Source: Phlebopus portentosus (lineage: Eukaryota > Basidiomycota > Agaricomycetes > Boletales > Boletinellaceae). Taken from it: DNA of 64,000 bases. Numbering within the stretch: position 1 is the first letter of the stretch; each line of letters opens with the position of its first letter. The notes below the pieces were generated by a model. It was not told the DNA's origin. It did no database searches and saw only the letters and a program-made list of their open reading frames with translations. The stretch is taken from NCBI GenBank assembly GCA_037892935.1, contig JAYXKI010000021.1:62001-126000 (forward strand). The letters are read 5' to 3'. Of the stretch, positions 1-64,000 are shown piece after piece. A program made the translations under genes and the position numbers.

Positions 1-2
1 AG

Positions 3-2489
3 TCGGGCATGCAGATGGATCCCTACAAGGTAAAGGCAGTTCAAGAATGGCCAGATTTGTCAAGCAAGCGAGACATTCGAAAGTTTATCGGTTTTGCAAA
101 CTTCTACCGAAAATTTATTGAAGGTTTCGCCAAGATCGCTAGGCCACTAACGGAACTTATGTCCGGCAAGAAGACATTTACCTGGGGAGAGCGACAACAA
201 GAGAGCTTTAGGAAACTTAAAGAAGCTTTTACCACTGCACCGATGCTAGTACGACCGGATCATGAGAAGCAATTTGTGCTGGAAACCGACGCGTCAAACT
301 TTGCGATGGGAGCCGTGCTCTCGCAGCTTGGGGACGATGAAATTTTGCACCCCATTGGATATTGGTCGAACACCTATCGAGACGCCGAGAATAACTATCC
401 AGTAATGGACAAGGAATTACTAGCGATTGTCAAGGCCTTGAGCAACTGGAGGCACCACTTGGAAGGAGCTAAACATGAGATTCGAGTGGTCAGCGATCAA
501 GCTAACCTTCGATATTTTATGGGAGCTAGGAAGCTAAGTGGCCGCCAAGCAAGATGGGCGACATTTCTCAGCAGATTTCGATTTCGAATCGAGTATCGAC
601 CTGGAACCAAGAATTCACGAGCGGACGCATTATCAAGGAGGCCAGACTATGAACAGGGCCAAGAGGACCAGCCAGAACAAGTCCTACTTCCTCCGCAATT
701 GTTCAGAACATCGGACCTGCCCATGCGCACAGTACGGGTATTTGAGCTTACAGGGGGTCCTGAACTGGGAGAGAAGATTCGAGACGCCTATGAACGATCC
801 AAAGAGCCAGCAATCGGAACGTTCGAAGAAGGATATTGGTGGAAGGATGATAAATTGGTTATCCCGCCAGACGAAGAAGTTAAGAAGGAAATTGTACGAC
901 AGTGCCATGACGCACCGGCGTCAGGACACCCGGGGTTACAGAAGACTATAGACAAACTAGAAAGAAGAGTTTGGTGGCCGAAGATGAGGGAATGGGTCGA
1001 AGAATATGTGCGCACATGCGACGTGTGCCAGAGGACGAAAGCACGACGAGGAAAGACGCAACCACCGCTGCAACCTTTGCAGATAGCGACAAGGCCCTAC
1101 GACGAGATTACCATGGACTATGTCACCGGACTTCCAACGACGAGCAAAGGAAACAATGCAATACTAGTGGTGGTAGACAGGTTCTCTAAAATGGGAACTT
1201 TTATACCTACTACAGTAAATGCAAACTCGAAGACTACTGCGGACTTAATGATCAATTATGTCTACAGTAAGGTCGGGACTCCGAAGACAGTGATCAGCGA
1301 CAGGGGACCTCAATTCGCTAGCCGGTTTACAGAACAGGTGAACCAGGCCCTCGGGATCGAAACGAAGCTTAGTACGGCGTATCATCCACAAACAGATGGT
1401 CAAACGGAGCGAGTAAACCAAGAAATGGAACAGCTGTTACGTTGCTATTCCAGCTTGCAGCAGGACGACTGGGACGAACATTTGCCTATGGCAGAATTCG
1501 CCTATAACAGTCGCTCTCACTCCAGTACAGGCAAGACGCCATTTGAATTGGTGTATGGATTTCAGCCGGAGTTAGGATTCAAGCTTCCGATCCGAGGAAC
1601 TCAAGACTATGTGGCTATGCGAAAGAAGAATCAAGAAGAGGCAACCAAGGCGCTGGAGAAGGCACGAGACGCGATGAAGAGATTTGCGGATAGACACCGA
1701 GGCCCGATGCCGTCATTCAAAGTTGGCGATAAAGTTATGTTAGATGGTCGGAATCTAACCTTGCTAGTTCCCACGAGGAAGCTAGGGGATAGAAACCTGG
1801 GACCTTATCAAGTTATCGCAAAGCATGGGCTAGTCAACTACGAATTGGATCTCCCAAAAGAGTTGAGGATCCACCCGGTGTTCTATGCAGGACTATTAAT
1901 TCCCTATCGAGAAAGGAAAGATCCGGCACAGAGAACAAGACCACCACCAGAAGTTATCGCTGGAGAAACCGAATACGAGGTTGAAGCAATCCGGGACATG
2001 AGGAAAAGGCACGGAAAATGGGAGTATCAGGTTAAATGGCTCGGCTACCCGGAGGAAGAGAATACCTGGGAACCTGTAGAAGGGCTGCGCAATGCCCCAG
2101 AGAAATTGCGGGAGTATCACGAGAGGAATCGTTGGCCGGACACGATAGATCTTCCCTCTAGAAAGAAGATCGCGGATATTATAGACTCTACACAGAGAGT
2201 AATCGACATCAAGAAGGAGGATGACGAGTTCCTGAGGACGGCACTGGGAGAGTCCGTAGCTCAGAGGGTAATCAAGAGAAGAAAATACCAGAGCAAGACA
2301 GGTATCAAGCAGCGGGATTTCGGTTATCCGGAATGGCACAAGCGTCATTGGAGAGCCGCGAAAAGGCCATTCACTCGAAACAAAGCGCTGCCAGTTCGCA
2401 GATGGGATCTGCCAGAAGAAAAAGGGAATCCTTCATACAAGGATTGGTTTTGGGCTGACTCCTCGGATAGTGAGTGCAGCGAGGCTTAG
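3..2489 (+). CDS. Gypsy Pol, C-terminal part: RT end, RNase H, integrase, chromodomain
   Basis: Open from the window edge, so this is the last ~826 residues of the same polyprotein seen whole in copy A. In order: the end of the reverse transcriptase; RNase H with an ETDASN motif; the His/Cys integrase finger (GHPGL ... CDVCQRTK); the DDE integrase core (TMDYVTG, ISDRGPQF, and the Glu in QTERVNQEME); and a C-terminal chromodomain with VKWLGYPEEENTWEP. The chromodomain places it among chromoviruses, where this domain is thought to steer integration to marked chromatin. Only a few residues differ from copy A, for example Gly for Ser in FIEG/SFAK and Asn for Asp in GRN/DL. No stops are present, so this copy may be recently active. 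Confidence 0.95.
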   Translation, partial: SGMQMDPYKVKAVQEWPDLSSKRDIRKFIGFANFYRKFIEGFAKIARPLTELMSGKKTFTWGERQQESFRKLKEAFTTAPMLVRPDHEKQFVLETDASNFAMGAVLSQLGDDEILHPIGYWSNTYRDAENNYPVMDKELLAIVKALSNWRHHLEGAKHEIRVVSDQANLRYFMGARKLSGRQARWATFLSRFRFRIEYRPGTKNSRADALSRRPDYEQGQEDQPEQVLLPPQLFRTSDLPMRTVRVFELTGGPELGEKIRDAYERSKEPAIGTFEEGYWWKDDKLVIPPDEEVKKEIVRQCHDAPASGHPGLQKTIDKLERRVWWPKMREWVEEYVRTCDVCQRTKARRGKTQPPLQPLQIATRPYDEITMDYVTGLPTTSKGNNAILVVVDRFSKMGTFIPTTVNANSKTTADLMINYVYSKVGTPKTVISDRGPQFASRFTEQVNQALGIETKLSTAYHPQTDGQTERVNQEMEQLLRCYSSLQQDDWDEHLPMAEFAYNSRSHSSTGKTPFELVYGFQPELGFKLPIRGTQDYVAMRKKNQEEATKALEKARDAMKRFADRHRGPMPSFKVGDKVMLDGRNLTLLVPTRKLGDRNLGPYQVIAKHGLVNYELDLPKELRIHPVFYAGLLIPYRERKDPAQRTRPPPEVIAGETEYEVEAIRDMRKRHGKWEYQVKWLGYPEEENTWEPVEGLRNAPEKLREYHERNRWPDTIDLPSRKKIADIIDSTQRVIDIKKEDDEFLRTALGESVAQRVIKRRKYQSKTGIKQRDFGYPEWHKRHWRAAKRPFTRNKALPVRRWDLPEEKGNPSYKDWFWADSSDSECSEA

Positions 2490-2500
2490 GAAGGCCCAAA

Positions 2501-2663
2501 TAATTGACCTGAACAAGTCGTTAAACTATTCCAAGCGTACTGGGACGTACCTTGTAAGTTGGGACCGACACTAATCGAGGTCATAATTGACCTGAACAAG
2601 TCGTTAAACTATTCCTAGCATGTTGGGAAGCATCTAGTATGTTGGAAGCCGACACTCAGCGAG
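2501..2663 (+). repeat. 83-bp direct repeat downstream of pol
   Basis: A 32-base block starting TAATTGACCTGAACAAGTCG occurs at 2501-2532 and again at 2584-2615. The bases after each block are also related (AAGCGTACTGGGA versus TAGCATGTTGGGA, then CCGACACTAATCGAGG versus CCGACACTCAGCGAGG). The unit is therefore about 83 bp, present twice, starting 12 bases after the pol stop. The same pair occurs in copy A at about 12010-12110. Confidence 0.9.
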
Positions 2664-2685
2664 GCTTTGAGTTATTGAGCAAGTG

Positions 2686-2858
2686 TCACGTGACCGCCGC
2701 CTTTCTCTGAGAACAGATTGAGCGTTAATCACGTGATTGCCACCCTCTCATCCAAACAGGAAGTGTTTAAGTCACATGACTGCCGCACTTTTGTTCGGAC
2801 GGGTTGTGCGTCAGGTCACATGATCAATAATGAGTGGAGGACTCTGGATGTACAGTGC
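2686..2858 (+). repeat. 43-bp degenerate tandem repeat with a TCACRTGA palindrome in each unit
   Basis: The octamers TCACGTGA (2686, 2729) and TCACATGA (2772, 2816) recur with spacings of 43, 43 and 44 bp. In three units the octamer is followed by a related TGCCRC/CGCCGC stretch. CACGTG/CACATG are E-box cores bound by bHLH factors in fungi. The array lies between pol and the 3' LTR, so it could act as an enhancer or be a decayed tandem duplication. The function is inferred; the periodicity is directly visible. Confidence 0.8.
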
Positions 2859-2997
2859 TACAGTTATTCCAGACAAGAGGAATGAGACACTAGTACACAA
2901 GAAGGGTCTGGTCTAGGAAGCAACAATACGAAACAGCAAGATTATGGCTACCACAATTAAGGGATCCACACTCTCCTTGCAGTCCGAAGTGGATCTT

Positions 2998-3008
2998 AAG
3001 GGGAGGAA
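2998..3008 (+). other. Polypurine tract of copy A'
   Basis: AAGGGGAGGAA sits immediately before the TG of the 3' LTR, the position where plus-strand DNA synthesis is primed in LTR retrotransposons. The same tract is next to the 3' LTR of copy A at 11597-11607 on the other strand. Confidence 0.85.
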
Positions 3009-3032
3009 TGTTACGAAAATTGTGGATATACA

Positions 3033-4016
3033 ATGCGGCGTGGTATCAGACGCTTTACACACCGAATTATGCAGCCCAATCCAGAGCATTTCGAAAGACT
3101 TCAAGGACAGCATAGTGGAGGCGATTCTCGCCCACTAGTACAGCAAGGACCTGGGGAGGTCGCTGTGGAATATATTCAAGAGGAACCCGATCGACGATAT
3201 TACGAGGACGAACGCGACGAAAGGGAGGATCCATACGATTTACAGCAAGGACTAGCTGGAATGCATATTGGACATACTCCTCCACCCGAGCGAAGCTACG
3301 TGGACATGGAAGAACGGAACATCGCAAGATACGTGGAACTCCTGCAGAAAAGACGATATCGACATAGTGCAACCAGACGCTTTGTTCATGAAAGCCTGGT
3401 CTGTACAAACTGCTATTTGGCATACCAAAGGAGTTGGGTTCTTTCGGAGTGGCTCCTCAAGAACTTTGTGGAGCGCTTAGTAACTAGGGAAGGAGCCGAT
3501 GTCAAGATTCGGCATAAACCCGGACCCTCAGAACGAACGTTTGACCAACCATTACCGAACCGCGGAATGAGCGCATACGACCACGAGGTATCTGTATGGC
3601 TGGGCGATAGGGATATCTATGCACTGAAGGTTGGCGTGAGAGCTTGGATCAATCAGCATCGTCACCAGACCTTGTGTCGAAACACTGCAGTGGAAGTCGA
3701 TTGGCCAATCTATTACAGGGCGCCATCGGACGTCGAAAGTCTTATCGAAGAAGCAACGGATCGAATGCTAGAAGCATGGGAACGATCAGAAGAAGGGGTT
3801 ATTACAGTCGACGAATGGCGCGGGACGAATCACCTGGGAAGAAGATACAGGTTAACGTCGGGTACCGGACTACAATTCTCCGACATCGATATCGCGGCTA
3901 GGCATAGAAGGGTGTCTGCTAAATTTACACAGCCGCCAAGGTTAATCTCCGATGATCGGCAGGGGTTGCCGATCCCAAATCCCGAAATAACGGTCAGCCC
4001 CATGATGGAAGATTAA
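3033..4016 (+). CDS. LTR-encoded protein of 327 aa, unknown function (copy in A' 3' LTR)
   Basis: An uninterrupted 327-codon frame lying wholly inside the LTR, starting 24 bases after its first base. I do not recognise a family. The protein is hydrophilic, with an acidic/arginine-rich N-terminal third (RRYYEDERDERED), a single CTNC pair near residue 124, a Trp-rich middle (VLSEWLLKNF, VRAWINQHRH) and a helical stretch around VESLIEEATDRMLEAWE. No signal peptide or membrane segment is visible. It lies upstream of the TATA-like box, so it is in U3 and would form the 3' end of the genomic RNA, downstream of pol. All three LTRs in the window keep it open with the same protein sequence as far as I compared. 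A 64-codon frame with its own ATG at 2944 overlaps its start in another frame and could belong to the same transcript. Confidence 0.7.
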   Translation: MRRGIRRFTHRIMQPNPEHFERLQGQHSGGDSRPLVQQGPGEVAVEYIQEEPDRRYYEDERDEREDPYDLQQGLAGMHIGHTPPPERSYVDMEERNIARYVELLQKRRYRHSATRRFVHESLVCTNCYLAYQRSWVLSEWLLKNFVERLVTREGADVKIRHKPGPSERTFDQPLPNRGMSAYDHEVSVWLGDRDIYALKVGVRAWINQHRHQTLCRNTAVEVDWPIYYRAPSDVESLIEEATDRMLEAWERSEEGVITVDEWRGTNHLGRRYRLTSGTGLQFSDIDIAARHRRVSAKFTQPPRLISDDRQGLPIPNPEITVSPMMED

Positions 4017-4360
4017 ACGGCAGAAGCTCGGCCGGAATAACGGAGCGCCGGCGAAGCGAGGTCGCGGCACATGGAAGAAGTCTCTCGTGGGAGGATTGGC
4101 GTTAAGGATTAACATGTGATAGGAATGGAGATCGATAGAAGCCTGGGGAAAGCTTCTTCGGAACGGGAGGAAATTAGGGCCTGCCTAATAGGGAAGGAAG
4201 TAGTCGGTGGTGCAACCAGGAGTTTCGGTAGCACCACCAGAGTTGTCAGTGGTACTACAGACTCAAGAGAGTAGTAGTGACACCAGCTGAAACACATTGT
4301 CCTAACCAATAGCGAGGCATGGTCGGTAGTATTTGGTAGTCGGTAGTATTCAGTAGAAAC

Positions 4361-4370
4361 TTTATTTAAG
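4361..4370 (+). promoter_or_regulatory. TATA-like box of the family A LTR
   Basis: TTTATTTAAG lies about 245 bp before the LTR end, directly after a short reiteration of GGTAGTATT (4327-4353). In copy A it is in the same place in both LTRs, near 10235-10255 and 21341-21361 on the minus strand. It is the best candidate for the core promoter of the element; no transcript start can be seen directly. Confidence 0.5.
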
Positions 4371-4614
4371 GCGCCAGCTGAGCGGGGTGTTGTCCCTCAG
4401 CAAAATTATTTTGTACTTTCAATCATAACTGTACCCCTTTGATTGAACCTCTGCTCTACTACTGGGTCAAGCTTGAGCCTATAGCTCGCTTCTTAGTAGT
4501 ACATCTAACCTTCGCTACTCTACTCTCCAATTGTACATTGTCAGAAGGAGGAAGCAGGGACTTGTTCCGGTACGCTCGGACTAACCACCTCGTCCGAAAA
4601 TACTAGTCCTAACA

Positions 4615-5538
4615 GATTCCTTCGACCACCTTCGGGTTCAGAGCCCTCTTGAGGCGACTCATCAGCCATTCGTCATGAGCCTCCGTGGCCAGTCCAGCAT
4701 CCACTCGGCAAATGTCAAACTTGTTGAAGAATTCATCTGCATTGAGATCGCCCTGATACATCGCGTCGAGTCGTTCAAATGCTTTTTGAGACCGGGCCGG
4801 GTCATCAAACGAGGTATCAAGCTTCTTTAGGAAAGCGTCCCAAGTATCCTTGAATGCTATCCTGCCATGTTCGTCGATTGCACCACTCGTGTAGCTTTCC
4901 GCCCAGCTCGCAGCAGTGCCGCTCTTCATATACGACAGAGCGAACATGATCTTCGCTTTGCTTGTCCTAAACTCCGACTCTGATGCATAAACATACAGGC
5001 GCAGCTCTCGTTTGAAGTCGACATATCCGTGCTCGCCATCGAAGTCTCGGGGCTTGGTGACATGAACCTTGTTTGACTTTGATCCTTGGCCCGTGCCTTC
5101 TCCTGCTGTCTGGAGTGCTAGCGCAATCGCCGTAGCAAGGTCCATTATTGACTCTTTCGACAACGACATCTCTTGCTCTTCTTCTTCGTCTTCCTCTTCT
5201 TCGTCTGTTGGTACGAGCGGAGCAGGCTCTCGTGGTTCAGTGAAAGATAACGAAGGTGCTATAGGTGGAGCTGTCGTCTGGCCTGTCGATGTTGATGGCC
5301 CTGGTAAAGGAACCGTTGATCGCGTGGGGGTAGGGGGTGCAGGATCGTCTATGTCTCCCTCTCGCTTCGCTCGCCAATAAAGCGACTTTCCTTCTCTGTC
5401 AGAGTACCACTTCTTCGCGTTCTCGTCCCACCAAGCAGTAAAGATTTGATCGCCTGACTTGACAATGTGATGTCCTCGTGACGCGCTCCACCTACAGTTT
5501 GTCGGGAGAGCCGCCCGCTGGTCGTCAGTTAGATCCAC
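4615..5538 (-). pseudogene. gag of element C, truncated by copy A' insertion
   Basis: A 308-codon open frame starting MDLTDDQRAALPTNCRW, closely similar to the element B gag (MELTDEQRAALPANSRW). It has a Trp-rich start, a proline/acidic linker with an EEEEDEEEEQEMSLS run, then the retrotransposon capsid-like region (KPRDFDGE, FKRELRLY, SYMKSGTAASWAE, FDDPARSQKAFERLDAM). It has no stop of its own before the insertion: the frame reads KVVEGI and then runs into the LTR. The zinc-knuckle end is therefore missing in this window. Upstream is a ~400-bp leader also seen in element B. Confidence 0.9.
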
Positions 5539-5935
5539 CTTGATAGGCCGGGGGTGGAACGGGGATCGGTACGGTGTTCGGACGGGGCCGACTTCGGATG
5601 ACCGGCTCGTCTTTGAAATTGACGACTAGTCGGAAGGCACCAAGGTAGATGATGAACAAGATGCTCGATGATGATTGGACTCTATGAGTCACCCAAGAGA
5701 ACGTCTGATGCGAGTTCCACAGAAGAGTGATTCGGAGCGCCACAATTGGAGGGTTGATTGATTGTTTCGGGAACTATCGGGACACGTCAAAGTCAGTCGG
5801 ACCTTGACGGGCAAGATAGGGGTTGCTCGGATAACTCCGGGATGGGCGCGGTTGTTGACCGTCGATGTGTCTCCTGCGTGGAGTAGCGACAAACGAGTGG
5901 TTAAACCACAGGTCTGAGAGTAGGTCTTTCTATTA
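5539..5935 (-). other. Leader of element C between 5' LTR and gag
   Basis: About 400 bp without a gene. It is similar to the 23715-24131 leader of element B, with a conserved stretch right next to the LTR (GTAGGTCTTTCTATTATG on the plus strand). The primer-binding site should be here, but I could not assign a tRNA. Confidence 0.6.
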
Positions 5936-6354
5936 TGTTAGGCGGCGAGACTAACGGGCGTCGATCTCGAGGCGGCCAACACAACAACAAACAACTGGCT
6001 AACGCGAGTTGCCGGGCTATACGCACGCTATGTCGCAGTGAAGGTAAGTAGAATTCAACAAACTAATAATACAAGAGTAGATACCTATGTCGCAGTGAAG
6101 GTAAGTAGAATAGAAAGACAAGGAACAAAAGAGTCAAACTATCTACTTATATAGACTTTGAGTGCGGGAAAGGTCTACTCTAATAGGAAGTCACATGATA
6201 AGGAATGAGATGATTAGTGAGCGTGATAGAATGTTGTGGAATGTTCCGGCAATTGGATGAATAAGCACATAAGAAAAATAAAAGAAAAGGAAAAGGGAAT
6301 ATTAAAATGAATGATGACATAAGAAAAGAAAAGGAAAATGTTCGAGTCCTTACA
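5936..6354 (-). repeat. 5' LTR of element C (419 bp)
   Basis: On the minus strand it begins TGTAAGGACTCGAAC and ends CCTAACA. It aligns along its length with the LTR at 24132-24588, but the two differ by many substitutions and about 38 bp in length. They are therefore from different insertions, not the two ends of one. It contains a duplicated 57-bp segment. Confidence 0.85.
6028..6111. repeat. 57-bp-spaced duplicate inside the element C LTR
   Basis: CTATGTCGCAGTGAAGGTAA starts at 6028 and again at 6085. The element B LTR has the same pair at 24264 and 24321, with AAA replacing CGC in both of its copies. Confidence 0.85.
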
Positions 6355-9300
6355 TGCCGTTCCAACCCCCGTGAAGTCTAAGGGGTGCATTCCTGTATTG
6401 ACGAAGAAGGGAGATAGCTTCGTCGCTGAATGTTCACGATTGTTGTATGCGAATTCTGCGAGAGCTAGCCAGTCCGCCCAGTCCGACTGCCGATGGTTGA
6501 CGTATAGCCGCAGGTATTGTTCTAGTTCCTGATTAACCCGCTCTGTCTGTCCGTCAGTTTGTGGGTGATACGCTGTCGATGGGTTGCCTTCAATGTGGAG
6601 GAGCTTGTACAACTCCTTCATCATCTTTGCGTCGAATTGCACCCCTCGGTCATGAATGATCTTCCGTGGTAGTCCATGTAATCGGAAGACGTGGTCTCTG
6701 TAGATCCTAGCCATGCCTTCCGCCGTTAACTTTGTCGTTGTTGGAATTGCATGGATCTGTTTGCTAAAGCGGTCGACCACTACGCAAATCGCATTGAACC
6801 CATTCGATTCTGGCAACTCTCCGATTAGGTCGACCGTGACAATCTGCCATGGCGCCTCCGGCACCTCATTAGGGTGCAAAACCTTTGCTCTCGTTGTCCT
6901 TAGAGCCTTCGTCCGCTGACAACGATCACACCCCCGCACGTACACCCGCACATCTGCACTCATCCTCGGCCACCAGTACCTGTGTGCTATCAGCTGGATC
7001 GTCTTTGTTGCTCCCGGATGTCCTGCCAGGGTCGAGTCATGGTGTTCCTTCATGACGTCCTCTCTGATGCTCGCTGGTACATATAGTCGGTGGCCCTTTC
7101 TCTACATGTCACCTCTCTTCTCGACGTCCTTCGGCCTCACTCCCTCATCCTCTTGTTTCTGCGCTTCCACGACCTTTTCAACGAGTACTTCTCTTGACGT
7201 CTGAACCATTCCTCTAACCAGCCATTCCTTCTTGATGAAAATCACATTTTCATTATCGCGCTCGCCCTTGTCATAATCCGCCCGGCGTGACAACAGATCA
7301 GCTTTTCCCAACGTCTTTCCGGGTTTATGGACTAGCGTGAAATCGAACTCAGCTAAATCGAGTCGCCAACGAGCTTGTCGACGATTTAACTTCTGCGGCG
7401 ATCGGAAGTACGTTAGATTTGCATGGTCTGTCCATACCTCAAAAGGTTGGTTAGCTCCCTGGAGATATTGTCGCCATTCCTTTAGGGCTTGAACGATGGC
7501 GAGCATTTCCTTGTCGTAAATCTCATAGTTTCACTCTGCCTCTAGGAATGTTGACGACCGATAAGCGATCACCTTCCATTAACCGTCTTGTTTCTGGAGA
7601 AGGACTCCACCAGTCGCAAAGTCCGACGCATCTGCTTCTACACGGAAAGGGTCCTCGTTGTTGGGTATCGCTAACACGGGAGGACTACTCAAACGACGCT
7701 TCAATTCCTCGAACGCTGCCTGCTCATCTTCGCCCCATTTCCATTCCACCTTACCCGTTAGGGTAGTCAAGGGTTTGACGACCGAACTGTAATCCTTAAC
7801 AAAACGTCGCAACCAATTTCCTAATCCCAGGAATTGTTGCAGTTCGTGGACGTTCCTTGGAACTGGCCAGTCCTGTACTGCCGCCGTCTTCTTGGGATCC
7901 ATTCGAACTTCGCCATTGCCAATAATGTGCCCGAGGTACTTGACTGTATCAACTTCGAACTCGCACTTCTGCAGCTTTAGGAAAAGTCCGTTTTGGCGAA
8001 GGATCTCAAAGACTCGTTTGGTGCGTCTGCGGTGTTCTTCTAGGTCATTCGAGAAGATGAGAATGTCATCAAGGTAAATGATGACGATACCCTCATGAAT
8101 TAGCTCCCAAAAGATGTCATTCATAAAGCCTTGGAACGTCGCTGGCGCATTACACAAGCCGAAGAACATGACTGTGGGTTTGAATAAGCCTAGATTTGTC
8201 CGGAACGCTGCCTTCCACTCGTCTCCCTCGCGAATCCGGATGTTGTAGTATCCCCAACGAACGTCGAGCTTCGTGATGTACCTTGCATCCTTAACCTTGT
8301 CGATGAGCTCATTTATCAGTGGCAACGGGTATTTGTTCTTGACCATTCCTTCATTGAGCTTTCGATAGTCTTGGATTGCTCGTAAGCTCCCATCCTCTTT
8401 CTTGATAAAGAAGAATGGTGACGCCATTGGAGACTTCGACTGTCGGATACGTCCTGATGCTAGGTTTTCCTCAATGAACTCCCTCATCGCTTCTTGTTCT
8501 TTTGGCGATAACGGGTAAACCTTGCAGTCGCTGGGTTTGAAATCCGGTTTCAGGTCAATAGCGTGGTCCCACGTTTGGTAGTTTGGTAAGCATTCGAACG
8601 ATTCCTCACTAAAGACGTCGGCGTATTCCTCCAGGTAAGGTGGCCATCTTGCCGCTTCCTTCATCCGCACATTCCTCACAAACTCTTCATCTATCTCCTC
8701 GCTCGACAGTGGCGACTCACATTCATCAGGGCAACGGGTGAACTTAACTGTTCCTAACCTCCAATCAATCTCAGGATTATGCTTCGTCAACCAGTCATGT
8801 CCGAGGAAGATGTTGCTTGACGCTAAGGATGTCACTGCCAGTCGAATCTCTTCCTCGTGTTTCCCAAAGAACATTCGTACAACTACATATTCCTTGATCA
8901 ATCCAGCCTCGTTGCTTGTCCCGTCAGCATTGAAGACTGGTCTAGGCCGAATGTACCTTTGGGTGGGGAAACCATACCGTTTGACAAAACCTTCATCGAT
9001 GCATGAGCCCGTGCACCCTGAGTCGATCAGTGCATGAGCATCAATGAAGTTTTCCTCTTCGAGTAGGGGGTTCGACAAGTCTACTTCGTCATCACCTGCT
9101 ACCTTTGGGTGTACGATGCTAACAAAGGCGTCTAACTCCTTTCCTCCCGCCCGTCGCACGAACTGATCTGCGTCCGCAATGCCCTCGCGCCATACCTCAG
9201 CCGCGCGTCTGCCTACTACATCCCACACTGCTTCAGTGACGTTCGCCTGAGCAACAACGTTCTCGCGGTAAGGTGCTTCCGCCACAACCTCATTTTTTAT

Positions 9301-9510
9301 AGCGGTTTGATTCCGCTCTTCCTCTCTCAATTCGCCTGCTTGCGCATCTGTTCTTCTGACAAATAAATCTTCATAGACTTCGAAGTCATCGTTGTCATCT
9401 TCAGATTCATCTGGCAGTACGTCGGTAAGGATCTTTCGAAGGATGAAACCGTCACTGGTATTCGCATCTTGATATTGTACAACAGGACGATTATATTTTA
9501 ACGAGTCCAA
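6355..9510 (-). pseudogene. pol of element B with three in-frame stops
   Basis: Protease, RT, RNase H and integrase of a Gypsy element in one frame. Visible motifs: the aspartic protease DSGCTGS, the RT active site YLDDILIF (near 8075), RNase H EADASD, the integrase His/Cys finger (GHPGA ... CDRCQRTK) and DDE residues in TVDLIGELP, IHDRGVQF and QTERVNQELE. TAA at 7581-7579, TGA at 7533-7531 and TAG at 7104-7102 break it, all in the same frame and without indels. TGA stands where related elements have Arg before NYEIYDKE, so CGA to TGA is likely. The frame enters pol from gag by a -1 step near 9552 and has no ATG of its own. The frame stops at 6355, where the element C LTR begins, so there is no C-terminal integrase domain here. 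Confidence 0.9.
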
Positions 9511-9551
9511 CGAAAAGAGTCCTTTAGGAGACCGACCAGTCGTTCCGACGT

Positions 9552-9990
9552 CTACGCCTGGTCTGCTGGAAAACCCTCACCGTCCACTAACTCTTCCAGC
9601 TCAGTGGGCACTGCCCGGACCTCAACCTCTTCGAAGGAGGATTCCTTCGCTTGACCGAGTTCTTCGAGGAGCGCTTCTCTGTCTTCTGGAACAAAGGCTG
9701 CGATGATGGCACGTATCGCTTCACGGCCTCGCGGGCATTCCCTGATGTAGTGGCCCACCTGACCACACTTGTAACAAGCATGTGTACGACGCGCCTGGTT
9801 CATCATTACGTCCATTGGCTGTCCTAAGCCTCCATATGTCACTCCCGTTGCATCACGACGATCTTGGGCGGGGGGCACAAAGGGACGAGCTGCTTGTTGA
9901 GGCGGCACTGGGCATCGCAGTGGTGGTACTGGAGCCGGCTTCGTCATAGTCGAGTTTGTCGCCTTCCGCCGACGTTCGGCCATCAGATCC
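9552..9990 (-). pseudogene. gag of element B, 3' half with zinc knuckle
   Basis: This is the continuation of the frame at 22703-23714. Joined at GATCC the protein reads RQIRDL-MAERRRKATN without loss. It contains a proline-rich linker, then one CCHC zinc knuckle (CYKCGQVGHYIREC) that would bind RNA in the capsid, and an acidic C-terminus ending at TAG 9552. The pol frame overlaps it in the -1 frame. Confidence 0.9.
9986..9990. other. Target-site duplication GATCC, left copy
   Basis: GATCC directly next to the first base of the left LTR of copy A, matched by GATCC at 22703-22707 on the other side. A 5-bp duplication is usual for Gypsy integrases. Confidence 0.95.
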
Positions 9991-11596
9991 TGTTAGGACC
10001 AGTATTTTCGGACGAGGTGGTTAGTCCGAGCGTACCGGAACAAGTCCCTGCTTCCTCCTTCTGACAATGTACAATTGGAGAGTAGCGTAGCGAAGGTTAG
10101 ATGTACTACTAAGAAGCGAGCTATAGGCTCAAGCTTGACCCAGTAGTAGAGCAGAGGTTCAATCAAAGGGGTACAGTTATGATTGAAAGTACAAAATAAT
10201 TTTGCTGAGGGACAACACCCCGCTCAGCTGGCGCCTTAAATAAAGTTTCTACTGAATACTACCGACTACCAAATACTACCGACCATGCCTCGCTATTGGT
10301 TAGGACAATGTGTTTCAGCTGGTGTCACTACTACTCTCTTGAGTCTGTAGTACCACTGACAACTCTGGTGGTGCTACCGAAACTCCTGGTTGCACCACCG
10401 ACTACTTCCTTCCCTATTAGGCAGGCCCTAATTTCCTCCCGTTCCGAAGAAGCTTTCCCCAGGCTTCTATCGATCTCCATTCCTATCACATGTTAATCCT
10501 TAACGCCAATCCTCCCACGAGAGACTTCTTCCATGTGCCGCGACCTCGCTTCGCCGGCGCTCCGTTATTCCGGCCGAGCTTCTGCCGTTTAATCTTCCAT
10601 CATGGGGCTGACCGTTATTTCGGGATTTGGGATCGGCAACCCCTGCCGATCATCGGAGATTAACCTTGGCGGCTGTGTAAATTTAGCAGACACCCTTCTA
10701 TGCCTAGCCGCGATATCGATGTCGGAGAATTGTAGTCCGGTACCCGACGTTAACCTGTATCTTCTTCCCAGGTGATTCGTCCCGCGCCATTCGTCGACTG
10801 TAATAACCCCTTCTTCTGATCGTTCCCATGCTTCTAGCATTCGATCCGTTGCTTCTTCGATAAGACTTTCGACGTCCGATGGCGCCCTGTAATAGATTGG
10901 CCAATCGACTTCCACTGCAGTGTTTCGACACAAGGTCTGGTGACGATGCTGATTGATCCAAGCTCTCACGCCAACCTTCAGTGCATAGATATCCCTATCG
11001 CCCAGCCATACAGATACCTCGTGGTCGTATGCGCTCATTCCGCGGTTCGGTAATGGTTGGTCAAACGTTCGTTCTGAGGGTCCGGGTTTATGCCGAATCT
11101 TGACATCGGCTCCTTCCCTAGTTACTAAGCGCTCCACAAAGTTCTTGAGGAGCCACTCCGAAAGAACCCAACTCCTTTGGTATGCCAAATAGCAGTTTGT
11201 ACAGACCAGGCTTTCATGAACAAAGCGTCTGGTTGCACTATGTCGATATCGTCTCTTCTGCAGGAGTTCCACGTATCTTGCGATGTTCCGTTCTTCCATG
11301 TCCACGTAGCTTCGCTCGGGTGGAGGAGTATGTCCAATATGCATTCCAGCTAGTCCTTGCTGTAAATCGTATGGATCCTCCCTTTCGTCGCGTTCGTCCT
11401 CGTAATATCGTCGATCGGGTTCCTCTTGAATATATTCCACAGCGACCTCCCCAGGTCCTTGCTGTACTAGTGGGCGAGAATCGCCTCCACTATGCTGTCC
11501 TTGAAGTCTTTCGAAATGCTCTGGATTGGGCTGCATAATTCGGTGTGTAAAGCGTCTGATACCACGCCGCATTGTATATCCACAATTTTCGTAACA
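9991..11596 (-). repeat. 3' LTR of copy A
   Basis: 1606 bp, TGTTACG..CTAACA on the minus strand, adjoining the left GATCC. It carries an intact copy of the 327-codon LTR frame and the TATA-like box. Confidence 0.95.
10589..11572 (-). CDS. LTR-encoded protein of 327 aa (copy in A 3' LTR)
   Basis: The same 327-residue product as at 3033-4016, open from ATG at 11572 to TAA at 10589. The only nucleotide difference from the A' copy that I noted is silent (AAG for AAA in LQKRRY). As the last frame of the element it lies 3' of pol in the genomic RNA and would need a subgenomic or spliced message, or transcription from an internal promoter. No homologous family is recognised, so the function is unknown. 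Confidence 0.7.
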   Translation of the reverse strand: MRRGIRRFTHRIMQPNPEHFERLQGQHSGGDSRPLVQQGPGEVAVEYIQEEPDRRYYEDERDEREDPYDLQQGLAGMHIGHTPPPERSYVDMEERNIARYVELLQKRRYRHSATRRFVHESLVCTNCYLAYQRSWVLSEWLLKNFVERLVTREGADVKIRHKPGPSERTFDQPLPNRGMSAYDHEVSVWLGDRDIYALKVGVRAWINQHRHQTLCRNTAVEVDWPIYYRAPSDVESLIEEATDRMLEAWERSEEGVITVDEWRGTNHLGRRYRLTSGTGLQFSDIDIAARHRRVSAKFTQPPRLISDDRQGLPIPNPEITVSPMMED

Positions 11597-12115
11597 TTCC
11601 TCCCCTTAAGATCCACTTCGGACTGCAAGGAGAGTGTGGATCCCTTAATTGTGGTAGCCATAATCTTGCTGTTTCGTATTGTTGCTTCCTAGACCAGACC
11701 CTTCTTGTGTACTAGTGTCTCATTCCTCTTGTCTGGAATAACTGTAGCACTGTACATCCAGAGTCCTCCACTCATTATTGATCATGTGACCTGACGCACA
11801 ACCCGTCCGAACAAAAGTGCGGCAGTCATGTGACTTAAACACTTCCTGTTTGGATGAGAGGGTGGCAATCACGTGATTGACGCTCAATCTGTTCTCAGAG
11901 AAAGGCGGCGGTCACGTGACACTTGCTCAATAACTCAAAGCCTCGCTGAGTGTCGGCTTCCAACATACTAGATGCTTCCCAACATGCTAGGAATAGTTTA
12001 ACGACTTGTTCAGGTCAATTATGACCTCGATTAGTGTCGGTCCCAACTTACAAGGTACGTCCCAGTACGCTTGGAATAGTTTAACGACTTGTTCAGGTCA
12101 ATTATTTGGGCCTTC
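11597..12115 (-). other. Spacer between pol and 3' LTR of copy A: polypurine tract and repeat arrays
   Basis: About 520 bp with no gene apart from the start of a 64-codon frame running into the LTR. Next to the LTR is the polypurine tract (minus strand AAGGGGAGGAA, 11607-11597). Then come the four TCACRTGA palindromes at 43-44 bp intervals (about 11782-11919) and the 83-bp duplicate near the pol stop. The content is the same as 2490-3008. Confidence 0.8.
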
Positions 12116-15100
12116 CTAAGCCTCGCTGCACTCACTATCCGAGGAGTCAGCCCAAAACCAATCCTTGTATGAAGGATTCCCTTTTTCTTCTGGCAGATCC
12201 CATCTGCGAACTGGCAGCGCTTTGTTTCGAGTGAATGGCCTTTTCGCGGCTCTCCAATGACGCTTGTGCCATTCCGGATAACCGAAATCTCGCTGCTTGA
12301 TACCTGTCTTGCTCTGGTATTTTCTTCTCTTGATTACCCTCTGAGCTACGGACTCTCCCAGTGCCGTCCTCAGGAACTCGTCATCCTCCTTCTTGATGTC
12401 GATTACTCTCTGTGTAGAGTCTATAATATCCGCGATCTTCTTTCTAGAGGGAAGATCTATCGTGTCCGGCCAACGATTCCTCTCGTGATACTCCCGCAAT
12501 TTCTCTGGGGCATTGCGCAGCCCTTCTACAGGTTCCCAGGTATTCTCTTCCTCCGGGTAGCCGAGCCATTTAACCTGATACTCCCATTTTCCGTGCCTTT
12601 TCCTCATGTCCCGGATTGCTTCAACCTCGTATTCGGTTTCTCCAGCGATAACTTCTGGTGGTGGTCTTGTTCTCTGTGCCGGATCTTTCCTTTCTCGATA
12701 GGGAATTAATAGTCCTGCATAGAACACCGGGTGGATCCTCAACTCTTTTGGGAGATCCAATTCGTAGTTGACTAGCCCATGCTTTGCGATAACTTGATAA
12801 GGTCCCAGGTTTCTATCCCCTAGCTTCCTCGTGGGAACTAGCAAGGTTAGATCCCGACCATCTAACATAACTTTATCGCCAACTTTGAATGACGGCATCG
12901 GGCCTCGGTGTCTATCCGCAAATCTCTTCATCGCGTCTCGTGCCTTCTCCAGCGCCTTGGTTGCCTCTTCTTGATTCTTCTTTCGCATAGCCACATAGTC
13001 TTGAGTTCCTCGGATCGGAAGCTTGAATCCTAACTCCGGCTGAAATCCATACACCAATTCAAATGGCGTCTTGCCTGTACTGGAGTGAGAGCGACTGTTA
13101 TAGGCGAATTCTGCCATAGGCAAATGTTCGTCCCAGTCGTCCTGCTGCAAGCTGGAATAGCAACGTAACAGCTGTTCCATTTCTTGGTTTACTCGCTCCG
13201 TTTGACCATCTGTTTGTGGATGATACGCCGTACTAAGCTTCGTTTCGATCCCGAGGGCCTGGTTCACCTGTTCTGTAAACCGGCTAGCGAATTGAGGTCC
13301 CCTGTCGCTGATCACTGTCTTCGGAGTCCCGACCTTACTGTAGACATAATTGATCATTAAGTCCGCAGTAGTCTTCGAGTTTGCATTTACTGTAGTAGGT
13401 ATAAAAGTTCCCATTTTAGAGAACCTGTCTACCACCACTAGTATTGCATTGTTTCCTTTGCTCGTCGTTGGAAGTCCGGTGACATAGTCCATGGTAATCT
13501 CGTCGTAGGGCCTTGTCGCTATCTGCAAAGGTTGCAGCGGTGGTTGCGTCTTTCCTCGTCGTGCTTTCGTCCTCTGGCACACGTCGCATGTGCGCACATA
13601 TTCTTCGACCCATTCCCTCATCTTCGGCCACCAAACTCTTCTTTCTAGTTTGTCTATAGTCTTCTGTAACCCCGGGTGTCCTGACGCCGGTGCGTCATGG
13701 CACTGTCGTACAATTTCCTTCTTAACTTCTTCGTCTGGCGGGATAACCAATTTATCATCCTTCCACCAATATCCTTCTTCGAACGTTCCGATTGCTGGCT
13801 CTTTGGATCGTTCATAGGCGTCTCGAATCTTCTCTCCCAGTTCAGGACCCCCTGTAAGCTCAAATACCCGTACTGTGCGCATGGGCAGGTCCGATGTTCT
13901 GAACAATTGCGGAGGAAGTAGGACTTGTTCTGGCTGGTCCTCTTGGCCCTGTTCGTAGTCTGGCCTTCTTGATAATGCGTCCGCTCGTGAATTCTTGGTT
14001 CCAGGTCGATACTCAATTCGAAATCGAAATCTGCTGAGAAATGTCGCCCATCTTGCTTGGCGGCCACTTAGCTTCCTAGCTCCCATAAAATATCGAAGGT
14101 TAGCTTGGTCGCTAACCACTCGAATCTCATGTTTAGCTCCTTCCAAGTGGTGCCTCCAATTGCTCAAGGCCTTGACAATCGCTAGTAATTCCTTGTCCAT
14201 TACTGGATAGTTATTTTCGGCGTCTCGATAGGTGTTCGACCAATATCCAATGGGGTGCAAAATTTCATCGTCCCCGAGCTGCGAGAGCACGGCTCCCATC
14301 GCAAAGTTTGACGCGTCGGTTTCCAGCACAAATTGCTTCTCGTGATCCGGTCGTACTAGCATTGGTGCAGTGGTAAAAGCTTCTTTAAGTTTTCTAAAGC
14401 TCTCTTGTTGCCGTTCTCCCCAGGTAAATGTCTTCTTGCCAGACATTAGTTCCGTTAGTGGCCTAGCAATTTTGGCGAAACTTTCGATAAATTTCCGGTA
14501 GAAGTTCGCAAATCCAATAAACTTTCGAATGTCTCGCTTGCTTGACAAGTCTGGCCATTCTTGAACCGCCTTTACCTTGTAGGGATCCATCTGCATGCCC
14601 GACTGGTTAACCACAAATCCTAAATAGTCGAGTTCCTTCTTTCCGAAGTAGCACTTCTCTGGTTTGCAGAAGAAGTCTGCTTCTCTTAACCTGCGCAATA
14701 CCTCTGCTAGCAGGTCCCAATGTTCCTGTTCCGTTTCCGCATAGACTATAATGTCATCCAAATAAATGAGTATGCCCTGCCCAATCATGTCTTGAAAGAG
14801 CTCATTCATTGCACGTTGGAATACCGCAGGTGCATTCATTAATCCGAACTGCATTACCATCGGCTGGTATACTCCCATGTGAGTCCTGAAGGCGGCATAC
14901 TTCTCGTGCCCAGGGTGTATTCGAATGTTGTTATACCCACTTCGCAAATCCAGTGTAGAGAACCATTTGGCATGTGCAAGATCGTCCGGGAGCATATGTA
15001 ACAAAGGCATTGGTTGGTGGTCTGGAATAACCACCGCATTTAGCCCTCTATAGTCGATAACAATTCTGTACTCCGGCTTGCCATCCTTCCCTATTGTCTT

Positions 15101-17407
15101 CTTGGCTATGACAAATACTGGTGCGCAAGTGTTCGCTTTTTCTTCAGCTGGTACTCGGTTTCCCACAACACGAATCCATCCCTTCTTCAGATCCTCGCGA
15201 ATCCATTCTTCTACTGCACGCTTTTCAGCAGGAGCGAGTGGATATACTGGTCCAGGTTTCGGGAGCTCTGCCCCTGGTAGGAGCTCAATCTTCATGTCCC
15301 ATTGTCCCGACTTAGGTAGCCGCTTAGCAGCATCCTTGTCGAACCTATCCCTGAACTCCCATATTTGTTTTGGAAGAATGTCTTCGAGAGATTTGTTGCC
15401 AGCAGAGCCTGCCATCCTTTCATCGAGTGCTTTCTCTTGTGCGTATTTTTGAGCTATGCTGTTGTACTTGAGAAGGCGTTCTCTCCGTGATGCGACTTGT
15501 CGATGCTCTAGGCGGCGGATCCAGTGAGGAGGTTTGGGTGGCTCTCCTCTTCGAGAGGCGTCCTCTGCTTCCACTAAGGTAGCAGGCTTGTGCGATCCTA
15601 GGATACCCTTGAACTCCGTCTCAGATCCAGCTCTTCTCTCTAGCACTTTTCCTTCCACTTTGGGCGGCTGCATGACCGAGTCAACAGGCGTGCGCCATCG
15701 GCGCCTCTTCTGCCCCTGCGAGAGCCCCTGCTCCATCACGGCATAATTCGAAATGAACCTGTTACCTTTACCGTTTGTTTTCCCTGTCGGAGCAGGGCCC
15801 TGCATTTGGTTCTTAAACCGTGGTCTTCGCGGGCGCACTTGAGCTCCCGAAGCTAGCCTACTTGATGATTGCGGCGTACTGGCTTCGGCCCTGTGCCAAT
15901 TGAGTGGGACTACCCTCCCTTTGGGGTGGACCACTTTCCTAGACACTAGCCTACCCTTGAACGGCGTCTCATGTCTAGTCACTCCTCGGTCTCTCGTAGG
16001 AGGAGATCTCGCTAGGTGGCCGAACCTAGTACGCTTTGTAGCCTTAGTTCTACAGCGCTCCCGACCCGAAGTACTCCTGCTTGTACCCCTGCTTCGTGTG
16101 GTGAAGCTTACCGACTGCTTCTGCACTGCCCGGGTTGAGTCATTTTGGCCCTCGTGCACGGATGGAGGAGTCCACTCCACCCTAATACTCCTTATGACAG
16201 GGTTTGAATCCGTACCACTTCCTCCGCTCTTCTGTCGACGCATCTTGAGAGGATCAGGTGCGTAGTGTCCAGGCTTTCCTCCTTTAGGTGGTACACTAGG
16301 CTTCTTCCTTCTACTCGCATCAGATCCTTCTGCGTCGATTGTCATTTGTGCCTGTATTTCTTCCCGCACTCTTGCTTGGTCTTCAGATGTTGTTGGTGAG
16401 GTCGCCGTTCCCAGGCCTCCCTGAATCGCTATCAGCTGAAGACGCGCCATATACATGCCGCCATATTCATCGAGGAGTTCATCATGTTTGGCGCCCTTGT
16501 CCATTTCTCTGACCATGGTGCGGTATACTGCACCATCTGCATCCTCGAGACTGTTAAAGTTGTGCCAGTTTTGATCATCCTTCGTTATTCGGCACTTATC
16601 CCCGAACCAAAAGAATTTCCATCTTCCTTCTTGCTTAGCGAAGGAGAGTTCTGGCGGCTTGTGCATGACTTCTTCGAACGTGACAAGCGGTGCTGCTGAT
16701 TCCTTTTCTTTTCCTTTGTCTGGTGGTACGATCGTAGGTTCTTCTTCTATGTCTTCCTTCTCAGTTTCTTGTCCTGTTTCGATGTCGCTGTGGTAATAGA
16801 CCCTAGTTTCCCAAGCTTCTTCCTTTTCATCATCGGCATCCCATTCGGGTGGAATGTAGTCTGGAATTCTTCGCCATCTTCTGCGTTTCCGGAGCTTCCT
16901 TGGGGCTAGGATTAGCTGTATGGAACGCAATCGTGCCGTTCCATTAAATGCAATTTCCTTCCCGCCTTTGCGAAGAATCCCCTTTGTCCAGTCGATGGTT
17001 GGCTTATGCTGTTCAAGCCAATCATTTCCTATGAGAAACTTGTCTTCGTGTGTATCCACCACTGCGATGTCCATTAAACCTCTTGTAATCCCTGTGTCCA
17101 CTATTGCTCTGACGTTCCGAGTCCATCCACCATGATTAATCGATCCATCGGCGTTCCGGATGGTATAATTACCTTCTGCAGGCACTGTTCTCAGCCCTAG
17201 GCTCTGTACAACCATGGGGCTAATAGTAGTGATCGCAGATCCGGAGTCAATCATAGCCGAGAGATTAACCTTTTTCTGTCCCTGAATGACGTCAATGGGT
17301 ATAGTGGGATGGTTGGAGTTTGGTCTAGCAATAGTCCATCGGCGCTTTATCTCTTGTGTGTCCTTCGAGCCCTCGCCAGTGTCCGATGTTGACTGGCGGC
17401 CCTTCAA
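12116..17407 (-). CDS. Gypsy chromovirus Pol polyprotein (complete)
   Basis: About 1763 residues without a stop. Protease with DSGSAITT near residues 54-61; RT with ILIYLDDIIVY, Asp pair near residue 883; RNase H with ETDASN; integrase finger GHPGL ... CDVCQRTK and DDE core (first Asp near residue 1306); chromodomain near residues 1590-1640 ending in the ENTWEP motif. Between protease and RT there is an unusually long region of roughly 500 residues, basic and serine/proline rich, containing a WRRIPDYIPPEWD segment, with no domain I recognise. The frame has no ATG at its start: it overlaps the end of gag in the -1 frame and begins to diverge at a run of five T's, so it is probably made as a Gag-Pol fusion by frameshifting. 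It is cut into enzymes by its own protease in related elements. Confidence 0.95.
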   Translation of the reverse strand: MKGRQSTSDTGEGSKDTQEIKRRWTIARPNSNHPTIPIDVIQGQKKVNLSAMIDSGSAITTISPMVVQSLGLRTVPAEGNYTIRNADGSINHGGWTRNVRAIVDTGITRGLMDIAVVDTHEDKFLIGNDWLEQHKPTIDWTKGILRKGGKEIAFNGTARLRSIQLILAPRKLRKRRRWRRIPDYIPPEWDADDEKEEAWETRVYYHSDIETGQETEKEDIEEEPTIVPPDKGKEKESAAPLVTFEEVMHKPPELSFAKQEGRWKFFWFGDKCRITKDDQNWHNFNSLEDADGAVYRTMVREMDKGAKHDELLDEYGGMYMARLQLIAIQGGLGTATSPTTSEDQARVREEIQAQMTIDAEGSDASRRKKPSVPPKGGKPGHYAPDPLKMRRQKSGGSGTDSNPVIRSIRVEWTPPSVHEGQNDSTRAVQKQSVSFTTRSRGTSRSTSGRERCRTKATKRTRFGHLARSPPTRDRGVTRHETPFKGRLVSRKVVHPKGRVVPLNWHRAEASTPQSSSRLASGAQVRPRRPRFKNQMQGPAPTGKTNGKGNRFISNYAVMEQGLSQGQKRRRWRTPVDSVMQPPKVEGKVLERRAGSETEFKGILGSHKPATLVEAEDASRRGEPPKPPHWIRRLEHRQVASRRERLLKYNSIAQKYAQEKALDERMAGSAGNKSLEDILPKQIWEFRDRFDKDAAKRLPKSGQWDMKIELLPGAELPKPGPVYPLAPAEKRAVEEWIREDLKKGWIRVVGNRVPAEEKANTCAPVFVIAKKTIGKDGKPEYRIVIDYRGLNAVVIPDHQPMPLLHMLPDDLAHAKWFSTLDLRSGYNNIRIHPGHEKYAAFRTHMGVYQPMVMQFGLMNAPAVFQRAMNELFQDMIGQGILIYLDDIIVYAETEQEHWDLLAEVLRRLREADFFCKPEKCYFGKKELDYLGFVVNQSGMQMDPYKVKAVQEWPDLSSKRDIRKFIGFANFYRKFIESFAKIARPLTELMSGKKTFTWGERQQESFRKLKEAFTTAPMLVRPDHEKQFVLETDASNFAMGAVLSQLGDDEILHPIGYWSNTYRDAENNYPVMDKELLAIVKALSNWRHHLEGAKHEIRVVSDQANLRYFMGARKLSGRQARWATFLSRFRFRIEYRPGTKNSRADALSRRPDYEQGQEDQPEQVLLPPQLFRTSDLPMRTVRVFELTGGPELGEKIRDAYERSKEPAIGTFEEGYWWKDDKLVIPPDEEVKKEIVRQCHDAPASGHPGLQKTIDKLERRVWWPKMREWVEEYVRTCDVCQRTKARRGKTQPPLQPLQIATRPYDEITMDYVTGLPTTSKGNNAILVVVDRFSKMGTFIPTTVNANSKTTADLMINYVYSKVGTPKTVISDRGPQFASRFTEQVNQALGIETKLSTAYHPQTDGQTERVNQEMEQLLRCYSSLQQDDWDEHLPMAEFAYNSRSHSSTGKTPFELVYGFQPELGFKLPIRGTQDYVAMRKKNQEEATKALEKARDAMKRFADRHRGPMPSFKVGDKVMLDGRDLTLLVPTRKLGDRNLGPYQVIAKHGLVNYELDLPKELRIHPVFYAGLLIPYRERKDPAQRTRPPPEVIAGETEYEVEAIRDMRKRHGKWEYQVKWLGYPEEENTWEPVEGLRNAPEKLREYHERNRWPDTIDLPSRKKIADIIDSTQRVIDIKKEDDEFLRTALGESVAQRVIKRRKYQSKTGIKQRDFGYPEWHKRHWRAAKRPFTRNKALPVRRWDLPEEKGNPSYKDWFWADSSDSECSEA

Positions 17408-17412
17408 AAATC
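17404..17412 (-). promoter_or_regulatory. Candidate -1 frameshift site at the gag stop
   Basis: On the minus strand the gag frame ends GAT TTT TGA. The Phe codon before the stop can re-pair one base back on the T5 run, after which the reading becomes TTT TTG AAG, the pol frame. The pol frame is open for about 45 bases upstream of this point, so slippage here gives a continuous Gag-Pol. The mechanism is inferred. Confidence 0.5.
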
Positions 17413-18426
17413 CTCCTCGGAATCCTCCTCGAGGGCATACGAAGCCCGTTCCTTACGCCTTGGTAACTTCGTTTTCTTGTCCAGTAGTTCCTCCATTTCA
17501 GAATCGCTGCTAATCCCAACTTCCCGGCGTTTTAGGAAGCGGCCAGTCTTGCCAGATCGTCTCTTCTGCACCCGTCTCTTGTAGTTGGTTCGGTGTCCAC
17601 GGCTTCCCTGTGTGTCTCGCCCTACATTGTTGCAGTCCCGTGCGAAGTGACCTGTCTTGCCGCATGCCCAGCATATCCCGGCATCTCCTCGGGACCCCCT
17701 AGTAAAGCGCCTAGACATGTCGATGTCCATAGGCTCACCCAGAAACTCAGCTGGACGGCGAGCTTCTGGGGGCACTGGCGTGTACGATACTGCCTGCCCA
17801 TCTTTAAACATGGGGGTGTACTTCCTATTGCTGCCTATCACCTTGGCAGCCATCAGACTGGCCTCCAGATTACTAGCGTTCTCCTTCCATTGGTTCAGGT
17901 CCCATTCTGGGTGGTCTGTATTCGTAAGCAGGGCTTTTAGGATCGTTTGATTGAGTCCTCTCTTGTACTCGTAAATCAGTGCCTGATGGTCGTAGTGCTT
18001 TGGCAGCCTCATCCTAATGTCGTCAAAGGCCCTGTTATACTGCTTCACCCGCGCCCGTTCCTGATAAATCGTCCTAATATTCCGCTCGGCTTCTTCTTGA
18101 AGTCCAAAAATGCCATTGTGGTTGAGCGCTAATTCGTTCCATAGATCGTCCTCGCTGTCCCATCCACCCTTCTTGTCTATAACAAGCTTGCCATCCGCAT
18201 CTCGCTTGTAGGTGGAGACTAATTGATTTCTGTTCACGGCCCACTTGCCATTAACCCAAGTCTGAGCTTGACCTCGCAGACATTCCAAAATAATCTTAAC
18301 CCTCTTGACTGGGTCGCTCGGATGTTTTTCATTCAACCGGCTGATCATTTGATTCTGGAAGTTCTCAAGCGACTCATAAGGGTTTCCCTTAAACAAGGGA
18401 TACTTCATGATATCTTTGTTTGACAT
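17404..18426 (-). CDS. Gag capsid protein with CCHC zinc knuckle (family A)
   Basis: A 340-residue frame beginning MSNKDIMKYPLFKGNPYES. The middle holds the retrotransposon gag fold signature (KIILECLRGQAQTWVNG, TIYQERARVKQYNRAFDDI), followed by one CCHC knuckle CWACGKTGHFARDC near residues 250-263, a very basic tract (NYKRRVQKRRSGK) and an acidic tail. It forms the particle that packages the element RNA. It is not related in sequence to the B/C gag. ATG at 18426 is the first in frame, about 200 bp after the end of ORF1. Confidence 0.9.
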   Translation of the reverse strand: MSNKDIMKYPLFKGNPYESLENFQNQMISRLNEKHPSDPVKRVKIILECLRGQAQTWVNGKWAVNRNQLVSTYKRDADGKLVIDKKGGWDSEDDLWNELALNHNGIFGLQEEAERNIRTIYQERARVKQYNRAFDDIRMRLPKHYDHQALIYEYKRGLNQTILKALLTNTDHPEWDLNQWKENASNLEASLMAAKVIGSNRKYTPMFKDGQAVSYTPVPPEARRPAEFLGEPMDIDMSRRFTRGSRGDAGICWACGKTGHFARDCNNVGRDTQGSRGHRTNYKRRVQKRRSGKTGRFLKRREVGISSDSEMEELLDKKTKLPRRKERASYALEEDSEEDF

Positions 18427-18623
18427 AATGACCTAGACGAATTCAACCAACATTTTTATGAGTATCACCTTCATTCAGCGCATTACAATAATACATGGTT
18501 TAGTAGCTAAGTTATCCAGCGAGTACCACCTCCGCTTTCCAACTAGCCACCTTACCCTTCCTCCCCGGTCGGTTCTTGGGCGTCTTTCTTCCTCCTGGCA
18601 AGCTCCCAGCTCTAAACCAGGGC

Positions 18624-20531
18624 CTATCTCCTTTCTTCCCGAGCTTCGTATCGTTCCTCGCCGCTTTCGTGTTCCTCGCTTTCCTCTTCTGTCTCCCATT
18701 CGTCGTTCGCATCGAAGTACTCTTGATCCTCGCTGGTTGGCTCTTCTACATTGTTACCCCGCACCCAAACTACCGTCGCCATGTTCGCTACCCCCTGCCT
18801 CGGTGGTCCCTCTCGTATGTCGAGAAAGACCGATGGTATAGGGCAGCTGTTAGGACGAGTGATAGGATCATAGATATAATCAGAGTCTGGGGAGTACTCA
18901 CTGACCGCCTGGAGCCTTGCTTCTCTCTCCTCAAGCTCAAGAGCACTTGGAGTAGGCGATCCTGGCGGTGAGTCCTGGTGCGGGTATTGAAGGTGGTTCC
19001 TTTCGACGTAGTGGCCATTCCATCCCAGCCGTTGAATCGCTCCCTCGACGAGTTCTCCCTGCTCATTCCACATGAGTTCCCGGATTCCCGTGCCATACCC
19101 CGTTTCCGCCGTGTTGTCCGCCTCCCATGCTTCCCCAGCATCGGGAGGCGGTCCCCATCCGTCGTTGGATGGCCAGGGCTGTGGTGACTCGGGAATCACC
19201 TCCCTCAGCAGTTCTTCTGCTTGCTGGTCCAGGCTTCCGGGTTGCGTTTCTGTGGAGACGTAGTCCGGGAGATCTTCTTCAACTTCGATGCTTCCTTCGA
19301 CTTCCTGTTCTTCTTGGGCGAGCACAGTAGGTGCTACCAGCCCTCGTTCCGCAACTACCTCAGCGACATAGTTCCTTCCAAGTTCTACTGCCTGCTGTCG
19401 TAACTGCGCTGACGGTTGTCCTGTTCGAGTGTCCGTTCCTTCAGGTTCCCTGCTCTGGCGAATGATCTCAACCATCTGATCCACAAAGCGTTCCCTTGCT
19501 GGGATCAGGTGGGGCATCTGGTCGTCGTCGGAGTCCGAGCTCACGCTTTCGAAGCGGCTAGCTAGACCTAGGCCTCTACCTTGCAGCGGGGAGTCAGGGC
19601 TCAACCTCGCCCTTCCTCGCCTAGCTCGCTGCGTCAGGTAGGATTGACGAAGCCTAATCGTTTGTTGGATCCGACGAATGCCTTCCGTGATCGAGTACTG
19701 GGCCACGAGTTCTTCTTCGGCATTGCTGATCCGGGCTCGAATAGCCTCAACCTGTTCGACCAGGTAGCTAGCCTGCGTGTGTAACTGCAGGAAGTCCGTA
19801 CCAGTGAGCCGAATAATTTCTTGCTGGGAGTTGACCACTTGTTGAGCAAGGGCTGACTGACTGCCCTGAATGGCCATTGTTACCGCTCCCAGAATACGAG
19901 CCTGAAGAATACCGAACGCGTAGTTGATCCGTACGTCTCGCTGTTCGCCTTCTCGCCTGAGGTTGGTGATGACTGCTTCGGCGATCGCATCCCCGACATG
20001 TCCCTGAATATGCGCCAGAAACTCCCCCAGTGTCTGTCCTTCTACGGTAAGGTTCTCGGAGTATTGAGAGCCCATGTCGTAGAGTCGAGCGACAGTAGCT
20101 GTGAGAGTTCTGAGGGACCGATCAACGCTAGTAAGTCGATTGTCGAGGTCGATGACGGCGTGTCGCAGGGCGGAGACAACTTGGTTGGGTTGCCCGTCAG
20201 CACTGACCATTCGGTCCAAGCGTCCGTGTAGACTGTCGAGTCGTTCGCTGATACGTGCCAGAGCGGATTCCATACGTTCTCCAGGTCCGGGTTGAGGAAC
20301 TGCCAGTCGTTGAGTTTGGAGTAGAAATCTCCGACCGGCACGACGGAATGGGGAACTTCTTTCGTTGTCTTGCCGTTCCACCCACGTCCATAGCGTTCTA
20401 AAGCCTCGAAGAAGGCTGATTCGACCTCGGAGTTGTTGAGCAATGAAGTATACCAAGGAAGAAAACCAGACGATGCAGAGTGTAAACCAGAGACTAGACC
20501 AACCAACTTGCCACAGTTCCATCGGTGACAT
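18624..20531 (-). CDS. ORF1 region of family A, 3' frame: long coiled-coil protein
   Basis: A 635-codon frame starting with ATG at 20531. From about residue 86 it is convincingly coding: heptad-like coiled coil (MESALARISERLDSLHGRLDRM, RLTSVDRSLRTLTATVARL, LVEQVEAIRARISNAEEEL), then an acidic, proline-rich, disordered C-terminal third. No family recognised. The first ~85 residues contain a stretch that would score as a membrane segment (residues 9-31), but they overlap a longer frame with more natural composition, so the true N-terminus probably comes from that other frame by splicing or frameshift near 20290. It could be an assembly or accessory protein placed ahead of gag. Confidence 0.55.
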   Translation of the reverse strand: MSPMELWQVGWSSLWFTLCIVWFSSLVYFIAQQLRGRISLLRGFRTLWTWVERQDNERSSPFRRAGRRFLLQTQRLAVPQPGPGERMESALARISERLDSLHGRLDRMVSADGQPNQVVSALRHAVIDLDNRLTSVDRSLRTLTATVARLYDMGSQYSENLTVEGQTLGEFLAHIQGHVGDAIAEAVITNLRREGEQRDVRINYAFGILQARILGAVTMAIQGSQSALAQQVVNSQQEIIRLTGTDFLQLHTQASYLVEQVEAIRARISNAEEELVAQYSITEGIRRIQQTIRLRQSYLTQRARRGRARLSPDSPLQGRGLGLASRFESVSSDSDDDQMPHLIPARERFVDQMVEIIRQSREPEGTDTRTGQPSAQLRQQAVELGRNYVAEVVAERGLVAPTVLAQEEQEVEGSIEVEEDLPDYVSTETQPGSLDQQAEELLREVIPESPQPWPSNDGWGPPPDAGEAWEADNTAETGYGTGIRELMWNEQGELVEGAIQRLGWNGHYVERNHLQYPHQDSPPGSPTPSALELEEREARLQAVSEYSPDSDYIYDPITRPNSCPIPSVFLDIREGPPRQGVANMATVVWVRGNNVEEPTSEDQEYFDANDEWETEEESEEHESGEERYEAREERR

Positions 20532-20959
20532 AGTTGTTTCGCAGTAGTATAGTTGCCTTGATAAACTTGTAAAAGGACTTGATGGAGGAAATGAGAATGT
20601 TCGAGTAGGGTGTATTCGAACGCTTTATATTCCTGACACAGAGCGAGTAGTTCTTCTTCAACCGGCGTAGGACCTCTGAGTGCTTCCCAATTAAAACTGT
20701 GTCCGTTCAATAGGTTGTCCGCGTGTACCAGCAAGAACTTCCTCCCAACTCTTTCGTGTCTTTCGGCGTTGATTCGAAGCTCCAGGGCGGATAGTATAAC
20801 CGACCGGTAGGGTTCTAGGATAGGGGTGTTTGAGTGCTTCTTACCTCGATAGAAGTTTATCGTGCGAAACGCCGAATTGACTTCTTCCTCGAATGTATGG
20901 AGCGCTCTAACAAAACTCCGATGGAGTGTGTAAGCCTGCTTTAGCCGTCGACGATACGC
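20042..20959 (-). CDS. ORF1 region of family A, 5' frame without ATG
   Basis: An open frame of about 305 codons from just after TAA (20962-20960) to a stop at 20042. I could find no in-frame ATG in it, so it must be reached by splicing or is not an independent gene. The residues upstream of about 20290 look like real protein: acidic and aromatic, e.g. EEELLALCQEYKAFEYTLLE and NDWQFLNPDLENVW. Beyond that the other frame (18624-20531) looks like the coding one. The simplest reading is one protein of roughly 780 residues spanning both frames. No homologue is recognised. Confidence 0.45.
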   Translation of the reverse strand, partial: AYRRRLKQAYTLHRSFVRALHTFEEEVNSAFRTINFYRGKKHSNTPILEPYRSVILSALELRINAERHERVGRKFLLVHADNLLNGHSFNWEALRGPTPVEEELLALCQEYKAFEYTLLEHSHFLHQVLLQVYQGNYTTAKQLCHRWNCGKLVGLVSGLHSASSGFLPWYTSLLNNSEVESAFFEALERYGRGWNGKTTKEVPHSVVPVGDFYSKLNDWQFLNPDLENVWNPLWHVSANDSTVYTDAWTEWSVLTGNPTKLSPPCDTPSSTSTIDLLALIGPSELSQLLSLDSTTWALNTPRTLP

Positions 20960-21096
20960 TTATCGATGATCAGCTAATTGTATTAACAGGCATAGAAGAA
21001 ACCCTCCCAGGGCAGAGCAATACTTACTGATCGATAGTGGGTATTGCACTATGAAACAGCAAGATTGATTATCCCAGGATTGGAGCAAAATTATAA
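20960..21096 (-). other. Leader of copy A next to the 5' LTR
   Basis: 137 bp between the LTR and the open ORF1 region. A primer-binding site is expected within the first bases (minus strand TTATAATTTTGCTCC after the LTR), but no clear tRNA match was recognised. Confidence 0.5.
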
Positions 21097-22702
21097 TGTT
21101 AGGACCAGTATTTTCGGACGAGGTGGTTAGTCCGAGCGTACCGGAACAAGTCCCTGCTTCCTCCTTCTGACAATGTACAATTGGAGAGTAGCGTAGCGAA
21201 GGTTAGATGTACTACTAAGAAGCGAGCTATAGGCTCAAGCTTGACCCAGTAGTAGAGCAGAGGTTCAATCAAAGGGGTACAGTTATGATTGAAAGTACAA
21301 AATAATTTTGCTGAGGGACAACACCCCGCTCAGCTGGCGCCTTAAATAAAGTTTCTACTGAATACTACCGACTACCAAATACTACCGACCATGCCTCGCT
21401 ATTGGTTAGGACAATGTGTTTCAGCTGGTGTCACTACTACTCTCTTGAGTCTGTAGTACCACTGACAACTCTGGTGGTGCTACCGAAACTCCTGGTTGCA
21501 CCACCGACTACTTCCTTCCCTATTAGGCAGGCCCTAATTTCCTCCCGTTCCGAAGAAGCTTTCCCCAGGCTTCTATCGATCTCCATTCCTATCACATGTT
21601 AATCCTTAACGCCAATCCTCCCACGAGAGACTTCTTCCATGTGCCGCGACCTCGCTTCGCCGGCGCTCCGTTATTCCGGCCGAGCTTCTGCCGTTTAATC
21701 TTCCATCATGGGGCTGACCGTTATTTCGGGATTTGGGATCGGCAACCCCTGCCGATCATCGGAGATTAACCTTGGCGGCTGTGTAAATTTAGCAGACACC
21801 CTTCTATGCCTAGCCGCGATATCGATGTCGGAGAATTGTAGTCCGGTACCCGACGTTAACCTGTATCTTCTTCCCAGGTGATTCGTCCCGCGCCATTCGT
21901 CGACTGTAATAACCCCTTCTTCTGATCGTTCCCATGCTTCTAGCATTCGATCCGTTGCTTCTTCGATAAGACTTTCGACGTCCGATGGCGCCCTGTAATA
22001 GATTGGCCAATCGACTTCCACTGCAGTGTTTCGACACAAGGTCTGGTGACGATGCTGATTGATCCAAGCTCTCACGCCAACCTTCAGTGCATAGATATCC
22101 CTATCGCCCAGCCATACAGATACCTCGTGGTCGTATGCGCTCATTCCGCGGTTCGGTAATGGTTGGTCAAACGTTCGTTCTGAGGGTCCGGGTTTATGCC
22201 GAATCTTGACATCGGCTCCTTCCCTAGTTACTAAGCGCTCCACAAAGTTCTTGAGGAGCCACTCCGAAAGAACCCAACTCCTTTGGTATGCCAAATAGCA
22301 GTTTGTACAGACCAGGCTTTCATGAACAAAGCGTCTGGTTGCACTATGTCGATATCGTCTCTTCTGCAGGAGTTCCACGTATCTTGCGATGTTCCGTTCT
22401 TCCATGTCCACGTAGCTTCGCTCGGGTGGAGGAGTATGTCCAATATGCATTCCAGCTAGTCCTTGCTGTAAATCGTATGGATCCTCCCTTTCGTCGCGTT
22501 CGTCCTCGTAATATCGTCGATCGGGTTCCTCTTGAATATATTCCACAGCGACCTCCCCAGGTCCTTGCTGTACTAGTGGGCGAGAATCGCCTCCACTATG
22601 CTGTCCTTGAAGTCTTTCGAAATGCTCTGGATTGGGCTGCATAATTCGGTGTGTAAAGCGTCTGATACCACGCCGCATTGTATATCCACAATTTTCGTAA
22701 CA
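21097..22702 (-). repeat. 5' LTR of copy A
   Basis: 1606 bp, the same form as the 3' LTR at 9991-11596, adjoining the right GATCC. It carries the 327-codon frame and the TATA-like box that would drive the element. Confidence 0.95.
21695..22678 (-). CDS. LTR-encoded protein of 327 aa (copy in A 5' LTR)
   Basis: The third intact copy of the LTR frame, protein identical to 10589-11572. By chance the frame stays open upstream through the GATCC junction into the interrupted gag region of element B, giving a 360-codon frame from 22777; the extra 33 residues belong to no natural protein. In this 5' position the frame would be transcribed only by promoters outside the element. Confidence 0.7.
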   Translation of the reverse strand: MRRGIRRFTHRIMQPNPEHFERLQGQHSGGDSRPLVQQGPGEVAVEYIQEEPDRRYYEDERDEREDPYDLQQGLAGMHIGHTPPPERSYVDMEERNIARYVELLQKRRYRHSATRRFVHESLVCTNCYLAYQRSWVLSEWLLKNFVERLVTREGADVKIRHKPGPSERTFDQPLPNRGMSAYDHEVSVWLGDRDIYALKVGVRAWINQHRHQTLCRNTAVEVDWPIYYRAPSDVESLIEEATDRMLEAWERSEEGVITVDEWRGTNHLGRRYRLTSGTGLQFSDIDIAARHRRVSAKFTQPPRLISDDRQGLPIPNPEITVSPMMED

Positions 22703-22707
22703 GATCC
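22703..22707. other. Target-site duplication GATCC, right copy
   Basis: GATCC directly after the TAACA edge of the right LTR of copy A; partner of 9986-9990. Confidence 0.95.
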
Positions 22708-23714
22708 CTGATTTGGCGTTCGACCCTGTCGACCTTGACGGCGGCTTTCTTGAACTCTTCATACGACGTTGGTTCATTGGGCAATCTCATGACCCCTTCC
22801 ACAACCTTCGGGTTTAGCGCCCTCTTCAGGCAACTCATCAACCATTCGTCATGTGCCTCTGTTGCTAGGCCAGCATCCACTCGACAAATGTCAAACTTGT
22901 TGAAAAACTCGTCGGCGTTGAGGTCTCCTTGGTACATTGCATCTAGTCGTTCGAAAGCTTTCTGAGACCTGGCGGGGTCGTCGAACGAAGTGTCCAGCTT
23001 CTTTAAGAAGGCGTCCCAGGCGTCCGTGAACGTCAGGTTGCCATCTGCATCGACTGCTCCACTGGTGTAACTCTCTGCCCAGCGAGCTGCCGCACCACTC
23101 TTCATGTACGACAGGGCGAACATAATCTTACTCTTGTTCGTCCTGAACTCTGACTCGGATGCGTAGATGTAGAGGCGCAGCTCTTGCTTGAAGTCCACAT
23201 AATCGTGTTCACCATCAAAGTCTCTTGGTTTGGCAACGTGGACCTTCTTCGACACCTTTGATCCTTGGTTCGCACCTTCGCCTGCAGCTTGGAGCGCTAG
23301 TGCGACCGCCGTTGCGAGATCAGTCATCGCTTCCTTTGACAATGACATCTCGTGTTCTTCTTCTTCTTCTTCGTCTTCTTCGCTCGGTATAAGCGGCGCT
23401 GGTTCTCGGAACTTTCCAAATGCCGGAGAAGGTCCGACAGTGGGGGCCAACGCTTGAGTGGTCGAACCCGATGGTTCTGGTAAGGGGGCCGTTGGTTGCG
23501 TCGGAGTAGGAGGTGAGGGCTCGTCTACGTCGTCTTCTTGTTTCACTCTCCAGTGGATGGACCTTCCTTCCCTCTGGGAGTACCACCTCTTGGCAGTCTC
23601 GTCCCACCAGGCGCCGAAGACTTGATTTCCTGCTCTGACGATATAATGTCCTCGCGAGGTGCTCCACCTAGAGTTCGCAGGGAGGGCCGCTCGTTGCTCG
23701 TCAGTTAGCTCCAC
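22703..23714 (-). pseudogene. gag of element B, 5' part, split by copy A
   Basis: A 337-codon open part starting MELTDEQRAALPANSRW. It has a Trp-rich N-terminal region (YIVRAGNQVFGAWWDE), a proline-rich and acidic linker (EEDEEEEEEHEMSLSKE), and the capsid-like domain (KPRDFDGEHDYVDFKQELRLY, SYMKSGAAARWAE, FDDPARSQKAFERLDAM). The frame continues at 9990 after removal of copy A. The gag was intact at the time copy A inserted, although pol downstream has stops. Confidence 0.9.
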
Positions 23715-24131
23715 CTTGATAGGCTGGGGGTGGAACGGGGATCGGGATGCTGTTCGGGCGGGACCGACTTCGGATAACCGGCTCGTCTTTGAAATTGATG
23801 ACTAAACGAAAGGCTCCAAGGTAGATAATGAAGGAGATACTTGTCGACGACTGGACTCTATGCGTTACCCACGAGAAGGTTTGATGGGAGTTCCAGAGAA
23901 GGGTGATTTGGAGCGCCACGGTGATGTGATTGGTTGATACTTCGGGTACTATCGGGTCACGTCGGAGTCAATCGGACTTCGACGGGCAAGATAGGGGTTT
24001 GTTGTCTGCACGGTAGGAACCGGGTTTCGTTCGATGTCGTCCTTCGAAGATATACTTCAGGGGACACGTCACAGGCGAGCGCTCGACGACAACGGAATCG
24101 GGTGTGAGCCAGAGGTAGGTCTTTCTATTAT
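23715..24131 (-). other. Leader of element B between 5' LTR and gag
   Basis: 417 bp related to the element C leader (5539-5935). No gene. Confidence 0.6.
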
Positions 24132-24588
24132 GTTAGGCGGACGGCTCAAGGACTGAGTCGAGGCAGGCCAACACAATAACAAACAAGCGCAAATGAGATA
24201 ATCCCAAACACGTCGCTCAGGTCAAGACAGCTAAGACAAGGCTTAAGTCCAGACCGTCGAACGCTATGTCAAAGTGAAGGTAAGTAGAATTCAGTAAACT
24301 ATTAATACAAGAGTAGATACCTATGTCAAAGTGAAGGTAAGTAGAATAGAAAGACAAGGAACGAAAGAGTCAAACTATCTACTTATATAGACTTTGAGCA
24401 TGGGAAAGGTCTACCCTAATGGGAAGTCACATGACAAGGAATGGGATGATTAGTGAGCATGATAGAACATTGTGGAATGTTCCGGCAAAAGGATGAATAA
24501 GCACATAAGAAAAATAAAAGAAAAGAAAAAGAATATTAAAATAAATGATGACGTCAGAAAAGAAAAGGAAAATGTTCGAGTCCTTACA
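24132..24588 (-). repeat. 5' LTR of element B (457 bp)
   Basis: Minus strand TGTAAGGACTCGAAC..CCTAACA, homologous to 5936-6354. Its outer edge (24588/24589) interrupts a host reading frame; the flanking CTCCA is the expected target duplication with its partner off the window. Confidence 0.9.
24264..24347. repeat. 57-bp-spaced duplicate inside the element B LTR
   Basis: CTATGTCAAAGTGAAGGTAA starts at 24264 and again at 24321, the same arrangement as in element C but with AAA in place of CGC in both copies. Confidence 0.85.
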
Positions 24589-25132
24589 CTCCAGTCGACA
24601 CCCCCAGGAACCTGCTGGTTCACGAATTGTAGACTATCTACATAAGCGGCAACTGCATCATACACAATGGTCAACGCTCTCTTGAGAAGTTCTAGATTTG
24701 CCTCGTCTGCTTTTGTCCGGAGTACCTATTAAACATAACATATCAAACCTCCCATTATACCGAAAAAAAGGGGAATCCTATGGAATTGAGGTAGCTCTCA
24801 TCTTTCTTCAAACGCTCTCTCTGTTTTTGCAATTCCTCACATAAGGCGGCAAATTTTTCTTCGGTATCCTTAACTCCAGATCCAATTCGCTTGTGCATAG
24901 ACATAAAACATTTGCACATGCCATCTGCAAACGCCTTCTCCTCCTCCTCCTCCTGCTTCTTCTTCACTGCTTCTGCATCTGGAGATACATACTTTGCAGA
25001 AGTTACTATCTTAGATGCTGATCGAAAGAGTTCGAGAGTGTGCATACTACAGCATTCAACCGAGGAAACGTACCTAGGCTGACTTTCTCCAGCTGGGGAA
25101 TTCTTCTGGAACTCAGGGCTAGGTGGAGGCAT
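24589..25132 (-). pseudogene. Host gene of unknown function, disrupted by element B
   Basis: ATG at 25132 (MPPPSPEFQKNSPAGE). Exon 1 runs to 24761, a 35-bp intron follows (24760-24726, GTATAA..ATAG), then exon 2 to 24589. The protein has an acidic coiled coil (EAVKKKQEEEEEKAFADGM, EEKFAALCEELQKQRERLKK) followed by a helical stretch with AYVDSLQFVNQQVPGG. The frame is open right up to the LTR of element B, so the rest of the gene should lie beyond the left edge of the window, past all the nested elements. Family not recognised. Its style resembles the preceding gene at 25569-26799, and the two may be related parts of one locus. Confidence 0.5.
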
Positions 25133-25568
25133 TTAGTTATTTTCAGTGCTTTGAACAATAACAGCTGATACTCACAGCCCCTAACGGTAGCTCGAGAGGA
25201 GTGCATGACACTGCTCAGACAGAGTTTAAGTGGGGGGAGATCTGTGCAGGAAAGGGGAGGAGTTACCAATGATGGTGGGAAAAGGCAAAGTGGGTACTAG
25301 GGATCATTCATCCCTGGCTCCCTTATATACGGAGACGAGCTGAATCTTACAAAGACTCAGCTGACTAACATCTAGGTCGCCTGACCTAGTCTCTATTATA
25401 TAGTGTGGCCTAGTACCGTGCGCTTTCTTTGAATCTTTTTGGAGCAGAGAACACAGAGCTTGGACTAAAGTAAAGTACACAATCATCTCCTCTTCTTCAC
25501 TTCCCTCTCTTCCTCTACACTTGACACCTTTGTACTCGGCCTCGCCTTCTCTTTGTCTTTCCCCTCTA
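25133..25568. other. Spacer between two host genes, 436 bp
   Basis: Upstream region of the gene at 24589-25132 and downstream region of the one at 25569. No gene or clear signal is seen; the part at 25480-25560 is pyrimidine rich. Confidence 0.5.
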
Positions 25569-26799
25569 CTACACTTTGTCACTCCCTCCTATGTTCCATT
25601 CGATCAGTGGCACTTCAAGCTCGCTTGGTCGAGGTACTCGGCGGACCAGCCTCTTTGATACAAACGTATTGCTAGTCCACGTCGGGATTATGGGTGAGCA
25701 TTTTTTCGAGTCACCGAGTAGGCTGAAAATGACATCGCCCTTCTCCTTCCCCTTCTCCTTCTCCTTCTCCTTCTCCTTCTCCTTCTCCTTCTCCTTCTCC
25801 TTCTCTTTCTTCGGCTCCTTCAACCCATACCCGAACTTGAGACCTTTGAACTCATCCTGAATCTTCTCTATATTGTGAGAGATTTGGTGCAAAACTTCCT
25901 TATCCTCCGCGTTTATGTCAACCTGCTCCACCAAAAATTCCATAGAAGAGTAAGACATCCCGATCTCCAAGGGATGCGCTGCATCGTTACCGAATTGTCG
26001 AATCAGATTCTTTTTAATGAAAAAGTAAAGGACCGCAATTCGTGTGGACCCTTCTACAGGCGGGAAGGCCTGCAGGAAGCACACTAGTGCCCATACCTGG
26101 TCTTCGCGCTATGACCGTAGGCTCATTGCCACAGTTTCGAGGGAGTCCTTCAAAGGACTGGTTCGCGTTGATACGGCATTCAAAAGTGCCATCATTATAA
26201 GGATTGCTTCTGGTTCCTTCCCCTCCTCCACTGTAAGATCCCTGAGTCCGATTAATAAGGAAGCCAAATGTGAAAGGAAAGTAGATGGCTTGAGTTTGCC
26301 GTAATGGTCAAAACAAGTCACAAAGGCCCTAAGCCTCGCATCATTGCCACTGTCGTTGAGGATGCCTTCATCCTTTCTACCGATCTCTGCAAGTATTGAG
26401 CCAATTTGGCCAAACATCTCTAAGCTGATATCAAAAGAAAGCCTTCCTCCGATGGCCAGAACTGCTGTCATCTCCTAAGAGAATATAAGCAACTATAAGT
26501 CCTTGAAAGAAAGTGCTAAAACTCACCTCCGTCATCCTGACAGACAAGTCATTCGACGAATCTCTGGTCTCCTTCACCTCGTCGAACAGGGTATCCGCGA
26601 GCTGCGAGGCATGCACGCTTGCCTCAAAAAGTGCATGGATGCAGGGCGCTACATGCTCAACTGCATCCCGATAGCCCCGGATGTAACCGACATTGCTGTC
26701 CTGGGCTTCCTCAACTTTCAGTACAGCCTTGTTCCACTCGTATATTACGCCTTTTAAATCATCCGCTGTAGTGCCCTGGCCAGTCCTGTGCCAGGACAC
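25569..26799 (-). pseudogene. Host gene of unknown function with one in-frame stop
   Basis: Exon up to about 26522 (from SWHRTGQGTTADDLKG), a GTGAGT..TTAG intron, then a long exon. An in-frame TAG at 26111-26109 separates SLETVAMSLRS from REDQVWALVCFLQAF. The frame is the same on both sides, so a single C-to-T change (CAG to TAG) would explain it. The C-terminal part has a hexanucleotide-encoded Lys/Glu run, then ends at 25569. No ATG is present at the 5' end: the frame begins after a stop at the border with a GC-rich repeat-like region, so the first exon is missing or replaced. The region resembles the helical N-terminal parts of fungal signalling proteins, but I cannot name a family. Confidence 0.5.
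25740..25809. repeat. (TTCTCC)n hexanucleotide repeat coding Lys-Glu
   Basis: About ten copies of TTCTCC/CCTTCT on the plus strand, read on the minus strand as alternating Lys and Glu inside the gene at 25569-26799. Confidence 0.9.
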
Positions 26800-28640
26800 T
26801 CATACTATGGCTCTCCCCTACTTCAGATACCATATCCCTTCGCCGCCTACACCTCAGAGGACCAAGGCATACTCATACCACACTCTAGAGGCCATACGAG
26901 CACATATCTATGGATTCTAGCCTACGCTTCCCCCTGCGGTGCCCTCCAAGAGCCCAGATGAGTCCGCCGCTGGCTCCCTGGCACCCATACACATCCGCCG
27001 AAGGCTCCTACCCAGCACCAGACACCATAGGAGATGTCCCCCAATCATTATAGGCCTTCGTTATTACGATTCCTCATACGTACAGCCTTGAGGTGGATTT
27101 GGACACCCCTGCGGCGGCCCCCAAGCCTCAGATTGGTCCGGCGGCCACTCAGGCGTCCTCAGGTGCCCTCGCCGAGGCCTCCCACAACTTACCAGGCAGT
27201 CCCCCAAGGCCTATAGATTTATCTAGTATCATCCCTGCTTATATGCCACTAAAGGCCACAGTTTTACGAATCCACCGCCGATCGAGCGGCGAGTTGCAGA
27301 TCCGCCGCTCCGGCGCCCTCCTTAGTTACCATGGATCGCCTACACTATATATTGAGTGCGGCGGCGGCCTTGGGCGGCCCAGAGACCCTGACTGATGTGC
27401 CCTCTATCTCATATATGCGATATGAGCCTCCGAACATCGGCCCTGATGTTTCCCGACTTCCCCCCAAGCGGCGGGCGACTCTAGACCATATATGGCAGTC
27501 AGGCATGTGGTACAGTGGCGTGCCAAGCCACCGACCGCCGCCGCCAAGCCAGACTCCGCCGATGCCCGTTTTATTGCAGATACACAATATATCATACTAT
27601 TGGACAGCCCCCTCACGTTGGCGCTGCCGTACGCCTCCTAGAAGCTCCGGCGGCGGCCCTTGGCGAGCCCAGTGACTCAGGAGATGTTGTCAGACAGTAG
27701 GACTCATCGGCGAGAGCAGTAGAGTATATATAGAGTGTATATTCATCAGTAGACAAGAGAGATAGATGGGATAGAGAGCTTATACAGCACCCAAGGGCCA
27801 GGGTTCGAGATTCCCTCACTCTGAGCTCCCCCTCATGTACTGAGCTCCCCCATTGACTATATACTACCCTTGACTCGTCGTTCTATTCTCCTTCGGCGCC
27901 TCTGACATTTAGTGTGTGAGTTAGGACTGGGAACCTACCCCCAAACGTCCGCCGCACTACATCGTACCTGTCGGGCGGCCTCTATTCGACCTCGGCAGCC
28001 CTCCGGCGACCCAGGCCTCCTTTCCTATTCCCCTTCGGCGTCCTGTTCATCTGTTGGCCGCACGTTGCCCCTTATATTCATCGTATACGGTCCCTCCCTT
28101 TTGTTTATCCAGTTTACACTACCGCGGCGGATTTGCACAAGCTCCCTCATCCCCGGCGGCCCCCTATTCGACCTCGGCGGCCCTCCGGCGACACAGGCCT
28201 TCCATTGTATTCCCCCTCGGCGTCTTTTTCACCTACTCGCCGCACATTACGCCTCATATTCGTCATATACAGTTCCTAGCTTCGCCCTACTGAGATTGCG
28301 CTACTCCAGCGGACTCCTGTGACCTCCCCTTCTGTCCGGCGGACCTACTACTCCATTCCTTTCATACCTCGGCATCCCTAGGGCACTCCCCGACGTCTCT
28401 GATGGTTTTTGGCACCTGCCAGGTGGTTAGTGGTTAGAGTCTGATAGCTTGAGGCTTCATTTCTGGAGGTTTCTTCACACATTCAGCTCCCTTAGTAGGA
28501 CGGACATCTGTAGTGCCTTCAGATAGAGAGACCCACCAAAAATACCACACCGCGATCACTTATACCCAATATTACAATGAGAATGAACTCTATATAAGAG
28601 AAGATACTTATGATCATTGTCGGGCACGGATAAGTCTAAG
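26800..28640. other. GC-rich, CCGGCGG-laden stretch without a supportable gene
   Basis: About 1.8 kb with a composition unlike either side: many CGGCGGCC/CTCGGCG clusters alternating with TATATA-like tracts. Frames are short and proline/arginine rich, as expected for GC-rich non-coding DNA. It carries an internal imperfect duplicate with a 182-bp offset. It starts at the point where the host gene at 25569-26799 loses its first exon, so it may be a decayed insertion. Confidence 0.5.
27982..28290 (+). repeat. Imperfect direct repeat with 182-bp offset
   Basis: CTATTCGACCTCGGCAGCCC at 27982 and CTATTCGACCTCGGCGGCCC at 28164 start two related segments of at least 110 bp. They share CTCCGGCGAC, CAGGCC, TTCCCC.TCGGCGTC, GGCCGCAC/CGCCGCAC and CGT.TATAC in the same order, with scattered substitutions. 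Confidence 0.8.
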
Positions 28641-29147
28641 ACAATTTTAGAACATGTCAAGGAGAGTGGAGGATGAGAACCCACATAAATCTCTGTCCTG
28701 GCGTTCGACAGACATGTCGGTCATGGTCAGAGGGGAACAGACATCGATATCGATCAATCGACTCGATCTCATGGGAAAGCAAAGTCATGCCGTGAGACCA
28801 AATAGATATTTACGGATGCTTCATCAAAAAGAAGCATACTCTTCAAAAGAACTCACCAAAAGTGACTGCTGCTTCATAAATAAGAATCAGAGCTTCTTTG
28901 ATTGTTTCTGGCTCTGCAGGCAACGATCTCTATTTATACTCACACATATAAAATGCGAGCATTGCATTGAGGTTCCCTGGAGCTACATGGGCCGCACTGG
29001 TGAAAGCGTCTCCTGAGCGTTTGGAACACTTCCTATCAGAACAAATAAGTGCACAATGCAAGGAAAGGGGCAAGGCAAACAATCACACCTATCATTCATT
29101 GATCGTGTTCATCAGTGCTATATCCTTTAACAAGTTTGCCCAGGCCT
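28641..29147. other. No gene recognised
   Basis: About 500 bp with only short frames. On the minus strand a frame reading FKEVITMFHHGTSTPMKAW ends near 29070 and may be the last part of the coding remnant at 29148-29640 in a shifted frame. Confidence 0.4.
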
Positions 29148-29640
29148 TCATTGGAGTCGAGGTACCATGATGGAACATTGTGATAACCTCCTTGAACCAC
29201 GGCGAGGTGGCGTTCTGACGCACATCATTATGTCGTGTTGCAGTTTGATGTACATTTTGCACAAAGTGCACCCCTCATCAACTAGAACAACGAGTATTGA
29301 TCGTCTTTCATTGGGAGTGTGCTGTCCCTTAATTTTACATTCGAGATTTCTCATGAAGTGCATGTAAGATAGAACTGACGGGTCGCATCTATTATCCGGT
29401 TGTACATCAAATGCGATGGCTATCGAACCGTCAGGCATTGCCATACTCCTATGACAGTCAACGTACCAGCATTTAAGGCCAAAAGTGATTCCAAATGCAC
29501 TTGGTGTCGATTTCGTTAAAATCAACTTTCGGCCAGTATCCTCATTGGTTGTTCCGTCAAAGCGGTATGTTCTTATGGCGAAGACGATGGCAAATGTTGA
29601 GTACTTTATAGAACTAGGCACGGATCCCTGCCTGCAAGAG
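29148..29640 (-). pseudogene. Coding remnant of unknown function next to the transposase relic
   Basis: A 157-codon frame that begins without ATG shortly after a good 3' splice site (TTGCAG near 29633). It reads YSTFAIVFAIRTYRFDGTT ... SAFGITFGLKCWYVDC ... RSILVVLVDEGC. The composition looks like protein, but no family is recognised. Toward its end a different frame (QNATSPWFKEVITMFHHGT) takes over near 29230, which implies a frameshift or an unrecognised intron. It lies downstream of the transposase relic in the same direction and may be part of the same element or of an interrupted host gene. Confidence 0.35.
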
Positions 29641-29679
29641 GAAATAAAATAAACTCGTCAGATTCCACAAAGCCTGGAC

Positions 29680-30735
29680 TTGATTACGGAGAATGCAAGT
29701 TCAATAGGATTGTAGTCTGGTGAGTAAGGAGGAAGAAATTCAAGCCTGACACCCCTAAGCAAAGGGGTCAGTACATGCTGCGACTTGCATTGCTAGTGAG
29801 ACAGACCAAGATTTGATGAGCTCCCGAATCTCAGGAGCCTTGTGTATTGGGCAGTTGTCCATTACGATGACTGATTGATTACCGGGGAAGGGATGCATTT
29901 TGTCCAACAGGCTGGCGATGAATTCCGTGAACAATTTGGTATTGAATGCGCCCTGTACGATAGTGCAGTTGATTGTCCCATCGAGGCTGATAGCTGGCAA
30001 GACGGAGAAGCTAACGGAGTGAATCAGAAGCTTGTGACGCGCCACAAGAGACAGAATCACTGTTTCCCCCTATTGAAAAACTGCTTGCGACACGCATGGC
30101 GACCCTCAAGGGCCTAAGCAGTGTTGCAAAGAAAAGCCCGCTGATCGCAAGCACTCTCATCGACAAATAGCTGTTCTGCTGTATACTGAGAGGCAATACG
30201 TGCAACGTACTACACACGCAGAGTTTCATTCCACTCAAGAGCCCTTTTCAATAACTAGACCATGACGATTTCAGTTCGCGTGGACTGCGTGGGGAAGCAA
30301 AGCGACAGAGACAGCCACCTTCTTAAGTGTGAAACTGGCACGCAGCAAGGACCTGCGTATAGCCGCATCCAAAGCCTCCTTCTCCCATCTTTCCTGGAGC
30401 AGTAGCCTCAACTCATCGATGTAACGGTCATTGAGATTGCTTAGTGACCCGAAAAGCAACTACGTGGTGTGAACCAACAGCTACCAGGACAGGTTTCAAC
30501 ATGTGCATACCTCAGTGTGGATATAATCAAGCACTCGAGGCCTTCCACGAAAACCAAGTTCATGCGCAGCAACAGTCCCATTGCGCTTGAACTCTCGTAT
30601 TATCCGGAAAACTGTTGTCTTGGGTATGTCGGTCAAGGCTGCGATCTGAGAGGCGCTGAGTTTCTTGTTCATAGTGATGATGCATTCCCGTAAATTGTTG
30701 GACAGCTGTCTGCTATATCGCCAGAGTTGCATGAA
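29680..30735 (-). pseudogene. Tc1/mariner-type transposase relic
   Basis: Scattered pieces on the minus strand in the right order. First a helix-turn-helix N-terminus (LSASQIAALTDIPKTTVFRI, then GRPRVL) at 30720-30520; a linker (YIDELRLLLQERWEKEALD) near 30420; the first catalytic block FVDESACDQR near 30150; the second, VIVMDNCPIHKAPEI, near 29850; and the third, FLPPYSPDYNPIELAFSVIK, near 29720. This is the DDE arrangement of the Tc1/mariner/IS630 superfamily. Two internal TAG stops and at least one frameshift separate the pieces, so it is inactive. I did not find convincing terminal inverted repeats. Confidence 0.8.
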
Positions 30736-30739
30736 TGAA

Positions 30740-32340
30740 TGCTCAACATAAGCTGTAGAGATGGTGACTGTGAAGATGGTGATGGCTCGAGATCAAGTGG
30801 CGACTCGACACGTGAGTTAACCCTTCATCCTCACATGCGTCGCTGCTCCTATCTCTTTGCCGTGATGCCTCATCTCTCATGATGGTCCGTCCCCAGCAAC
30901 TGGGGGTTCCCTCATGCCTGTAGGTGATGAGGGATTGGTGAGGATGAGGAGGGAACTGTGGACAAGTGATGAGAGCTGCTGTGCAGGGAGATACTGCATA
31001 CGAAAGACTACCGTCGTGTGTGTACACTCATGTTTCTCTGAGAGATGTTTCTGCGGCCCTGGCAGACACACTCAGTTTGGTTGTAGCAGGAGTGCATGAT
31101 GGCTGAGCTGACCTTGTTCGCCCTTGCCCAGATATGATTTTGGGTGACATTTCAGCAGAGGATGGTCACCGAGGTGGTTTCAAGTCTGATTGGTAGATAG
31201 TACATGTAATGTAGCTACACCCAAGCCTAACTCAGCTCAGCTACTGTCTTGGCTGAAAGCGCCTATGCTGCTGTCTTTTTAGCAGAAACAATCAGATTTT
31301 TTGGTGTCCGAATGCGTGAGTTATGACAGATGTAATGAAGTAGGGGAGATTTCTGCGAGCAGGAGTGACAACAAACCACCCAGTTTCACTACCACAATCA
31401 TGTCAGGGAGCCTTGAGGAGTTGCGTACAGGTGCCCACTGGGCTGGCCTGATTTATCAAACTTGAATCAGATTTTTCCGGATGACGTTGGGCAAGCTATG
31501 ATTTTTACACTGAACGGAGGGCATGACAAGGATTTAGCACAATGATGCTATCTTTTTAGTAGCGAAGTACATACTCAACAAAACCCAGACATTTTTATAT
31601 GTACTGGAGCGCATTTTCGAGCAGGTTTTTTACATGGTTATATCAGATTTTTATGTGCTGTATTGACTGAGATATTCGTTTTTTTTTTTTTGCTCATCCA
31701 GGATGCACTATGCATCAAAAATACACGTGATTTTCCAAATTGCCAACAATTTTGCAATTAGCTGTAATATTGCAAAGGACTACCTCAGACTCTGTAGCAC
31801 AGCATACGTGTTACGTATACCCGTAACTGCGCTTTCAAGCACCGCCACTTTGTTCCGTTTTGTTTGATGACCGCCCAGTCACGTCACTCATCATCGTGAC
31901 CACCTTGGTTGCACTCGCGTGCATGTACGTGTAAGCCTCCATCCGAATACAACGACCACCGTCAGGTCTTCACCGGTTCTTCAATACATCAACACGTTGT
32001 CAGGGACACGCCTCACACGTCGGATGCACACCCATCGTCGTCCCGCCAGAAGCAATCCTCACATCTTCACCGTCTGAAATGAGCGTTAAAGGTCCACTGG
32101 GCACCACATCCGTCCCTTTTAAGCCCTTCACGCGACTCACCTTTCCCGAACCTCGTGCTCTATCTGTTGCAGTCGAGGACAGAGGTGTGAAGAAGCAACG
32201 ACAAATGTAGGGAACGACACGTACACTAATAAACAACGCGACCACCGGAATGGCCCAGGAACTCAGCGTACACTTGTATCTCATTGGTGTGGCATATCGT
32301 ACAGCGTTGGAAGATGACCCGAGAAGGACTACGGAAGGAG
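30740..32340. other. 1.6 kb without a supportable gene
   Basis: Only short frames; a T11 run at 31681-31691. A long antisense frame at 32000-32542 lies partly opposite the start of the Mlp1-like pseudogene and is not supported as a gene. Confidence 0.5.
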
Positions 32341-35300
32341 ACAGTGGAAAGTGTCTGAACATGAAGCACGGGGCGGGACACTTCCAGCTACCACTACTAT
32401 CGTCGTAACGGGTCAACGGATCTGTCGAGCCAACTGTATAGAGAGAGAGCTTGAGGAGATCCGAACTACCTTCGAGGCATACCGAAAGGAAATGGACGTC
32501 GATGCTGTCAAGCTTCGCAAAGAGGTTCTTCAGTACCATCATGAATCCAGCCAGTCGAGTGTGGCGCTCGAAGGCTAACGCGAGGATTGAGTGAGTTTAT
32601 TCTCTTTTTGTTCTCATCGGGTCAAGCTCACCATTTGGGTCAGAGCGGCATCGCATGGCTCGGGAATATCCTGCAGGAGCGAGAAGCTCAAAATCTTCGG
32701 AAACGGAACCAACAATCGCACGATCAGTACACACGTCTGGATATCGTATGCAACTATGCTGCCGAGGGTTTAGCCTCTGCTGATACCCAGATCGAGCGAT
32801 TGCAGAACGAATGCGCCAATTTTTGTGCGAAAAGAAGATCCGGGAGGTGCGTATCCGTTAGTTAGCTCGTCTTGTGATTCATATTAACTGGAGATATAGA
32901 ATGTGCAGACTCGACTAATTGATGAGAACAAGGTTCTGTCTCTAGAGCGGTCTGGCATGACGGACTTGATTGTCAAGGTTCAGAAAACGGACAATGACAT
33001 TGACAAGGCGAATGGAAGTGATGAGAAGATTTGGAAGATTTGAGTCCCAATTCCATGACCTGGAGAGCCAAAGCGTAAGTGCTCCTCTATATAGCGTTTG
33101 CTTTGGCGTAGTAGCACTCAATTTTGAATGCTCTAGTCAGGATCTTCGAACTCAGCTTTCCCGCGAGCGTGACACAGCTCGACAAATTTAATTGCAGAAG
33201 GATATCGAAGCTCAGGAACTGCGAACTAAGATTGATCACTCCGTAAGTCAGATTCTTCTGAAAATGTCTTCTATGTCACTGAATACTATGGTAGGTGGAG
33301 AACTTGCCAAGGGCCAGAGAGTCTCTTGTTGAGGCTGAGACAAGTCGGAAACACCTACGAGAACCGGTGGATGAGCTTGTTAAGCAGGTGCAGATGAATG
33401 CTGAAAGGATTGCCATTCATGAGCGACGTACTGACACTTCACGTCCACCCGCCGGCGAGGACGGCTCAGAGCAGGAACTCAAGGTTGAAGTTGCCGTACT
33501 CCGGTAAGTTTGACCGTATTTTTGTATTCACTGGTCATTGACTTTCTTGGTACCTCTTAGGGCTGCAATGAATGTCGCCGAAGCTGATCTTGCCTCTGCA
33601 CGCGGTCATGTGTAGCAGTTCCAGGCTAGTGAAGCTGCTCTGCAATGACTGTCTGCCACGCATGATGAGTATGAGGCGTCGACCGAAGCTCAGATTGCTG
33701 ATCTTCATCATATCTAGGCCGAACGGAGGTGCTTGAGGAGAAACTATCATCTGTGCAGGATGAAATCACTCGACTAAGTACGCAGAACGGCGATTTCCTG
33801 CAAAGACTCGAAAAGGAACATGAAGTGTTCGCTCAGGACAGAAAGATGCTGGAGGGCACGGTTATTGATATCACCAACGCTGAGATGGGATCACGCACCG
33901 GTCAATCATTTCATGAGAACGAGATACGAGAGCAGATGCAACATGCCAAGGCGGGTCCATTATGATGTCAAGAGCATCAATGAACCTAATCTCTGTATAA
34001 AGGCTGCTGAAGAGAAATATTCTCGCGAATTGTCACTCATGCCGAGTCGATCGAGGTCGTAGACGCTTTCAAGAAGGAGCTCAGTGAGGCGCGGGCTTCT
34101 TACGTGAGAAGACGATTCAAGCTGAGACTGCTCAGGCGAACTTGGAACCAACAGCAAGAAGTTCTTTATAAGGAGATTGCAGATCTCACAGCTTGGTAAA
34201 CACAGCTCTTCGTTCACATCTTCATAGATCTCTAAGCGAGAATACAGTCGCAAAGACCTTGTGGCACGAATAGTCTGCTTCACCAGCACCTGGAGTCCGT
34301 CAGCTCACAACTTCTCGTATACGTCAAGCTGCGTATTCAAACATGAACGTGCCAGAGTCGGGTGGCGGTGATGATGTGGATGGACGTATGGCGGAGAGGA
34401 AATTGTTGATCTTCAACTGGAGCTCTTTAAGCAGGAGAACGCACGGCAAAAGACATAGGTTGACCATCTCAGCCAGGTTCTTGAAGAAACACGGACGGCA
34501 CTGTCATGTAAGTCTGTACCGTTCTGCTTATCCTTGCCATGCATTGTAATTCATCCAGCAGGAGCGTGAAGAAGCGGCGAAGCTATCAGTAATTCTGCTG
34601 AGCATGCCGAACTGCTGGATAGGATTGACCAGCTCAACATTCTCCGTGAAAGCAACGCGACGCTTCGTGCAGAGTGTGAAGCACAGGTTCGCAAAGCACG
34701 CCAGCTTGAGACGACGCTCAATCGCCCCCAATCGGAATTGAAGACGCAAAGAAGACGCAAAGACTATTCGTGTTGAGCTTGATGCCAAGAATGCTCAGAT
34801 TCAACGGCTTGAAACCGAGGGCCGTCAATGGAAGGAACGGAATGCTCAGCTTCTTATGAAGGCAAGTGAACTGATCCGTATTTAAAGTATTTATACTTGA
34901 AGGCTTATTGATAACGATTAGTACGATCGTATTGGCCCGAACGACGTCCAAGCTCTCAAAGACGAGATCGAAGACTTACAGATTGATCTCTGTAAGGCCG
35001 AAGAAGAGAAGGCTGCTTATACTACCGAGAAGGATGCACGGACTAAACTTGTATGTTTGGCACACTCTCTGAACAGACGCATCGCTGCCCAATTGATCTT
35101 ACAGTTTGAGGACACGCAGGTTATACACTCGCCGACTTCCGAACGAAATACTCGTCTCTAGGGCAGGAACCTCGCGACCGATCCGGGCAACTGAATCATT
35201 ATATTTTCAAGTTGAAAGAGACTGTCGCTGAGCTGCGAAGGCAAGTCAAGGGCCTGTCCGACGAAAAGGAACGCCTCGCCAATCAGGTAGCCGCAGCGGC

Positions 35301-35830
35301 GACACCATCGGATTCAAATGTCGAGGTGGAGTCGTTGAGAACACAACTGGCGGTTGCCGTCCAGGAGAAAGAGACATCGGCGGAGTTACTAGCCGAATTG
35401 AGCAAAGTGGCGAAGAGTGCCTGCGATTACGAGGCTGCTTTGGTGAGTGTACTAAATTTTGATTGTCAGCGACATTTGTCCAGTCTGCTCTCCGTGAGGA
35501 AAGGGCCAAGTTATTCGCGGAGAAAGCTTCTGGACAAACCGACGTTGCAGCGGTTGAAAGCACCGATGTCGCCCAAGTTCGACAGCAGCTTGAATCTGAG
35601 AAGGTGGAGCTTACAAAGGCTCGAGACGACGCCCTCGCACGTGCGAAGAACGCGGAAGAGTGCGCTCTCAAGGCATTGCATGGAGTCAGGAATTTCCGTC
35701 TGCAGAATGTAAGTTGTTGCCTTGGTTCTTATCTTGAAATTCTCTCATCACTGAATTAATTAGAAGTTCCAGGCGCGCATTGCTTAGAATGAAAAGCGCA
35801 AGATCGCTGATGCAGAGAAGCTTGCTATCT
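32340..35830 (+). pseudogene. Decayed copy of an Mlp1/TPR nuclear-basket nucleoporin gene
   Basis: A chain of coiled-coil segments in one direction, broken by many stops and frameshifts and separated by intron remnants. Recognisable order: ERELEEIRTTFEAYRKEMD; SADTQIERLQNECAN; RLIDENKVLSLERSGMTDL; DLRTQLSRERDTARQI; LVEAETSRKHLREPVDELV; AAMNVAEADLASARGHV; LSATHDEYEASTEAQI; then QWKERNAQLLMK and YDRIGPNDVQALKDEIEDL on either side of an intron, the latter characteristic of TPR/Mlp1 proteins, which form the nuclear-pore basket. In-frame stops occur for example near 33613, 33646 and 33716. Intron-like GT..AG gaps are kept, so the copy came from genomic DNA rather than from a messenger. An intact copy is expected elsewhere in the genome. 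Confidence 0.75.
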
Positions 35831-36341
35831 CGTTGATATCATTGAACTCGTTCTAGCCCTCGTCAAGCGAGTCCGTACCTCTGTACAAAGGCTCGGATTT
35901 AGACAATGTTCTACCTAGCATGGGAAGCGAGACACTCATACCGGGACGATATTTGCGCGCCTTACGTACCTTAGTCGACAGTCCAGCAGCCACCCGCGTG
36001 CCTCATCCAGTCGGACGGCCGATTTCAACCTTGATGCGTGATGAATCCAGTATCCGATGTAGTAGTCTGTCTGTGCTAGCGAAGGTTCAGCATGGCAATT
36101 GGTTGATGGATCATTTGGCAGTACACAATTATATCAATTGCTTTCTACTGAGGTGGGCGGCGGTCTCTCGAAGCTCAGGCACGAGATTTGCATGCGACGT
36201 GGCGGTAACGGGCTACTCCGCAAGTGTTTGAAGTGTTGTATTCTGAAAAATTTTGCGTGTTTCCGTGAGCAGGAGGGGGGTAGTTATGTTAAAATTGTAG
36301 TCGGGGAAACTTTTTCCTGACTCCGGAGTCCAGCGTCATAG

Positions 36342-36530
36342 AAAAAAAACCCAAGGTGTGTGCTCGAACCGGGCGTGCGCTCCCGACGACAGTCGAGAAT
36401 GCAAGACGCATCTCTGGGGAGGACGTTCAGGTAGAAAGCTAAGCGTATCTCATGATTAGTTGGCGGATACACTGCAAGTACTCCGTCTACCAGACCTATC
36501 GGGATAAACAAGTATTAGTATTAGTAGTAG
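36342..36530 (-). ncRNA. Possible Pol III transcription unit or SINE tail
   Basis: On the minus strand, GGTTCGAGCAC (36370-36360) matches the core of the tRNA B box GGTTCGANNCC except for the last base, and is followed 10 bases later by a T8 run (36349-36342), a Pol III terminator. About 140 bp upstream lies GGTCTGGTAGACGG, a poor A-box candidate. No tRNA cloverleaf can be drawn with confidence. It may be a tRNA-derived SINE or chance. Confidence 0.25.
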
Positions 36531-36661
36531 TATGTAGAAATTAAGTGCGACATTATGATCGACAGTATTTACCAAAAGCGCACAAGCGGCGAGTTTCAGA
36601 CTCCGCCGAAATAAAAAACCTGTTGCCAGTTGCCATGCCAGTCACCAGTATCAGTCGCGTG

Positions 36662-36749
36662 ACGATTACGTAGCAGTCATGTGGCAGTTACGTAGCGGTC
36701 ACGTTGCAGTTACGTAGTGGTCACGTTGCAGTTACGTGACAGCTTCGCA
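36662..36749 (+). repeat. 22-bp tandem repeat, about four units
   Basis: GCAGTTACGTAGCGGTCACG starts units at 36684 and, with small changes, at 36706 and 36728; a degenerate unit precedes at 36662. Most units contain the palindrome TACGTA and a TCACGT/TCATGT step. Confidence 0.9.
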
Positions 36750-37261
36750 CCAGTAGTGTGACTAGCACTACACGTTACAGCTGCTGAATTCAAAATTTTG
36801 AAGGTCCTTCCTATATTTAAAATTTTTGTAAGAATTTCTTCTGCTTGAAAACAATAAAGAGAATTACAAATTTAGACTTCTCCCTTTTCTTAAATTTTTG
36901 AATATATTCCTGAACTTCCGCTATTTTTAATATTATATCCTACAAAATGTTATTAGTTGTATAAAATATTAATATATGTTCTTAAGCCACATAAATTTGT
37001 AAAACTCGATAGATTATGCAAGGCACAAAAATTTGAAAAAAAGTAATCCTCAGAAACTTCTAATTCTTGATGTTTGAAAAATGAGAATCAAAAAATAATC
37101 TTTAGAATCCTATTCCCACATTTCAAATACTTCAAATTTCGTATAATTAAAAATGTGTTCCAAAAGATATTATTCTGCTTTCTTATTCTGGATCAAATTT
37201 CTTAAGCTACAAAATAGGGATCTGCCCCCTGTGTACCCTACCCCAACGCACCGGTGTGAGA

Positions 37262-37878
37262 TAAGATACAGGAAGTATAAACTCGACTACCCGTGACGCG
37301 CGTGGCGAGACCCTGACTTACCTTATTCGGTACCACAACACAACACCTTAATTCTGCCTCTCATGTTGCACAAACATAGAATTGGACTCCACAGATATCT
37401 TCAGACTGAAATTAGCTACACATCTACGGTTTTAATTTTCGAAAATATTGGGAATTGGCTTCCCAATTATGGAAATAAAACCTTTTGTGCCAAACAACCC
37501 AGAATTTATTTTCCAGCCTTCTGGCAAAGTTTCGGAAAATTTTGAAATTCTCAAACCAAGATTTTTGCCGCTTCCGGCTGTTACCGGATGACTAATTTAA
37601 TTCATATATAGTAACTTAAGATATTACTAAGTACAATTAAGTAAGCAATACTTCCAATGGGTCTCAAGAGTGCTTCAATAAGGGTGTAAACTGCATAGAG
37701 ACTCTATATTCACCCTTCTAAGTGCCTCCACATGAACTACAAGTGGTTTTCAAGCATTCGGAAAATTCAACCTCGAGATTTTTGCCACAGGGTCCTTCCT
37801 AATTGGGTTAGTACAGGGTCCATCAGGGTCATCAGGTCACGCGTGACAGGTAGTCGAGTTTATACTTCCTGTATCTTA
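37262..37878. mobile_element. 617-bp element with terminal inverted repeats (MITE-like)
   Basis: TAAGATACAGGAAGTATAAA at 37262 is repeated inverted at the right end, 37878. The perfect part runs about 30 bases and similarity continues, with changes, to about 60 (both sides reach a CCCTGA motif). The inside has no coding frame and contains two related CGGAAAATT...GATTTTTGCC segments (near 37530 and 37757). No target duplication was evident. It looks like a non-autonomous DNA transposon; no transposase of its own is present. Confidence 0.7.
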
Positions 37879-40738
37879 CCTACCGCTTTATCCCTTTATC
37901 TCTATCGTGTCCTCATCAGCAATTACAATTATCATTGAATGGAAGAAAAGCGGCAGAACGGCCTAGAAAGGGAACGTCGTGAATAAGTCCTAAACAAAGC
38001 TAAATCCGAGATACTCACACCACCTCCGTGGAGAGCAGAGCAGTAATCCCATGAGACGCATGTGCGTTCCCAAAAAAAAAAAAACGCACTAGTACTAGTA
38101 CTCGCGCACGCGGCTCCCTCACATTCCTTCTTTTCTCTTCTCTTCTCTTCTCTTCTCCCGACGCTTAAGACATCATCAACGTTTATTGTCTCCGACGTCT
38201 CACTTCACTCGAAGAAAGAGAGACAGAGTCAACTCAACTACAGAATATACCGTGACGCCCTTATCGAGTATCCCACAACATTTGGCATACATACATGACT
38301 TCAAGTTCCCAGCTCAAGTTATGTTATGCAAGCTTCCCGCACGCACATTTGCATAAGAGACGTCGACGTTCCATATCACATTCCCAGATAGCTCCATTCC
38401 ATTCCGTTTCGTTTCACTCAGATATGTGCGATGTGATGTGACTAACGGAGGGAGAACCTTAATCTTGTCCACCATCCCATCTCGCCGTCACGAGCACGTT
38501 CGATATGTTTCGAAGACTACGTACGTACGTACATCCTCATATCGTACATGCATGCATCCTTGAAACCCGGAACCCAAGTCGAAGTCGCTCCTTGGACTTG
38601 GATCCGGCACCCATTTCGTTGGTATCGATATTGAAGTCCCGCTAATACTGTCCAGTATATTCGAATCTATCGCATTATTTTTTTTTTTTGCGTTATTATT
38701 ACATTTATACACTTCTTGCAAGTACAGTACATACATGACGGACGGATGATCCTGAAGGGAAAGAGGGCCAGAATAATAATAATAAATCGGCCTGCGTAGA
38801 AATACCCCGATGCAGTCAGTCCTCGATATAAACACAGATAACATCGTTTACAGAACGGATATAGCACACAAGATACAGATATAACAATCGGTGGGATCAG
38901 GCGGGCAAAAGAGGGACGACTTGGGGGTTCAAAAATAGAGAATCAATACATACTCCATACACACTAGACTCGGAGACGGAGGTCGAGCAAGGAGCCGGTT
39001 GCGAAACAGGGTACTATAGACAGAACGGTTCTCTGTAGCTGTTTGCACGCGCACGGCTCCAAGCGAATTGTTGGGGTGACTTCGGTAACAGGCGGCAACT
39101 TTGCTTGCTCAAGGCTCGCCCACTGGCTCGCCCGGAGGCGCGGAAATAACGGAGGGACAAACGAGACGGGATCATTGATCAAGTCGTCATAAGTACCATT
39201 ACATCTGCAATTGGCCTGATTGCAATTAACGTGCCAAGGCCTGGGCCGAGGGCCGACGGGTGGGTTGCCATGACCGAAGCGCGCATCGACGGCCGCGGCC
39301 GCTAAACGCCTGTTCAACTCAAGTGTTTGTTTGTTCGGAGATCCCAACAACATGTTATTGACACACGAGCCACAAGTAGCCGCTCCGACCGCGTAACCTT
39401 AGCGCCCTGACACTCCACTGGTCGGTAACCTCCGAACAACGGAACGAACGATAAGTAGCACCACATAGCACCAAGCAGTAGTAGCAGCAGCTGCATGGAC
39501 CAAACCCAAGAAGCTCTAGAATCCTCATCACGACCAAGCTCCGCTCCGTTAGATAACCAGTGAATAGCAGGGTAAAAGTTGAGATGCAACATTTATTTTT
39601 TGGGGGTTGATGGGCTTGATGATAACGACCGTCCAGTAGACTGACGGTAAACGATGGCGATGATAGTGAGCAATGCGATTCCTTGCGATCAATAATGACA
39701 CAGATGACGGGTGAGTATGATACTGACGATGGGTAAGAGGATGGGATGGGATGGGTGACAGAGATAATAGCAGAGGAATGGCTAAAAGTAAAAAAAAGAA
39801 AAAGAAAAAGCAAAGCACAATCGACAGCAACTTTAAAGGAGGACGTGAATAAGCGGAAGAATAAAACCAAAGAGGGAAAAAAAGCGGAACAGAGAGTCAG
39901 GATCAGGGAGAAGACTAAATAAATCGAGAAAGTGGGAGAGAGATAGATATGAACGAGATATGAAATCCAAAAATGCGGGTGAGTATTCCAAATGCGGCTT
40001 AGGATGGTAAGGTGAAGACGAGTAAGGCGAAAAAGAACCCAGAGAGGATGGTGCATCAAACGAGACACACAGGAGTTCCGTTCCAAGAAAAATAGCTGAG
40101 TGCGTGTGTGTACGCGCTATGTATATTAGCCCATGTCCGAATACAGGCCAACAACCAAATCTAGGCCACTCGTCCGTAGGAGGGGAGACTGCCGCTTTTT
40201 AACTGAGGTGTATGTGCTCTTCAAAAGGGTGTAATGGGTGGCGGGTGGAGATGACATGAGGGGGTCACTCCCAAGCCGATATGCAATGCGTGAGGAAGTC
40301 GGATAAAAGAGGCAGGTGAGGCGTGAGGTCATGATTCGGGAAGCGTGTGAGAGGGTAAGCATTGCGGACCGGCTGCGGAGTCTAAGCGGCGACAAACGGG
40401 TTTGAAACATCCCGCGGTCGTCCTCGCATGTGGTGACCATATTGTGCCATCGATCATAAGACTACAGTAAAACCCAATAGCTCCTTGTAATACGAGGACG
40501 AGAGCCAGACAAGAACCATGGGATGTGAGAGCCGTCGCGGAGCGCCAAAAGTCCTCACGCAAGATAGAAGCAAGCGCAAATACAGCCGCTTGCGTTGATC
40601 GCCGATCAAGACCGCTCTGTAAGCCACCTATTGAGGAAGTATCCGCGCGTCCGTGCGCTGCTCGCAGAGCACATACCAAATTCCAATAACTTAGTTCCTG
40701 AATTCCATGCCGAGACCAAAGCCGGCGTGTTCTAGCGT
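37879..40738. other. 2.9 kb without a supportable gene
   Basis: It contains an A12 run at 38072-38083, a (TTCTC)n tract at about 38130-38156, an ACGTACGTACGTAC stretch near 38520 and a T10 run near 38680. Long minus-strand frames at 39355-40086 and 38964-39353 have low-complexity or arginine/serine-rich composition and are probably non-coding. The end nearest 40739 is the 3' flank of the next gene. Confidence 0.5.
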
Positions 40739-42524
40739 CTAGCTGGAAGCAGTCCCGCCAGGCTTGGGTATGATTCCGGCGAAGCTGGTATAACCGATGT
40801 CCTTTCCAAATTCCCGAACCATGGCTCGTCCCATAAGGCAAACCCACGCGATGCCCTCGCCAGTTACACACTGACTGGGCCAGAACAATTCTCCCTCGCC
40901 GTCTTCCATGTCGGGCTCGAACTCTTCGTAAGCAGATAGGGTCGAGCAAACCATCCTCCCGAAGGTGTGAGGAAAATGCTCGCGCATGATCGCCAATGAG
41001 AGTGTCTTCTCCGAGTTCTTCATCTCTTGAGAAGCCGTTGTCTGGACACCAAGGAGCCTCGTAACAGACGTGATATAAGACTCTTTGACTGAAACCACAT
41101 CGTCTGAAGAGTTTCCCTCTGGTGATCGATTGGGCGGAAGCTTGTTACCGGCTCTCTTCGCCTCTTCGGCCCTAATATCGTTTAAATTTGAGGGCGTTCC
41201 ATTGCTGGGGTTTGCGGGTGTGGAGTTTGCACTCGCTGCGTCAGTGTCTGGTGATGGTAATGATTTCTCTGGCAGAGTGAGCCTGGCCTTCACTGCCGAT
41301 GCGTCCACAGCTGCCTGCTTCGCCTTCGCCGTAACTTCAATGTCGTGCTCGTACTGTCTCGTCTTAGCGTCCAAAACATTACTGAGCTTGAAGCGCACGA
41401 TGCGCTGATGTGTAAAGGCCTCGATCATGTGGCTGAAACACCGAAAGGTGGGTGAGGTCAGCAACGTGTTCAAGGGTAATCACCTGGACAAGAATCGGGA
41501 AATTACAGTAGAGTAACTCACATGAGACCGATAAATGACTTTTCCCGTACGTTATCCCGAGAGCCGACGTACTGATACCACTTCGACTTGCACCAGTTCA
41601 AGTATGAAGGGATCGTTTCCCAAGAGTCATTAAACCCTCCCGTTGAGATATGATCTTGACACCAGGCAGCATAAACGAAGCTAATCAGTGCTTCGAGAGA
41701 TTCCAGTAGTGCCATGAGTCCTCCATGGGTGTGATAAGGTGTGCCCTTTCCTGGTGGTTCCCGCAAGGGTCGGTACCCAGAGTGACTCTGCGGATAAGTG
41801 GACAAGTAGCGAGCTTCACCAGAATACTTGAATACACGGGCCTCAGCATAGTGTTTCTTGTGCATCTGACGGAAATCTAATGATTCGATGCCATGCCGTG
41901 GCCGTCGGAGTGGTTCGTAGACCGTGAGAGACCGCGAAGTCGCGTCCCCAACGGATGACACCGCCGTCGTGACCGACGTGACGCTGCTCGTCTTATCGGA
42001 TGGCCGACTGCTGGTGGATGAGGAAGACGAAGAGGCTGCGAGGGGAGGAGAAGCCGCGGAGGAGGAGGGAGTACCGGAAGGGAGCTCCGAGGGAGGGATA
42101 GGCGGCTTTGTGAGCCTAGCCCGCTTTGCGCTTTCCGGCTGGTCTGCGAGTGCATCGAGCTTGCGCTTTGACGAACTCGCAACGGGGATGTGCTGGGGTA
42201 CAGGCGAGGGGCTGCGCGAGGGCGGCGGGGACGGGGGCAGCTCGGGAGGGAGTGGTGCCGGGATGTATCCGATGATCTGAGTGGGGATGAGGAACGGCCG
42301 AATGGCCGCATGTTGGTTAGCGCAGCTGAGAGACGACATGGGAGAGAGAGAACAGACCTTTATGCATTTGCGGGCGTATTCGAGCTTTGCGAGGCTGTTG
42401 AAGATGGAGATATGAGTTGAACGGATGCGATTATAAAGTAGATGAGAAGGTATGATGCCACATACTGCTTCTTTGAGCGAGGCCTAGGAAGTGCAGAGAG
42501 CGCCATAGTGGCGTAGGCAGACAT
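40739..42524 (-). CDS. Fungal nuclear-type protein of unknown function, 541 aa
   Basis: Three exons on the minus strand: 42524-42466, 42394-41522, 41432-40739, with introns of 71 and 89 bp that start GTATGT and GTGAGT and end CAG. The total is 1626 bp, a whole number of codons. The start MSAYATMALSALPRPRSKK is chosen because the phases fit. A proline/serine-rich disordered part carries a probable nuclear-localisation signal (SSKRKLDALADQ ... AKRARLTK). Then comes a compact, aromatic-rich segment (KHYAEARVFKYSGEARYLS, LLESLEALISFVYAAWCQD, SWETIPSYLNWCKSKW) that continues over the intron (MIEAFTHQRIVRFKLSNVL). Further on are another acidic linker and a C-terminal helical domain (MREHFPHTFGRMVCSTL). 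I do not recognise the family. Confidence 0.75.
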
Positions 42525-44819
42525 TGCCGCTGGTAGGGAGGGCGAGGATGATGAGGATGAGAGGACGATGGGCGGGAGGGGAATGGAAGGATGAGAGAAG
42601 GGAGGAAAGAATGAGAGCGGTGACAAGAGCGAGCGAGGTGCACGGTAAGGTAAGGTAGCACTGGACTGGACTGGATGGATGGAACGACGGGTGGTGCGAG
42701 CATCCGTATTCTCGGGTACGTCACAGTCACATATACACAGTAAAATAATAAAATAATATCCATCTCACCTCACATGTACATGTCCCATGCCGTAACTTGC
42801 CTTATTCTTACTATGTATTTATTCCATTTATTTTGCTCCCTTCTTTGCTCACTCAACTGCTGACCATCTCAGTACGCTCGCTCAGTGACAGTGCCAGCTC
42901 ACCCCTCCGCCATCACTCTTCTCCCATCGCCCACTCCGCAATTTACTCGGCGTTACTAGTCCCTGCCGTCCTGTCCAGCAACTCGGCCTCTTCCTCTTCT
43001 TCTCTCTTCGTAATTACTCTCACTTTCCTCGTAAATTAAATCGATATGTATCCAGATTGCCTCCGACGCCACAATAATGATTAGCCTGATAAAATGCAAT
43101 CTATCCGCTGACTACGACGCTTAGGAATACGCATACGCTTACACATCGGTGAGCACGCCTTCTGTCTCTCCTTCACTGGTTTGCTTATTGTTGAAATAAG
43201 ATATTCTGAGAAATGTAGATGCAGAGCATGGAGTGGGCGGAAATGTCTCATTCGGCACGATTTGTCGATGAGCGAATAATTTCCTATCCTGAATTTGATC
43301 GAAACAAATACAAATACCAGTTCTTTCTAGCCTTCAGCCACGCAGGTAGGCGACTTCCTCATCCCGAGGTCTCAAGCGCTTAAAGCGTCACAGTACTCAA
43401 GTGCGTAAGTGCGTAAGTGCGCAAGAAGCGCTCACGCGTCATCCCGAGTCAACTTGAAACGTATCTCTTTCCTGTGTCAGCGTCTGACTCGGTTTCGCTC
43501 TTATTCCTTTCTTCCACATAAGCATGGATTTTTGTGTCGGTGTCTCAAGCACAGACGGCACAGCTTGGGATCGGGGCACAGCCAGCGCCATATACTAAAC
43601 TTAGCCCCGGGCCCACTATCCTTGGAACGAGGGCCATGCATATGCACTAAGGCCGTCGGGCAGGGCGCAGACAAATGGTGAGCTAACCATGCGTGCATAT
43701 GCGCGTGGGCCACTGCGTCACAGCCAGTGGCCACTGCAACACGCGTGCCGGCGCACCGCCGCCGCCTGCACCGTCATCGTCATCATAGTCACCGTCGCCA
43801 TGCAACACTACGCAACATTGCACGAGTCCAACGCCTACGCGTATACTACGCGCGTTGTTCCTACGGTAATCCGGCCTGTCCAGGGTCTCCCCATACCATG
43901 CATGAGTATTGTAGATATTTCTAATTACGACACACGGCCACGCGGCCATTAGTACAATGTACTTCAAGATGGACCTTGGACCCTTTGGACACAACCCGTC
44001 CGTCATTCCCGCATGTGCATGTCTCCGACATCACAGCTTTTGGCCCGGGATGAAATCCGTGATTACCGTATACCGTACATCCCGGATGTTCCGGTATTTG
44101 TTTACATATATCAATAGCAATATTAACCTCAATCTCGCGCAGGGATTAACGCTGATTAACACTCCTGATTGATGTTCAGGCCTGGATTGAATTTAAGCAT
44201 GTTCTTCTCTCTATCGCTCTCTCGATGCGACGCGACGCGGTCGTTGCAGAAGGTGGCTGCGGGGCACCGGCTGCGCGGAAATATGATCAATATTGCCTGC
44301 AACTGCGCAGTCCCCGCAGTTCGAACGGACTTCGTTATGGTTGTCCTTCCCTCTTCCTCCGAAGTCTTCTCTCATAAATATCCGCAGCTTTGCATTCCGT
44401 ATTCTGCGTTCTAGCAGGATTCGAATTCAGTAACTTACCTTGACTCCTTTTCGTGTGGAAACGCGCATTGTGCGACGGGTTGGGTATAGAATATTTGGTA
44501 TAACAGTGGTGCTTTTTGCGGAAATGTGGAACCGAGTTGATATCTTCTACTGCGTTCCCGATTTCCGATTTCCGTTAAGCACATAAATATATTCTCGCCC
44601 ATTTGGGTGGTGTGGGATAACGATGATGACGATGATACGCAGTCATGCCATTCTTGCTACATTCAGTACACAAAATTCGTCACAGATAAGTAAATAAATA
44701 AAGACGTTTGCATAGAGTTTCTCACAAAGCAGGATCGATCGCGCAAAGAAGAAAAGCATTTTCGAAATTCGCCAACCTTGCGTCAAAAGCTCGCAACGAT
44801 CTTACCCCCGTGCTTGAGA

Positions 44820-44830
44820 GGGGGGGGGGG
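44820..44830. repeat. G homopolymer, 11 bases
   Basis: A run of G from 44820 to 44830; a likely length-variable site. Confidence 0.9.
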
Positions 44831-45047
44831 AGATCGACGACTCAGAACTCGGCGATCCGAAAGTCTCGAACGAAGTTAGTGTGTGGTGGATGCCAATTCC
44901 GATTCTATCAGCGCATCAGTGCATTTATCATTCCCGCTTTTGGCTTTGGGCTGACACTCTTTTTCGCTAGTGTCTAGCCCTCTGCCGAAGAGAAGCTCGG
45001 GTGCTGTTAGTATGAAATAAGAGGACCACATCGACTTTGGGCACCTC

Positions 45048-45069
45048 AACGAACGAACGAACGAACGAG
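45048..45069. repeat. (CGAA)n microsatellite
   Basis: CGAACGAACGAACGAACGAG. An inverted counterpart (TTCG)n lies at 45478-45509, about 410 bp away. Confidence 0.9.
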
Positions 45070-45477
45070 CGGGACCTGCACAGTCTTACTCTACTCTACT
45101 CTAGTCGTTGCTCTTCCTCGCACCCGCCCGTACGCGTCTCTTTCGGAATCAAATTACCCCCAGGTCAGACAGATAGTCCAAACGACTCAGCGACGCGCTG
45201 GCCAGCTGACTTGATACAACAACAAGAAATGGAGCGCGCGCCGTTGACCCGACCCGACATGCATTACTACTTACAAGTACAACGCCTGCATTGCATTGCA
45301 TTGCGTTGCGTTGCATACTGTAAATCAAATCGAAATCAAATCAAATCAAACTCGATTTTTTCGTTTCACTCAGCCGCGCCACCGCTCAAAAATGAATGAT
45401 AAAACGGACGGAATTTCAAACTCGATGCATGCATATAATGATCCCGTTTTGGGATTCGGCGCGTCTGCGCTCCGAGA

Positions 45478-45509
45478 GCGTTCGTTCTTTCGTTCGTTCG
45501 TTCGTCCGT
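45478..45509. repeat. (TTCG)n microsatellite
   Basis: GTTCGTTCTTTCGTTCGTTC and following units, the complement of the tract at 45048-45069. Confidence 0.9.
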
Positions 45510-48500
45510 TTACATCGGTAAGAGTCGACGTGTGTTTGATCCGTGAAGGTGCAGTGAGGGATTTTCATGATAATGACGTTAATATTTTGGATTTTGGATT
45601 TTGGATTCCAAGCTTCGATAGACACTACGTGTATATGCGTATAAGATGGAGAGAATGCAGAGCTAGTAGGCTTTTTATCCCAGCGTGATGTCCACTCCGT
45701 GCGGACCGAGTTTCCATTCCGGATGGAACGGGAGCGAGCCACGGCCACCGAAAGCGGGAGCGCGACCCTTCTGCATCATACTAGCACTGTAACTTCTCCG
45801 TCCTGCACTGTTGATCCGTCTTCTTTTCGTCAAATGACCAGATATTTCGTAGGTATGCACGCATGCACCGCTGATATTATCATTCTAATTAGCCTGATTT
45901 ATGTGTGCGGATTCCTTCCGAAGACATTAAGATACCGAAGGACACATTTCAGAAATCACCGACCGACCGAAGACACCGCGTCTGCTCCCGGTCTCTTCGG
46001 GACATAAATCATTGACGAGCAACCTTCTGTTATTGCTCAAGGTCGTCACGTTCAGGGATTTATCCGGACGTTTAATCGCGAATATTACTGACCTTCTTCT
46101 GTCAAGTACTCCGCAAAGCAAGAATAACTTTTAACAGCCTCTTCTTTTGCAGAGCCACTGGGTTCTGGGCATATGACATGTCCGGTACTATGAATGCGTA
46201 TTTACGCTCAGGATCTCCGGATTCAAGTACTATTTACACAGTCCGACATTCGTACCCGTCACAAGCACGTCCTCGAGAGAAATCGTCAACAGGAGGAGTG
46301 GAGCAACTCTGCGTCCTTCTCGGAACCAGAGGTCCTCTTCTCAAGACACGAGACTCAGCCGATTCTGAGGACTGAACGTTTCTGGGAACGGTTCTCCCGA
46401 CGACAACAGACACGTTTCTTTCTTTCTTTTTTTCTTCGTAGGAAGCATTAGGAAGCATTTTACTGAGAACTTTCATCCCAACGACTTCTTTGTTCCTGGC
46501 CGCTTTTACTCCCGGATTGTTCTCTCTTTCTCTCAAGATCATTTCTTCCTCTTGCGCTCCCGCCCCCGTCAAACAAACGTGCACGCTCTTCTACATTTGC
46601 CCTCTTCCTTCCTTCCTTCAGTCGTATCCCTTCGCAGTTTGATGATCCCAACTGTCAACGCGTCCTACGTAGGAAAGCTTCTGCCGTTCTCGCGGATTCA
46701 TCCGCATCAGGTTATCTGAAAGAAAAAAAGAGACATCCCTGCACTCTTTTCTTTTCGCCTTGGACTCTCAGTCATCACTCTGTGTGACTTCTGATTCTCA
46801 GGATTTGTGAGTGATGTCCGTTTATTTCGCCTTCTAAGGAAGTTATTTGATCCACTCGTATTCTTCACCTGATGTGCGAGGTGGGGATCATTCGCCGGCC
46901 GACATGACCTGCTAGTGACTACTTAATCACACTTCGTCCGCTCACATGGACATGGACCCTGCACTTCTCGCATTTTTCTGCAGATTTCGACCGAGGGAGA
47001 GCCGAAGTAACATATACATACCCATATATTAAAGCTCGAAAAGTATTCCGTATTCATTCGTATGTATTTATATTTATTGTCGACGGTATTGGTGCCAGCA
47101 TTACATGCGATCTTTAGACTCGGTCCTTCTGTGCTCCACTCCTCCACTCAGCTCGAGACGAGAAAAGATGAAGTGAAGTGAATCTGATGTATTTGTTCCT
47201 GGATGGATGGAGCGGTTCCCACGCCCCACCGAGCCGAAGCCGAAGCCGGGGCCGGCGGCGTCGGGAAATACACCGGAGCGGAGATGAAGTTTGGACGCGA
47301 TCGATCGATCTTCTTGAGTCTTGAGTCTTGGCTGCGAGTGTGAGTCTGGGTTGGGATATCTTGGCTGGTCTTAGGGTTTCTTCTCTGATTTCTTAGGTCC
47401 GCAGTTCATTCTTGTCCCGTCTCGTGGATGGCTTGGGATTCATATTCTTCGATCTTCCTGCAGCACTTTGACTTTACTCTTTCCAAGTAAAAGTAATCGG
47501 TGAGTTCGCACTTTCTTTGTTGCGCATTTCATTGTACGTGTTTACTCTCCTCAAGTGTTCTCAAGTGCAAGTGGAGTGCCTAATAGGCACAATATTAATG
47601 CGATGTGAGCGGACGAAAGGAGGAGAACTGTGTATCAGTATCGTCCGCCCAGGTTCAGGCACTTTACGCCCTAGCTAAAGCGGAATCCGGAAGTAAGGCA
47701 TGATTGCTTATTACCTTTCATTTTTTTCGACGTGACCACTTAATGATTTACTGCAGTTCTCCCCTTTGTGTCTACTCGACGCACTTTCACTCATAGAAAG
47801 GCCATAGAAGTCATACTCCCGTAATCCGCGCTCTGGCATTCGCTACCCAAAGTCTACGATGAACACAAATGATCTTCACATCCATCGCCATCTTCCTGGG
47901 CTTCGTGAGAGCCTTCGTGAGAGAACGGGAACAGAAAACAGTCAAACTGAGTATCTTCCGCAATTTAGCTGCGCGTGCCGATGCGCATGCATCAGTATCC
48001 ATGTGTGAAAGACGTTCTCGATGCCGTTGGAACTACCTGGGGGATCCTCGTGCGTGCGTTTTGCGGAAGAGGTGCCGGAAAAAGAAAATGGTTTGCGGTG
48101 GTAAGTTCTGATGAACACTAGTACTGTTTCCGTTCTCTCATACCTTTGTTTGATTTAATTTTCCTGTTCTCTGATGGATCATAGCTCTGGCACTTGCCTT
48201 ATTAAAGGTCGGAGTAGATTCTCTCTGGCTTGATTCGGAAGCTCGATTCGCGAGGTCCAACGGACGGACGGCGATCTGGAATCGGACTGGACCCGGTCTA
48301 CATACACTTCAGAGCGTCGTCGTGACGTTGACGTTAGCAAGTGACGAGAATTACTTACTTAGCTTCACGCTCAATTTGACACGATCACGGTTTATCGCTG
48401 CGCCGCCATCTCAACTCACTTCATCGGCAGATTCAGCATGACATAGAGCGTGCCTAATTACTTTTTTGATTCCACATCGACGATTTTCTGAATTCATCAA

Positions 48501-48826
48501 GAATTTATGCGCATGCGAATAAAGCCTCGCATCACCCCAATCCCGCCCAATACTCCCCAGAAGAACTTCCACGGACAGATATCTCTCCCTCCGCGTCTAG
48601 ATGCACGTTTAAATTTGATGGTGATGTTGGGGACCAAGGCATGACGTACCATCTTATAATCCCGGTACTGTACTCGCGTGAAGCGAATGCTCGGATAGCG
48701 AGACGGTCGGCGTTGTTACCGGCGGATGCGCCACCGCTCCTGGGTCAGCGGCAGTTCTTTTCAGGCCCCATCGTGCAAGGCTCGAAATCCCGCATACTTG
48801 CGTGTGGATTGACGCTAGAAGTGGCG

Positions 48827-48839
48827 CCCCCCCCCCCCC
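48827..48839. repeat. C homopolymer, 13 bases
   Basis: A run of 13 C; a likely length-variable site. Confidence 0.9.
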
Positions 48840-51289
48840 GTGGGCTTCCACGCGCTCAATCGCCGATCATGAGCTCGCTACAAGTTGCATGTTGGATTTT
48901 CTTGACGTCATGCATACCGTCCAGACGCGCCCGGTTCGCTGAGGTTACGACTACTGGATCAGTCGCATTTGGGGCCGGGACTGGAGCCGTGGCGGGCTGG
49001 GCCTGTCTAGACCTGGACGCCCTTCAGGGCCGATGCGGAGCGGGTAAGGTAAGAGAAGGCTGCTGGTCGATTCAAGCCAACGCGGCGCATACTCGCTGGG
49101 TAAACATTATCAATGCTGCTTCGCGTGCGTCTCGATACATACTGAAGCCGCATGCCAATATTCGATACTCTACTCTCTAAACCTCCCCCAGCGTCAGCGA
49201 TTCAAGCAGATGTCAGACCTCCTAGTAGAACTTGCCGAGGTATATCTCGCTGAAATCTCGTCATCCTATCGCATATACTTTGATCTTGTCCGTTGGGGAG
49301 TATCATTAGTATTCACTGTCTCCCTTGCCATTTTCATTGCATTCGAGCGGAGAATAATGCTTATAGCGTCTGGAGTACGAACTCGATCTTTCGGAAACTA
49401 GTCTCATCTTGTATTCTCATCAACGTGTCTCCTTGTCAAGAAGATAGGAACACGTTTTCGCCTCTGACCGATACGGTCCTGTGGTAGATGTTTGTGGATC
49501 AAGTTATAAAGGCCACACTTTCTTCTTTTCGCATGTTAGTAGAGCTAGCTTGATGCGGTCTATCTGGCTGATTAGAAAAGAAACGTCGCCAAAGTCTTCT
49601 ATTTCAGTCCATCCGGCCCTTCCCTGTGTGTGTCTGACAGTGTTTTATGTTTCAAATTTCAGTGCGAAGCTGAGAGATGCTGCGTAGTCAAAGGAATGAA
49701 GTACATTCTTTTCTTTTCTTACGTGCTTGAATTTAAACAATAACATTCATGCATTCCCGATTGTATCACTTTTGCCTCCGAATTCAAGAGAATCGATGAA
49801 CGAATCACATAGTTTATATCAGGTTGTACGGAGGTTGTTTTACTGAAGCCTCGAATATAAACAGCGCCTGGATTCTCGGACATATGGCACAAACAGACTC
49901 CGAAAGTGACTAGGGCAGTATTGCATTTTGCCTGAGAATCGTAAGTATCGCACCTCCGTCGTCCTCAACGCGAGGCTCCTCCTTCTCAATAATTGCTCGT
50001 CGCGACACGATGGGAAAGAGTAGTGTTGTCGGTTTCCATTCTGCCAGCCCCTTAATATTAATATCAATAATGCCCCTCTCTGTGTCTCTACGAAGGCATC
50101 CCAATCTCAATCTCTAGTGTAGTTACCAGTACTATGTTTATGTACTTGTAGCAACCAATCAACGAATGGGAATTTCCGTCGTAAGTGGAAGTGGAGTGGG
50201 AAGGTTTCTTGTCTTCGAGAGAAGTCCATTCCAGGAGCGGGTTCTGTTGTACAGTACATATGCACGCCTGGATGGTAGGCATGAGCCCGGATGAGCTGGC
50301 GAGTGGGGTGGATTCGAAAGAAGTTATGGGCCTACTGACTGTTGCTCCTGGCTTTCCCGGAACTAGGCGTGCCGGGTCAATGTCAGTTGTTGCCTGTCCT
50401 AAAAGTAGACATGGCTGGGTAAAGGTATAGTTAACTATGACAGGTCCATCGGAGGATACGAGGTCGTTACCAGCGAGCTTACATGATATGTATTCGGTGA
50501 CGTTCATATCAGAATTAATTTTGTTGGCTGGAATCTGCTGCCTATGCCTACTTACTGATATCGAATAAAGCTGACGTTCTTACCGAGTTACGAACCAATG
50601 GAAAACGAGACCAGTTGTACTGTATAGCGGTAATAATATTCTAGACATGTTGTTTATGCAAGAGACAACGAGACTCGTGAGAGAAACATTCTTTAAGATG
50701 CTCCTCTTATGCTCTATTAGTATATCTTCACTCGGCTTCCAGTACTTGTGGCTCTTTGCACTGTACTCTTCTGGGGACACCGAGTTAGCCTGAGGACAAC
50801 ATGCTGCTCGGTCATGCGCTGGGCCCCTAACTCCATACAGTGGAATAATTATCTGGATAACGCAAGAAGGCATCCGCCGTCGGCGTGGGTCCATAGCATT
50901 GAGACGCAAAAACCACTCTCATAACAAATATCAGGGTCGCCTTACACTATTGGTTGGAGCACGAGATTCGGAACGATTTGTTCGAGTCCCAGGTACAAAA
51001 GCATATTCTTCTCCTTCGATTTCACGTATTTGGGAAAAGTGCCTGTACCGATGTAATAGACTTTCGGAAGGTCCATGTTAATGGGTTCGACAGGTTCCTC
51101 TGGGCCCATCACTACAGGCGGAGGAACGACGCTGATCGGCCGCTGCTGCTCGTAATTTGAAGACTTCCACTACGACCATTGGTGACTCAACCGAGCCGGG
51201 TAAGCTAGCTCGGCGAATATCAAGTGTGTGTAAATGCGGAAAATTCCAGAGTTTGCTGCCCCTGCCATTATAAGTGGGATCTTCTTTGA

Positions 51290-52585
51290 TCAGGACTCTT
51301 CGAATGTCCGGTTGTAAAACGGCAACATTAGCGGTGTGGTGACGGGTTCAGATAAAAATTTTACCGTCGGAAACCGAAGTGCCTTCAGGTTGGGGAAAAA
51401 TCCAGACAGCTTGTTAGAAGAAGTACTCATCTTGTCACCTTTCGGATGAAAAAAATCGAAAATGGCAAGTTCCTTCAAATCGTAAGACGCCAGTTTCGAG
51501 ATAAAGGGCAGAGCAATATCCCATTCTATGTCAATCCGAAGTTGCCTGAGTGGAGGCAGCTCCGGGTGTAAACCATTCGAATAACTGTGGTACAACCTGT
51601 CAGTATCATATGACATTAAGTCCGTTGCAGTGCCCAGCTCTGTGCCAGAGAAGGAGGGATAAATGCTGCCGATTGTGAGTGAAACGAGGTTCGTGAGTTC
51701 TGGCAACATCTTTAGAACTTCATCTGGGGACGGCCACTCGTTTATCGTTTGTTCTTTGCGCGCAAGCTCGATAGTAAGGCGGCTGATGTTCCTTAAATAA
51801 CTGGACGAGATGAATTCTTCGACAAAAGGACCGGGTATCAATGCAGAACGCAGTTTACAGTAACGCGTCTCATAGATCCCACTACTTTGGCCAGCCAGTC
51901 CCAGTTGGGAACCTCTTTTTGACGTACTTCGAAGTTCAAAAGCAAAATACCGTAGATGAGGGAGAACAGGACCGCACTCATTGTGCACGGTAATTGTACC
52001 GAGAAGCTCTACTCGTAGTCTTCCACCGGGAATCTGAAGCTGAGGGTCGTCGAAACTCTACCATTTGGGATTTCCATCATAAGGGCAACAATTGCGGACC
52101 TTGAATGTCGTGGAAGCCAGCAGGGCATCATGGGCCAGATACTCGAAGGTGAGAAGGTTTTCTACACCGCGATCCTCTGACGCTTTCCTCAAGTCGGATA
52201 AGTCGCCATCTGAAAAGGAGAGAGCCACGATGTATTGGACAAGTCCCAAAGGCAGGGTCGCTCGTGAAAGTTGATCGACCGATTTCGAAGTGCGACGGAG
52301 ATCCTCTACAGCGCTTCACCAATTAACTCTTGACTCTTCCATCTCTTTCTCCGCTCGTTTCAGCCGCGAAGAAAAATCGACATTTTCTGCGTTGTCATCT
52401 ATCAACTTTCGTTTAAGAATGGGCAAAGTTGAACCACTTCCACGGAATAATCTTATATTAGACGTATAAAAATCTAGAGATAAACGACAGGCGTACGATG
52501 AAGATGGTCCATAATGCTCCGACAATAAGGATGAGTATTTCAGAGCGGAATTGCAAAATCTATCACGAAGAGCTTGATAGTCCAT
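51290..52585 (-). pseudogene. LRR-like fungal gene with two in-frame stops
   Basis: A single reading frame of about 432 codons on the minus strand beginning MDYQALRDRFCNSALKYSS. It is broken only by TGA (52318-52316, after EESRVNW) and TAG (52060-52058, after GNPKW); all three parts share the same frame with no indel. The last part has leucine-rich-repeat-like strands (PHLRYFAFELRST, ISRLTIELARK, LTNLVSLTIGS, LPPLRQLRIDIEW, LKELAIFDFF, FPNLKALRFPTVKF), as in the many F-box/LRR proteins of basidiomycetes. No F-box is visible. Both stops can arise from one C-to-T change (CGA to TGA, CAG to TAG). Alternatives are sequencing error or an unusual intron structure, which the shared frame makes less likely. 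It is divergent to the kinase gene. Confidence 0.65.
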
Positions 52586-52860
52586 ATGCTAAGGCAGAGA
52601 GCGGAAAGTTGAAGCGTTGGCACGGTTATCCAAGAAGCTAGTCGTCCACGGACTGAGATGCCTCTGAGACAGACGAGTCGTTATGGTTTGAAACAAAGTC
52701 GACGAGTCGCTGCTTACTATTATTTAGTACCAAACAAACGGAGAAGCTTCTGTACGCGGCACGATCACATGACCGGAACCATCCAAGTTTCAACTTCAAC
52801 AAGTTCAAACCGAACTGACTCTTAAGGCCACTCCTATCCTCCCGTCCTTACATCCAACGA

Positions 52861-55696
52861 TGTCTGCGCCTACAACTGCATTCAACCCGTCCAATCCGAT
52901 GGATCTATATGAACCTCTGGATATAATCGGGAATGGATCCTTTGGTATCATACGCAAAGTTCGGCGGAAGTCTGATGGCGAGGTACGCGTGGTTGAATTT
53001 ACTTGTGGAATTGCAGAAGCAGATAAACTGACCAAAGTCATCTTATATGTACAGATACTTGCTAGGAAGGAGCTCAAGTTTGAGCGCATGTCCGAGAGGG
53101 ATCGGAAGCAGATCGTGGCTGAAGTGTGCGTATCATGTTGGACTTTGCTTGACCCTGTTCTAACACTACTTGCTCGGCCCTCAGCAATATCCTGAAAGAT
53201 CTGCACCACGAGAATATCGTCAGATATATCGATAGGGTATGCTGCTCTCTAAACTTTCTGGGTAAACCAGCTGACGAGGTGGCATAAAGCATGTCGACAA
53301 GGAAGCTGGCATTCTGTACATATTAATGGAATATTGCGACGGAGGTGATCTTACATCGATCATTAAACAGTGCTCACGAGTCGGGCGTCCAGTACCTGAA
53401 GACGTAGTCTGGTCGTACTTCCTTCAGCTTCTTCTTGCACTCCAACATTGCCATTGTCCGACTTCCAGCCCCGGCGAGGATGGCACCTCTGAGATCAGGC
53501 GGCAGCAGATTTTGCACAGGGATCTGAAACCGGAGAACGGTATGCAATTTAAGCTCACGGTCTCGCTCAATTCCAGTATTGACTTTTCTGTGCAGTATTT
53601 ATTAGCAAAGGCAAGACGATCAAACTAGGCGACTTTGGTCTTTCAAAGGCTCTCACGCAAACAAACTTTGCCAACACTTACGTCGGGACTCCTTACTATA
53701 TGTCACCAGAACTCATTCAAGAGAAATCGTATGACACAAAGAGTGACATTTGGTCTCTTGGCTGCTTGATCTACGAGTTATGTGCTCTAAGGCCCCCTTT
53801 CGCTGAGGCTCAGACGCATAGCGAGTTGTCCATGCTGATTCGTAATGCCCGAATTCCTCCGTTACCGAAGGGCTATTCGAGCTCATTAAGCCACGTAATC
53901 AAGTCGATGTTAAACCTGAATGTACGCCTCGACTCCTTATCTTTCTCTATCAAGCTAATTTAGCGAAATAGCCGGCTATGAGGCCCTCCGCCCAACAGCT
54001 ACTTCAGCACGAGCGGATCGACTTTGCTCGGAAAGTAGCTGATACTGAAAAAATGTAAGTGCTTTTTGGACTCTTCTTTGCTACCGCTAGCTTAACTCCT
54101 GGAAGGCTTCAGTCGGTCAAGACACATAAAGCGAATGTCATTGCAAAGGAACGCGAGCTTCAGAACCTCAGCACTGCCCTTGCACAACGCGAGACGACCC
54201 TGTCGACCACTATCGCTCAAAAAGATTCAGAAATCGCTCGTTTGAATGCGCTTGTAAGCCAGGCTGAAGAACGCACCAAGCGAGCAATAGCGGCCAGGGA
54301 AGAGGAGCTGTGCTCAGCTGTTATGCGCCGAGAGGAGGAAGTGCGCACTGCGATGGCCAAAAGAGAGGAAGAGATTCTTGATGCAGTGCGCAAGAGGGAA
54401 GAGGAAATCAATACAGCATGGCAGAAGAGAGAAGAACAGTTGCGAAGTGAGCTCCAGTCTGCCATGCAATGGGTTCAGTCACGCCAGAAAGAGCTCGCCG
54501 AAGAAGCACAGAAGATCGACGGAGCGAAAATGAAGTTGGCGAAGGAGAGAGAGCAAATACAGCAAACAACCAGAGGTTCGTGCTTCGTAATACCTATCCA
54601 TCTAATTTAAAGAGAACTGATACGGCCAACAGCGAACCGTAATGAGAAAAAACCCTTGGAGGACGTTAAGAATCTTATTGCACCCTCCAGACGTATGACT
54701 CAGGAGGAGACCGGTGATTGCGAAGCAACACCACGCAGACCAGAAGCGAATTTGCATCGTTGTCGTAGTCTTGAGACGCCAACTACATCGAAACCCATCG
54801 AAGATAAGAAAGAACAGACCGTTGCTCCAATCCCAGGCTCTGCCATGCGAGGTGTAATTCTTACCGCAACAGGCGAGGCCCTGAAGACACCAGCTCCATT
54901 CACTCACACTGCCTCAAAAGCAAATGTCGCGCTCACCAACATCATCAAGAATACCCCTGCTGTCGGTCTCAACTTCAGAAAGATTTTCGACTTTGCAGAA
55001 TCCGAGAGTTCAGATGATGAAAATGGTAATACAGATGCTGATGATGCGGAGAGCGTTACGGGCACGCTCACTACGACGAGTCATTCATGTGCTTCCTCAG
55101 TGGCGGAGTTGAATTCTCCGACAAAGGATGTGACGGCCCGTCGCCGTTCGCGAGGGAAGGACGAGACCACTTCATCGTCTGGCTCTATTTCGGCTCGTGC
55201 GAAGATGACTGTTCGCAGGCATTCGTCAACTAAAGCGAAAACAACAGCGTCGGCGCTCCCTGTACCAAAGTCCTCGCCTCAGAAGGTTGCCGTAAAGAAA
55301 GCGAGCCAGTCGGCACAGACTAAAGCGCGCCGACCATCGACTCGCACGTCAGGGCGACCAAGTATTCCGACCTCCGCTTCTACTCCTGCACTTTTCAGTG
55401 GAACACGACCAAAGTCTACCTTAGGAAAGAAGAATGCACCACTACCTTCGACACCTTACTACGACCCTTCGGACGAAGAGAACCTGCCTAGCCCATTCTT
55501 GAGACGAGTGGAACGCGGCAAGATGACGCGTGTGAGTGCTGTTGGCTTAGCCGGTAAAGGGTTGTCCGCCGGGCGAAGGAAAAGTGCCCACAATCTGCTG
55601 AGGGCCAAAGCAGCAGCCAACGCTGTTAATAACGCCCAAGCGCAGACTGCTGCTAACGCGCCAATCCCTGTTGCAAAGGAGTCGAAGTCCTCATAG
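52861..55696 (+). CDS. NIMA-related serine/threonine protein kinase, 815 aa
   Basis: Eight exons: 52861-52982, 53055-53125, 53185-53236, 53290-53539, 53596-53931, 53972-54054, 54106-54575, 54633-55696; the sum is 2448 bp, exactly 816 codons with the stop. Kinase domain from residue ~17: glycine loop IGNGSFGIIRKV, ATP lysine in ILARKELKF, catalytic loop HRDLKPEN, DFG in KLGDFGLSKAL, activation segment YVGTPYYMSPELI, and RPSAQQLLQHERI at its end. A long coiled coil follows (ERELQNLSTALAQRETTL; KREEEILDAVRKREEEI) and a basic, serine-rich tail with STPYYDPSDEENLPSPF. This is the layout of Aspergillus NIMA and yeast Fin1/Kin3, kinases that promote mitotic entry and spindle-pole events. The short insert between the two halves of the catalytic lobe (SPGEDGTSEIRRQQ) is a local addition. 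Intron 5 is only 40 bp. Confidence 0.93.
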
Positions 55697-56179
55697 TCGT
55701 TGCCGAATATTGATGCTCCGCCCTGAGATGTCTCAATATTGTTCTATCATCATCCTTTTGCCTTTGCAAGTAGCTAAATGTTTTAGATGTTTTTTTTTCG
55801 CTGTTTTTCATTGCATTTCTTTCGGGATGTCTGCACATAATTGCACTGTTCGTCTATAGGCTCTTGCACTGCCCTTCTTCAGAACTTTAGGAACCTTTAA
55901 GCATTGTACATAATACGGCCTCGCACGGCCATCGTGCTTTATGACACCGTTCTCTCTATTTCCGTGTAGCCACTCTTGTTCAAGGATAAGCTATTATTTC
56001 GCATGTCAACATTGTTTGCATGTAGAGTAGAACTTTGATCGATTACATTGCAGTAGCGACCACGGTTTACATATGTACGAAGAAACTTTCGAAAAGATAT
56101 GAGGTCCAAGAGCTCAAGAGAAAGAAAACGTCACCGTTTTCTTCATTTTAGTCTAAAGAAGATGCAGAAAGTTGACATT
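55697..56179. other. Convergent 3' flanks, 483 bp
   Basis: Between the stop of the kinase (plus strand) and that of the next gene (minus strand). No gene; no clear terminator signal beyond AT-rich tracts. Confidence 0.5.
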
Positions 56180-58218
56180 TTAAGCGGTATTGGGAACGTC
56201 GCGCTCTACTCGTCCCCGCGCTTCACAGAAGACACGCGTAGCTTCTAGCATAGATAAAGGTGCACGCGCGGACAACGTCAAGATCGCAGTCAACTCCCTC
56301 ATTGCAGATCGTGCTCCTTCGTCCCGGAGTTCTTCCGTTCGCCGTTCCCAGGCTTTGCGATCCTGAATGAGACGGTCCTCTGCGCGCCGACGCGCATCGG
56401 ATTCGCGAACAGCACTTGCAGCAGCCAAGCGATGGTCTTCCAACGCTCGCTGAAGCTTCACCTCTGTCAATCGCGCCTGGTTCTCAGCTTCGTGAAGTGC
56501 TGTGCGACATGCAGCGAGTTCGGCCGATGTCGCCGATCGACTTTCACGCAACCGCTTGTTTTCTTCACTGATAGCATCAATCCTCGCCGGAACGGAGCTA
56601 TGAGAGTCAAACAAACTGGATGATAACGGTAACACAGAATCGTAACCAGAAACAACTGGGCGTTGCGCAGAATCGTATGGAGCCTGCGGATAAGACGATG
56701 CGCCTTCTTTCTGAGAACTCCACGGGTTCCGATTTGCTGACTGAGCAATGGCATCGAGTACAGGAGTGAACGGCCCATATGTTTCCCGCAACCAGTCGAG
56801 CAACAAGACAAAATGTCTACTCGAGGACTCCTTAGAATCGGGTTCATGCATTTCCTGCTTCGCAATGCTATAGTGGCATTGAGCCATTAGCAACAAGGCA
56901 GGACGCAAGTCCGATTTTTCCATGCCTCTTTCGCGCATGACTGAAAGGACGAATGTTAATAAGAAAGAAACTGCTCCTTTGCGAAGACCAAGAGAAAACG
57001 CTTAGTTACCCTCTAGCATACTATCAACAACAGCTAGTGCATTCTTCTGAAGCTCCTTCCGCCGGTAATGAGCTGCGACGGTCATCCAGCTTTCTGGTCC
57101 ACTGAATGATGACTTCAGAGAGTCAATAACAGCTGAAATGTTATCGTCACTTAAAGAGTCTAGGTTAGTCAAGTCAAAAGCGTCCTTGCTTGGCGGTTGG
57201 GGAGGAACAGGAGGGCGAGAAGTTGGAATATAAGAATCATTAGAAGTGGACATGGCAACGTCAGAAGGTCGTTTTAACGACGTTTCTGACGGTCGTTTCA
57301 TAGACGTGTCGGATGATCGCCGGAAGGAAGGCCGTGTCGGATTGAAATCTCGTTCACGACTACGTCCGCGCTCGTCATCTCTGTCTCCATAGTAGAGGCT
57401 TTCATCTTTCGGGCGACGCGGAGGACTGACAGAGCCATTAGAGCTCCGAAAATCGTTGTTACGAAATCGAGACTTCTGGTAATTGCTGCTATAGCCGCTC
57501 TGATACCGACGATTACTGTCCCGGTTGTCCACACTCGTGTTCCAATTCTGCTTTGGTTTGGATTCGTAGGCGTAGCTTCGCTGCGAAGCGTCACGCGGAG
57601 GAACATCACGCGGGGCAGTATCACGGGGATTCTGAGAGAAATTCGTGGTAGGCCGGTATGGCTTGTGCGGAGCATCACGATAGCTAGGAGGTGGGCTTGG
57701 CCGTCTTGTAGGTTCATTCTCAAGGATCCGTTGCCGCTTCGCAGAGGTAGTGGAAGAAATTGAATATTTAGCCGAGTTCGGAGGATCTCCAGCCTGGGAT
57801 CCTTCAGTGTCTGGCTGGGCTCGTTTCTTCGGTGGATCAATACCACGAGAGAGACAGTCAAATACGTAGGCCATATTCATGTTGCGCGATAGACAATGTA
57901 CGGTAACTCCTGGACCGGCCTCCTTCTGAGCGATTGGTATAGAGTCCTTTTGAGCAAACTCGATGAAGAAATGACAGGATCCAGGTTTGTCTGATTTCCA
58001 GAACAAAACCTTGTTCCTATGATTCGAGTATATTGAGACGATGGGGGTGAACGACATCCATTGTCCACGAGAAGGACGCACCGTTTCCCGCATTTTTCTT
58101 CGTTAAAAATATTATCGACTACCCATTCGAACGATTTAGTTGTGTGAACGTTGATAACCCGTTCTGCGACGCTCATAGGTACGCTGTTGAGACGATCAAC
58201 AGCATCTTGATGATCCAT
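56180..58218 (-). CDS. Arg/Ser-rich protein with C-terminal coiled coil, function unknown
   Basis: Two clear exons, 58093-57010 and 56940-56180, joined by a 69-bp intron (GTAACT..TTCAG), giving 614 residues from MRETVRPSRGQWMSF. A folded N-terminal region (FTPIVSIYSNHRNKVLFWKS, SCHFFIEFAQKDSIPIAQK, YVFDCLSRGID) precedes a long disordered part rich in Arg, Ser and Pro with KRPSETSLKRPSD repeats. After it come a conserved-looking helix (FDLTNLDSLSDDNISAVIDSL), a segment EKSDLRPALLLMAQCHYSIAKQ and a coiled coil (NKRLRESRSATSAELAACRTALHEAENQ). Upstream of 58093, a further 42 codons starting MDHQDAVDRLNSVPMSVAE are open but one base out of frame across an A5 run at 58093-58097. One more A would fuse them, so the true start is probably at 58218. 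The family is not recognised; an RNA- or chromatin-associated role is only a guess. Confidence 0.75.
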
Positions 58219-58839
58219 TGCTCCAGGAGATGAGAGGGAAGAAGATGAGCGACGGAAGCAACTCGTAGTGTATTACGATTCGGGAAACGAAGCATTGATT
58301 GTCCACGTGACATTGCGTTGCTACAAATACGCGTAAATAACGCGATTTTTTTTTGGACTACTCTCAATTTTCTCTTTAGTATGTCCATGTGCATACCTAT
58401 GATGAATTCACACCTTAGTATTCGCATTCGTATTGACTACTTCAAGTCTACCGAAGGACGTCAGTATAAACGCTTCATCCTCACATAACTTGAGGACTAT
58501 CGAAGACGGTAACGAAGAACCTGCTATGGTCATTGCTGGAGCACCAAGCATGAAGTGCAGCACGAGAAGGGAAATCCGCACGAGTAAACTGATATGAGCT
58601 TACTCACAATACCTCCGAATTTATGCATATCAAATCTCATCAGTAAAATGAAGATATCATTCTGGCGTTCGTAATATAATTCGCTCGTATCTCAGACAAA
58701 GCATTGACTCTCGCGTATAGATTTATGTGCTTTTCTCTTAGCGGTGTAATTACAAGCGCTGCCTTCTACCCCGATCTGTTTTAGAAGCACTTAATAAACC
58801 TACCGTAGCTGTTTCAATGCCGCGAAAATTGTTGTAGAT
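58219..58839. other. Spacer, 620 bp
   Basis: Upstream of the gene ending at 58218 and of the transporter relic. No gene or recognisable element. Confidence 0.5.
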
Positions 58840-61035
58840 AGCGGCGGTGAATCCAACTACAGTTGGATCGTATCGGCATATTTACTTATTAAGTTCCCTT
58901 GCGGTTCTTCCTGAGGATAAAGCTACCGACTTCGAGCTTCATGTACTCATAAGTACAACCAGGCATGAGCCTTTATACGGAAAGCTCTCAGATGTAACTG
59001 GGCGTAGACCGATTTTGTTCTTTTCTATCGGCATGTCCCCGCTACGTCTGCGCTGTGCGGTCCTGCCCAGGATTTTACTTGGCTTGCTTTCTTGACGTCC
59101 GATGGATCTGACTGATTCAGTTAGTGGCATTCAAGGTATCGGTAGTGGAGGAAGCACACAAATGGTTTTGGCCACGATTTCCGACATCAGTATGTTCTTA
59201 TCTCGGTTACTACAGTAGAGCGTCACTTCCCATCAACTCTGCCGAGCCTGTAATTTTTAGTATTTTTGTGAAATCTTGTATGTAGATTTGTCAGAAAAGT
59301 GACTAAAAAACTCAATATCTCGTAATTTCAAAAAAATGCCAAGACATCTTTCAATTTTTTGGGAAAAAATTCCAAAACAATTCAGGAAAAATTTCCCAGG
59401 CATACTGTGTGGTGGTTCACAAAGTCATGTCAAGACAAAATAAAGCACTCCTATAGTAAAGTGAATGCCTAATTGAAGGGTGAAGGCATGGAATGCACAA
59501 CACAAAAGGGCAGCTGGTGGCATGAGCTTCTCAAGGGTACCAGACGTGGTTACGATTTTGTTCTGGCTGCTCTCATGATAAAGAAATACAAGTCCCACTG
59601 ACAAATTTCTGATGGTATCATAGCTCAAATAGTCCGTGGGGAACCTTACAATCGACTTTGCCATATGTAATTTCCTTATTTGGAAAGATCGACGCTCAAT
59701 TTTCAGACGAAAAAAAATTGCCCCCCAAATAAAATAAAAATTTGATGAATATATTTTGTACATATGGACTCCCTCTTATTTTTCCAAACATCTGCAACAC
59801 TATGCAAAACGATGTGGTGGAGGAGATGAGTCTGGAAGTTGATGTGACTTGAGTTGTCGCGTCACGACGATCTACACTGTAGTAAATTTTTTTTTTTTTG
59901 TTTCAGCTAGTCTCCACGAACGATCTTTATACACGGGAGTTGGCACTGGTTCTTCTGGATAAACTCCCCGTCTGGCAGCATCTCCATGCTTTTACAATTC
60001 CTGTTCTTACGCCAGAACCCGACAAAGAAGCGGACAATACGGGAAGTGGCGTTGAAATTCGACTTTCTGAGTTTATTCCTCTTCACTTCTGGTGTTGTTT
60101 GGTTCTTTTTGGATCTCAGGGTGCTATACCCTCGAACCCCTGGATCTCTCCAAAAACACTCGTGCCGCTAATCATCAGTTCCGTTTTGCTGATTTCCGGA
60201 AGTGCCAATGAAGTTCTAACATCTAGGGAGCCGATCATCCCCCCCTCGTCTCTCCAAGTCTCGTACGATGGCAGTCTGTCTAACATGCATCTTCATGCAC
60301 AGCTTCGTCTTTTTTTGCGCAAGCTATATATGCCGCTCTAATGAGCATTATGATAGCCGGTGTGCGCCAGATACCGCTCTCGTCAGGCGGCTCAGTCAGC
60401 CCGATCACAATCGGAGTTGTGCTTGCAAAGATGCGGCGGTAGGGGCATATTATAGAACAGGAGATGTGGCTTCTTGTAGTCGGCATTGGTGTAAGATTCT
60501 TGCTCCAAGCGCCACTCATCGTGCTTCAGGCTGCGATGGCAATTCAGGAGATGGCTACGAGTACTGGAGCATACATTCTTCTCCGGTATGTCGTATGCGT
60601 AATACTACATATGTATGTATTTTATTCAAAAGCCAAAACTTATTCCTCAATCATTGTTTTTAAGCACTCTGGGAGGGACGGTTGGTATTTCTGTCGGGAA
60701 CACGATCTTTCAGTCAGACTTATCAAAGCGTCGCCGGCTCTCCCGAGATGTCCGAGTTGTTTTTAGAGTTTCACGGACTACAAGCGATATCCAGCATTGA
60801 GCCTGATTCACTGCATGAACTGAACAAGTATGGACATACCTTCACGCGTAGTATCGCCACTATATAGCCGTCTGCACGCCTTGGCCTTTGTGAACTATAT
60901 CCTTTATATGCACTGTCATTCTTGAAGGATTTGATTATTATCTCATGCCTTTTCTGGTTAGTGTTGACTGTCCGGGAATATTCCTTAGGGCGTAACTATG
61001 ATCGCGAACGAGAGCAGAACAGGAGAAAAACTGTT
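58840..61035 (+). pseudogene. MFS drug/amino-acid transporter pseudogene
   Basis: Pieces of a 14-helix (DHA2-type) major-facilitator transporter in order, out of frame with one another and with stops. Loop 2-3 signature YGKLSDVTGRRPILFFSIG (58975); GIQGIGSGGSTQMVLATISDI (59130-59190); WQHLHAFTI and the overlapping-frame LLQFLFLRQNPTKK (59960-60020); FDFLSLFLFTSGVVWFFLDL (60060); MSGIMIAGVRQIPLSSGG-like (60340-60400); VGIGVRFLLQAPLIVLQAAMA (60480); GGTVGISVGNTIFQSDLSK (60670); and the C-terminal REYSL (60980). Functional relatives export drugs or load basic amino acids into vacuoles. An AT-rich segment of about 600 bp (59255-59890) separates the pieces at the point between helices 4 and 5 and may be an insertion. 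Confidence 0.8.
59255..59890. other. AT-rich insertion within the transporter pseudogene
   Basis: The transporter reading breaks off near 59195 after a possible intron and resumes near 59910. The intervening DNA is AT rich with T/A homopolymers and no coding similarity to the transporter. No clear inverted repeats or target duplication were found. Confidence 0.45.
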
Positions 61036-61501
61036 TCTTCCTTTATTTATCACGGTATAGAGCTTCAAATTTCCGAGGAAACACTGGTGTGTAAGGTCGG
61101 TGTTCTGCCACCTAGACCCCAACATATATTTTTTCAGCAACAATCAAACCAACTAGCGACAAGGTCAAGACGAGACGGGAACAAGACGTGCCGAAAACAT
61201 GTGAGTCGAAGAAAGTTAAGTAGGGGCATTCATGCGCTATCGTAACTCATCGCATCAATATTATGACATGGTAATCAATACCTGTATCGAGGAAGGGAAG
61301 GTTGTCGTTCAGTGGGAATAAGAGCAGTCGTGAGATATGCGGTGCAATATGTGAAGAAAGCAAGCGGCATTTTTTTAGTTGGGTACATATGCGATCGATA
61401 TGTGTTGTGGAATGCGGACAGCACGGCGAGAAGCGCGATGCACGAGGTCAGAAGTAATAACAAACAATGTGCGATGCAAGATTTATCATGCAGCGAGTAG
61501 A
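61036..61501. other. Spacer between transporter relic and PRMT1
   Basis: 465 bp of 3' flank on both sides. No gene seen. Confidence 0.5.
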
Positions 61502-63114
<1,613 letters not shown>

Positions 63115-63786
63115 GGCTGCGAGGGATGGAAAAGTGGAAGAAGAGAAAAGTTTGTTTGTTTGTTTGTTTTTGTAAGAGAAGTGTGCGTCGTGCGTCCCTG
63201 CGAGGTCGATCACAGAAAGAGAAAATTTTGGTCTTCCAAATCGGGGTATTTGCTATATTGGGATCATAGGCTTCTCCTGCTCTGTGCTCAAACAAATCAT
63301 TGTATTTTCTTCTACTTCTTGGTTATACTAGTAAGTTTTCAAGCCGACGAGACTATAGGGAAAAGAGCCATGCTGGAACCTTTAATCTATGCCTTCCACC
63401 TCTAAGATTCCTTAAAATATCTAGATTCCCTTGAGCTCATTACTACGACTATTTAAATATCTACGATGGTAATAAATACTCGTAAATCACTCTCAAGCTG
63501 TGAAATAAATCCCTTGTCAGCATACTTGCCACGTCCTAGGCTTGCCAGCCAGATAGTAGCTACCGGAGGGCAGTGTTATATTTCGATCTCCGACTGATTA
63601 CATCATTTATTCACAGCCTTAGCCTATGAGGACTGCCTACGTGTCCATTTGACTCTGCCACCTACCGCCACGTCTACACCCACCTCCTGACTCGTCCCGT
63701 CCCTTTTAGTCTCTTCACTCTCGTTTACGCTCTTTCTTCCACGTACGACCACGTCCCCTTCGAAGTTAACGACAAACACACCAGTC
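63115..63786. promoter_or_regulatory. Divergent promoter region of PRMT1 and the bZIP gene
   Basis: 672 bp between two head-to-head genes. It includes a (TTTG)n tract (GTTTGTTTGTTTGTTTG near 63151) and 5' leader sequence. No specific factor sites assigned. Confidence 0.6.
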
Positions 63787-64000
63787 ATGTCAGCACATAC
63801 CGTTAACCCCTCAGCGCTCTCATTGCCCTCGCCGCAGTCTGATGAGGCCAGCTCTCCACACCCGTCGCATTCGGACACCGCGTCGGCCCCACCGCGAAAG
63901 CGACAGAGGACCGTCATGTCAGCAGAGGAGCGCAAAGAAGCCCGCGCACACCGAAGTAGGTGGATCTATAGTTGTATATCCAACGAGTTGCTTACTGAGA
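63787..64000 (+). CDS. HAC1/Cib1-like bZIP transcription factor, first exon
   Basis: ATG at 63787 opens a serine/proline-rich N-terminus (MSAHTVNPSALSLPSPQ) followed by PPRKRQRTVMSAEERKEARAHR, the start of the basic region as in HAC1/XBP1 factors (RKEARAHRNR..). Exon 1 ends at 63955 in phase 1 at A|GTAGGTGG, so the next residue can be the conserved Asn of the basic region. The intron runs to the window edge. These factors drive the unfolded-protein response and in fungi are controlled by Ire1-dependent cytoplasmic splicing; the region where that would show lies outside the window. The call rests on 56 residues. Confidence 0.7.
   Translation, partial: MSAHTVNPSALSLPSPQSDEASSPHPSHSDTASAPPRKRQRTVMSAEERKEARAHRSRWIYSCISNELLTE

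Follow-up and report, generated by a model that had tools for sequence, protein, structure and literature searches.

The window, a stretch of 64,000 nucleotides, opens with the 3' part of a Ty3/Gypsy chromovirus whose 3' LTR holds, entirely within its 1606 bp (3009-4614) and between the termini TGTTAC and CTAACA, a plus-strand ORF of 327 codons at 3033-4016 (Table 1). The same LTR is repeated in inverted orientation at 9990-11595, where the arms are 99% complementary, and at 21097-22702, where they are 100% complementary. These two copies enclose a second, complete element on the minus strand (9990-22702), which is bounded by the 5-bp duplication GGATC. The coordinates and the inverted repeats bear out the claim of the original prediction that the 327-residue frame lies within the 1606-bp LTR in all three copies in the window; the third copy of the ORF sits in a longer open frame (21695-22777, minus strand), of which 21695-22678 is the LTR portion. 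The complete element consists, in order, of the 5' LTR, an ORF upstream of gag (ORF0), gag with a zinc knuckle, pol with protease, reverse transcriptase (RT), RNase H, integrase and chromodomain, and the 3' LTR. This succession of Gag, protease, RT, RNase H and integrase, together with the chromodomain, the TG...CA ends of the LTRs, the short target-site duplication, the primer binding site (PBS) and the polypurine tract, places the family among the Ty3/Gypsy chromoviruses (Metaviridae). The sequences flanking the complete element (4615-9989 and 22703 onward) appear by eye to be older Gypsy gag/pol on the minus strand, and 4619-5551 and 6022-6295 resemble 22795-23727 and 24258-24531 (73-92%).

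Table 1. Features of the two elements in the window.
Feature	Position	Strand	Basis
3' part of first element's pol	9..2489	+	
Four TCACRTGA palindromes, spacing 43/43/44 bp; candidate enhancer or promoter	2686..2823	+	
Conserved block before 3' LTR with acceptor-like CTCTCCTTGCAG	2941..3008	+	14-copy variability
Polypurine tract preceding 3' LTR	2995..3008	+	
LTR (3' LTR of the element whose 3' part opens the window), 1606 bp, TG...CA	3009..4614	+	
U3-encoded ORF, 327 aa, alternative start Met13 at 3069	3033..4016	+	
TATA-like box of LTR promoter, TTTATTTAAG	4361..4370	+	read in sequence
AGCAAAATTAT, inferred R start and self-primer, complementary to PBS	4399..4409	+	
Target-site duplication GGATC	9985..9989, partner 22703-22707	not applicable	
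3' LTR of second, complete element	9990..11595	-	
LTR ORF copy in complete element's 3' LTR	10589..11572	-	
pol: protease, RT, RNase H, integrase, chromodomain	12116..17407	-	
gag (capsid-type domain, CCHC zinc knuckle)	17404..18426	-	
ORF0, 635 aa, upstream of gag	18624..20531	-	
Primer binding site ATAATTTTGCT, 2 nt inside 5' LTR	21084..21094	-	
5' LTR of complete element	21097..22702	-	
LTR ORF copy in complete element's 5' LTR	21695..22678	-	

The longest stop-free run in the LTR reaches 335 codons, compared with a mean of 113 and a maximum of 247 in 2000 dinucleotide shuffles. An antisense gene was considered and dropped, since no minus-strand ORF of at least 150 aa overlapping 3033-4016 was found in the window. 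The borders of the LTR were examined across the genome by classifying 75 full-length LTRs, with 12 further partial rows excluded: 27 are 5' LTRs, 26 are 3' LTRs and 22 are neither. Identical 5-bp flanks are found in 20 of these 22, indicating that they are solo LTRs, that the borders are as given and that the ORF is truly inside the LTR. Solo LTRs with an intact frame exist, for example L046 and L048. Five solo LTRs on four contigs (L046, L047, L048, L051 and L052; C12 twice, C18, C20 and C21) share the same ACCCC flanks and probably represent one insertion multiplied by duplication or another repeat; the frame is open in two of the five. One further LTR copy (L075, G000:C14:909700-911600) lies within an open frame of 13594 aa, probably adjoining unread bases.

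The ORF ends at 4016, ahead of the TATA-like box at 4361-4370 and of AGCAAAATTAT at 4399-4409, the latter about 29-38 bp past the TATA-like TTTATTTAAG. The PBS ATAATTTTGCT, just after the 5' LTR, is the exact complement of AGCAAAATTAT, and this 11-nt complementarity is perfect in 27 of the 33 LTR copies that have a PBS downstream (L040, a false match among 34 rows, is left out of the count). A PBS complementary to the 5' end of the RNA characterizes the self-priming elements Tf1 and Tj1, according to the available text of PMC4600332. The same layout is seen here over 11 nt with an inferred RNA 5' end, and cleavage and priming are putative; an LTR gene, present here, is not mentioned for Tf1 or Tj1 in that text. 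The element's RNA probably starts at 4399, and with this start the ORF would lie wholly in U3 and form the 3' part of the genomic RNA. The original prediction had placed the frame upstream of the TATA-like box and at the 3' end of the genomic RNA, which agrees with these positions, and its description of a U3-encoded protein in a Gypsy LTR gains support from the self-priming mark of the RNA start. In this mushroom chromovirus, the 11-nt self-priming complementarity persists in copies that are about 80% identical.

A search of the 38.4-Mb assembly retrieved at least 122 scored copies of the LTR ORF out of 242 candidates, and the homologous protein of Sanghuangporus vaninii, used as the query, gave 129 scored matches out of 235 candidates. 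As the original prediction had cautioned, the near-identical copies in the window are too young to show selection; the needed test came from the 122 scored genome copies, which, with others at 79-85% identity, also establish that further LTRs carry the ORF. No stop falls inside the match in 77 of the 122. Stops accumulate in the diverged copies, and CGA to TGA changes account for most of them (61 of 112 stop cells), a CpG-decay pattern indicating that CpG-type mutation of inserted copies occurs in the host.

We then analysed how the frame has evolved. Eighty LTRs were taken (62 that make up most, though not all, of the less identical matches of the assembly search, 8 retrieved by the S. vaninii-protein search only and 10 young ones), of which 7 were not full length and were dropped before alignment; the remaining 73 and the window copy make up 74 LTRs. 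Diversity at codon positions 1, 2 and 3 is 0.056, 0.044 and 0.135 in the ORF, and 0.066, 0.058 and 0.074 in the corresponding phases of the downstream LTR. The 981-bp ORF has four unique indels (+1, -3, -9 and -9), three of them multiples of three; among the 21 in the other 625 bp of the LTR, a single one is. After correction for the mutation spectrum of the LTR itself, with CpG context taken into account, the N/S ratio relative to neutrality is 0.37 in the frame (400 sampled pairs); the other two sense frames give 1.78 and 1.73, and the three frames of the downstream LTR 0.83, 1.19 and 1.20. When pairs were grouped by their number of differences, the in-frame ratio was 0.67 at 0-5 differences (13 pairs), 0.47 at 5-10 (9 pairs) and 0.23-0.36 thereafter, with 0.42 in the two most distant bins. 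Codon models with one omega, fitted to 23 of the 31 frame-intact copies chosen to be more than 1.2% apart, gave 0.284 (MGK), 0.292 (GY) and 0.199 (MG without the transition term); limiting the set to intact frames can lower these values somewhat. dN/dS between elements is 0.28-0.46 depending on the method, and not near 1, the value that the original prediction had set against itself for diverged copies. The 3' part of pol, used as a yardstick, has an omega of 0.113 (14 copies); the LTR protein is constrained, though less than pol.

The two LTRs of one insertion provide a view of the frame after integration. Thirteen same-insertion pairs were matched by their spacing and orientation; four span nested insertions and one shows no difference, and N is 163.5 and S 93.5 in all. 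Their omega is 1.01 (bootstrap 0.81-1.23) under their own mutation spectrum and 0.81 (0.66-0.99) under the between-element spectrum, or 0.95 and 0.77 without the four nested pairs. Between elements, 600 of 2688 pairs gave 0.46 under the same-insertion spectrum and 0.38 under the between-element spectrum. The same-insertion values of 0.81-1.01 are comparable to those of the downstream LTR frames (0.83-1.20); their neutrality hinges on the null spectrum, and the contrast to the between-element pairs stands under both. Near neutrality within insertions and constraint between them indicate that selection acts mainly during replication and largely ceases on insertion. LTR genes domesticated and kept by selection on the fungus itself would explain why so many scored copies are stop-free in the match and why solo LTRs such as L046 and L048 retain an intact frame, and the value of 0.81 under one of the two null spectra leans the same way; however, the same-insertion pairs are near neutral against 0.46 or 0.38 between elements, and diverged copies gather stops. 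Maintenance by the host is thus disfavoured for the family as a whole, and we regard it as very improbable.

Older members of the family were reached through ORF0, a search with which gave 70 matches, the least similar at 54% identity. Among nine places preceding old ORF0 copies the LTR is present at seven, three of the seven being whole, at 79-85% nucleotide identity; L102, L104 and L105 hold part of the ORF only, and L103 and L106 gave no LTR match. Four old copies were analysed for selection (L101, L107, L108 and L109; three whole and one part). Three of them are free of indels in whatever portion of the frame they retain, and the fourth has a -1. With CpG sites masked, their omega relative to the window copy is 0.33-0.41; comparisons of the decayed copies with one another give 0.43-0.60, as expected if neutral decay is added. 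The near identity of the three window copies would suit an open frame that persists by chance in a young LTR family, its protein never made, but this reading is refuted by the frame-specific purifying selection; with the shuffle test, the contrast to the near-neutral same-insertion pairs and the S. vaninii homologue described below also against it, we find it scarcely credible. We are highly confident that the ORF is coding and selected through replication.

Named relatives of the predicted protein were retrieved from two species only. The one in S. sanghuang is 97% identical, and S. vaninii has a homologue with 65% identity over 96% (ACEPAH_5283) and a shorter one with 63% identity over 57% (ACEPAH_3246). 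An ORF0 relative in S. vaninii, ACEPAH_3244 (51% over 76%), is two locus tags away from ACEPAH_3246, and the longest contig given for each of the two is the same, with 3,381,195 bases; judging the location from locus-tag order, the LTR gene adjoining ORF0 seems to be kept in that species. Homologues beyond the young copies, whose absence the original prediction would have counted against itself, are therefore present both in the 79-85% identical copies and, at 65%, in S. vaninii. Outside Sanghuangporus, two sweeps of 5.8 billion proteins, sensitive only to shared exact 5-residue words, retrieved no relative, and the second, with the alignment as the query, added nothing (7993 candidates scored). 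The original prediction had recognised no family, in line with the lack of a match above the cut-off in Pfam and of a matching chain in the PDB. The near-matches in Pfam to DUF7419 (E 0.04) and, for the S. vaninii relatives, to DUF1570 (E 0.003-0.006, below the family cut-off) were taken as chance, each being inconsistent between close relatives. AlphaFold2 models of four sequences had a mean pLDDT of 38 and were unusable.

Met1 and Met13 are each retained in 76 of 78 copies, and the annotated Sanghuangporus relatives P0001 and P0002 begin at Met13. The first 12 of the 327 codons in the original prediction are uncertain. Residues 31-90 are acidic (net charge -9) and residues 91-180 basic (+6); the acidic N-terminal part diverges between species, and residues ~113-200 are nearly unchanged. 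Omega is 0.16 at codons 129-168 and 0.79 at codons 13-48 (700 sampled pairs). Cys124, Cys127 and Cys215 are retained in 77 of 78 copies and His209 and His211 in all 78, and all five are present in the full-length S. vaninii protein P0002. C124-x2-C127 together with H209-x-H211-x3-C215 is a possible metal site. The protein may be a regulator that combines an acidic part with a core binding metal, which is our reading and not a result.

How the protein would be expressed was approached through the sequence ahead of the 3' LTR. The 519-bp spacer after pol contains four TCACRTGA 8-mers (at 2686, 2729, 2772 and 2816), compared with 0.018 expected from shuffles. All four are intact in 9 of 14 copies, and the other five (L089, L090, L092, L093 and L095) have one site changed each, or two in L093. 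Diversity at these sites is 0.032 versus 0.073 in their flanks, and 8% of slid positions are equally low. Further downstream, 6 of 68 columns are variable at 2941-3008 versus 19 of 40 at 2901-2940 (14 copies), and this block may serve the LTR ORF as a core promoter, a leader or a splice acceptor. By eye, no TATA box or convincing splice donor was seen between pol and the LTR. A short intron beginning at a GTAAGT near 2553 was dropped, as 4 of 14 copies have this motif deleted or truncated. Being 3'-terminal in the genomic RNA, behind three long ORFs (ORF0, gag and pol), the LTR ORF would most likely be translated from a shorter RNA, and since a 9-kb intron would be unusual in a fungus, that RNA would most likely begin ahead of the 3' LTR. 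Its start or splice junction would be close to the LTR border, within the TCACRTGA array and the 68-bp block or downstream of them. We give about even chances to translation from a subgenomic RNA of this origin.

Directly supported are the location of the ORF, purifying selection between elements, near-neutrality after insertion, the old copies and the homologue in a second species. The U3 of this fungal Gypsy family thus contains a genuine gene under selection, and its role is most likely accessory or regulatory. In the model that we propose, an accessory protein of 315-327 aa would be encoded in U3 and required during the replication cycle of the element. Both LTRs of a new insertion take their U3 from the 3' end of the genomic RNA, so that each insertion would receive two copies of the ORF and each solo LTR would keep one, and every copy would drift nearly neutrally once inserted. 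The protein would act in trans, activating the element's promoter or relieving host silencing. That it is such a regulator rather than a structural or enzymatic part is a tentative proposal, to which we give somewhat less than an even chance. The model as a whole, comprising a genuine element gene, a U3-encoded accessory protein needed in replication, and expression and role as proposed, we favour by a small measure.

The same protein could instead be a component of the particle (matrix, assembly or Env-like), perhaps acting with ORF0. Purifying selection through replication would suit any essential element protein, and ORF0, a second unfamiliar protein, has relatives in the same two Sanghuangporus species; but the element already has a Gag with a zinc knuckle, no capsid or envelope family in Pfam is matched above the cut-off, and a subgenomic RNA from the 3' end would be an odd source for a bulk structural protein. 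We consider a structural role unlikely. We also weighed whether the protein blocks the silencing or DNA-methylation machinery of the host, as retroviral accessory proteins do with restriction factors. The fast evolution of part of the N-terminus (codons 13-48) and the decay of copies mainly through CGA to TGA changes are in keeping with such counter-defence. No homologue with such a role was found, however, and the core at codons 129-168 is strongly conserved, so that we hold this reading to be quite unlikely.

An LTR is an unusual site for a gene; the best-known gene to lie entirely within one is sag of mouse mammary tumour virus (MMTV), whose protein is similar in size to the product of the LTR ORF. 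The 3' accessory genes bel1/bet of foamy viruses, of which bel1 uses an internal promoter, and nef of lentiviruses reach into U3 and start outside the LTR, whereas the whole frame is inside the LTR here; no Bel1, Bet or Nef family was matched in Pfam up to E 10. According to the available text of PMC3026287, the MMTV LTR is ~1.3 kb long because it encodes Sag, and the Sag RNAs, which start in the 5' LTR or at a promoter in env, are spliced to an acceptor that closely precedes the frame in the 3' LTR. Both genes lie in the U3 of an unusually long LTR, and in the element described here, too, the complete frame is inside U3, upstream of the promoter TATA. In contrast to MMTV, however, we are dealing with a fungal Ty3/Gypsy element without a sequence or domain match, splicing and promoter are represented by candidate signals, and nothing in a fungus corresponds to the part that Sag plays in T cells. 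No superantigen family was matched in Pfam (listed up to E 10) or the PDB. The parallel with sag drawn in the original prediction thus stands for the layout only, without detectable homology.

Additional ORFs in LTR retrotransposons are already known. Plant LTR retrotransposons carry additional ORFs (aORFs) of unknown function (PMC7264820) and Retrosat2 has an ORF0 (PMC3485330). As far as the available text of both papers goes, these ORFs occupy the internal region, either preceding gag-pol or following pol ahead of the 3' LTR, and some are antisense. The Botrytis element Boty has the antisense ORF brtn (cited in the available text of PMC8365987), and a rotifer LTR retrotransposon has ORF3 (available text of PMC5408684). 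The LTR ORF resembles these in being an extra ORF beyond gag-pol, in many copies and under selection, but it is inside the LTR and not in the internal region, and none of the others is so described in the available text of these papers. What is new here is the position inside the LTR; in the available text of the open-access PMC literature, we found no report of a gene inside the LTR of a fungal retrotransposon. A broader possibility, which we think doubtful, is that a fungal Ty3/Gypsy element has independently evolved the layout of complex retroviruses, with a U3 gene, a promoter of its own and action in trans on promoter or silencing, through a protein family so far confined to Sanghuangporus.

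A selected LTR gene in a fungal retrotransposon would show that this arrangement arises independently, and that additional genes, perhaps with a regulatory role, can be part of simple Gypsy elements. It would also show that solo LTRs, which are usually deemed non-coding debris, can endow a genome with a protein gene in many copies. The LTR-pair test, near neutral after insertion and constrained between insertions, is applicable to any family with long LTRs. As regards other parts of the element, ORF0 is a second unexplained protein, with relatives found only in Sanghuangporus; by eye, a hydrophobic stretch lies near its N-terminus, and its Pfam matches, weak and coiled-coil-like, are below the cut-off. 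Between 2501 and 2616, a stretch of ~30 bp is present as two direct copies, and ~83 bp around these repeats is missing in 4 of 14 elements, with two different break positions.
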